Source: Prosthecodimorpha staleyi
GTDB lineage: Bacteria > Pseudomonadota > Alphaproteobacteria > Rhizobiales > Ancalomicrobiaceae
DNA: 46,392 nucleotides
Assembly (NCBI RefSeq): GCF_018729455.1
Contig: NZ_JAHHZF010000019.1
Location: forward strand, 1 to 46,392
Direction of reading: 5' to 3'
Part shown: piece after piece, positions 1 through 46,392 of the stretch
How positions within the stretch are numbered: the first letter of the stretch is position 1
Layout: every line of letters starts with the position of its first letter
The notes under the pieces: generated by a model
Told to the model about the DNA's origin: nothing
The model's input: only the letters and a program-made list of their open reading frames with translations
Database searches by the model: none
Made by a program: the position numbers and the translations under genes

Positions 1-583
1 ACGACTGCCTCCTCTCGAAGGCAACCTTGAATCACGGGAGGTCGAAGAACGGAATCCTATTTGTCAACAGGTCCTAGGCCAATTGCTGCCCACTTTAAGA
101 AGGTACGAAATCCGCGAAATCGAATTGCGAAGTAAATCACCGCAACGGCCACTATCGAAACTGCTAACCACTCCATCGGAAAGCCCTCCGGCACACTATG
201 CGAAAACATTGCGGAATATTATTTTGAGACCGGCGCAATCGACTTCGGATTGTCATCGCCCGCGCTGCGGCAAGCTACGATCCATTTTCGAGATAGGCCA
301 TTCGCAGTGGGCTTGAGGTTCCGGCGCCTTTCATGCCGTCCAGCCATGCGCCGTTTGCGTCCCGATACAGAATGCTCGGCATGCGGTCGTGAACCGTCCG
401 CACCTTCCGCACCCCCAACATTGCCGTAAGTTGGCCGGGGAGCCACCAACATCTTCAGGATGATTTACCCGGCGGGCAACTGCTCGCTTAGTTGGTGGAA
501 CTCGATCCGTTCTGTACGTTTAAGGTTGCACCGGTGGAGGTTCGCTGCGGGGGTTAGGCAGGAAATTTCGGCGGGAGTAAGCG
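1..583. other. Low-GC flank without a convincing gene
   Basis: This stretch is visibly richer in A/T than the rest of the window and its open frames are short, overlapping and without family features. A minus-strand frame over roughly 285-430 reads like the end of some protein (contains VHDRMPSILYRD), but I do not recognise it and it has no supported start. Together with the tRNA-Arg gene to the right, the composition suggests decayed or transferred DNA. Confidence 0.5.
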
Positions 584-1156
584 ATGGCTTTGGCACTCGT
601 GGAATCGGGATTGCGGCTCGACATTCATCGTCTGGTGAAGGGTTCGATCCCGGGCGACTGTAGGGCGCAGCTTTGGCAATGGTGGCGCGGAGAAATGCTG
701 TCGGGATCGATTTGTTTTCGCGTGGTGCTGGAGGATGATAGTCGGGCAACACTCATCCTGGACTATTTGCGGAACGGCCGACCGACGCGGCAAGATATCC
801 GGTTGAGGCCCGTGGGGTGTCGCTTCGGTGGGGTCCGGTGGTATGCGGTCTGCCCACGAACCGGCCGACGCGCTTCCAAGCTCTACCTCCCGGCCGGGGA
901 AAGCCGCTTCTTGTCCCGCAATGCGTATGGGCTCGCCTATCGATCGCAGCGCGACTCGGCTGGCTTCTCTCGGGATATCAGCCGGCGCAACCGCCTGCTT
1001 GCGAAGCTAAAAGCCGATGATCCGGACTATTGTCCCCGCCCCAAATGGATGCGGACGCGAACCTATAACCGGCTTACTGCTCACCTAGAGGCGATGGAAC
1101 TCCGATTGGATGGGCATCTAGCCCGGTATGCCAAGCATCTTGGCGCGCTCGCCTAG
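584..1156 (+). CDS. Small accessory protein of unknown function
   Basis: The protein has 190 residues. The ATG at 584 follows GGGAG at a spacing of about 8. The middle carries a GG-x-RWY-x-x-CP-x-TGRR-x-x-KLYLP segment followed by LSRNAYGLAYRSQRD, and the C-terminal part has a PRPKWMRTRTYNRL segment. From memory, this combination marks a family of uncharacterised small proteins common in alphaproteobacteria, often in accessory DNA. The cysteines hint at a zinc-ribbon-like fold, but only one CP pair is obvious. It stands alone between a low-GC flank and a tRNA gene, which fits cargo or a remnant of an integrated element. Its function is unknown. Confidence 0.7.
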   Translation: MALALVESGLRLDIHRLVKGSIPGDCRAQLWQWWRGEMLSGSICFRVVLEDDSRATLILDYLRNGRPTRQDIRLRPVGCRFGGVRWYAVCPRTGRRASKLYLPAGESRFLSRNAYGLAYRSQRDSAGFSRDISRRNRLLAKLKADDPDYCPRPKWMRTRTYNRLTAHLEAMELRLDGHLARYAKHLGALA

Positions 1157-1180
1157 CCTCTTGCGGCGAATTTGTGCGCC

Positions 1181-1203
1181 GTGGCGACCCGGTGGCGACC
1201 CGG
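1181..1203. repeat. Short direct repeat, GTGGCGACCCG twice
   Basis: Two perfect back-to-back copies of an 11-bp unit (1181-1191 and 1192-1202) are followed by the GTG of a third. They lie in the short gap between the accessory gene and the 3' end of the tRNA-Arg gene. Confidence 0.8.
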
Positions 1204-1268
1204 TGAACGAACAGCCAAGATCTAGTCTCTAAGAGACCCAAAATCGCACGATTTTTCAAATGGATAAA

Positions 1269-1345
1269 TGGCGCGCCCGAAAGGATTCGAACCTCTGACC
1301 CCCAGATTCGTAGTCTGGTGCTCTATCCAGCTGAGCTACGGGCGC
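1269..1345 (-). tRNA. tRNA-Arg (anticodon ACG), CCA encoded
   Basis: The minus strand folds as a complete cloverleaf. The acceptor stem is GCGCCCG/CGGGCGC, the D-arm holds AGCTCAGCTGGATAGAGC, the anticodon stem is CCAGA/TCTGG with loop CTACGAA, and the T-arm has GGTTCGAATCC. The anticodon ACG reads CGN arginine codons after A34 is converted to inosine. The discriminator is G and a genomic CCA follows at 1271-1269. The 3' end points at the low-GC flank, the usual side for integration of mobile elements. Confidence 0.97.
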
Positions 1346-1749
1346 TTGCCGGAGCGGAGGCGCTTGGCCGCCGCGGTGGGGTGTACCTAATCGAGTTCGG
1401 ACGGCGGCGCAAGGGGGGTGATGAGGTTGCGTGACGGGCCTGTGAATATCGCGGGCCGGCACGACGGCGGGAGGGAACGCCGCCTCCGGTCGCCCCGCGG
1501 TGGGGCTGCCGGCGGCCTCGGGCATTGCTGCAGGCTCCGCCGGCGACAGCGCGTCGTCCGGTGTCCAGCGGATGGACTGTTGACAGTTTGGCCCGGATGA
1601 ATGGTTGACCCTCTTTGAGGGACTGTTGTGTTTGGTCCGCGGTCCGGACCGTTCCCGCGGCGGGCAGCGCGGGCGAGCCTTGCCGCCCCTCGCGCGGCCG
1701 CCCCTCCCGCGGCAGCTCGGTCGTGCCGCGCCATCCGCTGCCGGCCGCG
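1346..1749. other. Intergenic, no gene seen
   Basis: The gap lies between the tRNA-Arg 5' end and the histidine kinase stop codon. It is GC-rich and has no credible gene. A small CCCTC-TTT-GAGGG hairpin occurs near 1609-1621 and a self-complementary GGTCCGCGGTCCGGACC segment near 1634-1650. Neither is followed by a T-run, so a terminator cannot be assigned with confidence. Confidence 0.5.
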
Positions 1750-3213
1750 TCAGCCGCGATTCGCCTTGCGGCCGGCGCTGCGCAGCTCGACGACGCGGTC
1801 AGGGATCCGGATGCGGAAATGGGCGCCGGGGCCGGTCTCGTCGAGATCGATCGTGCCGCCATGGCCGCGGACCAGTTCGGCGCAGATGGCGAGGCCGAGG
1901 CCGGTGCCGCCGCGCCGGACGCCGCCCTGGAAGGCGCGGAACAGGTTTTCGCGCGCCCGCGGCGGTACGCCGGGGCCGGTATCGGAGACCCGGATGGTGA
2001 CCATGCTGCCCTGCCGCTCGGCTTCCACCCGTATGCGCCGGACCAGCGCCGCGTCGGCATCGCCGTCGAGCGCCTGCATGGCGTTGCGCATCAGGTTCAT
2101 CAGCACGCGCAGCAGATGGTCGGGATCGGCGTCGATCTCCAGCTCGTGCGGGATCGCGACCTCCAGGCGGATGGCGGCATGACTGGAAAGGCCGAGCATC
2201 TCGGCGGTGTCGCCGACGAGCCGCTCCAGCGCCACCAGGCGGCGCTCCGGCGGCGCTTCGCGGGCCTTGCCATAGGCGAGCACCGACTGGCTGAAACCGA
2301 TCGCGCGGTCGAGCGCGGCGACCAGCTTCGGCGCCAGGCGCTGCACGGTCTGGTCTGGAACCGAGGCCAGGCGGTCCGTGATCAGCTGCGCGGAGGCCAG
2401 CATGTTGCGCAGGTCGTGGTTGATCTTCGAGACCGCCAGGCCGAGATCGGCCAGGTGGCTCTTCTGCTTCAGCGTGCCGATCAGCTCGCGCTGCAGGCCG
2501 GCCAGATGTCGCTCGGCATCGCCGATCTCGTCGGTGCGCCGGCTCGGCGCGACGATCCGGCCCGGATCTTCCGGGTCCTCGCTGAACAGCGCCATGGCCC
2601 GGGTCAGGCGCTGCATCGGACGCAGGAACAGCCAGCGCAGGGTGACGTAGACCAGCGAGGCGGTGATGATCGAGATGACCAGCGACAGCCCGAGAATGTT
2701 GATCGAGAAGCGCAGCATGGCATGGCGCAGCGGCGTTTCGGGATGCACCAGTTCGATGATTCGGTCGGATCCGGCCGGCGCGCCGAGCACGCGCATGACC
2801 CGGCCCTCACCGAAGATCAGCGTGTCGAAGGCATCGTAGATCGCCGTCATCGGGCCGTAGTCGGACAGGTCGTAGTGGCGCGCCACCTCCGGCGGCATCT
2901 GGGCCATGGCGACCAGGCGGCGCGCGTTGCCCTCGCGTACCGCGATGATCATGGCGCCCGTGGCGGCGAGCAGGCGATCCTGCACGCTGCGCGGCACGTC
3001 GGCGACCTCGCCGAGCGCGATCGCCGCGATATTGGCGGCACCGACCCGGTCGCGCAGCCAGGTGTTGCGAAAATTGGCGATGGAGGGGACGTAGACCAGG
3101 ATTTCGGCCAGCATCACGAAGACGACCGTCAGGCCGAGCAGCTTTGCCGAAAGCCCGAAGGCCGGCCGCCTTCCATCCGCCTCGGGCGACGCCTCGCGGC
3201 TGCCCTCGTCCAT
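1750..3213 (-). CDS. Membrane sensor histidine kinase, orphan
   Basis: The predicted protein has 487 residues. Two membrane segments (about 24-45 and 168-192) flank a roughly 120-residue extracytoplasmic sensor region, followed by a HAMP-like linker. The phosphoacceptor box is SKINHDLRNML with His266. The ATPase domain shows an N box (NLMRNAMQ, about 373-380), a G1 box DTGPGVP (411-417) and a G2 box GGTGLGLAI (435-443). The start at 3213 was chosen because GGGAG stands about 9 bases upstream; the frame extends further but without family features. No response regulator gene lies beside it, so its partner is elsewhere. It follows a flavoprotein gene by about 220 bp on the same strand. The signal sensed is unknown. 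Confidence 0.9.
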   Translation of the reverse strand: MDEGSREASPEADGRRPAFGLSAKLLGLTVVFVMLAEILVYVPSIANFRNTWLRDRVGAANIAAIALGEVADVPRSVQDRLLAATGAMIIAVREGNARRLVAMAQMPPEVARHYDLSDYGPMTAIYDAFDTLIFGEGRVMRVLGAPAGSDRIIELVHPETPLRHAMLRFSINILGLSLVISIITASLVYVTLRWLFLRPMQRLTRAMALFSEDPEDPGRIVAPSRRTDEIGDAERHLAGLQRELIGTLKQKSHLADLGLAVSKINHDLRNMLASAQLITDRLASVPDQTVQRLAPKLVAALDRAIGFSQSVLAYGKAREAPPERRLVALERLVGDTAEMLGLSSHAAIRLEVAIPHELEIDADPDHLLRVLMNLMRNAMQALDGDADAALVRRIRVEAERQGSMVTIRVSDTGPGVPPRARENLFRAFQGGVRRGGTGLGLAICAELVRGHGGTIDLDETGPGAHFRIRIPDRVVELRSAGRKANRG

Positions 3214-3434
3214 GTCCGTCTCCCGTCTCGTGGCCGGCCGGGACGCTTCCCGGGCCGGTCGTCCCGCAGGAGGCGCCGCGATGCGGCTCCGCCGATCGGT
3301 CGTGTCGTTCCGGTCGGCGCGAATCGGCCGGAAGACCGGCGCCCGTCCGCGACGGCCCGACCGCCGGATCCTGCCGATGTCGCGTCGATGCGGGGCGAAG
3401 CCGGCGAAATTCAGGTCGGCCGCCTGCGTTCGAT

Positions 3435-4865
3435 TCAGCCGAAGCGACGCAGCAGCGAAATGATGCGGCGCAGCCACGGCGAGGTCAAACCCGGCCGGTA
3501 GTAGCCGATCGCCGCACGCCGGCCGATCTCGCCGAGGATCGGGTAGGGCGGCACGGCGCGCGCGAAGGCGCCGATGCCGAGCCGGTTGGCGACTGCGAGC
3601 GACCAGGCGTTGACGATCTCGCCGGCTTCCGGCGCCGCCACCCCGGCGCCGAGGATGCGGCCGCGTTTCGTCGTGATCACCTTGATCATGCCCTCGCCGG
3701 CCCGGTCGGTTCGCGCCCTGTCGGATGCCGCAAGCGGCTCGGCGAGGACGCGGATGCCGTCACCATGCAGGGCGCGCGCCTCGGCCTCGGTCAGGCCGAC
3801 CTGGCCGATTTCCGGATCCGTATAGGTGACGCGCGGCAGGATGGCGCGATTCTCCGCAACCGGCAGGCGGAACAGGATGGCGCGCAGCACGAGGCCGGCA
3901 TGGTAGCCGGCGACATGGGTGAAGCGCAGCGGGCCGAGGCCGGCCATGTCGGCGACATCGCCGATCGCATGGACGCGGCGGTTGCTGGTGCGCAAGCCGC
4001 GGTCGACCCGGATGCCGGCGGGGCCTTCGTCGATGCCGGCGGCGGCGAGGTCGAGCCCGGCGGTGTTCGGCCGGCGGCCCGCTGCGACCAGGACATGGCT
4101 GGCGCCGATCCGCCCGCCGCCCTTGAGGCCGAGCACGATGCCTTCGGCCTCCACGGCGACTTCGGCGACCACCGTCCCCTCGCGCAGGTAGACGCCTTCC
4201 CGGCGCAGCCGGTCGAGCGCGAAACGGGCGAGCTCCGTATCCTCGCGGGCCAGCGCACGGCCGGCCTCGATCACCGTGACGGCGGCGCCGAGCCGGCGAT
4301 GGGCCTGGGCCATTTCGAGCCCGATCGGTCCGCCGCCGATCACCGCGAGGCGGGCGGGCAGGGCGCGCAGGTCGAACAGGCTTTCGTTGGTCAGATACGG
4401 GATCGTGTCGAGCCCCGGGATCGCCGGCACGGCCGGGCTCGAGCCGGTGGCGATGACGAAGCGGCGCGCCCGGATGCGGCAATCGCCGGCGATCACCGTC
4501 GCGGCGTCCTCGAAGCGGGCGGTGTCGCGCAGCACCGTCACGCCGAGTCCTTCGAAGCGCGCTTGCGAATCGTGCGGCGCGATCGCCGCGATCGTCTCGC
4601 GGACATGATCTTGCACGGCGGCGAAATCGATGCGCGGTTCGCCGGCGTCGACCCCAAAGCGCCGGGCGGCCCGGATCGCCTCGGCATGCCGGGCGGCTGC
4701 GATCAAGGCTTTGGAGGGCACGCAGCCGGTGTTGAGGCAGTCGCCGCCCATGCGGTGCTGTTCGATCAGCACCACGGGCACGCCGAAGGCGGCGGCGCCG
4801 GCGGCGACCGACAGGCCGCCGGAGCCGGCACCGATCACGCAGATGTCGGGGGTCAGGAGTCTCAT
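3435..4865 (-). CDS. Mercuric-reductase-like FAD/NAD(P) disulfide oxidoreductase
   Basis: The protein has 476 residues, typical of the class I pyridine nucleotide-disulfide oxidoreductases. An N-terminal FAD fold (VIGAGSGG, about 10-17) is followed by the redox motif GGDCLNTGCVPSKA with Cys43 and Cys48. A second GGGPIGLEMA motif binds NAD(P), and IGDVAD is the second FAD contact. The C-terminal dimerisation domain has PPYPILGE where lipoamide dehydrogenases carry HPT-x-x-E, so the usual catalytic His is absent. There is no N-terminal metal-binding domain and no merR or merT nearby, so true mercury reduction is unlikely. It starts 22 bp after the TVP38-type gene, a pairing I have seen annotated in other bacteria. 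Its substrate is unknown. Confidence 0.88.
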   Translation of the reverse strand: MRLLTPDICVIGAGSGGLSVAAGAAAFGVPVVLIEQHRMGGDCLNTGCVPSKALIAAARHAEAIRAARRFGVDAGEPRIDFAAVQDHVRETIAAIAPHDSQARFEGLGVTVLRDTARFEDAATVIAGDCRIRARRFVIATGSSPAVPAIPGLDTIPYLTNESLFDLRALPARLAVIGGGPIGLEMAQAHRRLGAAVTVIEAGRALAREDTELARFALDRLRREGVYLREGTVVAEVAVEAEGIVLGLKGGGRIGASHVLVAAGRRPNTAGLDLAAAGIDEGPAGIRVDRGLRTSNRRVHAIGDVADMAGLGPLRFTHVAGYHAGLVLRAILFRLPVAENRAILPRVTYTDPEIGQVGLTEAEARALHGDGIRVLAEPLAASDRARTDRAGEGMIKVITTKRGRILGAGVAAPEAGEIVNAWSLAVANRLGIGAFARAVPPYPILGEIGRRAAIGYYRPGLTSPWLRRIISLLRRFG

Positions 4866-4887
4866 CGGCGTTGCCGGTACGCGCAGG

Positions 4888-5655
4888 TCACGGCCGCCGG
4901 CGCCGGATCACGCGGATCAGGACCGGCAGCAGGGCGATCAGCCCGAGCGCGGTCAGTCCGATCAGGAGTTCGGGTCCGAGCAGGCTCTTGAGACGCAGAC
5001 GGCACGTTCCCTCCAGGACGCAGGCCGGTTCGGCTGCGATGATCCGGTCGAGGCCGGCCCCGATCACCGCAAAGGCGATGGTGCCGGGCAGGATGCCCAG
5101 AAACGTCGCCAGCGCATAGGGGGCGAGGCGCATGCCGAGAATCGCGGGGGCCAGGTTGACCAGCCAGAAGGGGAACACCGGCACGAGCCGCAGGAACAGG
5201 AGATAATTGAAGGCATCCTTCCGGAATCCTTCGGCAAAGCGGGACAGAAACGGCCCCGCCCGGGCCGCCAGCGTTTCGGCCAGCGCCGTGCGCGCCGCCA
5301 GAAAGATCAGCACGGCCCCGGTGGTGGCCGAGATCAGCGCGAGCGCGCCGCCGACCAGCCAGCCGAACAGGAAGCCACCGGCAAGCGTCATCAGGATACC
5401 GCCGGGAATCGACAGGGCGACCACGCCGACATAAAGGACGACATAGAGGGCGAGCGACCAGGCCATGTGGGCCTGGACCTGTGCCGCCAGGTCGGCCCGG
5501 CTCTGCACCAGGGTCGCGAAGGAAAGCGATCGCGGCAATCCGAAAGCCCAGCCGGCCGCCATCAGCGCCAGGATCGCGGCGAGCGGCGCGAACCTGAGCC
5601 AGGCGGAGCGGCGGGGGGGGACATCGGATGCCAAGGGGATCTCCGGTCGGGACAA
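4888..5655 (-). CDS. TVP38/TMEM64 (DedA-like) family membrane protein
   Basis: The protein has 255 residues with about six hydrophobic segments. It carries the family core around SIPGGILMTLAGGFLFGWLVG and the later FLRLVPVFPFWLVN-LAPAILGM segment. Members are inner-membrane proteins with re-entrant loops, thought to act in lipid transport or membrane homeostasis. No ATG fits the N-terminus. The open frame begins with TTG at 5655, but a second TTG at 5634 has GGAG six bases upstream and may be the real start. It is the first gene of a short minus-strand operon with the flavoprotein downstream. Confidence 0.85.
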   Translation of the reverse strand: MSRPEIPLASDVPPRRSAWLRFAPLAAILALMAAGWAFGLPRSLSFATLVQSRADLAAQVQAHMAWSLALYVVLYVGVVALSIPGGILMTLAGGFLFGWLVGGALALISATTGAVLIFLAARTALAETLAARAGPFLSRFAEGFRKDAFNYLLFLRLVPVFPFWLVNLAPAILGMRLAPYALATFLGILPGTIAFAVIGAGLDRIIAAEPACVLEGTCRLRLKSLLGPELLIGLTALGLIALLPVLIRVIRRRRP

Positions 5656-5958
5656 CGGGCCGACTGTATCGGAGACGGGGGCCCCCGGAACCCCGCTTCG
5701 CGCGGCTGTGACGAGAACTGAACGACCGTGTTCGGCATCCCCCGGCGGCGGACCTCGCGTCTCGCGCCGGGCTCGCGTTGACTTCGCCGGACGCTCCCCC
5801 TATAAGCCCCCGACCGGGACGGCTGCCCGTGGGGACGCAAGACGCGTGTCCGCGGAACCGCTCGCGTGCGAGCGGATGGCTCTCCCCTGGAGGCCGCCCT
5901 CCCATCCGGACATTGAAGCCCTTGCCAGAGGAGTCGCCTGACCGGCGGCCGAGACCCG
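5656..5958. other. Divergent intergenic region upstream of rpmH
   Basis: The gap separates the minus-strand TVP38 gene from rpmH. Apart from the sigma70-type promoter at 5778-5806 it appears to hold only the rpmH leader of roughly 145 nt, which may include regulatory structure. I see no gene. Confidence 0.5.
5778..5806 (+). promoter_or_regulatory. Sigma70-type promoter for rpmH-rnpA-yidC
   Basis: TTGACT (5778-5783) and TATAAG (5801-5806) are separated by exactly 17 bp, five of six matches to each consensus hexamer. It is the best promoter match noticed in the window and lies about 150 bp ahead of the rpmH start, in the expected direction for a highly expressed ribosomal protein operon. Confidence 0.75.
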
Positions 5959-6093
5959 ATGAAGCGGACCTATCAGCCCTCCAAGCTCGTGCGCAAGCGC
6001 CGCCACGGCTTCCGCGCGCGCATGGCCACCGTTGGCGGCCGTCTCGTGATTGCCCGCCGCCGCGCCCGCGGCCGCAAGCGCCTGTCGGCCTGA
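5959..6093 (+). CDS. rpmH: 50S ribosomal protein L34
   Basis: The protein has 44 residues: [20 protein letters not shown] is followed by a basic tail ending in GRKRLSA, the near-invariant L34 sequence of alphaproteobacteria. L34 is a late-assembling protein of the large ribosomal subunit. It is followed by rnpA after 36 bp, the classic arrangement. Confidence 0.98.
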
Positions 6094-6129
6094 TCCGGTC
6101 GCGGCCCGACGGCCGCGCCGGGCCCTGAC

Positions 6130-6627
6130 ATGGACCGTTTGAAGAAACGCGCCGAGTTCCTGGCCGTCGCCAAAGGCGCGCGGTCGGCTCGGCGCGCGTT
6201 CGTTCTTCAGGCGCTGGTGCCGGGGCTGCCCGATCCCGGTATCGTGTCCGGGGCCGGGGCGGTCGCTTCGCCTGCCGGCCTGCCGGCACCGCGGATCGGC
6301 TACACGGTGACCAAGAAGGTCGGCAACGCGGTCGAGCGCAACCGGATCCGCCGGCGTCTGCGCGAGGCCGTGCGGCTCGAAGCGTCCGCCCATGCGCGGC
6401 GCGGGGTCGATTACGTCCTGGTCGGCCGGCGCGAGGCTCTCGCCCTGCCGTTCGACCAGCTGCTGTCCGATCTCGAAAGTGCCTTCCGGCAGGTCCATCG
6501 CGGACCGCGTCCGGATCGTCGGCCCGGTCCCGTGCCCGATGCACCGGTTCCGGTCGCCGCGGCTCCGGCCGCCTTGCCGCCGGCCGCTCCGTCCCCGCAT
6601 AGCATCGCACCCGGTGGGACCCGATGA
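6130..6627 (+). CDS. rnpA: Ribonuclease P protein component
   Basis: The protein has 165 residues. It opens with MDRLKKRAEFLAVAKGARSA and contains the RNA-contacting RNR segment NAVERNRIRRRLREAVR, the RnpA signature. It is the basic protein cofactor of RNase P, which trims the 5' leaders of tRNA precursors. A proline/alanine-rich C-terminal tail of about 35 residues extends beyond the usual family length. Its stop overlaps the yidC start by 4 bp (ATGA), suggesting translational coupling. Confidence 0.96.
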   Translation: MDRLKKRAEFLAVAKGARSARRAFVLQALVPGLPDPGIVSGAGAVASPAGLPAPRIGYTVTKKVGNAVERNRIRRRLREAVRLEASAHARRGVDYVLVGRREALALPFDQLLSDLESAFRQVHRGPRPDRRPGPVPDAPVPVAAAPAALPPAAPSPHSIAPGGTR

Positions 6628-8444
6628 TCGACAACCGAAATTACATCATCGCCATTGGTCTCTCGATCCTGATCGTGATCGGGTGGCAGTATTTCGTCAT
6701 GGGTCCGCGCATGGAGGCCGAGCGGTTGCGCCGGGTCGCCGAGCAGTCGCAGATCCAGACCACCCAGCCCGGCACGCCGGCCACGCCCGGGGCGCCGGCC
6801 GCGCCCGCCGGGTCGCCGGCCGGCACCGTCGCCCCGGCGACGACCGCCGCCCAGGTGGTGATGAGCCGCACGGACGCGCTCGCCAAGGATCCGCGCGTCG
6901 CCATCGACACGCCGGCGCTCTCCGGTTCGATCAATCTGAAGGGCGCGCGCATCGACGATATCGTGCTCAAGGGCTACCGCGAGTCGGTCGATCCGAAGAG
7001 CCCGAATATCGTCCTGCTGGCGCCCGACGCCACGCAGGCGCCCTATTTCGCCGAATTCGGCTGGCTGAACGAGGCCGGCGGCAGCGTCAAGGTGCCGGGT
7101 CCCGATGCGGTCTGGCGCCAGGACGGCACCGGCACGCTGTCGGCCACCACGCCGGTCACGCTGGTCTGGGACAATGGCGACGGCCTCGTCTTCCGCCGCA
7201 CGATCGCGGTCGATGCCAAATACATGTTCACCGTGACCGAGGAGGTGACGGCGACCGGCGACAAGACCGCGCGGCTGCTGCCCTATTCGGCCATGCGCCG
7301 GTTCGGCACGCCGACCACGGCCGGCTTCTACATCCTGCATGAAGGCCCGATCGGCGTCTTCGGCGACGAGGGTCTCAAGGAGCCGTCCTACAAGGACCTC
7401 GCCGAAAAGAAGAAGATCGAGCAGGCCAAGGTCACCGGCGGCTGGATGGGCTTCGTCGACAAGTACTGGGCCACGGCGATCATTCCGGACAAGGATCGGC
7501 AGATGCAGCCGATCTTCGCCTCGCAGAAGCTGGGCGCGGTCGATACCTATCAGACCTTCATGGTCGGCGAGGCGGTCGAGGTCGGCGCGGGCAAGCCTGC
7601 GGCATCGTCCTCCCGTGTCTTCGTTGGTGCCAAGGAAGTCGCGACGGTCGACGGCTATGCCGATCAGTTCAAGATCGAGAAATTCGACCGGTTGATCGAC
7701 TGGGGCTGGTTCTACTTCCTGACCAAGCCGCTCTTCCACGTCATCGACTTCCTGTACAAGTTCCTGGGCAATTTCGGCCTCGCCATCCTGGTCGTCACCG
7801 TCATCCTGAAGGGCATCTTCTTCCCGCTTGCCAACAAGTCCTACGACTCGATGAGCAAGATGAAGAAGGTGCAGCCCGAGATGAAGGAGCTGCAGGAGCG
7901 CTTCAAAGACGACAAGATGAAGCAGCAGCAGGCCCTGATGGAGCTGTACCGGCGCGAGAAGATCAATCCGCTGTCGGGCTGCCTGCCGATCCTGTTGCAG
8001 ATCCCGGTCTTCTTCGCGCTCTACAAGGTTCTGTTCGTCACCATCGAGATGCGGCAGGCGCCGTTCTATGGCTGGATCAAGGATCTGGCCGCGCCCGACC
8101 CGACCTCGCTGTTCAATCTGTTCGGCCTGATTCCGTGGGATCCGCCCCATGCGCTGATGATCGGCGTCTGGCCGCTGATCATGGGCGTCACCATGTTCGT
8201 GCAGATGAAGCTCAACCCGGCGCCGCCGGATCCGACCCAGAAGATGATCTTCGACTGGATGCCGCTGATCTTCACCTACATGCTGGCCTCGTTCCCGGCC
8301 GGTCTGGTGATCTACTGGGCGTGGAACAACACGCTGTCGGTGGCGCAGCAGTCGATCATCATGAAGAAGAACGGCGTGAAGATCGAACTCTGGGACAATG
8401 TCCGCGGCATGTTCAACCGCTCCAAATCGGCCACGCCGAGCTAG
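6624..8444 (+). CDS. yidC: Membrane protein insertase YidC
   Basis: The protein has 606 residues. It opens with MIDNRNYIIAIGLSILIVIG, the first membrane anchor (about 7-26), then a Pro/Ala/Thr-rich linker and a large periplasmic beta-sandwich domain. The conserved C-terminal insertase core begins near residue 370 (FGLAILVVTVILKGIFFPLA) and includes the KMKKVQPEMKELQERFKDDK coiled segment and INPLSGCLPILLQIPVFFAL. YidC inserts and folds inner-membrane proteins alone or with SecYEG. The position after rnpA is typical of the genome region near rpmH. Confidence 0.97.
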   Translation: MIDNRNYIIAIGLSILIVIGWQYFVMGPRMEAERLRRVAEQSQIQTTQPGTPATPGAPAAPAGSPAGTVAPATTAAQVVMSRTDALAKDPRVAIDTPALSGSINLKGARIDDIVLKGYRESVDPKSPNIVLLAPDATQAPYFAEFGWLNEAGGSVKVPGPDAVWRQDGTGTLSATTPVTLVWDNGDGLVFRRTIAVDAKYMFTVTEEVTATGDKTARLLPYSAMRRFGTPTTAGFYILHEGPIGVFGDEGLKEPSYKDLAEKKKIEQAKVTGGWMGFVDKYWATAIIPDKDRQMQPIFASQKLGAVDTYQTFMVGEAVEVGAGKPAASSSRVFVGAKEVATVDGYADQFKIEKFDRLIDWGWFYFLTKPLFHVIDFLYKFLGNFGLAILVVTVILKGIFFPLANKSYDSMSKMKKVQPEMKELQERFKDDKMKQQQALMELYRREKINPLSGCLPILLQIPVFFALYKVLFVTIEMRQAPFYGWIKDLAAPDPTSLFNLFGLIPWDPPHALMIGVWPLIMGVTMFVQMKLNPAPPDPTQKMIFDWMPLIFTYMLASFPAGLVIYWAWNNTLSVAQQSIIMKKNGVKIELWDNVRGMFNRSKSATPS

Positions 8445-8450
8445 CCGGTG

Positions 8451-9230
8451 ATGATGGGCGAGGACCCGACAGGCTCCGACGATCCGGCCGGCGCCATTCT
8501 TGCGGCGGCCGACGCCGCAGAGGCGGCCGACGCGCATCGGGCCGAGCAGGTGCGCATCCTGTTCGCCCGCCCGTGGGCCTTCGACCGCAGCTGCGCCGAC
8601 CTCGCGCAGCTGCCCGCGCCCGATGCGGCCGAAGTCGCCTTCGCGGGCCGCTCCAATGTCGGCAAGTCGAGCCTGATCAACGCGATCCTCGGCCAGGAGG
8701 GGCTCGCCCGCACCTCCAACACGCCCGGCCGCACCCAGCAGCTCAACGTCTTCGTGCCGGCCAAGCCCGACGAGCGCAGCCTGAAGACCTCGCGCCTGTC
8801 GAGCGGCGCGCCCAAGCGTCCCGTCGAGGATGCCGGCCTGCGCATCGTCGACATGCCGGGCTACGGCTTCGCCCAGGCGCCCAAGGCCGATGTCGAGGCC
8901 TGGACCGCGCTTGTCTTCGACTACTTGCGCGGACGCCCGAACCTGCGCCGCGTCTATGTGCTGATCGACAGCCGCCACGGGCTGAAGCCGATCGATATCG
9001 AGGCTCTCAAGATCCTCGACAAGGCTGCGGTCTCCTACCAGATCGTGCTGACCAAGCTCGACAAGATCGCCAAGGAGGCCGACGGCGCTCCCGTCCGCCG
9101 CGCCATGGAGGCGGTCGGCGAGGCGATCCGCAAGCGTCCGGCCGCCCATCCGATCGTGCTCGGCACCTCGTCCGAACTGGGCTGGGGCATCGAGACGCTG
9201 CGCGATGAAATCGCCGCGCTGGCCGGCTGA
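8451..9230 (+). CDS. engB: Ribosome biogenesis GTPase YihA/YsxC (EngB)
   Basis: The protein has 259 residues from the ATG at 8451; a GTG sits one codon upstream at 8448 and an ATG one codon downstream. All G motifs are visible: GRSNVGKSS (G1), a Thr-rich TSNTPGRTQ switch segment (G2), DMPGYGFAQ (G3), TKLDK (G4) and GTSSELG (G5). An N-terminal extension of about 60 residues and a short insertion after the G2 region are common in alphaproteobacterial members. The protein assists late maturation of the 50S subunit. It lies a few bases after yidC and is probably co-transcribed. Confidence 0.94.
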
Positions 9231-9342
9231 GCGGACGCTTCCGGGCAGACCGGACCTGCCGGCGCGCATGGTTGCCCATGACATCCCGATCCCTTAAGAG
9301 ACCCGCGAACCGCTTTGTGCCGCCGCGTCTCCGGAGCTGCCG

Positions 9343-10251
9343 ATGACCGCCGAAACGCCCGTGAAATCCGAAGCCGAACTGGTGGCCGAGGCCGAGATCC
9401 TGTCCAAGGCACTGCCCTACATGCTGCGCTACGACGACAAGACCGTCGTGGTGAAATATGGCGGCCACGCCATGGGCGATCCGGCGCTGGGCCGCGCCTT
9501 CGCGGAGGACATCACCCTCCTGAAGCTCGCCGGCGTGAACCCGGTCGTGGTCCATGGCGGCGGGCCGCAGATCAACGCCATGCTGGACCGGCTCGGCATC
9601 AAGTCGGAATTCGCCGGCGGCATGCGGGTGACCGACAAGGCGACCGTCGAGGTCGTCGAGATGGTCCTGGCCGGCTCGATCAACAAGGACATCGTGCAGA
9701 CCATCGGGGAGGCCGGCGGCCGCGCGATCGGATTGACCGGCAAGGACGGCAACATGGTCACGGCGACCAAGATCCGCCGGACCGTGATCGACCCGGCGAC
9801 CAAGGTCGAGACCGAGGTCGACATGGGCTTCGTCGGCGATCCGCAGATCGTCCGTACCGAAGTGCTCGACGTGATGAAGAAGTCCGAGATCATCCCGGTG
9901 CTGGCCCCGATCTGTCCGGGCGAGAACGGCGAGACCTACAACGTCAATGCCGACACCTTCGCGGGCGCGATCGCCGGCGCGCTCGGCGCCGCCCGTCTCC
10001 TGTTCCTGACCGACGTGCCCGGCGTGCTCGACAAGGATAAGCGCCTGATCAAGGAACTGACCCGCGCCGAGGCGCAGCGCCTGATCGAGGACGGCACCAT
10101 CTCGGGCGGCATGATCCCGAAGGTCGAGACCTGCCTGGAGGCGCTCGATCGCGGCGTCGAGGCGGTGGTCATCCTGAACGGCAAGGTGGCGCATGCGGTC
10201 CTGCTCGAGCTCTTCACCGAGCACGGCGCCGGCACCCTGATCACGCGCTAG
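9343..10251 (+). CDS. argB: Acetylglutamate kinase
   Basis: The protein has 302 residues. The ATG at 9343 follows GGAG at a spacing of 7. The amino-acid kinase motifs [18 protein letters not shown] and [10 protein letters not shown] are present, with FAGGMRVTD and the C-terminal [13 protein letters not shown] segment of ArgB. It phosphorylates N-acetylglutamate in the second step of arginine synthesis. The long N-terminal helix suggests the hexameric, arginine-inhibited form. The gene follows engB as in many Hyphomicrobiales. Confidence 0.97.
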
Positions 10252-10379
10252 TTCAACTCCGGCGGCCCGAAACCCTTGCGTCCGCGCCCGATCCGGCCGA
10301 CATATAGTCGTCCGTCCCTCGCCCGTCCCGGGCGGGGGCCTTGGCCGTCTCCCTTGGAGCGGCCGGTTCGATCGGACGC

Positions 10380-11129
10380 ATGATGCTTGCAAGCGACTTC
10401 AATCCGGGAACCGAGGCGGCGCCTGCCGATCCGGTAACCCGTTTCGGCCATGTCGAGACCTGGATCTTCGATCTCGACAACACGCTCTATCCCGCGCACA
10501 CGAACCTGTTCGCCCAGGTCGACGTGCGCATCCGGGACTTCGTGCAGCGTCTCCTCAAGACCAGCCACGACGATGCGCAACGCCTGCAGCGCGACTACTA
10601 CCGCACCTACGGCACGACGCTGCGCGGCCTGATGATCGAGCACGGCATCTCACCGGACGAATTCCTCGAATATGTCCACGACATCGATCATTCCACTGTG
10701 GCGCCCGACCCCGTGCTCGGCGGGGCGATCGAGCGGCTGCCGGGCCGCAAGTTCATCATGACCAACGGTACCCGCCGGCATGCCGAGAAGACCGCGGCGG
10801 CGCTCGGCATCCAGCATCATTTCGAGGACATCTTCGACATCGTCGCCGCCGGCCTGCTGCCGAAGCCGCATCGCGAGACCTACGACGCCTTTCTGGGTCT
10901 GCACGGCATCGAACCCGCGCGCGCGGCCATGTTCGAGGATCTGGCCCGCAATCTCGCCGTGCCGCATGCGCTCGGCATGCGCACGGTCCTGGTCGTGCCG
11001 CAGGGCACCCGCGAGATCTTCCGCGAGGCCTGGGAGATGGAGGGCCGCGACGAGCCGCATGTCGAGTATGTGACCGACGACCTCGCCCATTTTGTCGCCC
11101 GTCTGGCGGATGCGCGCGCGGCCGGGTGA
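10380..11129 (+). CDS. HAD-family pyrimidine 5'-nucleotidase
   Basis: The predicted protein has 249 residues. HAD motif I is FDLDNTLYP, motif II lies in IMTNGTRRHAEK, motif III is the Lys of LLPKPHRETY and motif IV is FEDLARNL. The sequence style matches the pyrimidine 5'-nucleotidase subfamily (yeast Sdt1-like), which dephosphorylates UMP or CMP-type nucleotides. The frame is open from a TTG at 10341, but the tandem ATGs at 10380 and 10383 are more likely starts. Its place after argB is common in Hyphomicrobiales and probably not pathway-related. Confidence 0.87.
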   Translation: MMLASDFNPGTEAAPADPVTRFGHVETWIFDLDNTLYPAHTNLFAQVDVRIRDFVQRLLKTSHDDAQRLQRDYYRTYGTTLRGLMIEHGISPDEFLEYVHDIDHSTVAPDPVLGGAIERLPGRKFIMTNGTRRHAEKTAAALGIQHHFEDIFDIVAAGLLPKPHRETYDAFLGLHGIEPARAAMFEDLARNLAVPHALGMRTVLVVPQGTREIFREAWEMEGRDEPHVEYVTDDLAHFVARLADARAAG

Positions 11130-11251
11130 CGGCCGCCGGTGCGTGACGGCGACAGCCTCGGGAGGGCGACGGGCGGCAGGACCCCGGCCGGCAGCCGAAT
11201 GTTAAAGCCTTTGCGGTAGGCTGCCTCCAGGTTGGACGGGGACGGTTGCCG

Positions 11252-12532
11252 ATGACGGGCGCAGCGCAGAAGCAGTCGACGATGCCGGCGGGCGGGATCG
11301 AGGATCCGTCGGTGACGCTTTGCGCCAAGTACCGGATCGGCCTGATCGTGCTGTTCTTCCTGCTGCTGATCCCGCGCTACGGGGTGGTCGAGGCGATCGC
11401 CCCGGGGGTGAAGATCAAGGAACTGGTCGACTTCCACGCCTTCTATATGGTCTCGCAGATGGTTCTGCGCGGCGAGGCGGCGGCGAGCTATGTCTTCCAG
11501 GTCCTGTTCGCGGAGCCGGCCTATGCCGAGACGGGCACCTTCATGCCCTGGACCTATCCGCCGCCGGCCCTGCTCCTGGTCGCACCCTTTTCGCTTCTGC
11601 CGACCAAGATCGCCTACGTGATCTTCGTCACCGCCAGCCTCGGCCTGTTCCTGTTCGTCATCCATCGCATCGCGGGCCGGGCGAGCGGGCTGGTGCTGGT
11701 CGCCATGATGCCGGCCGTTTTGTCCTGCCTCAGCTGCGGCCAGACCGGGTTTCTCGCCGCGGCTCTCCTCGGCCTCGCCGCGCTCGGGCTGATCGAGGGC
11801 CGGAGCCGCGCGGGCGCGGCGCTCGGGCTGATGGTGATCAAGCCGCATCTGGCGATCACCTTCGGCCTTGCCGCCCTGACGATGGGTCGCATTCGATTTC
11901 TGGCCGTCGCCGTCGCGGTCGGTCTGGCGGCCTGCGCCGCGGCGACGCTCGCCTTCGGCTGGCCGATCTGGACGGCCTTTCTCGGGGCGGTCGGCGACGC
12001 CAAGGAGTTCCTGCTGCTCGGCTACTATCCGCTCGTCCGGATGGTCTCGGCCTACGCCTTCCTGAAGACGGCCGGGGTTCCGGCCGAATGGGCCTTGGCG
12101 GCCCAGTCGGTCGTGGCGATCGGGATCGCGGGGGCGATCCTCCTGGCGGCCCGGCTCGGCTACACCCCGCGCCAGGTGATCGGCTTCGCCCTGATGGCCG
12201 GCGTCACCGTCAGCCCCTATGCCTATGACTACGACATGCCGGTCTACGCGGTCGGGCTGGCCCTTTTGATCGGCGATCTGCTGCGCTGGGGCCATCGGGC
12301 CGAGCAGGCCGCCATCTTCGCCCTCGGCTTCTTCGCGTCGACCTACGGCTACGGGCTGACCCTGCTGTGGGGGGCGCTGCATCGGTCGATGGACGAGCCG
12401 GGCGCCATGCCGAACACGCCCGCGGCACTGGCCGTCCTCGCCGCGCTGGCGCTCGTCGTCCGGATCATGCTGCGCGCCCGTGCCGGTCGCTCTGCCGAGG
12501 GCGCCGCGGTTCCGGTCGCGCTGGCGGCCTGA
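11252..12532 (+). CDS. GT87/DUF2029-type polytopic glycosyltransferase-like protein
   Basis: The protein has 426 residues from the ATG at 11252; a TTG two codons upstream at 11246 is an alternative. About ten hydrophobic segments span most of the length. The first loop has DFHAFYMVSQMVLRG and PWTYPPPALLLVAPFS, and a later segment has GQTGFLAAALLG and IKPHLA, as in family 87 mannosyltransferase-like proteins. These use polyprenyl-linked sugars to glycosylate cell-envelope glycans. The acidic DFHAFY position would be the catalytic candidate. The acceptor is unknown, and the gene has no glycan-related neighbours. Confidence 0.8.
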   Translation: MTGAAQKQSTMPAGGIEDPSVTLCAKYRIGLIVLFFLLLIPRYGVVEAIAPGVKIKELVDFHAFYMVSQMVLRGEAAASYVFQVLFAEPAYAETGTFMPWTYPPPALLLVAPFSLLPTKIAYVIFVTASLGLFLFVIHRIAGRASGLVLVAMMPAVLSCLSCGQTGFLAAALLGLAALGLIEGRSRAGAALGLMVIKPHLAITFGLAALTMGRIRFLAVAVAVGLAACAAATLAFGWPIWTAFLGAVGDAKEFLLLGYYPLVRMVSAYAFLKTAGVPAEWALAAQSVVAIGIAGAILLAARLGYTPRQVIGFALMAGVTVSPYAYDYDMPVYAVGLALLIGDLLRWGHRAEQAAIFALGFFASTYGYGLTLLWGALHRSMDEPGAMPNTPAALAVLAALALVVRIMLRARAGRSAEGAAVPVALAA

Positions 12533-12597
12533 CGGGGCCAAGGTTTTACGGGGCCAAGGATTTACGGGGTCGAGGAACCTGACGGGGCCGCGGATGG
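12532..12597. repeat. Degenerate 16-bp tandem repeat, four copies
   Basis: Units beginning ACGGGGCCAAGG recur at 12532, 12548, 12564 and 12582. The first two differ at one base; the third and fourth are degenerate. The array fills the gap between two convergent genes, its first base overlapping the stop codon of the upstream gene. No hairpin with a T-run is evident. Confidence 0.75.
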
Positions 12598-12598
12598 T

Positions 12599-14179
12599 TC
12601 ATTCCGCCAGTCGCCGCCGTTCCGAACGCCGGCGCGGAACAGGTTCGACGCCCTTCGGGTGACCGGGCGCCGTCCGCCAGCCGACGCCGGCGACGATCAC
12701 GGAGCGATAGCCGCGGAAATCGACCTCCGTTCGGATGACGCCACGCTCGCCCATGAAGGTCAGCAGCCAGCGGCCGCGAGACGGCGAATGGCTGCCATAA
12801 GCCCGCGCCAGATCCTCGTCGGACGGGCAGGGCGCCCGTTCGCGCGCCGCCCGGGCGACGATCAGGAAGACGCTCTGCATCTCCTCGGGCAGGGCCTCGG
12901 CGATCTCGATCACCGGCGCCCAGTCGGGATCGGCGGCATCCGAGATGCCGGCACGGGCGAGGTTGAGCCGGCGGCGGAAGGCCGACAGATCCTGGCCGTG
13001 ATCGGCCAGCCGGTGCACCCGGCAATGCAGCAGGAAATCCTGGTAGACCAGCGGCAGCGGCCGGAACGGCGTCTCCGGATCGGCCAGGACTTCGGCGTAG
13101 ATCGCCTCGAGTTCCGCCGCCCGCTCTTCGGGACTGCGCGGATCGGGTTCCGGCTCGACGGCCGGCGGCGCCAAGGTCTCGCTGCGGAAGCCTGAGAACT
13201 CCGCCTCCGTGCGGCGCTCGGCGGAGGCATCGATGCGCCGGCCGAACGGGCCCGCGATCGCCGTCTGCGGGATCTCGACCGGACGTGGCGCAGCCCGGAC
13301 CCGTGGCGGCGGGGGCGGCGGGATTTCGGCGCCCGGCTCGAAGATCAGGTCCTGCAGGGCATCCGGTGCGATCTCCGGCATGGCCAGCAGGGAGGGACGG
13401 CCGGAGCGCGCCCGGGTCTCGACCGTGCCGATGCGGACTTCGATCGGCCGGCGCGATACGGCCGGGCCGAGGGCGATGAAGCGGCCGGATTCGAGGTCGC
13501 GGAAGGCCTCGGCCTGGCGCCGCTCCATGCCGAGCAGGTCGGCCGCACGCGCCATGTCGATATCCAGGAATGTCCGACCCATCAGGAAGTTGGAGGCCTC
13601 GGCGGCGACGTTCTTGGCGAGCTTCGCCAGCCGCTGCGTGGCGATGATGCCGGCCAGCCCGCGCTTGCGGCCGCGGCACATCAGGTTGGTCATGGCGCCG
13701 AGCGAGATCTTGCGGGCCTCGTCGGCCACGTCGCCGGCGGCGGCGGGCGCGAACAGCTGCGCCTCGTCGACGGCGATCAGCATCGGAAACCAATAGTCCC
13801 GGTCGGCGTCGAACAGGCCGTTCAGAAAGGCCGCGGCGCAGCGCATCTGCTCTTCGGCGTCGAGACCCTCCAGGTTCAGCACCACCGAGGCGCGGTGCTG
13901 GCGGATGCGGGTGGCGATGCGGGTCAGTTCGCCCGGACTGCGGTCGGCTTCCACCACGACATGGCCGTAGCGGTCGGCGAGAGACACGAAATCGCCTTCC
14001 GGATCGATGATCGCCTGCTGCACCGCGCCGGCGCTCTGTTCCAGCAGGCGCCGCAGCAGATGCGATTTTCCGGACCCGGAATTGCCCTGCACCAGGAGCC
14101 GGGTCGACAGGAGCTCCTCGAGATCCATGGCGAGCGGCTCGCCGGTCCGGGTCAGCCCAAGTTCGATTCCGACCTTCAT
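12599..14179 (-). CDS. HerA-like ATP-binding protein
   Basis: The predicted protein has 526 residues. Walker A is GNSGSGKS (about 32-39), a PEGDFVSLA segment follows, and Walker B is MLIAVDEAQ. The segment GRKRGLAGIIATQRLAKLAKN holds the sensor region typical of HerA/FtsK-class ATPases. The C-terminal half is Pro-rich and less conserved. Related proteins act in DNA translocation or end processing, but no NurA-type nuclease is adjacent. The ATG at 14179 was preferred because GAGGTGG stands just upstream and the ATPase fold begins at once; the frame runs further to 14296. Confidence 0.85.
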   Translation of the reverse strand: MKVGIELGLTRTGEPLAMDLEELLSTRLLVQGNSGSGKSHLLRRLLEQSAGAVQQAIIDPEGDFVSLADRYGHVVVEADRSPGELTRIATRIRQHRASVVLNLEGLDAEEQMRCAAAFLNGLFDADRDYWFPMLIAVDEAQLFAPAAAGDVADEARKISLGAMTNLMCRGRKRGLAGIIATQRLAKLAKNVAAEASNFLMGRTFLDIDMARAADLLGMERRQAEAFRDLESGRFIALGPAVSRRPIEVRIGTVETRARSGRPSLLAMPEIAPDALQDLIFEPGAEIPPPPPPRVRAAPRPVEIPQTAIAGPFGRRIDASAERRTEAEFSGFRSETLAPPAVEPEPDPRSPEERAAELEAIYAEVLADPETPFRPLPLVYQDFLLHCRVHRLADHGQDLSAFRRRLNLARAGISDAADPDWAPVIEIAEALPEEMQSVFLIVARAARERAPCPSDEDLARAYGSHSPSRGRWLLTFMGERGVIRTEVDFRGYRSVIVAGVGWRTAPGHPKGVEPVPRRRSERRRLAE

Positions 14180-14569
14180 TCCACCTCGCCTCGATACTGC
14201 CCGATCGCCGGCTCCTACCGGCCGCCCTCTCCGAGTCTCACATGGAGACCCTAGCATGCGGCGGCCTGGGCCAGACCCTGAGCGGGCGTCATCCACAGGA
14301 GATCCGGTCCGGCGTGAAGGATTCGGCGGTCCCGTCCGGCGGCAGGGCAGGCCGACATGCCGTGACGTTGCGCCGCAAGAATACCTAGGCGCGACCCGCC
14401 ATGATCTGCATCAACGCCAATGCCCGCGCGATGAACAAATATGCGTCACACGCGGCGAGGAGGCCGCGTCCAGAAGCAACGACGCTGTCGTGCCGCCGCG
14501 CCTTTTCAAGGGCGTGCCGCGGACCCGAAGGACGGCCCCGGATCGAGGGGCCGAAGGGGGGACAGGTCG
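14180..14569. other. Divergent regulatory region upstream of the Crp/Fnr gene
   Basis: No convincing gene lies here. The segment holds an Fnr-type site at 14401-14414 with an A/T-rich hexamer placed as expected downstream of it, and so probably the regulator's own promoter with a leader of about 120 nt. A short frame opening at 14401 is open but overlaps the site and has no ribosome-binding sequence. Confidence 0.5.
14401..14414 (+). promoter_or_regulatory. Fnr/Nnr-type site upstream of the Crp/Fnr gene
   Basis: ATGAT-CTGC-ATCAA matches the consensus TTGAT-N4-ATCAA at nine of ten half-site positions. An AAATAT hexamer at 14437-14442 is centred exactly 32 bp downstream of the box centre, the geometry of a class II Fnr-type promoter. 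It implies autoregulation or control by a second Fnr-family protein. Confidence 0.55.
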
Positions 14570-15256
14570 ATGGCTTATGCCGCTCACGATGACAAGCAGT
14601 TCGTCTGCACGATGCCGGTCTTCCGCGGGGTCGCACCGGACCTGCTGGCGCGGGTCTGGGACCGGCGGCTTCCGGCGGTGTTCGAGCCCGGCACGGTGCT
14701 GTTTCAGCAGGGCGACCCGGCAGCCCATCTCTACATCATGCTCGAGGGCACCGTGAAGGTCGTGCGCCAGCAGGAGGACGGCAGCGAGGCGCTGATCAGC
14801 GTTCTCGGCCGGGGCGACACCATCGCCGAATGCTCCTACTGCGCCCGCGAGACCTACACCTTTTCGGCCGAAGCGGTGACCCGCGCCCGCCTGCTCCCGG
14901 TCGGCGTCGACACCATCGCCGATTGCGTCGCGCGCGATCCGGGCTTTGCGCTCGTGCTCCTGCGGCTGCAGCAGCGCAATCTCGAATTGCTGGTCGATCA
15001 GGTCGAGCAGATGAAGCTCAAGACCGCGGCCCAGCGCGTCGCCCTGTTCATTCTGCGCCAGCGCCGCGGCCAGACCGGAGCGGCCGTGGTCGAACTGCCC
15101 TACGAGAAGGCGCTGATCGCCCAACTGCTCGGCATGAATCCGGAGAGCTTTTCGCGCGCGCTCGCCAAGCTGCGCGAACTCGGCGTCGCGGTTGAGGGCC
15201 GCAGCATCCGCATCGGCTCCGTCGCCCGCCTGCAGGCCTTCGCCCGCAGCGAATGA
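14570..15256 (+). CDS. Crp/Fnr-family regulator, NO/low-oxygen type
   Basis: The protein has 228 residues. A cyclic-nucleotide-binding-like beta-roll (about 13-125) is followed by a dimerisation helix and a helix-turn-helix (about 178-205). The recognition segment NPESFSRAL keeps the Glu-x-x-Ser-Arg pattern that in Fnr reads TTGAT/ATCAA half-sites. Cysteines are at 13, 88, 91 and 119 with no N-terminal cluster motif, so an Fnr-type iron-sulfur switch is unlikely. That fits the Dnr/NnrR type, which responds to NO. The start at 14570 has AGG a few bases upstream. It sits beside the nir genes and probably controls them and nor. Confidence 0.88.
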   Translation: MAYAAHDDKQFVCTMPVFRGVAPDLLARVWDRRLPAVFEPGTVLFQQGDPAAHLYIMLEGTVKVVRQQEDGSEALISVLGRGDTIAECSYCARETYTFSAEAVTRARLLPVGVDTIADCVARDPGFALVLLRLQQRNLELLVDQVEQMKLKTAAQRVALFILRQRRGQTGAAVVELPYEKALIAQLLGMNPESFSRALAKLRELGVAVEGRSIRIGSVARLQAFARSE

Positions 15257-15382
15257 TGCCGGTGTCGCGCCGGCGCCCGCTCCCTGCGGCCGGGGCGCGC
15301 CGGGGCGGGGCTCGTCGGCACGATCCCGCGGGTCACGAGATCCGATCGATCGCGCAATGTTGCGGATCGCCGGTCCGGCGGA

Positions 15383-15871
15383 TCAGGCGATGCCGGAGAC
15401 CAGCGCCAGGCCGATCCGCTGCTGGTCGTTCCAGTCCCGGCTGAGCCGGTCCAATCCCTCATAGAGACCGCGCCAGGTGCGGCAGGCGAAGGCGGGCGGC
15501 ACGAATCCCCCGGTGAGTTGGCCGAGCGCGGCGAATCGTGCCGTCACGCCGGCCTGCGCGTCGGCCAGGGCCCGGGCGGGTTCGCGGGCGGCGGCCCGCT
15601 GACCCGCCACGACCAGGGGCAGGATCACCTGCTCGGTGCGGTCGAACTGTTCGATCACCTCATTGAAGAGGTCGCCGACGACCAGCGACAGGCCGAGCGG
15701 GCATTCCGGCAGGTCGCCGTGATGGGTCTCGACCCGTTCCGCAAGGGCCAGCAGTTCCGGGAACAGGGCGCGGATCGGGGCGTGGTAGTGTTCGACCAGA
15801 TGGCGGGCGAGGGCTGCGGGGTCGTCGGCCAGTGCCGCGGCGGCTTCGGGAAGTGCGGGGGGGACGGCCAT
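15383..15871 (-). CDS. Degenerate Ric/YtfE-type hemerythrin-fold protein
   Basis: The protein has 162 residues and aligns over its whole length with the C-terminal hemerythrin domain of E. coli YtfE (Ric), including HYHAPIRALFPELLALAERVETHHGD and the CRTWRGLYEGL segment. The N-terminal ScdA-type domain is missing. Only His30 and His51 match YtfE iron ligands (H84, H105). The other five (H129, E133, H160, H204, E208) are replaced by Q75, T79, Q106, D149 and I153. A diiron centre of the Ric type therefore cannot form as such. It lies 35 bp after nirN and is probably the last gene of the nirJ-nirN operon, so a role in heme d1 insertion, NO stress or iron handling is plausible but unproven. Confidence 0.75.
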   Translation of the reverse strand: MAVPPALPEAAAALADDPAALARHLVEHYHAPIRALFPELLALAERVETHHGDLPECPLGLSLVVGDLFNEVIEQFDRTEQVILPLVVAGQRAAAREPARALADAQAGVTARFAALGQLTGGFVPPAFACRTWRGLYEGLDRLSRDWNDQQRIGLALVSGIA

Positions 15872-15906
15872 GCGATGCGGGCTCCTGGACCCTGGCGCGG
15901 GGAGGC

Positions 15907-17511
15907 TCAATGGCTGGTCCCCTCGGAGAAGCGGATCTTGTTGAAGACGTTGTATTTCCCGACCGGCTTCCGCATCGGCAGCCTCGTGCGTTCCTCGAGC
16001 GTCGCCGCATCGTAGACGACGAGCGCGCCGTCCTGGTCCCAAACCGAGACCAGGGCATGGCGCCCGCTCCGGTCGAATTCGGTATGGGCGGCGATCTTGC
16101 CGGGCGCGGGCGTCAGCACGCGCTCCACCTCCAGCGTGCGCTTGTCGATGATCTGCATGCCGTCCGAGGCCTTGCCCATCATGGCGTCGGCCCAGATATA
16201 GGGCGTCTGCTCGTGGCTTCTGAGGAAGAAGCCGGGACCGGCGGTCTCGATCGTCCTGACCACCGTCCAGTCGGCCGTATCGATGATCGAGATGCGGCCT
16301 TCGTTCAGATGCGGCGCGGCGATCACGCGGCGCCCCTGCCAGGTGAAGCCGATGCCGGCGCCGAGATGCGGCATGCCGGGCATCGGCACCGTGGCGATGG
16401 TCCGCCCGACATTCAGGTTGACGACCAGGGCGCGACCGCCCTCGCGCGCCGCGCCGAGCAGGTGGCGATAGCCGCGATCGAAGAAGAAGTCGTCGATCGG
16501 CTCCTCGACGGCGATCCGGCGCAGCGCGAACAGGCCGGCCGAGGCGGGCAGGGCCTCGGCCATGCCCTTCTCGTAATTGTGCACCAGCCCGGTGAAGACC
16601 GGCGCGGCCGCCGGATCGGTGGCGATCTCCCAGATCTCGGGCACGTCCTTCAAGGCGGCGATGAAGCTGTTGCGGTCCGGGGCCTGATAGACGGCGGAAA
16701 CCCGCGACGGCACCTTGCGGGCGTCGCCGGCCTCGAAGATGCGGACCGGCTCCAGCGTCTCGGCGGAGAGCAGCACCAGCGTGCCGGGCAGATAGTTGGC
16801 GGCGGCGATCCAGCGGCCGTCGGCCGACAGCGCGATGTTGCGCATGTTGATGCCGGCGCGTACCTCTGCGACCGTGGACAGCGTCCAAAGATCGTATTTG
16901 CTGATCCAGCCGTCGCGCGAGCCGAAGAAGACGTAACGGCCGTCCGGCGTGAATTTCGGCCCGCCATGCAGCGCATAGCGCGACGGGAAGCGGGCGAGCG
17001 GCGCGAAGCGGTCGCCGTCCAGGATGGTGACATGGTGGTCGCCGGCCTCGACGACGACGAAGAGGTTGAGCGGATCGGCCGCGAAGACCGGCTTCGCCGC
17101 CGCCGGGGCCGGGTGGACCACCCGGCTGGCGCGGATGTCGGCCTCGCTCCAGGTCGGCATCACGGCCGGCGCCTTGCCGACGAACGCCGCGAGTGCGGCG
17201 ATCTGGTCCTTGTCCAGGCTGTCGGCGAAGGCCGGCATCTGCGTGGCCGGCCGGCCGTTGGCGACGGTCCGGGCGATGTCGGCGGGCTTCAGCCGGCCGA
17301 GCGAGACCGGCAGCAGCGCCGGCCCCTGGCCGCCGAGGCGCGTCTCGCCGTGGCAGGCGGCGCAGTGCGTGGCGTAGAGGGCGGCGGCGTCCGGCGGGAT
17401 GCCGTCCGATGCACCGGCGGTCGGTTCGGCGGCGCCGGCCACGGCCGTGGCGAGCGCGAGCCAGAGGGCGGCGGCCGCCGCCCGCTCAGGCGATGAGCGA
17501 AGGCGCTTCAT
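15907..17511 (-). CDS. nirN: Cytochrome NirN, heme d1 maturation
   Basis: The protein has 534 residues. A signal peptide (about 1-27) leads to a small cytochrome c domain with CAACH (Cys50, Cys53, His54), then an eight-bladed propeller as in NirS. NirN converts dihydro-heme d1 to heme d1 in the periplasm and helps deliver it to NirS. It ends with KYNVFNKIRFSEGTSH, resembling the end of NirS but on a NirN body. It overlaps the end of nirJ by 26 bp on the same strand, so the two are one operon. Confidence 0.92.
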   Translation of the reverse strand: MKRLRSSPERAAAAALWLALATAVAGAAEPTAGASDGIPPDAAALYATHCAACHGETRLGGQGPALLPVSLGRLKPADIARTVANGRPATQMPAFADSLDKDQIAALAAFVGKAPAVMPTWSEADIRASRVVHPAPAAAKPVFAADPLNLFVVVEAGDHHVTILDGDRFAPLARFPSRYALHGGPKFTPDGRYVFFGSRDGWISKYDLWTLSTVAEVRAGINMRNIALSADGRWIAAANYLPGTLVLLSAETLEPVRIFEAGDARKVPSRVSAVYQAPDRNSFIAALKDVPEIWEIATDPAAAPVFTGLVHNYEKGMAEALPASAGLFALRRIAVEEPIDDFFFDRGYRHLLGAAREGGRALVVNLNVGRTIATVPMPGMPHLGAGIGFTWQGRRVIAAPHLNEGRISIIDTADWTVVRTIETAGPGFFLRSHEQTPYIWADAMMGKASDGMQIIDKRTLEVERVLTPAPGKIAAHTEFDRSGRHALVSVWDQDGALVVYDAATLEERTRLPMRKPVGKYNVFNKIRFSEGTSH

Positions 17512-18697
17512 GGCGCTGTCCCCGATAGGGCGTGACGGTGACGCGGTCGCGTGCGGCGTCGAGGCCGATCTCGCGGTCGTCCAGATAGCAGGCCGGATCC
17601 TCGGCGAAGGGGTCGCCGGTCAGCCGCCAGGCACGTACCCGGGTGTTGCCGCCGCAGAGATGGAAGTGGCGGCATTGGCCGCAGCGCCCCGAGATCCGGC
17701 GCGGTCGCTGCTTCAGACCGCGCATCAGCGGATCGGCGGTATCCGCCCAGATCGCCCCGAACGGGCGGTCCTTGACGTTGCCGAGGCTGTAGTCCCACCA
17801 GAAGGTGTCCGGGTGGACCTGGCCGAGATTGTCGATATTGGCGACGCCGACGCCGGACGCATTGCCGCCCCAGGCGGCCAGCCGTGCTTCGAGGTCCGCG
17901 GCCCGCTCGGGCATGCGCTCGCGCGCCCACATCAGCAGGAGCACGCCGTCGGCATCGTTGTTGCCGGTGACATATTCGCGGTCGGCACCGGCCAGGACAT
18001 CCGCCCAGGCGGTTTCGATCAGCGTCGTGACGGCGGCGCGGGTGGCGCGATGGGCGGCGTCCTCGGCGCGGTTCTTGTTGCCGCGCCCGGCATAGACCAG
18101 ATGCGACAGATAGAACTTGGTGCAGGCCTCCGCCTTCATCAGGTCGAGCAGATCGGGGAAGCTGGCCGCATTGTCGGCCGTCATGGTGTAGCGCAGGCCG
18201 ACGCGGACGCCGCAGTCCGACAGGTGGCGGATGCCGGCGAGCGAGGCCGCATAGGCACCCTCCTGTCCGCGGAAGCGGTCGTGCACCGCGCCGATCCCGT
18301 CCAGGCTGACGCCGACATAGTCGAACCCGGCAGCCGCGATCCGTCCGGCCGTGGCGGCGTCGATCAGGGCGCCGTTCGAGGACAGCGACATGGCGAAGCC
18401 CATGTCCTTGCCGTGCCGGGCGATCTCGAACAGGTCCGGCCGCATCAGCGGTTCGCCGCCGGACAGGATGATGGCGGGAACGCCGGCGGCCTTCAGGTCG
18501 GCCATCACGGCCTTGACCTCGGCGGTGCTCAGCTCGCCGGGGAAATGGACATCGCCGGAGACCGAATAGCAGTGCCGGCAAAGCAGGTTGCAGCGGCGGA
18601 TCAGGTTCCAGATCACCACCGGTCCGGCGGCGGGTCGCGCCGGGCGCATCGGGCCGGGCCGGTGCAGGTCGCGCAGGAAATGGGTCAGGCGAAACAT
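17486..18697 (-). CDS. nirJ: Heme d1 biosynthesis radical SAM protein NirJ
   Basis: The predicted protein has 403 residues. The radical SAM cluster motif CNLLCRHC gives Cys36, Cys40 and Cys43. A GGEP motif binds SAM, and the C-terminal CGQCRHFHLCGGN with a later CYLDDREIG forms the second cluster region. NirJ replaces two propionate side chains of didecarboxysiroheme with oxo groups during heme d1 synthesis. The ATG at 18697 was chosen because GGAG precedes it at a spacing of 8; another ATG lies six codons upstream at 18715. It is divergent from nirS and shares its 186-bp control region. Confidence 0.94.
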   Translation of the reverse strand: MFRLTHFLRDLHRPGPMRPARPAAGPVVIWNLIRRCNLLCRHCYSVSGDVHFPGELSTAEVKAVMADLKAAGVPAIILSGGEPLMRPDLFEIARHGKDMGFAMSLSSNGALIDAATAGRIAAAGFDYVGVSLDGIGAVHDRFRGQEGAYAASLAGIRHLSDCGVRVGLRYTMTADNAASFPDLLDLMKAEACTKFYLSHLVYAGRGNKNRAEDAAHRATRAAVTTLIETAWADVLAGADREYVTGNNDADGVLLLMWARERMPERAADLEARLAAWGGNASGVGVANIDNLGQVHPDTFWWDYSLGNVKDRPFGAIWADTADPLMRGLKQRPRRISGRCGQCRHFHLCGGNTRVRAWRLTGDPFAEDPACYLDDREIGLDAARDRVTVTPYRGQRHEAPSLIA

Positions 18698-18730
18698 CGC
18701 GAAGTCTCCGATCATCGGGGCGGAGACTAG

Positions 18731-20650
<1,920 letters not shown>

Positions 20651-20752
20651 TCTGGCGGCTTGCGATCGGTCTCCTTCCGCGTGGCGGAACGCGCGGGGGG
20701 ATGGCCGGTCCCCCGAACCCGACCGGCGCCGCAACCCTGTCGCGCCGGACCT

Positions 20753-20783
20753 GCCCGGCCGGAGCCTTGCGCGCCGGCCGGGC
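20753..20783 (+). other. Perfect 10-bp hairpin between nirS and nirE
   Basis: GCCCGGCCGG and CCGGCCGGGC flank an 11-nt loop. No T-run follows, so a simple terminator is unlikely. It lies about 100 bp after nirS and 35 bp before nirE. A stable stem there could shield the nirS message from 3' decay and give more NirS than biosynthesis enzymes. Confidence 0.6.
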
Positions 20784-20818
20784 CCTATTCCCCGCAAGGT
20801 CGAACGGGAGACGACCTC

Positions 20819-21598
20819 ATGCCCTCCACCGGAACAGTCCATCTGGTCGGCGCCGGACCCGGCGATCCCGACCTCCTCACCCTGAAGGCTCTGCGCCTGA
20901 TCGCCCATGCCGACGTGATCGTGCATGACCGGCTGGTCTCCGACGCGATCCTGAGCCTCGCCAATCCGCGCGCCACGCTGATCGATGTCGGCAAGCGGCC
21001 GAAGCGCCACACCCTGCCGCAGGAGGCGATCAACCGACTGCTCGTCGAACAGGCCCGCGCCGGGCGCATGGTGGTCCGCCTGAAGGGCGGCGACCCCTTC
21101 GTATTCGGGCGCGGCGGCGAGGAGGCGATGGATCTGGCCGCCGCCGGCATCGCCTGCGAGGTGGTGCCCGGCATCACGGCGGCGCAGGGCGCGGCCGCGA
21201 GCCTGGGCGTGCCGCTGACCCATCGCGGCGTCGCCGAGCACGTCACCTATCTGACCGGCCATTGCCGGTCCGACAAGCCGCTCGATTTCGACTTCGCCAA
21301 GCTGGCCGACCCGAACGGCACCCTGGTCGTCTATATGGGCCTGGCCACGATCGGCGAGATGGCCGCACGCCTCATCGAGCACGGCCTCGGTGCCGAGACG
21401 CCGGTCCTGGTGGTCGAACGGGCCACAACGGCCGGCGAGCGCCGCCATCTGAGCGCGCTCGGCCAGGTCGCCGCCGATACGCAGGCGCTTGGCTTCGAGG
21501 GGCCGACCCTGTTCTTGATCGGGCGGGTCGCGGGGCTCGCCCTGGCGCTCGGGAGGCTCGGCGATGCGGACGCCGCCTTCGCCGTCGCGGCGCAGTAG
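20819..21598 (+). CDS. nirE: Uroporphyrinogen-III C-methyltransferase NirE
   Basis: The predicted protein has 259 residues. The SUMT motifs VHLVGAGPGDPDLLTLKA, GKRPKRHTLPQEAIN, VVRLKGGDPFVFGRGGEEA and VVPGITAAQGAAA are all present. It methylates uroporphyrinogen III twice with SAM to give precorrin-2, the first committed step to siroheme and heme d1. The context within nir genes makes it NirE rather than CysG or CobA. The ATG at 20819 has GGGAG at a spacing of 8. Its end overlaps nirC by 35 bp. Confidence 0.95.
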   Translation: MPSTGTVHLVGAGPGDPDLLTLKALRLIAHADVIVHDRLVSDAILSLANPRATLIDVGKRPKRHTLPQEAINRLLVEQARAGRMVVRLKGGDPFVFGRGGEEAMDLAAAGIACEVVPGITAAQGAAASLGVPLTHRGVAEHVTYLTGHCRSDKPLDFDFAKLADPNGTLVVYMGLATIGEMAARLIEHGLGAETPVLVVERATTAGERRHLSALGQVAADTQALGFEGPTLFLIGRVAGLALALGRLGDADAAFAVAAQ

Positions 21599-21929
21599 CC
21601 CGGCGGCGGTTCCCGGCGCGGTGCTGGCGATCGTTCTGGCCGTCCTCGCGCTCGGCCCCGTCCTGCCGCGCGCCGCCGAGCCGCGTGCGGTCCGTCCGCT
21701 CGAGGACCTGGTCCGCCAGGATTGCGGCTCCTGCCATGGCCTGACGCTGAAGGGCGGGCTCGGCCCGCCGCTGCTGCCGGCCGCGCTCGACGGCAAGCCC
21801 GCCGAGGCCCTCGCCGAGGTCATCCTCGACGGCATTCCCGGAACCCCCATGCCGCCCTGGCGCGGCCTCCTCGACGACGGGGAGGCGCGCCGCATCGCCG
21901 CCATGCTCAAGAAGGGCCTTGCCCCATGA
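21564..21929 (+). CDS. nirC: Small c-type cytochrome NirC
   Basis: The protein has 121 residues with an N-terminal hydrophobic export segment (about 13-33) and one heme site CGSCH (Cys54, Cys57, His58). GTPMPPW supplies the probable Met axial ligand. NirC-type cytochromes pass electrons to NirS or to heme d1 maturation steps in the periplasm. GGGAGG stands 7 bases before the ATG. It overlaps nirE upstream and nirF downstream by 4 bp (ATGA). Confidence 0.9.
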   Translation: MRTPPSPSRRSSPAAVPGAVLAIVLAVLALGPVLPRAAEPRAVRPLEDLVRQDCGSCHGLTLKGGLGPPLLPAALDGKPAEALAEVILDGIPGTPMPPWRGLLDDGEARRIAAMLKKGLAP

Positions 21930-23140
21930 CCGCTCCTGCCGCATCCCGCCGCGCCCTCCTCGCCGGTCTCGCCGGCGCTCTCGCGGCCCCCGCCGCCACC
22001 GGCATCGCCCGGGCCGCCGATGCCCCGGCCCTGCGCGGCACCGGCGATCTCGGTCTCGTCATCGAACGCGCCGCCGGCGCCGTCCTGCTGGTCGAGACCA
22101 CCGGCCGCAGCCGGCTCGCCCGCATCGACGGGCTCGGCGATCTCTCCCATGCCTCGGTCTGCTTCTCGCGCGACGAGCGCTACGCCTATCTGTTCGGGCG
22201 CGACGGCGGCCTGACCAAGATCGACATGCTCGCCGCCCGCATCGACCGGCGCATCGTCCAGGCCGGCAATGCGATCGGCGGCGCGATTTCCGACGACGGC
22301 ACGCTGGTGGCGGTCTCCAACTACGAGCCGGGCGGGGTGCGCATCTTCGATGCCGCGACGCTGGCGCCGGTCGCCGACATTCCGGCCGTGGACAGCCGCG
22401 GCAACCGCTCCAAGACGGTCGGGCTGGTCGACATCCCGTTCCGCGGTTTCGCCTGGTCGCTCTATGAGGGCGGCGAGATCTGGGTCGCCGATTTCTGGAA
22501 CCGCGGCAACAGCCCGAAGCTCACCCGGATCTTCGATATCGGCCGGCTGCCCTATGACGGCGTCGTCACCGCCGACGGCCGGCACTATGTCGCCGGGCTG
22601 TTCGGCGAGGATGCGCTGATCCGGGTCGATCTCTGGGCCGACAGCCTGAAGCCCGAGCGTGTGCTGGCCGGCTACGGCAAGGGCGAGGCGCCGCTGCCGG
22701 TCTACAAGATGCCGCATCTGGAGGGCTGGGCGGCGGTCGGCGACCGCCTGCTCATCCCGGCGGTCGGCCGTCACGAGGTCCTGGTGGTCGATCGGGAGCG
22801 CTTCGCGCCCGTCGCCGCCATCCCGGTGCACGGCCAGCCGGTCTTCATCGTCGCGCGGCCCGACGGCCGGCAGGCCTGGGTCAACTTCGCCCATCCGCTC
22901 AACGACACCGTCCAGGTGATCGACATTCCCTCGCTCACGGTGGTGCACGGCTTCATGCCCGGCCCGGCCGTGCTGCATCTCGAATTCACCCCGCGCGGGC
23001 ACGAGGTCTGGATCTCGGTGCGCGATGCCGACCGGGTCGACATCCACGAGACGCGTAGCTTCGGCAAGGTCGGCGAGGTGGCGGCCGCAAAACCGTCCGG
23101 CATCTTCTTCACCCCGCGCGCCCACCGGATCGGGGTCTAG
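21926..23140 (+). CDS. nirF: Heme d1 biosynthesis protein NirF
   Basis: The predicted protein has 404 residues. The N-terminus has SRRALLAGLAGALAAP, a twin-arginine-like export signal ending near ARA-AD. The rest is a propeller related to the heme d1 domain of NirS but without a cytochrome c domain. NirF is a periplasmic protein that binds heme d1 and acts late in its synthesis with NirN. Its start overlaps the nirC stop (ATGA at 21926-21929), which fixes the start codon; the frame is open far upstream only as a shadow. Confidence 0.94.
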   Translation: MTAPAASRRALLAGLAGALAAPAATGIARAADAPALRGTGDLGLVIERAAGAVLLVETTGRSRLARIDGLGDLSHASVCFSRDERYAYLFGRDGGLTKIDMLAARIDRRIVQAGNAIGGAISDDGTLVAVSNYEPGGVRIFDAATLAPVADIPAVDSRGNRSKTVGLVDIPFRGFAWSLYEGGEIWVADFWNRGNSPKLTRIFDIGRLPYDGVVTADGRHYVAGLFGEDALIRVDLWADSLKPERVLAGYGKGEAPLPVYKMPHLEGWAAVGDRLLIPAVGRHEVLVVDRERFAPVAAIPVHGQPVFIVARPDGRQAWVNFAHPLNDTVQVIDIPSLTVVHGFMPGPAVLHLEFTPRGHEVWISVRDADRVDIHETRSFGKVGEVAAAKPSGIFFTPRAHRIGV

Positions 23141-23141
23141 C

Positions 23142-24164
23142 ATGCATGCGCCCCTGCTGACGCCGCTCGAATCGCGCCTGCTCGACGCCTGGCAGCGCGA
23201 CTTCCCGCTCTTCCCCGAGCCCTGGCCGGAGGTCGCCGCCGCCGCCGGAACCAGCCCGGCGGCCGCCCTTGCGGCGGTCGCCAATCTGATCGAAACCGGT
23301 CTCGCTTCCCGGCTCGGCGCGGTGGTCCGTCCCAACACGGCCGGCGCCAGCACGCTGGCGGCGTTGGTCTGCAGGCCTACCGAGGTGTCCGAACTCGGCC
23401 CCGTGGTCTCGGCCGAGGCGGGCGTCAACCACAACTACGAGCGCGAGCATGCGCGCCTGCCGCTGTGGTTCGTGGTCACCGAGGCCGACGAACCGGCGGT
23501 CGCCGCCACGCTCAACCGCATCGGGACCGCGACCGGGCGCCCGGTTCTGGCCCTGCCGCTGGAACGGGAATACCGCATCGATCTCGGCTTCGCGCTCGGC
23601 GGGGCCTGCCTCGGCACCGCCGGCCCGCATCGGGCCGGTTCCCGCATGGCCGCACTGCCGGCCGCGATCGGCAAGGTCTCGGCCGCCGACCGCGTGCTTC
23701 TGGCCGCCATCGAGGACGGCCTGCCGCTGGTCGAGCGGCCCTACCGGGCGGTCGCCGAGCGGCTTGGCCTGTCCGAGACGGCGGTGCTCGCGCGCCTGGC
23801 CGCGATGGTGGCGGGCGGGGCGATCAAGCGCTTCGGCATCATCGTGCGGCACCGCCCGCTCGGCTGGCGCGCCAACGCGATGGTGGTGTTCGATGCTCCC
23901 GCGGACGCCGTCGACGACCTGGCCGATCTCTTTCTCGACGAGCCGGCCGTGACGCTGCTCTACCGGCGCCGGCCGGCCCCGCCGCTCTGGCCCTACCGGC
24001 TCTATGCCATGATCCACGGCCGGGACCGCGGCGAGGTCGGCCGGGTCATCGAACGGCTGGTCGCGAGGGCCGGCTGTCCGCTCGGCCACGAGATCCTGTT
24101 CTCGAGCCGCTGCTTCAAGCAGACCGGTGCCCGCTTCTCCCGCGTGCTGGAGCCGGTGTCGTGA
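23142..24164 (+). CDS. nirDL: Siroheme decarboxylase NirD-NirL fusion
   Basis: The predicted protein has 340 residues, about twice the size of a single NirD or NirL. Each half starts with an Lrp/AsnC-like winged helix. The first half carries HNYEREH (about 97-103) as in NirD/NirG, and the second carries LLYRRRP and LWPYRLYAMIHG as in NirL/NirH. The Nir DLGH proteins decarboxylate siroheme to 12,18-didecarboxysiroheme. The fusion of D and L is known from Paracoccus-type clusters. It begins just after nirF and its stop overlaps the nirG GTG start. Confidence 0.92.
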   Translation: MHAPLLTPLESRLLDAWQRDFPLFPEPWPEVAAAAGTSPAAALAAVANLIETGLASRLGAVVRPNTAGASTLAALVCRPTEVSELGPVVSAEAGVNHNYEREHARLPLWFVVTEADEPAVAATLNRIGTATGRPVLALPLEREYRIDLGFALGGACLGTAGPHRAGSRMAALPAAIGKVSAADRVLLAAIEDGLPLVERPYRAVAERLGLSETAVLARLAAMVAGGAIKRFGIIVRHRPLGWRANAMVVFDAPADAVDDLADLFLDEPAVTLLYRRRPAPPLWPYRLYAMIHGRDRGEVGRVIERLVARAGCPLGHEILFSSRCFKQTGARFSRVLEPVS

Positions 24165-24616
24165 CCGGCGCGCCCGATGCCGTCGACCGGCGGCTGATCA
24201 ACGCCCTTCAGGGCGGGTTTCCGGTCGTCCCGCGGCCCTTCGCGGCGGTCGCCGAAGCCCTCGGCCTGGACGAGGACGACGTGATCGGCCGTATCGCGCG
24301 TCTGGTCGAGGCCGGCATACTGTCGCGCTTCGGGCCGATGCTCGATGCCGAACGGCTCGGCGGCGCGGTCTGTCTGTGCGCGCTCGCGGTGCCGCCGGAA
24401 CGCTTCGATGTCGTGGCCGCGATGCTGGCCGACATGCCGGCTGTCGCCCACAATTACGAGCGCCGCCACGCGCTCAACATGTGGTTCGTGCTGGCGACCG
24501 AGACGCCGCAGGGGATCGAGGCCGCCGCCCGCGCCGTCGAGGCGGCGACCGGTCTGGCGGTGGCACGGTTTCCGAAGGAACGGGAATATTTCATCGGCAT
24601 GAGGGTCGAGGCATGA
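24161..24616 (+). CDS. nirG: Siroheme decarboxylase subunit NirG
   Basis: The protein has 151 residues with a GTG start inside the GTGA overlap with nirDL. It has an Lrp-like helix-turn-helix at the N-terminus and a C-terminal AsnC-like domain with HNYERRH (about 97-103), the NirD/NirG active-site pattern. It works with NirDL and NirH on siroheme. The stop overlaps the nirH start by 4 bp (ATGA). Confidence 0.9.
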   Translation: MTGAPDAVDRRLINALQGGFPVVPRPFAAVAEALGLDEDDVIGRIARLVEAGILSRFGPMLDAERLGGAVCLCALAVPPERFDVVAAMLADMPAVAHNYERRHALNMWFVLATETPQGIEAAARAVEAATGLAVARFPKEREYFIGMRVEA

Positions 24617-25092
24617 TGGCGGACGACACGGACCGCCGGCTGCTGGCCGCCGTCCAGGCGGGCCTGCCGCTGGTGCGCGAACCCTATCGGGCCGTGGCCG
24701 AGCGGCTCGGTCTCGACAAGGCCGATGTGATGGCGCGGCTCGAACGGCTGCTCGCCTCGGGGGCGGTGCGCCGCATCGGCGCGGTGCCCAACCACTACCG
24801 GCTCGGCCTCGTCCACAACGGCATGACCGTCTGGGACGTGGCCGATGCCGAGGTCGACCGGCTCGGCGCCGCGGTCGGGGCGCTCGATTTCGTCACCCAT
24901 TGCTACCGCCGGCCGCGCGCCCTGCCGCTATGGCCCTACAATCTCTTCGCCATGGTGCATGGCCGCACGGAAGGCGAGATCGACGACAAGCGGTCCGTCA
25001 TCGCGTGTCTGCTCGGCGACGACTGCCGAACCTCCGATATGCTGCCGTCGACCCGCATCCTCAAGAAGACCGGTCTGCGGATCGGTGCTTGA
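24613..25092 (+). CDS. nirH: Siroheme decarboxylase subunit NirH
   Basis: The protein has 159 residues. The N-terminal winged-helix fold is followed by THCYRRPRALPLWPYNLFAM and a VHGRTEGEID segment, the NirL/NirH pattern. It ends with STRILKKTGLRI, similar to the end of the NirDL fusion. It is the last gene of the nirS operon and is followed by only 29 bp before the convergent VOC gene. Confidence 0.92.
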   Translation: MMADDTDRRLLAAVQAGLPLVREPYRAVAERLGLDKADVMARLERLLASGAVRRIGAVPNHYRLGLVHNGMTVWDVADAEVDRLGAAVGALDFVTHCYRRPRALPLWPYNLFAMVHGRTEGEIDDKRSVIACLLGDDCRTSDMLPSTRILKKTGLRIGA

Positions 25093-25121
25093 CGGCGCGA
25101 AGCCGGCCCGGGCGGCGGCTG

Positions 25122-25664
25122 TCACGCCTTCTCGAATTCGCGCCTGTGCAGCCATTCGGCATGCTTCGGTGCCCGCTTGGTGCGCGACCACTCCTCCAGC
25201 ATGTCCCATTTCACCGTGTCGAGCTTCGCCAGCATGGCGTCCTCCTCCGGATCCGGGCAGGCCAGTTCGATCCGGTGGCCGTTCGGATCGAAGAAATAGA
25301 TCGAATGGAAGATCGAGTGGTCAGTCACGCCGAGCACCGGGATGCCGTTCTTCTCCAGCCGCTCCTTGTAGGCGAGGAGGGTCTCGCGGTCCTTGACCTT
25401 GAAGGCGATGTGCTGGACCCAGACCGGCGTATTCGGATCGCGGCCCATCTCGGGCTTGGTCGGCAATTCGAAGAAGGCCAGCACGTTGCCGTTCCCGGCA
25501 TTCAGGAAGACGTGCATGTAGGGATCGGGCTCGTGCGTCGACGGCACCCGGTCCTCCGCAATGGCGAGTACGAAATCCATGCCGAGATTGTCGACATACC
25601 AGTTGACCGTCTCCTTGGCATCCTTGCAGCGATAGGCGACGTGGTGGATCTGTTCGATCTTCAT
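25122..25664 (-). CDS. VOC-family (glyoxalase/dioxygenase-fold) protein
   Basis: The predicted protein has 180 residues. Two beta-alpha-beta-beta-beta modules are visible. The first starts IEQIHHVAYRCKD and the second VQHIAFKVKD, with SIYFFDPNGHRIELACP near the end; His8, His85 and Glu133 are likely metal ligands. AGGGG precedes the start at 25664. The fold covers dioxygenases, isomerases and glyoxalases, so the reaction is not known. Its position at the end of the monooxygenase/DUF2783 set suggests it acts on a ring-cleavage or hydroxylated aromatic intermediate. Confidence 0.85.
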   Translation of the reverse strand: MKIEQIHHVAYRCKDAKETVNWYVDNLGMDFVLAIAEDRVPSTHEPDPYMHVFLNAGNGNVLAFFELPTKPEMGRDPNTPVWVQHIAFKVKDRETLLAYKERLEKNGIPVLGVTDHSIFHSIYFFDPNGHRIELACPDPEEDAMLAKLDTVKWDMLEEWSRTKRAPKHAEWLHRREFEKA

Positions 25665-25684
25665 GGCCGTTTCCCCTGGTGTGT

Positions 25685-25888
25685 TCAGTTTCGACCCGAA
25701 TTCTTGGCTGCGACGATGGCCTGTGCGAGCGCATCCCGGTCGCCGACATGGTTGGCGAGGATCAGGATCAGGCGGGCGTTGAGGGCGTCGCTCTCGGCCT
25801 TGGTCAGGCCCTGATGGGCCGCGATCAGGTCGGCGTAGAAATCGTCCGCGCCGGCGATGTTGGGTGTCGTGACGAGGTCGGCCATCAT
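25685..25888 (-). CDS. DUF2783 small protein
   Basis: The protein has 67 residues and contains LNARLILILANHVGDRDAL, which I associate with the DUF2783 family. Tandem ATGs at 25888 and 25885 follow GGGAGGG. The first overlaps the stop of the upstream monooxygenase by 4 bp (ATGA), pointing to translational coupling and perhaps a subunit or chaperone role for that enzyme. It is highly helical with no metal or nucleotide motif. Its function is unknown. Confidence 0.8.
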   Translation of the reverse strand: MMADLVTTPNIAGADDFYADLIAAHQGLTKAESDALNARLILILANHVGDRDALAQAIVAAKNSGRN

Positions 25889-27498
25889 GCCCTCCCGGTG
25901 GCCTTGGCGACGGCGGCGCGGACTTCGCCGTCGTCGAAATGCTCCCAGCGCGCGGCGACATGCTGGTCCGGCCGGATCAGGTAGACGGCGGAACGGGCCG
26001 CGCCGAGCCAGCGCTCGGCCAGCCGGCCGTCGTCGCCCGCCGTGGAAAGCGCCAGCCGCGTCACCGGGATGCCGTCGGCATCGAGCGTGTCGGGGGCGTC
26101 GGCATCGAGCGTCAGGAGCTGGAAGCCGCCGCCGAGCCGGTCGATCAGCCAGCCGCCCGGGATCGGCGCATCGGCGGCCGGGGCGCCGGGCCGGGTGCGC
26201 GCCGGCATGGCGGGATGGTCGGGGCCGTTCAGCGGCGAGCCGTCATAGGTGCAGGGCACCGACAGGCGGCCGGAATTGACCATCGGCCGGAAGGCCGGGA
26301 AATGCTCGGAGAGATCCAGCACCGCGTCGCGGAACAGCCGGCTCACTTCCGATTTCGGGGTGATGAAGTCGGTCGAGCGGGTCGAGTTCAGGATGTTCTC
26401 GTCGGCGCCGTGGATGCGCTCGGTGTCGTAGCTGTCGAGCAGGCCGTCGGGTGCCTTGCCGGCCAGCACCAGGGCGAGCTTCCAGGCCAGGTTGTCGGTG
26501 TCCTGCAGGCCGGAATTGGCGCCGCGCGCGCCGAAGGGCGAGACCTGATGGGCCGCGTCGCCGGCGAAGATCACCCGGCCGTGTCGGAACTTCGGCATCC
26601 GCCGGCACTGGAAGGTGTAGATCGAGATCCACTCGATCTCGAATTGCGCGTCCTCGCCCAGGAAGGCCTTCAGCCGCGGGATGACCTTCTCGGGCTTGGC
26701 CTCCTCGCGCTTGTCGATGTCCCAGCCGAGCTGCAGGTCGATGCGCCAGACATTGTCCGGCTGCTTGTGCAGAAGCGCCGACTGGCCGGGATTGAACGGC
26801 GGATCGAACCAGAAGCGGCGCTCGACGGGGAAGTCCGGGCTGTCCTCCATGACCACGTCGGCGATCAGGAAATTGTCCTCGAAGACGCGACCGACGAAGT
26901 CGAGCCCCAGCATGGTGCGGATCGGCGAGCCCGCGCCGTCGCAGGCGATCAGCCAGTCGCAGTCGATCCGGTAGGGCCCGTCCGGGGTGTCGACGGTCAG
27001 CTGGACGCCGTCTTCCTGGCGCCGGATCACCACCACCTTGCTGCCGCCGCGCAGCTCGATCGGCCGCCCCTCGGCCTGCAAGGCGTGGACCCGATCGACC
27101 AGGAACTTTTCGAAATGGTATTGCTGCAGGTTGATGAAGGCCGGCCGCTTGTGCCCGCTCTCCGGCAGGAGATCGAAGGCATAGACCTGCCGGTCGCGGA
27201 AGAAGACCTTGCCCCGGTTCCAGATCACGCCCTTGTCGACCATCGGATCGCCGCAGCCGAGCCGGTCGAGGATTTCGAGCGGCCGCTTGGCGAAACAAAT
27301 CGCGCGCGAGCCCCAGCTGACCTTGTCGTTCTCGTCGAGGACCACGACGGGCACGCCGTGCTGGACGAGGTCGATCGCCGCGGCGAGCCCGACCGGTCCG
27401 GCTCCGACCACCACCACCGGCCGCCGGACCGGCCCCGCCGCGCCCTGGTCGGGCGAGCGGACATAGGGATAGAGCGGCGTCTCGAAGATCCTGGACAT
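25885..27498 (-). CDS. FAD-dependent aromatic monooxygenase (MhpA/PheA-like)
   Basis: The predicted protein has 537 residues. The dinucleotide motif VVVVGAGPVGLAAAIDL is near residue 30, the DG motif is CDWLIACDGAGSPIR, and the GD motif lies in VIFAGDAAHQVSPFGARGANSGLQD. These are the class A flavin monooxygenase fingerprints, closest in style to 3-(3-hydroxyphenyl)propionate hydroxylase. The ATG at 27498 was preferred over the GTG at 27507 because GGGAGG lies just before it at a workable distance. Adjacency to homogentisate genes suggests ring hydroxylation of a related aromatic acid; the substrate is inferred only. Confidence 0.9.
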   Translation of the reverse strand: MSRIFETPLYPYVRSPDQGAAGPVRRPVVVVGAGPVGLAAAIDLVQHGVPVVVLDENDKVSWGSRAICFAKRPLEILDRLGCGDPMVDKGVIWNRGKVFFRDRQVYAFDLLPESGHKRPAFINLQQYHFEKFLVDRVHALQAEGRPIELRGGSKVVVIRRQEDGVQLTVDTPDGPYRIDCDWLIACDGAGSPIRTMLGLDFVGRVFEDNFLIADVVMEDSPDFPVERRFWFDPPFNPGQSALLHKQPDNVWRIDLQLGWDIDKREEAKPEKVIPRLKAFLGEDAQFEIEWISIYTFQCRRMPKFRHGRVIFAGDAAHQVSPFGARGANSGLQDTDNLAWKLALVLAGKAPDGLLDSYDTERIHGADENILNSTRSTDFITPKSEVSRLFRDAVLDLSEHFPAFRPMVNSGRLSVPCTYDGSPLNGPDHPAMPARTRPGAPAADAPIPGGWLIDRLGGGFQLLTLDADAPDTLDADGIPVTRLALSTAGDDGRLAERWLGAARSAVYLIRPDQHVAARWEHFDDGEVRAAVAKATGRA

Positions 27499-27623
27499 CC
27501 TGGTCACCCTCCCGGGTTTCGCGTCGCTCCGGCTTGTCGCGCCGGTTCCGATCGTCCGCGCGTGCGACTCTCCTCCGCACGCGGCATTTGAGCTATCGTC
27601 GTCGGGCGATGGAGGACCCGGCG

Positions 27624-27866
27624 ATGAACGTCACCGTGCAAGACATGAAGGCTAACCTCGCCGAGATCCTGCGCCGCGCGGCCGAAGGCAAGGAGATCCG
27701 CGTGACGCTCGATGGCGGGCCATATGTCCGCATCGCGCCGGATCCTGGGGCGGCAGCGGCCGCCTCTACAGGCTCGCTGCCGAGGGTCGGCGCCCTGAAG
27801 GGGCAGATCAGGATGGCCGAAGATTTCGACGTGCTGGGTCCGGAATGGGACGCGTATGTTCGATGA
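27624..27866 (+). CDS. Phd/YefM-type antitoxin
   Basis: The predicted protein has 80 residues. MNVTVQDMKANLAEILRRAAEGKEIRVTL is the standard Phd N-terminus (DNA-binding and dimerisation), and the C-terminal half ends with MAEDFDVLGPEWDAYV, a likely toxin-binding tail. GGAGG stands 8 bases before the chosen ATG. It would neutralise and co-repress a VapC-type toxin, but the gene downstream is only a fragment. It runs opposite to the catabolic operon in which it sits. Confidence 0.87.
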   Translation: MNVTVQDMKANLAEILRRAAEGKEIRVTLDGGPYVRIAPDPGAAAAASTGSLPRVGALKGQIRMAEDFDVLGPEWDAYVR

Positions 27867-28030
27867 TCGGCCCGCTCCTCGCCGATACCCGCATCTTGCA
27901 TTGGTCCTTGAACGGTGATCGGCGGCACGATCCGTTCGACCGCTTGATCATCGCGCAGGCCAAGCACGAGGGATGGCCGCTGATGACGGCCGATCCGGCG
28001 TTCCGGCGCTATGACGTGGCCATCGCCTGA
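27863..28030 (+). pseudogene. VapC-type PIN toxin with internal in-frame deletion
   Basis: The start ATG overlaps the antitoxin stop (ATGA). Only 55 residues remain, against about 130 in a whole VapC. The first part LLADTRILHWSLNGDRR is a PIN N-terminus with the first acidic residue. It runs directly into HDPFDRLIIAQAKHEGWPLMTADPAF, a PIN C-terminus with the last acidic residues. About 75-80 central residues are missing, including the middle catalytic acids, yet the frame is kept. An active RNase is very unlikely. Confidence 0.8.
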
Positions 28031-28037
28031 CATCGCC

Positions 28038-28991
28038 TCACCCCTGCAGCGCCGCCCACATGGCGCGGTCGCGGTCAGCCGTCCAGATGCGCGGATGGTC
28101 GAGGCCGAGCGCCTCGTCATAGGCCCGGGCGACGTTGAAGGGCAGGCAGTGCTCGTAGATGGCGTAGGTCGAGAATTTCGGATCGCACACCGCCCGGCAG
28201 GCCGCCATCGCCTCCTTGAGCGTGCCGCCGCCGAGCGCGACTTCGGCGACCGGCCGGTAGGTCGAGGCGACGAAATCGCGGGTCAGCGCCAGCGCCTCCT
28301 GCACCTTGGCCTCGCCGACCAGCGCGTCGCCGCGGCCGGGCGAGAGCGCGCGCGGGCGATAGGCCGCGATGGCGTCGAGGGTCGCCGGCCAGTCGCCGAA
28401 ATGGCCGTCGCCGCAATAGCAGGCGGAATGGTATTCGACGATGTCGCCGGAGAACATCACGCCCTGGTCGGGCACCCAGGCGACGATGTCGCCGGCCGTA
28501 TGGGCGCGGCCGAGCCAGACCAGATCGACCCGGCGGCGGCCGAGATGCAGCGTCATCCGGCGCTCGAAGGTCATGGTCGGCCAGGTCAGGCCGGGGATCG
28601 ACTCATGCCCCCGGAACAGGCGCGGGAAGCGGCCGAACTCGGAGTCCCAGTCCTCCTGGCCGCGCTCCTGGATCATGGCCCGGCAGGTCTGCGAGGCGAT
28701 GATCTCGGAGGCGCCGTAGGCGGAGGCGCCGAGCACGCGCACGGCGTGATAATGCGACAGGACGACATATTTGATCGGCTTGTCGGTGACCGTGCGGATC
28801 TGCTCGATCACCTTGCCGGCCATGGCCGGTGTCGCCTGGGCGTCGACCACCATCACGCTGTCGTCGCCGATGATGACGCCGGTATTCGGATCGCCCTCGG
28901 CCGTGAAGGCGTAGAGATCCCGGCCGATCTCGGTGAAAGAGGTCTTCTTCTCAGTCATGTCGCCCGTGGAGGCGAAGGCCTTGGCGGTCAT
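28038..28991 (-). CDS. MBL-fold hydrolase with altered metal motif
   Basis: The protein has 317 residues. It has the metallo-beta-lactamase fold pattern: NTGVIIGDDSVMVVDAQ, then YVVLSHYHAVRVLGA in place of HxHxDH, a later GRAHTAGDIVAWV and MFSGDIVEY. The Asp and third His of the HxHxDH motif are replaced by Val and Arg, so a canonical two-metal site is not expected. It lies 6 bp after maiA and belongs to the homogentisate operon. It may hydrolyse a thioester or lactone intermediate, or act with one metal; the function is unknown. Confidence 0.82.
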   Translation of the reverse strand: MTAKAFASTGDMTEKKTSFTEIGRDLYAFTAEGDPNTGVIIGDDSVMVVDAQATPAMAGKVIEQIRTVTDKPIKYVVLSHYHAVRVLGASAYGASEIIASQTCRAMIQERGQEDWDSEFGRFPRLFRGHESIPGLTWPTMTFERRMTLHLGRRRVDLVWLGRAHTAGDIVAWVPDQGVMFSGDIVEYHSACYCGDGHFGDWPATLDAIAAYRPRALSPGRGDALVGEAKVQEALALTRDFVASTYRPVAEVALGGGTLKEAMAACRAVCDPKFSTYAIYEHCLPFNVARAYDEALGLDHPRIWTADRDRAMWAALQG

Positions 28992-28997
28992 GGGATC

Positions 28998-29642
28998 CTA
29001 CTCGGCGTCGGCTTGGGCTTCGGGGGCGGCGGCCGCGAAGGCCGGATGCGCGCGGGCGGCTTCGTCCGCGGCGCGGATCATCGGATAGGGCGTCAGGTCG
29101 AGTTCGAAGCGGCGGGCGTTGTAGACCTGCGGCACGAGGCAGATGTCGGCGAGGCTCGGGGTATCGCCGACCGCGTAGCGGCCGGCCGAATGGGCGAGGC
29201 GCGCCTCGATCGCCGTGAAGCCGGTTCCGATCCAATGCCGGGCCCAGGCGGCCCGCGCCGGCGCGCCCGCACCCCAGTCGGCGGTCAGCTTGTCGAGGAC
29301 GCGCAGATTGCCGAGCGGGTGGATGTCGCAGGCGACCGTCAGGGCGATCTCGCGCGCCACCGCCCGGTCGCGCGGGGCGGCCGGCAGGAGCGGCGGCTCC
29401 GGCCAAGTCTCGTCCAGATACTCGATGATCGCGAGCGACTGGGCGAGCGAGAAGCCCTCCTCCTGCCAGACCGGCACCAGCCCGGACGGGTTGAGCCCGA
29501 GATGGTCGGCCCCGCGCTGCTCGCCCTTGCGCAGATGCACGGCGGCGTGGCGCGGGGTCAGGCCCTTCAGATTGACGGCGATGCGCACCCGGTAGGCCGC
29601 CGAGGAGCGCCAGTAGCCGACCAGGAGCGGTGCGTCAGCCAT
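28998..29642 (-). CDS. maiA: Maleylacetoacetate isomerase
   Basis: The protein has 214 residues with the zeta-class glutathione transferase layout. The N-terminal thioredoxin fold has YWRSSAAYRVRIAVNLKGL, where SS holds the glutathione-activating serine, then NPSGLVPVW and QSLAIIEYLDE. The helical C-terminal domain has the GDTPSLADICLVPQVYNARRF segment. It converts maleylacetoacetate to fumarylacetoacetate with glutathione. It overlaps the end of the FAH gene by 8 bp. Confidence 0.95.
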   Translation of the reverse strand: MADAPLLVGYWRSSAAYRVRIAVNLKGLTPRHAAVHLRKGEQRGADHLGLNPSGLVPVWQEEGFSLAQSLAIIEYLDETWPEPPLLPAAPRDRAVAREIALTVACDIHPLGNLRVLDKLTADWGAGAPARAAWARHWIGTGFTAIEARLAHSAGRYAVGDTPSLADICLVPQVYNARRFELDLTPYPMIRAADEAARAHPAFAAAAPEAQADAE

Positions 29643-30678
29643 TGCCGACCTCGGTGCAGCCTTCGTCCGTCATTGGCGCCACCGTCTGCTCGATCGCGCC
29701 GAAGATCGAATGGCCCCTGGCGTCCTTCATCGAGATGCGCACGGTGTCGCCGTAGCGCAGGAACGGGGTCGCCGCCTTGCCGGTGCGGATCGTCTCGACG
29801 GTGCGGATCTCCGCGATGCAGGAATAGCCGACGCCGCCCTCGGCGATCGGCCGGCCCGGGCTGCCGTCCGGATCGCGGTTGGAGACCGTGCCCGAGCCGA
29901 CGATCGTGCCGGCGGCGAGCGGCCGGCTCTTGGCGGCATGCGCGACCAGGGTCGGGAAGTCGAAGGTCATGTCGACGCCGGCATCGGCCTTGCCGAAAGG
30001 CTGGCCGTTGACGGAGACGAGCAGCGGCAGGTGCACCTTGCCGCCGTCCCAGGCCGGGCCGAGTTCGTCGGGCGTCACGGCGACCGGCGAGAATGCGCTC
30101 GACGGCTTGGCGTGCAGGAAGCCGAAGCCCTTGGCGAGTTCCGGCATCACCAGATTGCGCAGCGACACGTCGTTGACCAGCATGATCAGCCGGATCGCAG
30201 TCGCCGCTTCCTCGCGGCTGGCGCCGAGCGGCACGTCGTCGACGATCACGGCGATCTCGCCTTCCAGGTCGATGCCCCAATCCTCGCTCGGCATGCGGAT
30301 GGGTCCACGCGGGGCCAGGAAGCTGTCGGAGCCGCCCTGATACATCAGCGGGTCGGTCCAGAAGCTCTCCGGCATGGCGACGCCGCGCGATTTCCGCACC
30401 AACTCGACATGGTTCACATAGGCCGAGCCGTCCAGCCACTGATAGGCGCGCGGCAGCGGCGAGAGCGCGTCATGCTCGTGGAAGCGCTCGCTCGGCAGGG
30501 CGCCGAGGTCGAGGTCGTGGGCGAGATCGGCCAGCCGCGGACCGACATGGGCCCAGTCGTCGAGGGCGGCCTGCAGGGTCGCGGCGATCGGCCGGGCCGA
30601 GACGCAGCGGGTCAGGTCGCGCGAGACGACGACCAGCATGCCGTCGCGCGTGCGGTCCTTGAGGGTTGCGAGTTTCAT
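29635..30678 (-). CDS. Fumarylacetoacetate hydrolase family protein
   Basis: The protein has 347 residues. The metal-binding acidic residues are visible in WGIDLEGEIAVIVDD, and GTIVGSGTVSNRD is the catalytic-domain signature of the FAH fold. It is shorter than the mammalian-type enzyme of about 420 residues, but this shorter form is common beside hmgA in proteobacteria. Context points to cleavage of fumarylacetoacetate to fumarate and acetoacetate. It starts 4 bp after hmgA and overlaps maiA. Confidence 0.92.
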   Translation of the reverse strand: MKLATLKDRTRDGMLVVVSRDLTRCVSARPIAATLQAALDDWAHVGPRLADLAHDLDLGALPSERFHEHDALSPLPRAYQWLDGSAYVNHVELVRKSRGVAMPESFWTDPLMYQGGSDSFLAPRGPIRMPSEDWGIDLEGEIAVIVDDVPLGASREEAATAIRLIMLVNDVSLRNLVMPELAKGFGFLHAKPSSAFSPVAVTPDELGPAWDGGKVHLPLLVSVNGQPFGKADAGVDMTFDFPTLVAHAAKSRPLAAGTIVGSGTVSNRDPDGSPGRPIAEGGVGYSCIAEIRTVETIRTGKAATPFLRYGDTVRISMKDARGHSIFGAIEQTVAPMTDEGCTEVGNG

Positions 30679-30682
30679 GAGA

Positions 30683-32017
30683 TCACTCCCCGGCCCGGGC
30701 GCCCGGCGCCGGCCATTCCGGCCGCGCCGGATCGAAATTGCGGTCGAGCCCGTTCCAGCACTCCGGATAGTCGTCCTGGAGGCCGGGCAGCCGGGCGGCG
30801 AATTCGGTCAGCTGCTGCGGGAAGCGCGTCTCGAACATGAAGGCCATCGTGCCCGTGAGCTTGACCGGCTTCAATTCGGAGAAACTCGCCTTGTCGAAGG
30901 CCGGCTTGTCGGGGCCGTGCGGCAGCATGCAATTGTGCAGGCTCATGCCGCCCGGCACGAAGCCGGTCTCCTTGGCGTCGTACTGGCCGTAGATCAGCCC
31001 CATGAACTCGCTCATGATGTTCATGTGGTACCAGGGCGGGCGGAAGGAATGTTCCGCCACCATCCAGCGTTCGGGGAAGATGACGAAGTCGATATTGGCC
31101 GTGCCGGCCTCGCCGGAAGGCGCGGTCAGGACCGTGAAGATCGACGGATCGGGATGGTCGAACAGCAGCGCGCCGACCGGCGAGAAGGTCCGCAGGTCGT
31201 ATTTGTAGGGCGCGTAGTTGCCGTGCCAGGCGACCACGTCGAGCGGCGAATGGCCGATCTCGCAGGTGTTGAAGCTGCCGCACCACTTGACCGTCAGCCT
31301 GCAGGCGGTCTCCTTCTCCTCGAAGGCCGCCACCGGCGTCTTGAAGTCGCGCGGGTTGGCGAGGCAGTTGGCGCCGATCGGGCCACGTTCGGGCAGGGTG
31401 AACTTGGCGCCGTAATTCTCGCAGACATAGCCGCGCACCGGACCGTCGACGAGTTCGACCCTGAATTTCATACCGCGCGGGATGACGCAGATCTCGCCCG
31501 GACCGACCCGGATGCGGCCGAGCTCGGTGAAGAAGACCAGGTCGCCCGACTGCGGCACGACCATCAGTTCGCCGTCGGCATTGTAGAAATAGTCGTCGAC
31601 CATCGAGGCCGTGACCAGCATGACATGGGCCGCCATGCCGACCTGGGTATAGACGTCGCCGGCCGTGGTCATGGTCCTGAGGCCGGTGACGAAGGTCAGC
31701 GCCTCGTTCGGCATCGGCACCGGATCCCAGCGCAGCGGCCCGAGCGGCAGTCCGTGATCGACGATATGCGGCGCGGTCTTCCAGAAAGGCACCTCGACCC
31801 TGCGGAAGCGGCTGGTGTGCCGGACCGAGGGACGGATGCGGTAGAGCCAGGAGCGCTCGTTGGTGCCGCGCGGGGCCGTGAAGGGCGAGCCGGACAATTG
31901 CTCGGCATAGAGCCCGTAGGCGCAGCGCTGCGGGGAATTCTGGCCCTGCGGCAGGGCGCCGGGAGCCGCTTCGGTCTCGAAATCGTTACCGAAGCCGGGC
32001 ATGTAGCCAAGCGTCAT
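30683..32017 (-). CDS. hmgA: Homogentisate 1,2-dioxygenase
   Basis: The predicted protein has 444 residues. It opens with [17 protein letters not shown], with [24 protein letters not shown] after it. The Fe(II) ligands fall in [18 protein letters not shown] (His and Glu) and [11 protein letters not shown] (His). It opens the homogentisate ring to maleylacetoacetate, the key step of tyrosine and phenylalanine degradation. GAGGAGG stands about 9 bases before the ATG at 32017. It heads the operon and is divergent from a MarR regulator gene. hppD, which makes homogentisate, is not in the window. Confidence 0.97.
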
Positions 32018-32198
32018 CGTCGTGCCTCCTCTCACGCGCGTGTCCTCCGGCCTGCGCTTTTTGAGGGGTCCGGCCGCCGTCATCGGCGGACCCCGCGCTT
32101 CGGCCCGATCGGGTCCGTTCGTCTCCCCGATCCGGAATCGCCGGTCCTGCCGGCGATGCTTGCAACCGGCGGAAACGCACAGCATACTCACCCGACGA

Positions 32199-32211
32199 TC
32201 ATATCATGTGA
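32199..32211. promoter_or_regulatory. Putative MarR operator
   Basis: TCATATCATGTGA is an imperfect 13-bp palindrome with one mismatched pair, next to the start codon of the MarR gene and within the hmgA/marR control region. MarR proteins often bind such short palindromes near their own start. The assignment is by position and symmetry only. Confidence 0.4.
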
Positions 32212-32212
32212 A

Positions 32213-32779
32213 ATGAAACGGCTGTCAACCATGGCCGAACCGCCCGCCGCCGCCCCGCCCGCAGACAGGCCCGTCGCCGCCCCGACGACGGCCGCCCGGA
32301 TGGCGACCCGCTCCGCCGGCTTCGATCTGGAGCGGTTCCTGCCCTATCGCCTGAATGTCCTGGCCAGCCGGGTCAGCCGCGATCTCGCGCGCCAATACGA
32401 GCGGAAGTTCGGCATCTCGATCCCGGAATGGCGGGTGCTGGCCCATCTGGCGCAGAATCGCGACGTCTCGGTGCGAGAGATCCACGAGCGCGTCGACATG
32501 GACAAGTCCAAGGTCAGCCGGGCCGCCGCGCGGCTCGAAAGCCTGGCGCTGATCGAGAAGAAGGAACATGCCGGCGACCGCCGTCTGGTCGATCTCCGGC
32601 TGACGGCCCGCGGCCTGGCGCTGTTCGCCGAGATCGCTCCGCTCGCCCTGGCCTTCGAGGCCGATCTGTTCGCCGGGCTCGATGCCGAGGAGCGGCGCAT
32701 CTTCGAACGCGTGATGACGAAGTTGCTCGGCGAGCCGGCCAGCGGGTCGATGGCCGCAGGCACGGATCCGTCCGACTGA
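32213..32779 (+). CDS. MarR-family transcriptional regulator
   Basis: The protein has 188 residues. A winged helix is clear: ISIPEWRVLAHLAQNRDVSVREIHERVDMDKSKVSRAAARL is the recognition region, followed by the wing KKEHAGDRRLVDLRLT. An N-terminal tail of about 35 Pro/Ala-rich residues precedes it. Alternative starts are ATGs at 32213 and 32231. It is divergent from hmgA and is the likely repressor of the homogentisate operon, probably released by an aromatic pathway compound. The ligand is inferred, not seen. Confidence 0.88.
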   Translation: MKRLSTMAEPPAAAPPADRPVAAPTTAARMATRSAGFDLERFLPYRLNVLASRVSRDLARQYERKFGISIPEWRVLAHLAQNRDVSVREIHERVDMDKSKVSRAAARLESLALIEKKEHAGDRRLVDLRLTARGLALFAEIAPLALAFEADLFAGLDAEERRIFERVMTKLLGEPASGSMAAGTDPSD

Positions 32780-33134
32780 ACGGGGCGTCCAGAGCCGCTG
32801 CCATACCGCCCTGCGCCTATCCGGTGGCGGCCTGGCGATCGTGCCTTGGGGCAGGGGCCTCCGTCGGCCGGCAATCCCCTCAGCGGAACTGCGGATGGGA
32901 GGTCCCCGATCGGGGCTATTCCGACATTACATAACATTCAAAAATTATCACATTTGCGTTTGTCGGTATTCCGTCCGGGACGCATGTACGGACGGCGCGC
33001 GCCCTTGCCGGTCGGCGGGGCTCAGCGACGTGCCGGACGCATGACAAGAAGCCCGGCTGCAACCATGCGGCCGACAAGGACATCCCTCGATCCCGACCCC
33101 TCGGGCACGAGGCGAACCGAGGAAATGACCCGCC
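32780..33134. other. Intergenic with an A/T-rich block (32921-32966)
   Basis: No gene is evident. Within otherwise GC-rich DNA, 32921-32966 is sharply A/T-rich and bounded by the inverted pair CCGACA (32921-32926) and TGTCGG (32961-32966). It lies about 170 bp before the start of the large repeat protein. It may be its promoter or a binding site for an A/T-preferring protein. Confidence 0.5.
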
Positions 33135-36100
33135 ATGCTGACGACCCGCGCCGAACAGGCACGAGCGGAGCGGCCGCCGCGTCGCGCCCGCTTCAGAACG
33201 CTCGCCATCGCCGCCGGCCTCACCGCCCTCGCCGGCCTGACCCCTCCGGTCTGGGCGCAGGGCGGCGACACCACGCCGATGCGGCCCGGCGAGGCTTTCC
33301 TGACCCGGTTTTCCGGAACCGCAGCCGGCGCCGGCGGACGCGCCATGATCGATCTCGACGGGACCGTCGGCAGCATTGTCGACCTGCGCAATCCGGGCTT
33401 TCCGGCGCAGGGGCAGCATTGGATCGACGAGCCGCAGCGCCTGCCGGTCACCGCCCGCGATGTCGGGCAGGTCTATGGCGTCGCCCTGGACGACCAGTCG
33501 CCGCCCAACGTCTATCTGACGGCGACCGCGGCCTTCGGCCTGCATCGCACCGAGGACGGCCGCGACTGGCTGCCGGGGCAGTGGGGACCGGGCGGTGCCG
33601 GTCCCGGTGCGGTCTGGAAGCTCGATGCGCGGCGCAACTATGCGCCCCAGTTGCTGGCGACCGTGACGCTCGACGGCCGGCCGAACAGCGCCGCCGCGCT
33701 CGGCAACATCGCCTTCGACAAGGCGCATCGGCAATTGCTGGTCTCCGACCTGGAGACCGGTATGATCCACCGCCTGTCGCTCGACGGTCGCGATCTCGGC
33801 CGCTTCGATCACGGCGTCGAGGGCCGTGCCGCCTATTTCGACGTGCCGGCCGGGCGCAACGCCGCTCTGCCGCCGGTCGCCTTCGATCCGGCCAGCCGTG
33901 CCCGCATCGACGATTGCGCCGAGGGCCGCTTCACCGAGACGCCGGCCTGCTGGAACATCGCCGATCCGCGCCGCCGCATCTGGGGGCTCGCCGTGCGCAC
34001 TGTCGGCACGCAGCGCGAGACCCGGCTCTACTATGCGGTCTGGAGCGGCCTGCCGCTCGGCGCGCCCGGCTTCGCCGACCTGCCCGAGACCGAGAAGACC
34101 GGCACGGTGTGGTCCGTGCGGCTCGGCCCAGACGGCGGCTTCGACCGGTCGAGCGTCCGGCGGGAGCTGGAGGTGCCCGAATTCTTCGTCGGCCAGGACG
34201 ATTTCCGCCGGGCCGGTCCGAGCTGGCCGGTCGCCGACATCGCCTTTCCGGACTGCATCGACCAGGGCATCATGATCCTGTCCGAGCGCGGCGGCCTGCG
34301 CAATCTCGGCCTCGACGCCGAGGAGCCCTTCGCCACGCCGCGGGAATCGCGCGTGCTGCGCTACGAGATGGGCGAGGACGGCGCCTGGAAGGCGGTCGGC
34401 CGCTACGATGTCGGCTTCTCCGAACGCAAGCCGCCGGCGGTGCAGCCCTTCCTGCGCGCCGGCGCGTCCGGCGCCGCGGCCTTCGGCTACGGCTATGACG
34501 AGAAGGGCGCGGTCGATCCGACGCGCGCGAACCAGAGCCTGTGGATGGCCGGCGACCATCTCTGCTCGCCCGAGGGTCCCTGCTTCAATCCCGGCACCGG
34601 CGCTTTCGACGACGACAGCCAGGTGCACGGCATCCAGGGCACGCCGGAGCCGGCCTTCGCCGAACTGGCGCCGAACGGCGCCTTCCGGGTCTATCCCGTG
34701 AAAGGACGCGTCACCAATCCGGACGGCCCGGCACAGTCCTACATGATCGACGCCGACGTGAATGTCGACGCGGAGGGCAAGCCCAACCCGGCCGAACTCG
34801 CCCGCAACGACGCCACCATGATCGGCGACATCGCCATCTGGCAGCCCTGCGAGGGCCAGGCGGCCGCCGTGCCGCCGCCCCCGCCGCCGGCCGAGATCGT
34901 GCGCGGGCCGGTCGACCTCTGGATCCGCAAGACCGGCTTCGAGGAGTGCGATTTCGACGGCATCTGCAGCTTCACGGTCACCATCTCGGCGATCGGCGAG
35001 GGCACCTGGGTGGCGCCGATCTTCATCCGCGACTTCATCCCCGAGGGCGCCGAACTGGTCTCCTTCACGCCCGCCGATCCGTGGATGTGCGACGTGATCG
35101 ACGCGCTCTTCTGCTTCCGCCCGACCGTGACGCTGCAGCCGGGCGAGGACATCGTGCTGCGCATCCGCATCCGCATGCCGGAGGCGATCCTGGTGCGTGC
35201 ACCGATCGACCTGCAGAACTGCATCGCGCTGGAATGGCCTTTCGCCGATCCCGACGACGGTCCGGCGATCCAGCTCGCCACCCGCAACGTTCTGATCCTG
35301 ATGGGCTATCTGCAGCGCCGGGAGCTCGCGATCGAGCCCGCCATCCAGCGCTTCGAGCGCGACATGCGGCTGCCGCAGACCGGCCGGATCGGGCCGCGCC
35401 TGACCGAAGCCCTGTTCGGCGGCCTCGCCCGCATGATCGGCGACAACGATCCGCAGAACGATCTGGCCTGCGCGCCGTTCCGCGTTCCGCCGCGGCCGCC
35501 GGTCTTCGACGGGCATTCGCGCCGCGATACCCATCGCCGGTTCGGATCGGTCGAGCACAGCCGCTGGCAGACCCATCGGCGCTGGGACAGCCCGGCCCAC
35601 AATCCCTGGCAGAGCCATCTGCGCTGGGGATCGGTGGTCCTGCCGCCCTTCGACCTGCACGATCGTGCCGAAACCCACGCCCGCTGGGGTTCTGTCTGGC
35701 ACAGCCGCGTGCGCACCCATCGCCGGGACGGCTCCTTCCCGCCCCAGCACGACCTGCGCCTGTCGCATGACCGGTTCGACTCGTTCCACTCGCTGGCCAT
35801 GTCGCACTATCGCGGCAGTTCGATCCACAAGGTCGAGCGCTCGCACTACCGGTTCAGCTCGATCCACGGCAAGAAGGAGTCGCATGATCGTTGGGGCTCG
35901 CTGCACGACCGGCGCGAGACGCACCGCCGCGACGGCTCGATCCATGCCCGCTCTCTGTCCCATACCAAGGCACAGTCGCTGCATGCGCTCGACCGGTCCC
36001 ATGCCAAGGCCGGATCGACCCATGGCCGGCGCGAGTCGCTGGCGGCGGGCGGCTTCGGCGATCAGCATCACACTCGCGCCCAGTCGCACTTCAAGGCGGC

Positions 36101-37046
36101 TTCGGCCGGCCATGATCCGTCCAGCAACCCGTTCCACGACAAGCGGGCGAGCCTGGGCTTCCTCGGCAAGGACAAGGACAAGGACAAGGGCAAGGGCAAG
36201 GGCAAGGACGGCCACGACGACCAGTCCGGTCAGGGCGGTCAGGGGCAGTCCGGTCAGGGTGGCGACATCCGCCACAACCGGCTCCTGAGCCAGAGCCAGC
36301 GCACCGGCGACGACAAGGGACCGAAGGGCCATACCGTGGTCCAGTCGCGCGGCGGATCACTGCATTCGACCGCGGCCAGCGCGGCGGCGACCACCGGGCC
36401 GACCATCGTCCACACCGTCGCGGCGAGCCGCGGCACGACGACGGGTCACTCCAAGGCGGCCAGCCGCGGCGGCCACAGCACGGCGGAAAGCGCTGCGCTG
36501 ACCGGTCCGGTCATCGTGCACTCCAAGGCGGCGAGCCGCGGCCCGATCGTCCACAGCAAGGCCGCCAGCCGCGGTCCGGTGATCGGGCCGAGCCACGATC
36601 ACGGTCCGACCATCGTGCACAGCAAGTCCGCCAGTCGGGGCGGTTCGGGCGGCCATTCGAAGGCGGCCAGCCGGGGTATCACCGGCCCGCAGACCGGCGG
36701 CCACAGCCACGATGCCGGCCCGGTCCATTCGAAGAAGGCCAGCAAGGGCTCCTCGGGCGGCGGCAGCTTCGGACCGGCTCCCTTCGGGGGTGGCGGCGGC
36801 CATGCCAAGAAGGCCTCCAAGGGCTCCTTCGGCGGCGGCAGCAGCGGCGGCGGCGGTGTGCCTTTCGGCGGCGGCGGGCATTCCAAGCAGGCGAGCAAGG
36901 GCTCGTTCGGCGGCGGCCACAGCCATGCGGCACCGTCCGGCTTCGGCGGCTTCTCCAAGCCGCAGAAATCCGGTGGCGGCAGCTTCGGCGGGTTCGGCGG
37001 CGGAGGCGGCCACAGCAAGCCGGCCAGCAAGGGCAAGCTGTTCTGA
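33135..37046 (+). CDS. Large exported repeat protein, function unknown
   Basis: The protein has 1303 residues. An export signal with RRARFR followed by a hydrophobic core ends at VWA-QG (about 42). Residues 60-560 look like a beta-propeller-type domain (LLVSDLETGMIHRLSLDG and similar strand patterns). A proline run (580-585) precedes a DUF11-like beta domain (about 592-690) with extra cysteines. A peptidoglycan-binding-like segment follows (about 722-762: AIQRFERDMRLPQTGRIGPRL). From about 792 the rest is repeats: a 13-residue His/Ser/Arg array, a DKDKGKGK stretch, HSKAASRG copies and Gly-rich HSKKASKG blocks to the C-terminus. The start lies about 13 bases after GAGGA. I do not recognise the whole; surface, matrix or metal-binding roles are possible. 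Confidence 0.8.
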   Translation: MLTTRAEQARAERPPRRARFRTLAIAAGLTALAGLTPPVWAQGGDTTPMRPGEAFLTRFSGTAAGAGGRAMIDLDGTVGSIVDLRNPGFPAQGQHWIDEPQRLPVTARDVGQVYGVALDDQSPPNVYLTATAAFGLHRTEDGRDWLPGQWGPGGAGPGAVWKLDARRNYAPQLLATVTLDGRPNSAAALGNIAFDKAHRQLLVSDLETGMIHRLSLDGRDLGRFDHGVEGRAAYFDVPAGRNAALPPVAFDPASRARIDDCAEGRFTETPACWNIADPRRRIWGLAVRTVGTQRETRLYYAVWSGLPLGAPGFADLPETEKTGTVWSVRLGPDGGFDRSSVRRELEVPEFFVGQDDFRRAGPSWPVADIAFPDCIDQGIMILSERGGLRNLGLDAEEPFATPRESRVLRYEMGEDGAWKAVGRYDVGFSERKPPAVQPFLRAGASGAAAFGYGYDEKGAVDPTRANQSLWMAGDHLCSPEGPCFNPGTGAFDDDSQVHGIQGTPEPAFAELAPNGAFRVYPVKGRVTNPDGPAQSYMIDADVNVDAEGKPNPAELARNDATMIGDIAIWQPCEGQAAAVPPPPPPAEIVRGPVDLWIRKTGFEECDFDGICSFTVTISAIGEGTWVAPIFIRDFIPEGAELVSFTPADPWMCDVIDALFCFRPTVTLQPGEDIVLRIRIRMPEAILVRAPIDLQNCIALEWPFADPDDGPAIQLATRNVLILMGYLQRRELAIEPAIQRFERDMRLPQTGRIGPRLTEALFGGLARMIGDNDPQNDLACAPFRVPPRPPVFDGHSRRDTHRRFGSVEHSRWQTHRRWDSPAHNPWQSHLRWGSVVLPPFDLHDRAETHARWGSVWHSRVRTHRRDGSFPPQHDLRLSHDRFDSFHSLAMSHYRGSSIHKVERSHYRFSSIHGKKESHDRWGSLHDRRETHRRDGSIHARSLSHTKAQSLHALDRSHAKAGSTHGRRESLAAGGFGDQHHTRAQSHFKAASAGHDPSSNPFHDKRASLGFLGKDKDKDKGKGKGKDGHDDQSGQGGQGQSGQGGDIRHNRLLSQSQRTGDDKGPKGHTVVQSRGGSLHSTAASAAATTGPTIVHTVAASRGTTTGHSKAASRGGHSTAESAALTGPVIVHSKAASRGPIVHSKAASRGPVIGPSHDHGPTIVHSKSASRGGSGGHSKAASRGITGPQTGGHSHDAGPVHSKKASKGSSGGGSFGPAPFGGGGGHAKKASKGSFGGGSSGGGGVPFGGGGHSKQASKGSFGGGHSHAAPSGFGGFSKPQKSGGGSFGGFGGGGGHSKPASKGKLF
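35508..36032 (+). repeat. Coding tandem repeat, 13-residue (39-bp) period
   Basis: Residues 792-966 of the large exported protein repeat with a core period of 13. Clean examples are IHKVERSHYRFSS, IHGKKESHDRWGS, LHDRRETHRRDGS, IHARSLSHTKAQS and LHALDRSHAKAGS. The consensus is [IL]H-x4-[ST]H-x-[RK]-x2-S. The earlier units are longer and Trp-rich (THRRWDS, SHLRWGS). DNA copies are diverged, so the array is old rather than freshly amplified. Confidence 0.85.
36408..36677 (+). repeat. Coding repeat, HSKAASRG family
   Basis: Residues 1092-1181 of the large exported protein contain at least six copies or variants of [VG]HSKAASRG, often preceded by GP-x-I-V. Spacers vary in length. It is a distinct repeat class from the 13-residue array but keeps the His-Ser and basic-Ser pattern. 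Confidence 0.85.
36723..37046 (+). repeat. Coding repeat, Gly-rich HSKKASKG family
   Basis: Residues 1197-1303 alternate Gly/Ser/Phe-rich linkers (SFGGG, PFGGGG) with five HSKKASKG-type blocks: VHSKKASKGSS, GHAKKASKGSF, GHSKQASKGSF, a degenerate FSKPQKSGG and the terminal GHSKPASKGKLF. The protein ends on this motif. Confidence 0.85.
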
Positions 37047-37054
37047 GTGAAAAT

Positions 37055-37082
37055 GGCGCCGGACCGGTCGCGATCCGGCGCC
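37055..37082 (+). terminator. Hairpin after the large repeat gene
   Basis: A perfect 9-bp stem GGCGCCGGA/TCCGGCGCC with a 10-nt loop begins 9 bp after the stop codon. It lacks a T-run, so it may work as an mRNA end-protecting stem or a weak terminator. Confidence 0.5.
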
Positions 37083-37104
37083 GCCCCCCGTCCAGGACCA
37101 GGCC

Positions 37105-37145
37105 CCCCGGGCCGGCGACGGCCCCGGGCTGGCGACGGCCCCGGG
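37105..37145. repeat. 17-bp GC tandem repeat, 2.4 copies
   Basis: CCCCGGGCCGGCGACGG (37105-37121) is repeated with one change at 37122-37138 and begins a third time at 37139. Its flanks GCCCCCCGGG and CCCCGGGGGGC are complementary, giving a large potential hairpin followed by a C/T-rich tract. It lies between the two exported-protein genes. Confidence 0.7.
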
Positions 37146-37261
37146 GGGCTTCCTCTCTCTCAGGTGATCGAGGGGACCCGAGCCGGTGCGTTCGGGTCTC
37201 CGGCTCCAATCCGGCGATCGGCCCATGCGCGGCGCCGACGCCCTCGCGATGGTCCCCGCCC

Positions 37262-38299
37262 ATGTGGCTTTCTCGCATGCTTCTCGCCGGAGCCGCCGGC
37301 CTCATCGCCCTGGCGCTCGTTGCCGCCAGCGCCGCCGTCGCGGCCGATGCCCGGCCCGATTGGCCGAAGCTCCACACCAACGAAGAGATGATCGACGACG
37401 CCACGCGGGCGCCGTCGATCGACACCAGGGACCCGCTTGCGGTGCTCGACTTCGTGCTGAAGAGCCTGCCGGCGCGCGTGAAGGTCCATCCGACCGAGAA
37501 CTACTACTATTTCTGGTTCTGGCACGACCACGTCAAATGGGCCGGAAACCTGCGTCTCGACCCGCAGGAACGCGACCGTGGTCTGGTCAACTTCGCCTAT
37601 TTCGAGGATTACACGGAGTGGGCGGCGGAGAGCAGGGTCAACCATCGCCTGCTCGGGGCCGAAGACGGCGTCACCGTCGAGAAGCTGGCGCCACTCGTCT
37701 ACCGGGTCACGTTCCGCGGCACCGCGGTCGAATTCGCGCTCAACGACCTCTCCGAGACCCGTCCGCCGGAGGGATTCCTGCGCCCGACCGAGGTCTATGT
37801 CGGGCCGGTGCTCGACGATTCCGGGCTGCCCTTCTATCTGGTCTGGAACAAGGACCAGAAGCTCTTCCACTATATCCTGAACGAGCAGGCCCCCGCTGCG
37901 GAGGCCTGGCGCGCCTCGCGCATCTCGCCGCGCATCCTGATCGGCAACCGGACCGGCTTCGCGCTCTATCGGGACCGCTACCGCGACCGTAAGATCCTGA
38001 TCGGCATCTATGCCTCCAACGCGGCGGTGAACAATTACTATGACGGTCCGTTCGATCAACTGCCCGACAATTTCATCAAGGACGATACGCTGCACGACGC
38101 CATCCTGGCGCTCGAACCCGGTCTGAAGGGCAAGATCGACCGCTTCGGCAATTCGCCGGGCGGCAAGGAGCGCTTTTTGATCGGCCCCTACATGCAGTGG
38201 CGGACGGAGGAGGATCTCGCCGTCGTCAAGCGCTGCGCGGCCGATCCGAAGATCAAGGGCGAACGCTGGTACGGCTGCTTCGTGATCGAGCGGCAATAG
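37262..38299 (+). CDS. Exported protein of unknown function
   Basis: The protein has 345 residues with a clear signal peptide (MWLSRMLLAGAAGLIALALV..., cleavage near AVAA-DA, about residue 28). The mature part is rich in aromatic residues: ENYYYFWFWHDHVKWAGNLRLD, NNYYDGPFDQLPDNF and IGPYMQWRTEEDLAVVKRC. Two cysteines near the C-terminus (KRC and YGC) may form a disulfide. I do not recognise the family. It follows the repeat protein by 215 bp on the same strand and may be functionally linked, but a hairpin and GC repeat lie between them. Confidence 0.82.
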   Translation: MWLSRMLLAGAAGLIALALVAASAAVAADARPDWPKLHTNEEMIDDATRAPSIDTRDPLAVLDFVLKSLPARVKVHPTENYYYFWFWHDHVKWAGNLRLDPQERDRGLVNFAYFEDYTEWAAESRVNHRLLGAEDGVTVEKLAPLVYRVTFRGTAVEFALNDLSETRPPEGFLRPTEVYVGPVLDDSGLPFYLVWNKDQKLFHYILNEQAPAAEAWRASRISPRILIGNRTGFALYRDRYRDRKILIGIYASNAAVNNYYDGPFDQLPDNFIKDDTLHDAILALEPGLKGKIDRFGNSPGGKERFLIGPYMQWRTEEDLAVVKRCAADPKIKGERWYGCFVIERQ

Positions 38300-38341
38300 C
38301 GCACCGGTATGCGACGGGCATGGTCGTGCGACCGGTACGGT

Positions 38342-38360
38342 CGATCGATCGGATCGATCG
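38342..38360. terminator. Palindrome between convergent genes
   Basis: CGATCGATC and GATCGATCG flank a single G, forming a near-perfect 19-bp palindrome exactly between the stop codons of the exported protein (plus) and norD (minus). It could serve both strands as a 3' stem, though no T-run follows. An ACCGGT inverted pair lies just to its left. Confidence 0.4.
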
Positions 38361-40301
38361 TCACCCGGCCATGTGCCGGTAGAGGCGCGGCAGGGCATCG
38401 ATCAGTTTGCCCGGCCGCCCGACCACCGCGAAGGCATTGGCACCGAAGATGCGCGGGAAATAGCTCCTCGCCTCTCGGTCGATGGTGATGCCGAACACGG
38501 CGATGCCCTTGGCGCGTGCCTCGTCGACCGCCTTGCGGGTATCCTCGATGCCGTAGCGACCCTCGTAGCGGTCGAGGTCGTTGGGCTTGCCGTCGGTCAG
38601 CACGATTAGCAGCCGGCGGCGCTCGCCGCGCGCGGCCAGCCCCGTCGCGGCATGGCGCAATGCGGCGCCGAGGCGGGTATAGTGGCCGGGCTTCAGCCCG
38701 CCGATGCGCGCCCGCACGGCGGCACCCAGCATCTCATCGAAATCCTTGATCCGGTCGACCCGCACCCGGTCGCGCCGCAGCGACGAGAAGGCGAGCAGCT
38801 GGTGCGCGTCGCCGACCGCCGTCAGTCCCTCGGTGAAGGCGACCAGCGCCTGCCGGGCGACCTCGATCACCGGCAGCCCGTCCGCATAGGCTTCGGTCGA
38901 GCGCGACACGTCGACCAGGACCGTCACGGCGAGGTCCCGCGCGGTGTTGCGGACCGACTCGTAGACCCGGTCCGATCCGGCGCCGGTCGCCCTGAGGTCG
39001 GCGAGCGAGCGGACCAGCGCGTCGGTGTCGAGTTCCGCACCGTCGAGCCGCGCGCGCAACCGCTCGCGCCCGCCCGCCAGCGCCTCGAAGCGCCGGCGCA
39101 CGGCCCGGATGCGCCGGGCGGCGGCCGGGTCCAGCGTCCAGCGTCCCTCGGCCGCCGCCTCGGCCGGACCGGCGAGCACGCGGACATGGTCGGGCCGGTA
39201 GACGGCGCGCCGGCAATCCCATTCCGGATAGAGATGGGTGCCGGCGAGCCGGCCGTGGGCGATGTCCTCCGGTGCCAGATCGAGGTCGAAGGCGAGCCGG
39301 GTCGACGCTTTCTTGCGCAGGCGCGCCAGGGCCAGATGATCGTGATCCTCGGCGGCCTTGCGCGCGCTGTCCTCGTCGTCATCCTCCACGTCGCGGTGGA
39401 TGTTCATGAATTCCGCCCAGGTCAGGATCTTCTCGAAGCGATGGGCGACGAACGGATCCGGGCGGTCGACCTGATCGTGCCGGCGCCGCTGCGCCTGCTT
39501 GGCGGCGCCCTCCGGCGTGCGGCCGGTTCCCGGCGTCTCGTCGGCATCGGAAGGGTCCGCGGGTCCGGGAGCCCGAACGGCATCCGGCATGATCTCGCCC
39601 CACAGGATGATCGGGAGAAAGGGGCGGTATCCGACGGGTGCCTTCAGATCCCCGAACCCGCGGTCGGGCGCGAAGACGCAGCCGACGATGGCGGTGTCGA
39701 GCGGCGGCGCGGTTCGGCCGAGAGCGTGGCGGATGGCGGCCTCGACGGCCATCTCGCAGGGCGGCAGGCGGCGGTCCGGGCGCAGCGCCAGGGCGGCGGC
39801 GGCGAGGCGGCGGCCGATGGCGGCGAGGCCCGGAAAGCGGGTTTCGACGGCAGCCGTCACCGCGAGGGCGTGGCGCAGCGCCAGGATGTCGTCGCGCAGC
39901 GGGTCGGGGTCGCGCGATCGCCCGATCGCGGCCCCGGCGACCGCATAGCCGGCGAGCCACAGATAGGCCTGACGGTTCAGCGCGCGGTCGGGAAACTGGG
40001 CGATGCGCGCCGGCAGCAGCAAGGCGTCGCCGGTCAGTCGGGCGCCGGCGAGGCGCTCGTCGTCGCGGCCGAGCCGCTGGGCGAGGCTCAGGCGATGATG
40101 CGAGGTGCGCGCCTCGGCGGCCTTGATCTCGATCGCGTGCGGGCCGCCGAGGCCGCGGAACAGCGGACCGATCGACCCGCGCACGGTCTCGAAGGCGACC
40201 GCTTCGGCCTCGAAGCACGGCAGCGTCGCCCGGCCGGCGAAGACCCGGTGCCAGAGCTTGCCGACCGTCTCTTCCGGTTCGAGCAGGGAATGCCAGTCCA
40301 T
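38361..40301 (-). CDS. norD: NO reductase activation protein NorD
   Basis: The predicted protein has 646 residues. The C-terminal von Willebrand A domain has the MIDAS motif DVSRSTE with later Thr and Asp (LIVLTDGKPND). The N-terminal two-thirds are helical, with an acidic EDDDEDSARKAAED stretch mid-protein. NorD with the MoxR-type ATPase NorQ inserts the non-heme iron FeB into NorB. The ATG at 40301 begins MDWHSLLEPEETVGKLWH, the usual NorD start. It lies 25 bp after norQ and is the last gene of norCBQD. Confidence 0.94.
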   Translation of the reverse strand: MDWHSLLEPEETVGKLWHRVFAGRATLPCFEAEAVAFETVRGSIGPLFRGLGGPHAIEIKAAEARTSHHRLSLAQRLGRDDERLAGARLTGDALLLPARIAQFPDRALNRQAYLWLAGYAVAGAAIGRSRDPDPLRDDILALRHALAVTAAVETRFPGLAAIGRRLAAAALALRPDRRLPPCEMAVEAAIRHALGRTAPPLDTAIVGCVFAPDRGFGDLKAPVGYRPFLPIILWGEIMPDAVRAPGPADPSDADETPGTGRTPEGAAKQAQRRRHDQVDRPDPFVAHRFEKILTWAEFMNIHRDVEDDDEDSARKAAEDHDHLALARLRKKASTRLAFDLDLAPEDIAHGRLAGTHLYPEWDCRRAVYRPDHVRVLAGPAEAAAEGRWTLDPAAARRIRAVRRRFEALAGGRERLRARLDGAELDTDALVRSLADLRATGAGSDRVYESVRNTARDLAVTVLVDVSRSTEAYADGLPVIEVARQALVAFTEGLTAVGDAHQLLAFSSLRRDRVRVDRIKDFDEMLGAAVRARIGGLKPGHYTRLGAALRHAATGLAARGERRRLLIVLTDGKPNDLDRYEGRYGIEDTRKAVDEARAKGIAVFGITIDREARSYFPRIFGANAFAVVGRPGKLIDALPRLYRHMAG

Positions 40302-40326
40302 CGCCGCGCCTCGCCTGTGCCGTTCG

Positions 40327-41193
40327 TCAGCCGAAGACCGCGACGACCAGGTCGCGCAGGCCCTGCTTGACATCCTCGTCGTCGCTCAGCGGCTCGATCA
40401 GCGCGGCCTCGATCGCGTCCTCCAGGCGGGCGCCGTCGCGCACCAGCATGGCGCAATAGACCAGGAGGCGCGTCGAGCAGCCCTCCTCGAGATCCTGGCC
40501 CTTGAGGGCCCGCAGGCGGCCGCCGAGCGCGACCAGCGGGCGGCAGCGGTCGAGGTCGAGGCCGGTCTCGGCAGCGACGATCTCGGCCTCGGCCACGGGC
40601 GGCGGATAGTCGAAGGCGATCGACAGGAATCGCTGGCGGGTCGAAGGCTTCAGTGATTTCAGGAGGTTCTGGTAGCCCGGATTGTACGAGACGACGAGCA
40701 TGAAGTCGTCCGGCGCGGCCAGCGTCTCGCCGGTCCGCTCCAGAGGCAGCAGGCGGCGGTCGTCGGTCAGCGGATGCAGCACGACGGTCACGTCCTTGCG
40801 CACCTCGACGATCTCGTCGAGATAGGCGATGCCGCCCCGGCGCACCGCGCGGGTCAGCGGCCCGTCCGTCCACACCGTCTCGCCGCCCTTGAGCAGGAAG
40901 CGGCCGGTCAGATCGGCGGCGCTCAGGTCGTCGTGGCAGGCGACGGTGTCGAGCGGCAGGCCGAGCCGGGCCGCCATATGGGCGACGAAGCGGGTCTTGC
41001 CGCAGCCGGTCGGACCCTTCAGCAGGAGCGGCAGCCGCAGCCGGAAGGCGCGTTCGAACAGCGCGCATTCCGAACCGATCGGGCGGTAGTAGGGGATTGC
41101 CGGGGTCTGGTCCCCCGCAACGGAGACCGCGGGGCCGGTGGCGGCCCCCGCGGGGGCCGCCTTCGCGTTCTGGAACAGAAGGGGCGCGTTCAT
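40327..41193 (-). CDS. norQ: MoxR-type AAA ATPase NorQ
   Basis: The protein has 288 residues. Walker A is GPTGCGKT (60-67), Walker B is GGIAYLDEI, and VVSYNPGYQ and STRQRFLSIAFDYP mark the MoxR sensor and arginine-finger regions. It drives FeB loading into NO reductase together with NorD. It starts 12 bp after norB. Confidence 0.95.
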   Translation of the reverse strand: MNAPLLFQNAKAAPAGAATGPAVSVAGDQTPAIPYYRPIGSECALFERAFRLRLPLLLKGPTGCGKTRFVAHMAARLGLPLDTVACHDDLSAADLTGRFLLKGGETVWTDGPLTRAVRRGGIAYLDEIVEVRKDVTVVLHPLTDDRRLLPLERTGETLAAPDDFMLVVSYNPGYQNLLKSLKPSTRQRFLSIAFDYPPPVAEAEIVAAETGLDLDRCRPLVALGGRLRALKGQDLEEGCSTRLLVYCAMLVRDGARLEDAIEAALIEPLSDDEDVKQGLRDLVVAVFG

Positions 41194-41205
41194 GTGGGCA
41201 TCCCC

Positions 41206-42561
41206 TCATTCGGCCGGCGTGGCGGCGGGGGCGTCGGGGCCGCGGCCGATCACCTCGGCCCGGCGCGGGACGAGCACGGAATAGAGGAACAGGATGGCGC
41301 CGATCACCACCGCGACGCCGGAGCCGAAGCGCATCTGGTAGAACAGCGCCAACTGGTCCTGCACCTCCATGAAGCCCTGTCCGAGCACGCGCTGCAGATG
41401 GACCTGGACCACGCCGGCGAAGGTCAGCGTGAAGGTCATGAACGACATGGCGCCGGCCATGATCCAGAAGGAGATCATGTTGAGCACCTGGTTGTAGGGT
41501 GCCCGGCCGAGCAGGTGCGGCATGGCATAGGTGATGATCGCCAGGTTCAGGCAGACATAGGCGCCGAAGAAGGCGAGATGACCGTGCGCGGCGGTGACCT
41601 GGGTGCCGTGGGTATAGTAGTTGACGCCGTGCAGGGTGTGCATGAAACCCCAGATGCCGCCGCCGAAGAAGGCCAGCACCGCGCAACCGAGGCTCCACAG
41701 GAGGGCCGCATTGTTGGGATGCTCGCGCCGGCGCTTCCAGACCATCGCGAAGGTGAACAGCACCATGGCGAAGAAGGGCAGGATCTCCAGGCTTGAGAAG
41801 ATCGAGCCGACCCACTGCCAGTATCCCGGCGCGCCGATCCAGTAATAGTGGTGGCCGGTGCCGAGCAGGCCGGTGAACAGCGACAGCGCGACGATGGCGT
41901 AGAGCCACTTCTCGACCACCTCGCGGTCGACGCCGGTCATCTTGAGCATCAGGAAGGCCAGGATGGCCGCCATGACCAGTTCCCAGACGCCCTCGACCCA
42001 GATGTGGACGACATACCACCAATAGAGCTTGTCAACGCCGAGGTTGTCCGGATTGTAGAGGGCGAACAGGAAGAAGACCGCGATGCCCCAGAGCCCCAGC
42101 AGCAGGACGTTGGTGATGGCGGTTTTGCGTCCCTTCAGCACCGTGACGGTGACGTTGAACAGGAAGATCAGCGCCGCCACGACGATGCCGAGCTTGACCC
42201 AGAGCGGCTGCTCCAGGAACTCGCGACCCTCATGGATGCGGAACAGATAGCCGACCACGGCGCCGAGCGTACCGACCACCAGGATGACCAGCTGCAGATA
42301 GGCGAGCCGGGTCGAGTAGATCTCGGTCTCGCTCTCCTCCGGGATCAGATAGTAGGCGGCGCCGAAGAAGCCGAGCAGCAGCCAGACGATCAGCGCATTG
42401 GTATGCAGCATGCGCACGATGTTGAACGGCAGCAATACGGACAGCGTATCCGGCACGATATAGATCCAGCCGGCCAGAAGACCGGCCGTTACCTGGATGG
42501 CGAAGAGCGCGAGGGCGACGGCGAAATAGGCCAGGGCTACCCGCTGGGTTTGATACTTCAT
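41206..42561 (-). CDS. norB: Nitric oxide reductase subunit B
   Basis: The predicted protein has 451 residues and about 12 membrane helices. Heme and FeB ligands are visible: RMLHTNALIVW (heme b His), WYVVHIWVEGVWE (His and Glu of the FeB site), GTGHHYYWIG (two His) and AAHGHLAFFGAYV (heme His residues). NorB reduces two NO to N2O in the inner membrane with electrons from NorC. It is the short, cytochrome-c-dependent form, without the quinol-oxidising N-terminal extension. AGGAGG lies 7 bases before the ATG. Confidence 0.97.
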   Translation of the reverse strand: MKYQTQRVALAYFAVALALFAIQVTAGLLAGWIYIVPDTLSVLLPFNIVRMLHTNALIVWLLLGFFGAAYYLIPEESETEIYSTRLAYLQLVILVVGTLGAVVGYLFRIHEGREFLEQPLWVKLGIVVAALIFLFNVTVTVLKGRKTAITNVLLLGLWGIAVFFLFALYNPDNLGVDKLYWWYVVHIWVEGVWELVMAAILAFLMLKMTGVDREVVEKWLYAIVALSLFTGLLGTGHHYYWIGAPGYWQWVGSIFSSLEILPFFAMVLFTFAMVWKRRREHPNNAALLWSLGCAVLAFFGGGIWGFMHTLHGVNYYTHGTQVTAAHGHLAFFGAYVCLNLAIITYAMPHLLGRAPYNQVLNMISFWIMAGAMSFMTFTLTFAGVVQVHLQRVLGQGFMEVQDQLALFYQMRFGSGVAVVIGAILFLYSVLVPRRAEVIGRGPDAPAATPAE

Positions 42562-42688
42562 GGGACCCTCCTGGTGGTTCGACCGGTACGGATGATCGGC
42601 ATCCGTCCCGGAGGTCAGAACCACGATGTCTTTGACCGAGAGGTCGGGAACGGGACGGCCGGACGGCGTGCGGCCGGGACGGGACCTG

Positions 42689-43141
42689 TCAGCCGGAGAC
42701 GTTCGGCGGCCAGCCCTGTGTGTCGATCTTGGCGGTCCACTCCAGGAAGGCGGCCAGATCGTCCAGCTCCTGATCGGTCAGGTTGAACTGCGGCATCTGG
42801 CGCCGGCCGGGCACGCCGGTCGGCTGCGCCTGCATCCAGGACTTGATCGTCTCGCGCGCGCCGGCCGGGTCCTTGTCGCCGCCGTAGCGGATGAAGACGT
42901 TGCCGAGCTCGGGCGCGAAATAGGCGCCCTCGCCGAGGATCGTGTGGCAGTCGATGCAGGCGTTCTTTTCCCAGACCCGCTTGCCGCGGGCGACCGCTTC
43001 GGTCAGCGGTGCGGACGCCGTGGACTTGGTCACCATGTAGTAGTGACTGTGCGCGGTCAGGCCGGCGAATATCACCAGGAAGACCAGCGATCCCCCATAG
43101 AAGATATTGCGCGCGGCCGATTTGGTGAAGGCGTCGAACAT
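42689..43141 (-). CDS. norC: Nitric oxide reductase subunit C
   Basis: The predicted protein has 150 residues. One N-terminal membrane anchor (about 13-32) holds a periplasmic cytochrome c domain with CIDCH (Cys62, Cys65, His66) and a GRRQMPQFN segment with the Met ligand. It carries electrons to NorB. The ATG at 43141 gives the standard MFDAFTKSAARNIFYGGSL start and follows a G-run. norB begins 127 bp downstream. The usual norE and norF genes are not in the window. Confidence 0.96.
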   Translation of the reverse strand: MFDAFTKSAARNIFYGGSLVFLVIFAGLTAHSHYYMVTKSTASAPLTEAVARGKRVWEKNACIDCHTILGEGAYFAPELGNVFIRYGGDKDPAGARETIKSWMQAQPTGVPGRRQMPQFNLTDQELDDLAAFLEWTAKIDTQGWPPNVSG

Positions 43142-43201
43142 GGGACCCCCGTCATGAGCAATCGGCTTCGACGGGTATCGGCCGGAGGCGGCTCGGCCAC
43201 C

Positions 43202-43215
43202 TTGATTTTTGGTAA
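43202..43215 (-). promoter_or_regulatory. Fnr/Nnr-type site upstream of norC
   Basis: The minus strand reads TTACC-AAAA-ATCAA, closely like the nirS site TTATC-AAAC-GTCAA and at the same distance (61 against 62 bp) from the start codon. A GATACC hexamer is centred 32 bp downstream of the box centre, as in class II Fnr-type promoters. It is the probable norCBQD control site, downstream of the terminator. Confidence 0.6.
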
Positions 43216-43250
43216 GACCTGATGAACGGGCGGGAAGCCGGGGGCGAGAA

Positions 43251-43300
43251 CAAAAAGGCCCGCCGCGATGAGTTCCGTACGGGAACTGCGGCAGGCCTTT
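43251..43300 (-). terminator. Intrinsic terminator upstream of norC
   Basis: On the minus strand, GGCC-x-GCCGC-AGTTCC pairs with GGAACT-GCGGC-GGCC across a 5-nt loop, with one 4-nt bulge and one mismatch. The stem is followed by TTTTT. It is the strongest terminator I see in the window and would stop transcription arriving from the flavoprotein gene or from the perfect Fnr box. Confidence 0.8.
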
Positions 43301-43328
43301 GCTAGGCGGCTCGGGGAGGAAGACCAAG
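43251..43328 (-). ncRNA. Candidate Fnr/NO-controlled small RNA
   Basis: If the perfect Fnr box at 43363-43376 acts as a class II site, transcription would start near 43328 and end at the terminator near 43251, giving an RNA of about 78 nt. Its 5' half holds CUUCCUCCCC, complementary to ribosome-binding sites, ahead of a stable terminator stem, which is the general layout of trans-acting small RNAs. The promoter -10 match is weak (GATCAG). This is inferred and untested. Confidence 0.35.
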
Positions 43329-43362
43329 CGTCTCCTGATCCCACGATTCGCCGGAACCGCAA

Positions 43363-43376
43363 TTGATCGGGATCAA
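43363..43376 (-). promoter_or_regulatory. Perfect Fnr box TTGAT-CGGG-ATCAA
   Basis: This is an exact match to the Fnr/Nnr consensus TTGAT-N4-ATCAA. It starts 19 bp after the stop of the flavoprotein gene and lies more than 200 bp before norC, on the far side of the terminator. It is the best such site noticed in the window. Confidence 0.8.
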
Positions 43377-43395
43377 GCGTCGGTTTCGGCAGGGC

Positions 43396-44631
43396 TCATT
43401 TTGCGGCGGCCGCACGGGCCTTGAGGTCGAATCCCGGGTCCGCAGCCTCCTCGGGACTGAGGTCGGCGCCGGCATCGAGCAGGCGGCGGGCGATCATGTG
43501 GTCGGCCGGTTTCGACACCGATTCCACCGCCACGAGGCGACCCTCGCGGAAACCGAACACCGAGAAGGCGCCGGCCTCGGGTGTGCCGCGGGTGACCGTC
43601 CGGTCGATGCCTTGGCCGAGCCCGGCGATCTGCAGCTTGAGCGGACCCTGGTCGCTCCAGAACCACGGCACGGCCTCGTAGGGCACCGGATCGCCGCCGG
43701 CGATCCAGGCGGCGAGGCTCTTGGCCTGGTCGGTGGCATTTTGTACGGATTCAATGCGCACCGGTGCCATTGCCCAGCGACTTGGATGCAATGCGGTGTC
43801 ACCGAGGGCGAAGACGCGGGGGTCGGCGGTGGCGAGATGCCGGTCGACGACGATGCCGTTGCCGACCGCGAGGCCGGCCGCTGCGGCCAGTTCCGCATTC
43901 GGGACGACCCCGATGCCGACCACCACGAGGCTCGCCGGGATGCGCTCGCCCGCGACCGTCTCGACCGCGGCGACCCGGCCGGCCTCGCCGACGATCCGCG
44001 CCACCCCGGCCGGCATCCGGAAGCGGACCCCGGCGGCCTCGTGGCTCGCCTGGAAGAAGGCGGAGATCTCCGGCGAGACCGCGCGCTGCATGACCCGGCC
44101 GGCGGCCTCGATCACCGTCACCCGATGGCCGCGCTTGGCGGCGGTGGCGGCGACCTCCAGGCCGATGAAGCCGGCGCCGATGACGACGACATCCTCGGCC
44201 GCGGCGAGCGCATCGCGCAGCGCATGGGCGTCGGCGATGGTCCGGAGCCCGGTGACGCCGTCGAGATCGGCGCCCGGCACCGGCAGCGGCCGGTTGCGCG
44301 TGCCGGTCGCCAGCGCCAGCCGCGAGAAGGCCAGACTGCCGCCATCCGCGAAGGCCACCCGGCCGCCGGCGAGATCGAGCCCGGCGACCGGGCGATCGCC
44401 GAGAAAGTCGATCCGGTTCTGGGTCAGGAAGGCTTCCGGGCGCAGGAACAGGCTGTCGGGCGTCTTGCCGTCGCTCAGATAGCCCTTGGACAGGGGCGGG
44501 CGCTGGTAGGGCAGGTGGCCCTCGTCGCCGACCAGCAGGATCGGTTCGTCATAGCCGTTCTGGCGCAGCGAGGCGGCCAGCTGCAAGCCGGCCTGGCCGG
44601 CGCCGACGATGACGAAGGGGGCGGCATTCAT
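43396..44631 (-). CDS. Ferredoxin/rubredoxin reductase-type FAD oxidoreductase
   Basis: The protein has 411 residues. The FAD motif IVGAGQAGLQLA is at the N-terminus, followed by PYQRPPLSKGYL. The NAD(P) motif is VVIGAGFIGLEVAA, ALGDTA contacts FAD, and a C-terminal reductase domain includes WFWSDQGPLKLQIAGL. This is the putidaredoxin/rhodocoxin reductase type that passes NAD(P)H electrons to a small iron-sulfur protein, which is not encoded nearby. A NorW-like role is possible from its place before norC, but a terminator separates them. Confidence 0.88.
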   Translation of the reverse strand: MNAAPFVIVGAGQAGLQLAASLRQNGYDEPILLVGDEGHLPYQRPPLSKGYLSDGKTPDSLFLRPEAFLTQNRIDFLGDRPVAGLDLAGGRVAFADGGSLAFSRLALATGTRNRPLPVPGADLDGVTGLRTIADAHALRDALAAAEDVVVIGAGFIGLEVAATAAKRGHRVTVIEAAGRVMQRAVSPEISAFFQASHEAAGVRFRMPAGVARIVGEAGRVAAVETVAGERIPASLVVVGIGVVPNAELAAAAGLAVGNGIVVDRHLATADPRVFALGDTALHPSRWAMAPVRIESVQNATDQAKSLAAWIAGGDPVPYEAVPWFWSDQGPLKLQIAGLGQGIDRTVTRGTPEAGAFSVFGFREGRLVAVESVSKPADHMIARRLLDAGADLSPEEAADPGFDLKARAAAAK

Positions 44632-44733
44632 CGCAAGGCTCCTGACGGGATGCGGGGGTGGATGCGGGCGAGCGGTTCGGCCGACCGACGGATCCGGCCG
44701 CGCCCGGGAGGCCCGGCCGAACCGACCGAAGAC

Positions 44734-45654
44734 CTAGCCGAGCCGGGCGAGGACGGCGGCGCGGGTCGGCAGCGGGTCGACCGCGCCGTAGCCCTCGGTC
44801 GACATGCCGGCGGCGACATTGGCGAAGCGACCGGCGCGGAAGGGGTCGTCATGGGCGAGATATTCGGTCAGGAAGGCACCGTCATAGGCGTCGCCTGCCC
44901 CCGTCGCGTCGACCGGCCGGCAGGCGATCGACGGAATGCGATCGCGCCGTTCGGCCGTGGCGACCAGCGAGCCCTCGGCGCCGAGCGTCAGGCCGACGAT
45001 TTTGACGCCGAGCGCCAGATAGTGGTCGCAGATGGCGTCGGCATCGTCGAGGCCGGTCAGGAGCCTGGCGTCGTCGAGGCCGGGCAGGAGGATGTCGGTG
45101 AGCCGCGCGGTCGCCTCGATCACCGCGCGGGCGCGGTCGAGCGGCCAGAGCCTCAGGCGCAGGTTGGTGTCGTAGGAGACCAGCCGGCCGGCCTCGCGCG
45201 CGGTGCGGATCGCCGCGAAGACGGCGTCGCAGGCCGAGGCCGAGATGGCCTGGCTGATCGCCGAGACATGCAGCACCCGGGCGCCGGCGACGAGAGCCGC
45301 CGGCACGTCGGCCGGGCCGACGCGGCTCGCCGCCGAACCGGCGCGCAAGTAGGAGAAGGCGTGCCCGTCCGGCCCGTGGGTGACGAAATAGACCGCCGTA
45401 TGGGCGGCCGGATCGATCTTCACCCGGCTCGCATCGACCCCCTCGCGCGCCCAGAGCGCCAGGAAGTCCTTGCCGAAGGCATCGTCGCCGAGCCCGGTGA
45501 AATAGCCGACCCGCGCCCCCAGCCGCGCCGCCGCGATCGCCGCATTGGAGGTGTCCCCGCCGAAGCCGCCGAGCCATTGACGGCCCTCGCCGGTATGGTT
45601 GAACTCGAACATGGGCTCGCCGAAGGCGAGAATGTCGAGGGACGTGGCGCTCAT
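44734..45654 (-). CDS. kdgK: PfkB-family sugar kinase, probable 2-keto-3-deoxygluconate kinase
   Basis: The predicted protein has 306 residues. It has the ribokinase-type N-terminal motif GGFGGDTSNAAIAAARLG (about 29-46) and the C-terminal ATP-site signature DATGAGDAYDGAF with the catalytic Asp. The opening DILAFGEPMFEFN and YDTNLRLRLWPLD segments resemble KDG kinases, which make KDPG for the Entner-Doudoroff route. The start at 45654 has GGAG about 10 bases upstream. Substrate assignment is by family resemblance. It has no evident link to the nor genes. Confidence 0.82.
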   Translation of the reverse strand: MSATSLDILAFGEPMFEFNHTGEGRQWLGGFGGDTSNAAIAAARLGARVGYFTGLGDDAFGKDFLALWAREGVDASRVKIDPAAHTAVYFVTHGPDGHAFSYLRAGSAASRVGPADVPAALVAGARVLHVSAISQAISASACDAVFAAIRTAREAGRLVSYDTNLRLRLWPLDRARAVIEATARLTDILLPGLDDARLLTGLDDADAICDHYLALGVKIVGLTLGAEGSLVATAERRDRIPSIACRPVDATGAGDAYDGAFLTEYLAHDDPFRAGRFANVAAGMSTEGYGAVDPLPTRAAVLARLG

Positions 45655-45777
45655 CGTGCTGTCTCCGGAGATCGGGCCGGCGAGAGCCATGCAGCGCGCC
45701 GCCGACCGGGTCAAGCCGGTCGATGCGGGACGGTGCCGTGCAGGTCAGATAAGCGGCGCAGGCATGAGGGGGACTGG

Positions 45778-46248
45778 ATGGGGTACGACATTCACATCAC
45801 CAGACGCCGCGTCTGGCTGGACGACGCGAACGACATTACACTTGAGGAGTGGAAGGCCTATGTCGCCTCCGATCCGGACATGCGGCTGGACGGCTTTTGG
45901 GAGGATTCCTACGACGGCGGCGTCATTCTGCGGTTCGAAGATGAGAGCTTCGCCGTCTGGACATCCCATCCAGACGCAAAGTCGCCTGACGATCTGGTCC
46001 GGTTCAGGCTTGGTGCCGGCAATATCGTCGTCAAAAATTCCGACCAGGCGATCCGGATCAAGATGGCGGCGATCGCGCGAGCGCTCGGCGCCCGTGTCCA
46101 GGGCGACGAATTCGAACTCTATGGCGATGACGGCCAACAGAACGGCGTGGACCTGCCCGAGTACGACTCGGAGCCCGAGGCCGCCGACGGCGCCAAGCCG
46201 GGCGTCCCGGCGCCGGGCGGCCGGCGCTGGTGGGAGTTCTGGAAATAG
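45778..46248 (+). CDS. Small acidic protein of unknown function
   Basis: The protein has 156 residues. It opens with MGYDIHITRRRVWLDD and has ITLEEWKAYVASDPDM and VKNSDQAIRIKMAAIARALGARVQGD, features I associate with a widespread family of single-domain proteins sometimes found as immunity-like genes. It ends in a Pro/Gly-rich tail with RRWWEFWK. GAGGGGG stands five bases before the ATG. Its G+C content appears lower than that of its neighbours, consistent with transfer. No toxin gene is adjacent within the window. Confidence 0.78.
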   Translation: MGYDIHITRRRVWLDDANDITLEEWKAYVASDPDMRLDGFWEDSYDGGVILRFEDESFAVWTSHPDAKSPDDLVRFRLGAGNIVVKNSDQAIRIKMAAIARALGARVQGDEFELYGDDGQQNGVDLPEYDSEPEAADGAKPGVPAPGGRRWWEFWK

Positions 46249-46392
46249 CGGGGTCGGGAGTGACGCGACGAAGCGGTTCGGTGATTCACCCGACGCGCGT
46301 CAGACGTGGCTCGACAGGTCTCATCTTTTCGGTTCCGAACCCGCGGCTGCATCCCCGGACAAGGCCCGTCAGGGCCGCCGATCAAGTCGGGT

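Follow-up and report, generated by a model that had tools for sequence, protein, structure and literature searches.

We analyzed a 46,392-nucleotide stretch of DNA from Prosthecodimorpha staleyi, referred to below as the window. It contains a gene for a 1303-residue exported protein and, downstream on the same strand, a gene for a second protein that we call the partner. The features of this locus are:

33135..37046, + strand: gene of the 1303-residue exported protein with an HX4S tail (open reading frame, relatives and codon-position GC)
33135..33257, + strand: Sec-type signal peptide, about residues 1-41 (by eye)
33261..34880, + strand: propeller-like head, about residues 43-582 (14-member alignment; Foldseek on a weak model)
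34905..35504, + strand: DUF11-like domain, about residues 591-790, with an inserted PG-binding-like segment
35280..35420, + strand: sub-threshold PG_binding_1-like insertion, about residues 716-762, limits estimated (Pfam stretch 735-760; stronger relatives aligned)
35514..37043, + strand: HX4S tail, residues 794-1303, 43 units of H-x4-[S/T], the first at H794 and the last at H1293
37055..37082, no strand assigned: inverted repeat of 12 pairs just past the stop codon (scan)
37262..38299, + strand: partner gene, 345-residue protein of an undescribed family, signal peptide by eye

Relatives match the 1303-residue protein, which is conserved at 96% and 66% identity in two other genomes of the genus, and GC per codon position is coding-like (0.69/0.54/0.89 across 33345-37046), so the open reading frame at 33135-37046 (+) is the real coding strand. 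The protein was found in 11 of 15 genomes of the family, its own genome counted. Its N-terminus carries a hydrophobic run followed by VWA-Q, a Sec-type signal by eye, in agreement with the original prediction of an exported protein. That prediction also held that no named family covers the full length and that the function is undescribed; both statements stand, as the whole protein returned no Pfam or NCBIfam family apart from sub-threshold PG_binding_1, and PHROGs gave no match for the head. The inverted repeat past the stop codon scored as terminator-like on the - strand, with one found against 2.3 expected by chance. A promoter scan found none, and Rfam on the window reported one tRNA.

Repeated, blade-like beta blocks are visible in the head. 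AlphaFold prediction of the head plus DUF11-like domain (five sequences) gave a weak model with a mean pLDDT of 44. Propellers (NHL, YWTD/LRP, PON) make up most of the 50 Foldseek matches listed for the head model, the best with E 2.6e-6 and a probability of 1.00, but the TM score is only 0.16-0.23 on the query. Because the model is this poor, we take the earlier description of the head no further than "propeller-like". We rejected the head as a known enzyme: it had no match in Pfam/NCBIfam, PHROGs or PDB sequences beyond weak Pfam hints in two single members of 14 (DUF6923, E 0.015; SBBP, E 0.78). The middle region of the protein resembles DUF11 (PF01345) and PG_binding_1 (PF01471). In the window protein DUF11 scores 11.7 bits (E 0.33), below its gathering score of 24.6, and passes the cut-off in the relative L112 (29.4 bits). 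PG_binding_1 scores 17.2 bits against a gathering score of 23, reaches 1.6e-10 within a five-member alignment, and gives 3.9e-10 to 1.4e-14 in three of eight other proteins, with 54.4 bits in the relative L106. These relatives above the cut-off bear out the predicted PG-binding-like segment. Its predicted placement after DUF11 did not hold, as the alignment with relatives places this sub-threshold segment within the final loop of that DUF11-like domain.

The tail had been described as low-complexity repeats, but it is more than that. It is an exact array in strict H-x4-[S/T] register: 43 of its 51 histidines have Ser or Thr at +5, compared with a mean of 9.8 and a maximum of 22 in 20,000 shuffles. 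Across 26 related tails, otherwise different in composition, a mean of 94% of histidines have Ser/Thr at +5, versus a mean of 0.09 at +2. Pooling 23 tails (the motif logo left out L020, L115 and L121; the near-duplicate L028 (= L017) and L021, with a truncated head, were dropped) placed 785 of 836 histidines in register, the paired residue being Ser in 723 and Thr in 62. Since the spacing between units varies in the pooled tails, with 6, 7, 8 and 11 common, the unit looks like a linear motif and not a solenoid period. The two residues are also the ones that are kept. In seven tail pairs, unit His was conserved at 570/583 positions and unit Ser/Thr at 568/584, compared with only 164/409 for other Ser/Thr. 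Against the 66% relative, 38/39 unit His and 37/39 unit Ser/Thr are kept (other residues, 186/355), and 15 of the kept His and 14 of the kept Ser/Thr use a different codon. The commonest unit in the window is H-x-[R/K]-x-x-[S/T], with R/K at +2 of His in 33 of 43 units over a background of 0.15; the +2 residue is Pro in L112 (93%) and L019 (81%) and mixed in L118-L127. Charge differs widely between tails (74 K/R versus 33 D/E in the window, 82 versus 75 in L114), while the motif does not. The distal tail contains short DNA tandem arrays. We found the repeat code in 11 families within a single bacterial order; two of these families rest on small three-unit proteins.

The partner gave no match above noise in Pfam, NCBIfam, PHROGs or PDB, nor was a kinase, a transferase or any other enzyme family detected in it. 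Pfam on 38 aligned partner members listed nine families, each in 1/38 and with a best E of 0.018, which we read as noise. A plasmid tblastn search with the partner found none, and profile comparison revealed no relation between partner and head. AlphaFold (five sequences) produced a poor model, with a mean pLDDT of 53 and mostly beta structure in its better half, from which Foldseek retrieved nothing at E<=0.001. Among 47 partner sequences, 44 positions are conserved at 93% or above; 13 of these are D, E, R or N, including N-x3-DGPFDQLPD, a pattern that would suit an active site or a binding site. Two near-invariant cysteines look like a disulphide, and no histidine is near-invariant.

We searched 297 genomes of the order for the head and for the partner, and found the head in 89, the partner in 39 and both in 27 (overlap tallied by hand). 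The repeat is carried by all 24 propeller-like heads that we read beside a partner gene. Among 15 heads read without an adjacent partner it is carried by none, neither the 11 for which both C-terminus and 3' flank were available nor the four others; the ones whose sequence we inspected have Cys-rich or different C-terminal tails. Comparing the 24 and 11 heads, both listed by hand, gives a Fisher p of 2.4e-9, a value that ignores shared ancestry. One head without the repeat (L142) comes from a genome that does have a divergent partner, on a different contig (L104). Given 0/15, most homologues of the head probably lack the tail, which is one half of what the original prediction said would count against it. 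These sequence comparisons show that the downstream gene goes with the repeat, not with the head. The original prediction had treated head and tail as one functional unit, which is not supported, as the tail tracks the downstream gene: a constant pairing of tail with head fails, and the pairing of tail with downstream gene holds at 24/24 heads beside a partner.

The same association is seen from the partner's side. A repeat protein, sometimes only a secreted one of ~100 residues, lies near about 39 of 47 partner genes, and the analysis of repeats near partners versus other genes gives a Fisher p of 1.3e-19, again ignoring shared ancestry. A relaxed upstream rule (at least two units) has a real background (it also picks up 43/296 other genes, a fair share of which sit close to the same repeat ORF), so we place weight on the strict rule and on inspection. 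Eight of the 47 partner genes lack a convincing repeat protein in their vicinity (L092, L094, which is borderline, L100, L103, L104, L108, L111 and L137). A relaxed-rule match at L092 is a 45-residue ORF and probably chance, a strict-rule match at L111 was not counted because it lies 3.9 kb away, and at L137 a head fragment whose C-terminus runs past the contig end sits about 6 kb from the partner. Fifteen small secreted proteins encoded near partner genes were chosen for the motif; 68 of their 93 histidines fall in it, and 61 of the 68 units have Arg at +2. L164, a weakly similar small protein elsewhere (E 8.6e-4), has no motif. Loci were sampled through the head or the partner, and only two protein searches looked for HX4S proteins beyond them, so those with neither could be missed. 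Flanking genes differ in other genera, with no shared neighbourhood beyond the pair except within genus g3. Because the partner tracks the repeat rather than the head, we take the unit of function to be the H-x4-[S/T] repeat plus the partner, with the head an exchangeable carrier.

Three known systems bear comparison. Hxs (TIGR03979 HxsA; TIGR03977 HxsC) likewise has a His/Ser repeat protein beside co-conserved genes and a PG_binding_1-like part, and the PG-binding part of L106 and L112 matches TIGR03979 at 5e-9 and 1.4e-8. Its spacing is H-x-S, whereas here it is H-x4-S, and it has a radical SAM enzyme where we find a secreted partner of undescribed family; PMC9062424 describes Hxs maturation as thought to involve HxsB and HxsC. 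The window protein gave no TIGR03979 hit (cut-off 121.65 bits), and the best scanned relative reaches 36.4 bits in the PG-binding part only. HxsC exceeds its cut-off in 2 of 20 HX4S/partner genomes (G043, G219) and not in the window's genome (G000); weak sub-cut-off matches occur in all 20 and in all 14 control genomes. The CotB/CotG-CotH module of Bacillus spores also pairs Ser-rich repeat proteins with a gene neighbour: according to PMC7821199, the kinase CotH, encoded in one cluster with them, polyphosphorylates CotB and also phosphorylates CotG. That module has another repeat; ours is Gram-negative and exported, and neither the partner nor the 38 alignment members match a CotH-type kinase domain in Pfam. 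Finally, PMC4320110 states that NDR/LATS kinases require a His at -5 within HXRXXS/T, which makes a grammar of this kind a proven recognition code. The most frequent unit in the window matches that string, a likeness at motif level only, with R/K at -3 in those 33/43 units. NDR/LATS are eukaryotic kinases, whereas no kinase was detected here and Pro or other residues occupy -3 in several lineages.

We propose a two-gene extracytoplasmic module in which the partner is an enzyme that modifies Ser/Thr of the HX4S units, and give this reading a probability of roughly 45%. The first gene would export a protein with a tail that repeats a single short linear motif, H-x4-[S/T], on a carrier that varies by lineage (a propeller-like head, a DUF11/PG-binding composite, or little beyond a signal peptide). 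The second would export the conserved partner, which we infer binds the unit, reading His at -5, in many cases together with a basic residue at -3, and modifies its Ser/Thr outside the cytoplasm. This might turn the tail into a heavily modified envelope polymer, by analogy with CotH polyphosphorylating Ser-rich CotB repeats on spores. A more specific version, which we regard as doubtful, is that the partner founds a new extracytoplasmic Ser/Thr-modifying family in Hyphomicrobiales, phosphorylating or otherwise O-modifying, whose reading of His at -5 is convergent with NDR/LATS and whose dedicated HX4S substrates range from secreted proteins of ~100 residues to 60-unit surface polymers carried by propeller-like or PG-anchored proteins. 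Pro or mixed residues at +2 in some tails count against a basophilic kinase, and the absence of a detected enzyme family, the lack of a near-invariant His and the poor model with no fold match count against an enzyme; the eight partner genes with no convincing repeat protein count against the proposal. No periplasmic phosphate donor that could serve such a kinase is known to us.

The partner could instead be a receptor, chaperone or cross-linking scaffold, with the units as docking sites in a multivalent surface layer or matrix. A linear motif in many copies with variable linkers, a partner predicted to be mostly beta in the better half of its model, and the PG-binding insertion in several carriers would all suit this role. 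Docking motifs, in our judgement, rarely fix just two residues five apart in ~94% of copies, however, and small proteins with 2-7 units offer little multivalency, leaving this account somewhat unlikely. The His-rich, cationic composition of the window tail would fit binding of metal ions or polyanions, with the partner handling metal or polysaccharide separately or in an auxiliary role. Such a generic binding tail, as first predicted, explains neither why Ser/Thr, a poor metal ligand as strictly conserved as His, sits exactly at +5, nor why the tails are linked to a single secreted gene, and tail charge varies between relatives where the motif does not; we judge it improbable.

Small secreted His/Arg- or Lys-rich HX4S proteins do occur near the partner (L095-L098, L101, L105, L093, L107), and they might be antimicrobial or signalling peptides, with the partner an immunity or maturation protein and the large tails derived from them. 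We think this quite improbable, as it does not account for tails of 40-60 units on proteins ~900-1600 residues long, many of which also have a PG-binding insertion. Least credible is chance, or DNA-level expansion of a His/Ser/Lys-rich low-complexity tail. The tandem arrays of the distal tail fit expansion, but this account is already contradicted: no shuffle approached the observed 43 units, the residues stay the same although the codons for His and Ser differ both inside the window and from one species to another, and the spacing is common to 26 tails of different composition.

The HX4S tails and their shared secreted neighbour point to an unnamed two-gene system. A two-residue code at fixed spacing that is coupled to a single undescribed secreted gene gives a clean and testable indication of a dedicated extracytoplasmic modification or recognition system, and it offers a functional hook for genes that have no family name. 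It also cautions that an exact code can hide in tails set aside as low complexity. If the modification proves true, it would represent a new post-translational modification of the envelope and a new enzyme family.

The tail of the exported 1303-residue protein, which the original prediction had taken to be merely low-complexity, is a code: an exact array of H-x4-[S/T] units (HX4S units), in which a histidine is followed by Ser/Thr at +5. From H794 to the C-terminus, 43 of 51 histidines have Ser/Thr at exactly +5, versus a mean of 9.8 and a maximum of 22 in 20,000 shuffles of the tail. The highest count at any other offset from +1 to +14 is 20, and 1 of 7 histidines in the first 793 residues has Ser/Thr at +5. 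The gene and its surroundings are as follows:

17486-23140, two cytochrome D1 domain proteins and a radical SAM protein, presumably denitrification-type
25885-32779, homogentisate/aromatic degradation genes: HgmA and an FAD-binding monooxygenase, then a MarR-family gene
32300-32779, the MarR-family gene, adjoining the HX4S-tail protein gene
33135-37046, + strand, exported HX4S-tail protein, 1303 residues
residues 43-582 of this protein, + strand, head, conserved blade-like beta blocks in a 14-sequence alignment
residues about 591-790, + strand, DUF11-like domain
37262-38299, + strand, partner gene directly downstream, 345 residues, signal peptide by eye
40327-42624, AAA protein and COX1-family protein, which we take to be CbbQ/NirQ/NorQ-type and NorB-like, respectively, and likewise denitrification-type

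Denitrification-type genes thus lie on both sides of the HX4S pair, and we saw no conserved link between them and the pair. An antisense open frame of 1138 codons (32916-36332, - strand) lies opposite the tail-protein gene; it looks like a high-GC artefact, because a codon-position caller chose the + strand over it.

In 26 tails from related loci, chosen for carrying the repeat, Ser/Thr is found at +5 for 94% of histidines on average, and the runner-up offsets (-3, 39%; +13, 38%) fit the neighbouring unit. Pooling 23 tails places 785 of 836 histidines in H-x4-[S/T], 723 with Ser and 62 with Thr. Unit spacing is irregular (of 762 steps, 154 are of 6, 76 of 7, 280 of 8 and 98 of 11), which favours a short linear motif over a solenoid. 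Position +2 from the histidine is R/K in 33 of the 43 window units versus a 15% background, Pro in most units at two related loci (L112, L019), and mixed elsewhere.

Sequence comparisons indicate that the motif is selected at the protein level. Across seven tail pairs, unit His is retained at 570 of 583 and unit Ser/Thr at 568 of 584 aligned positions, figures inflated by an aligner that favours His-His matches, versus 164 of 409 for other Ser/Thr and 1551 of 2785 for the remaining class. Between the window protein and a 66% relative, 38 of 39 unit histidines (15 through a different codon) and 37 of 39 unit Ser/Thr (14 through a different codon) are retained, versus 186 of 355 other residues.

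The partner matches no Pfam family, and NCBIfam gives only a hit at E 0.11. Among the 38 aligned partner sequences, Pfam matches nine families, none of them in more than a single sequence (best E 0.018), and a PDB sequence search with this alignment finds none up to E 10. Across 47 partner sequences, 44 positions are conserved at at least 93%, with near-invariant stretches P-T-E-x-Y-x-Y-F-x-F, G-N-x-R, D-x-S and N-x3-DGPFDQLPD, and two Cys. The partner is present in 2 of 385 genomes of a class-level sample (the window's own included). A second, divergent paralogue on a P. hirschii contig (L108:5791-6948, genome G001) has no clear HX4S protein adjoining, only an 80-residue neighbour with one unit.

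In the order sample, the head occurs in 89 of 297 genomes, the partner in 39 and both in 27 (overlap counted by hand). The original prediction had proposed checking whether tail, head and downstream gene co-occur. The tail goes with the partner, being present on 24 of 24 heads read with an adjacent partner, and not with the head as such: none of the 15 heads read that have no adjacent partner carries it, neither the 11 for which the C-terminus and 3' flank were available nor the four others. Those read full-length have Cys-rich or other tails. The same head carries Cys-rich CPxGT-type tails with no adjacent partner at L023, L025 and L026 (read) and at L129-L131 (by Cys count), which makes a second tail class. 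Three HX4S heads without a partner end at contig ends (genomes of L020/L138, L110/L109 and L141/L140), and in each genome the partner lies near another contig's start, behind an HX4S fragment. Of 47 partner genes, 34 have an adjacent repeat ORF when a strict rule demands four or more units, a shuffle p<0.005 and a count over four times the expectation; a relaxed rule gives 38 and both combined 40, the relaxed match at L092 being probably chance. Eight of the 47 (L092, L094, L100, L103, L104, L108, L111, L137) are borderline or have no convincing repeat protein close by.

The carrier of the repeat varies. At L106, the protein preceding the partner has 835 residues, 54 units and the DUF11/PG-binding composite but no detected head. 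At L095-L098 and L101, it adjoins small secreted proteins of divergent sequence, two or three per locus (HWRWGS...HNRARS...), and similar ones lie near it at L093 and L107; at L105, it sits directly behind a small HX4S protein, in tandem. Two Lys-rich small secreted proteins (L107:8105-8777) lie directly upstream of a divergent partner gene; both have three histidines, all of them in H-x4-S. The carrier therefore appears exchangeable, with motif and partner as the constant parts. Small His/Arg-rich proteins at L164 and L158 are weakly similar to the small HX4S proteins (E about 8e-4; L164 8.6e-4) and have no HX4S array; that of L164 is encoded elsewhere in the genome.

The composite, exported architecture of the window protein was confirmed, and no Pfam, NCBIfam or PHROGs family matches it over its full length. 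Counting the source genome itself, it is matched in all 3 genomes of the genus and in 11 of 15 of the family. In P. hirschii record NZ_LJYW01000001.1, identity is 93% over the best segment in one search and 96% for this contig in another. The source organism is a close relative of P. hirschii (Prosthecomicrobium, now Prosthecodimorpha, Hyphomicrobiales), a dimorphic stalked, budding alphaproteobacterium (PMC4653794). The 14 aligned heads share 36-72% identity with the window protein. NHL, YWTD and PON-type propellers make up most of the 50 matches listed for the structure model, but this model is poor (pLDDT 44) and TM-scores are low, leaving propeller-like as the best reading rather than a proven one. 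Behind the head lies the DUF11-like domain, and the PG-binding-like segment is an insert in its last loop (window aligned with L018, L022, L023 and L025), followed by the closing ND-x-AC strand. PG_binding_1 reaches 1.6e-10 among these alignment members; peptidoglycan binding by the window protein is doubtful, because its own segment falls below threshold. The composite profile matches many repeat-tailed relatives and several with other tails.

The HX4S motif thus has two fixed residues, is exported in many copies, is selected and is genetically tied to one secreted gene. We infer that the partner recognises it, and covalent modification of the unit Ser/Thr would be its most likely act, because Ser/Thr is retained as strictly as the His, the residues between vary almost freely apart from an often basic -3 position, and enzymes are known to recognise HXRXXS/T with its -5 His. 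This code is that of NDR/LATS kinases, for which the -5 His is required (PMC4320110), and in bacteria the Ser-rich repeat proteins CotB and CotG are coupled to a same-cluster kinase, CotH, in surface assembly (PMC7821199). The main rival is that the partner docks on the units with no chemistry. Three points weigh against modification: the partner shows no signature of an enzyme, some lineages have Pro or another residue at -3, and 8 of the 47 partners lack a convincing repeat protein in their vicinity. We also know of no donor outside the cytoplasm.

Nearest in anatomy is the Hxs system, which has a His-Xaa-Ser motif and putatively relies on HxsB and HxsC (PMC9062424). The HX4S module does not belong to it, because repeat spacing differs, Hxs-family scores fall under cut-off, and just 2 of the 20 genomes tested have HxsC above cut-off. 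Two genomes, G043 (L134) and G219 (L133), have the partner and small HX4S proteins plus HxsC over cut-off; the two kinds of His/Ser repeat system may therefore occur side by side there. Among the ten of 69 matches listed, literature searches for HxxxxS, HX4S and HXRXXS returned nine on NDR/LATS/YAP, one on plant kinase sites and no bacterial repeat; searches for Hxs names and for His/Ser repeats with Hyphomicrobiales or DUF11, mostly outside subscription journals, returned no description. The original prediction was partly right in its interpretation, and it picked a good candidate for an undescribed function, on a basis it had not seen: the HX4S repeat and its partner are apparently an undescribed two-gene module.
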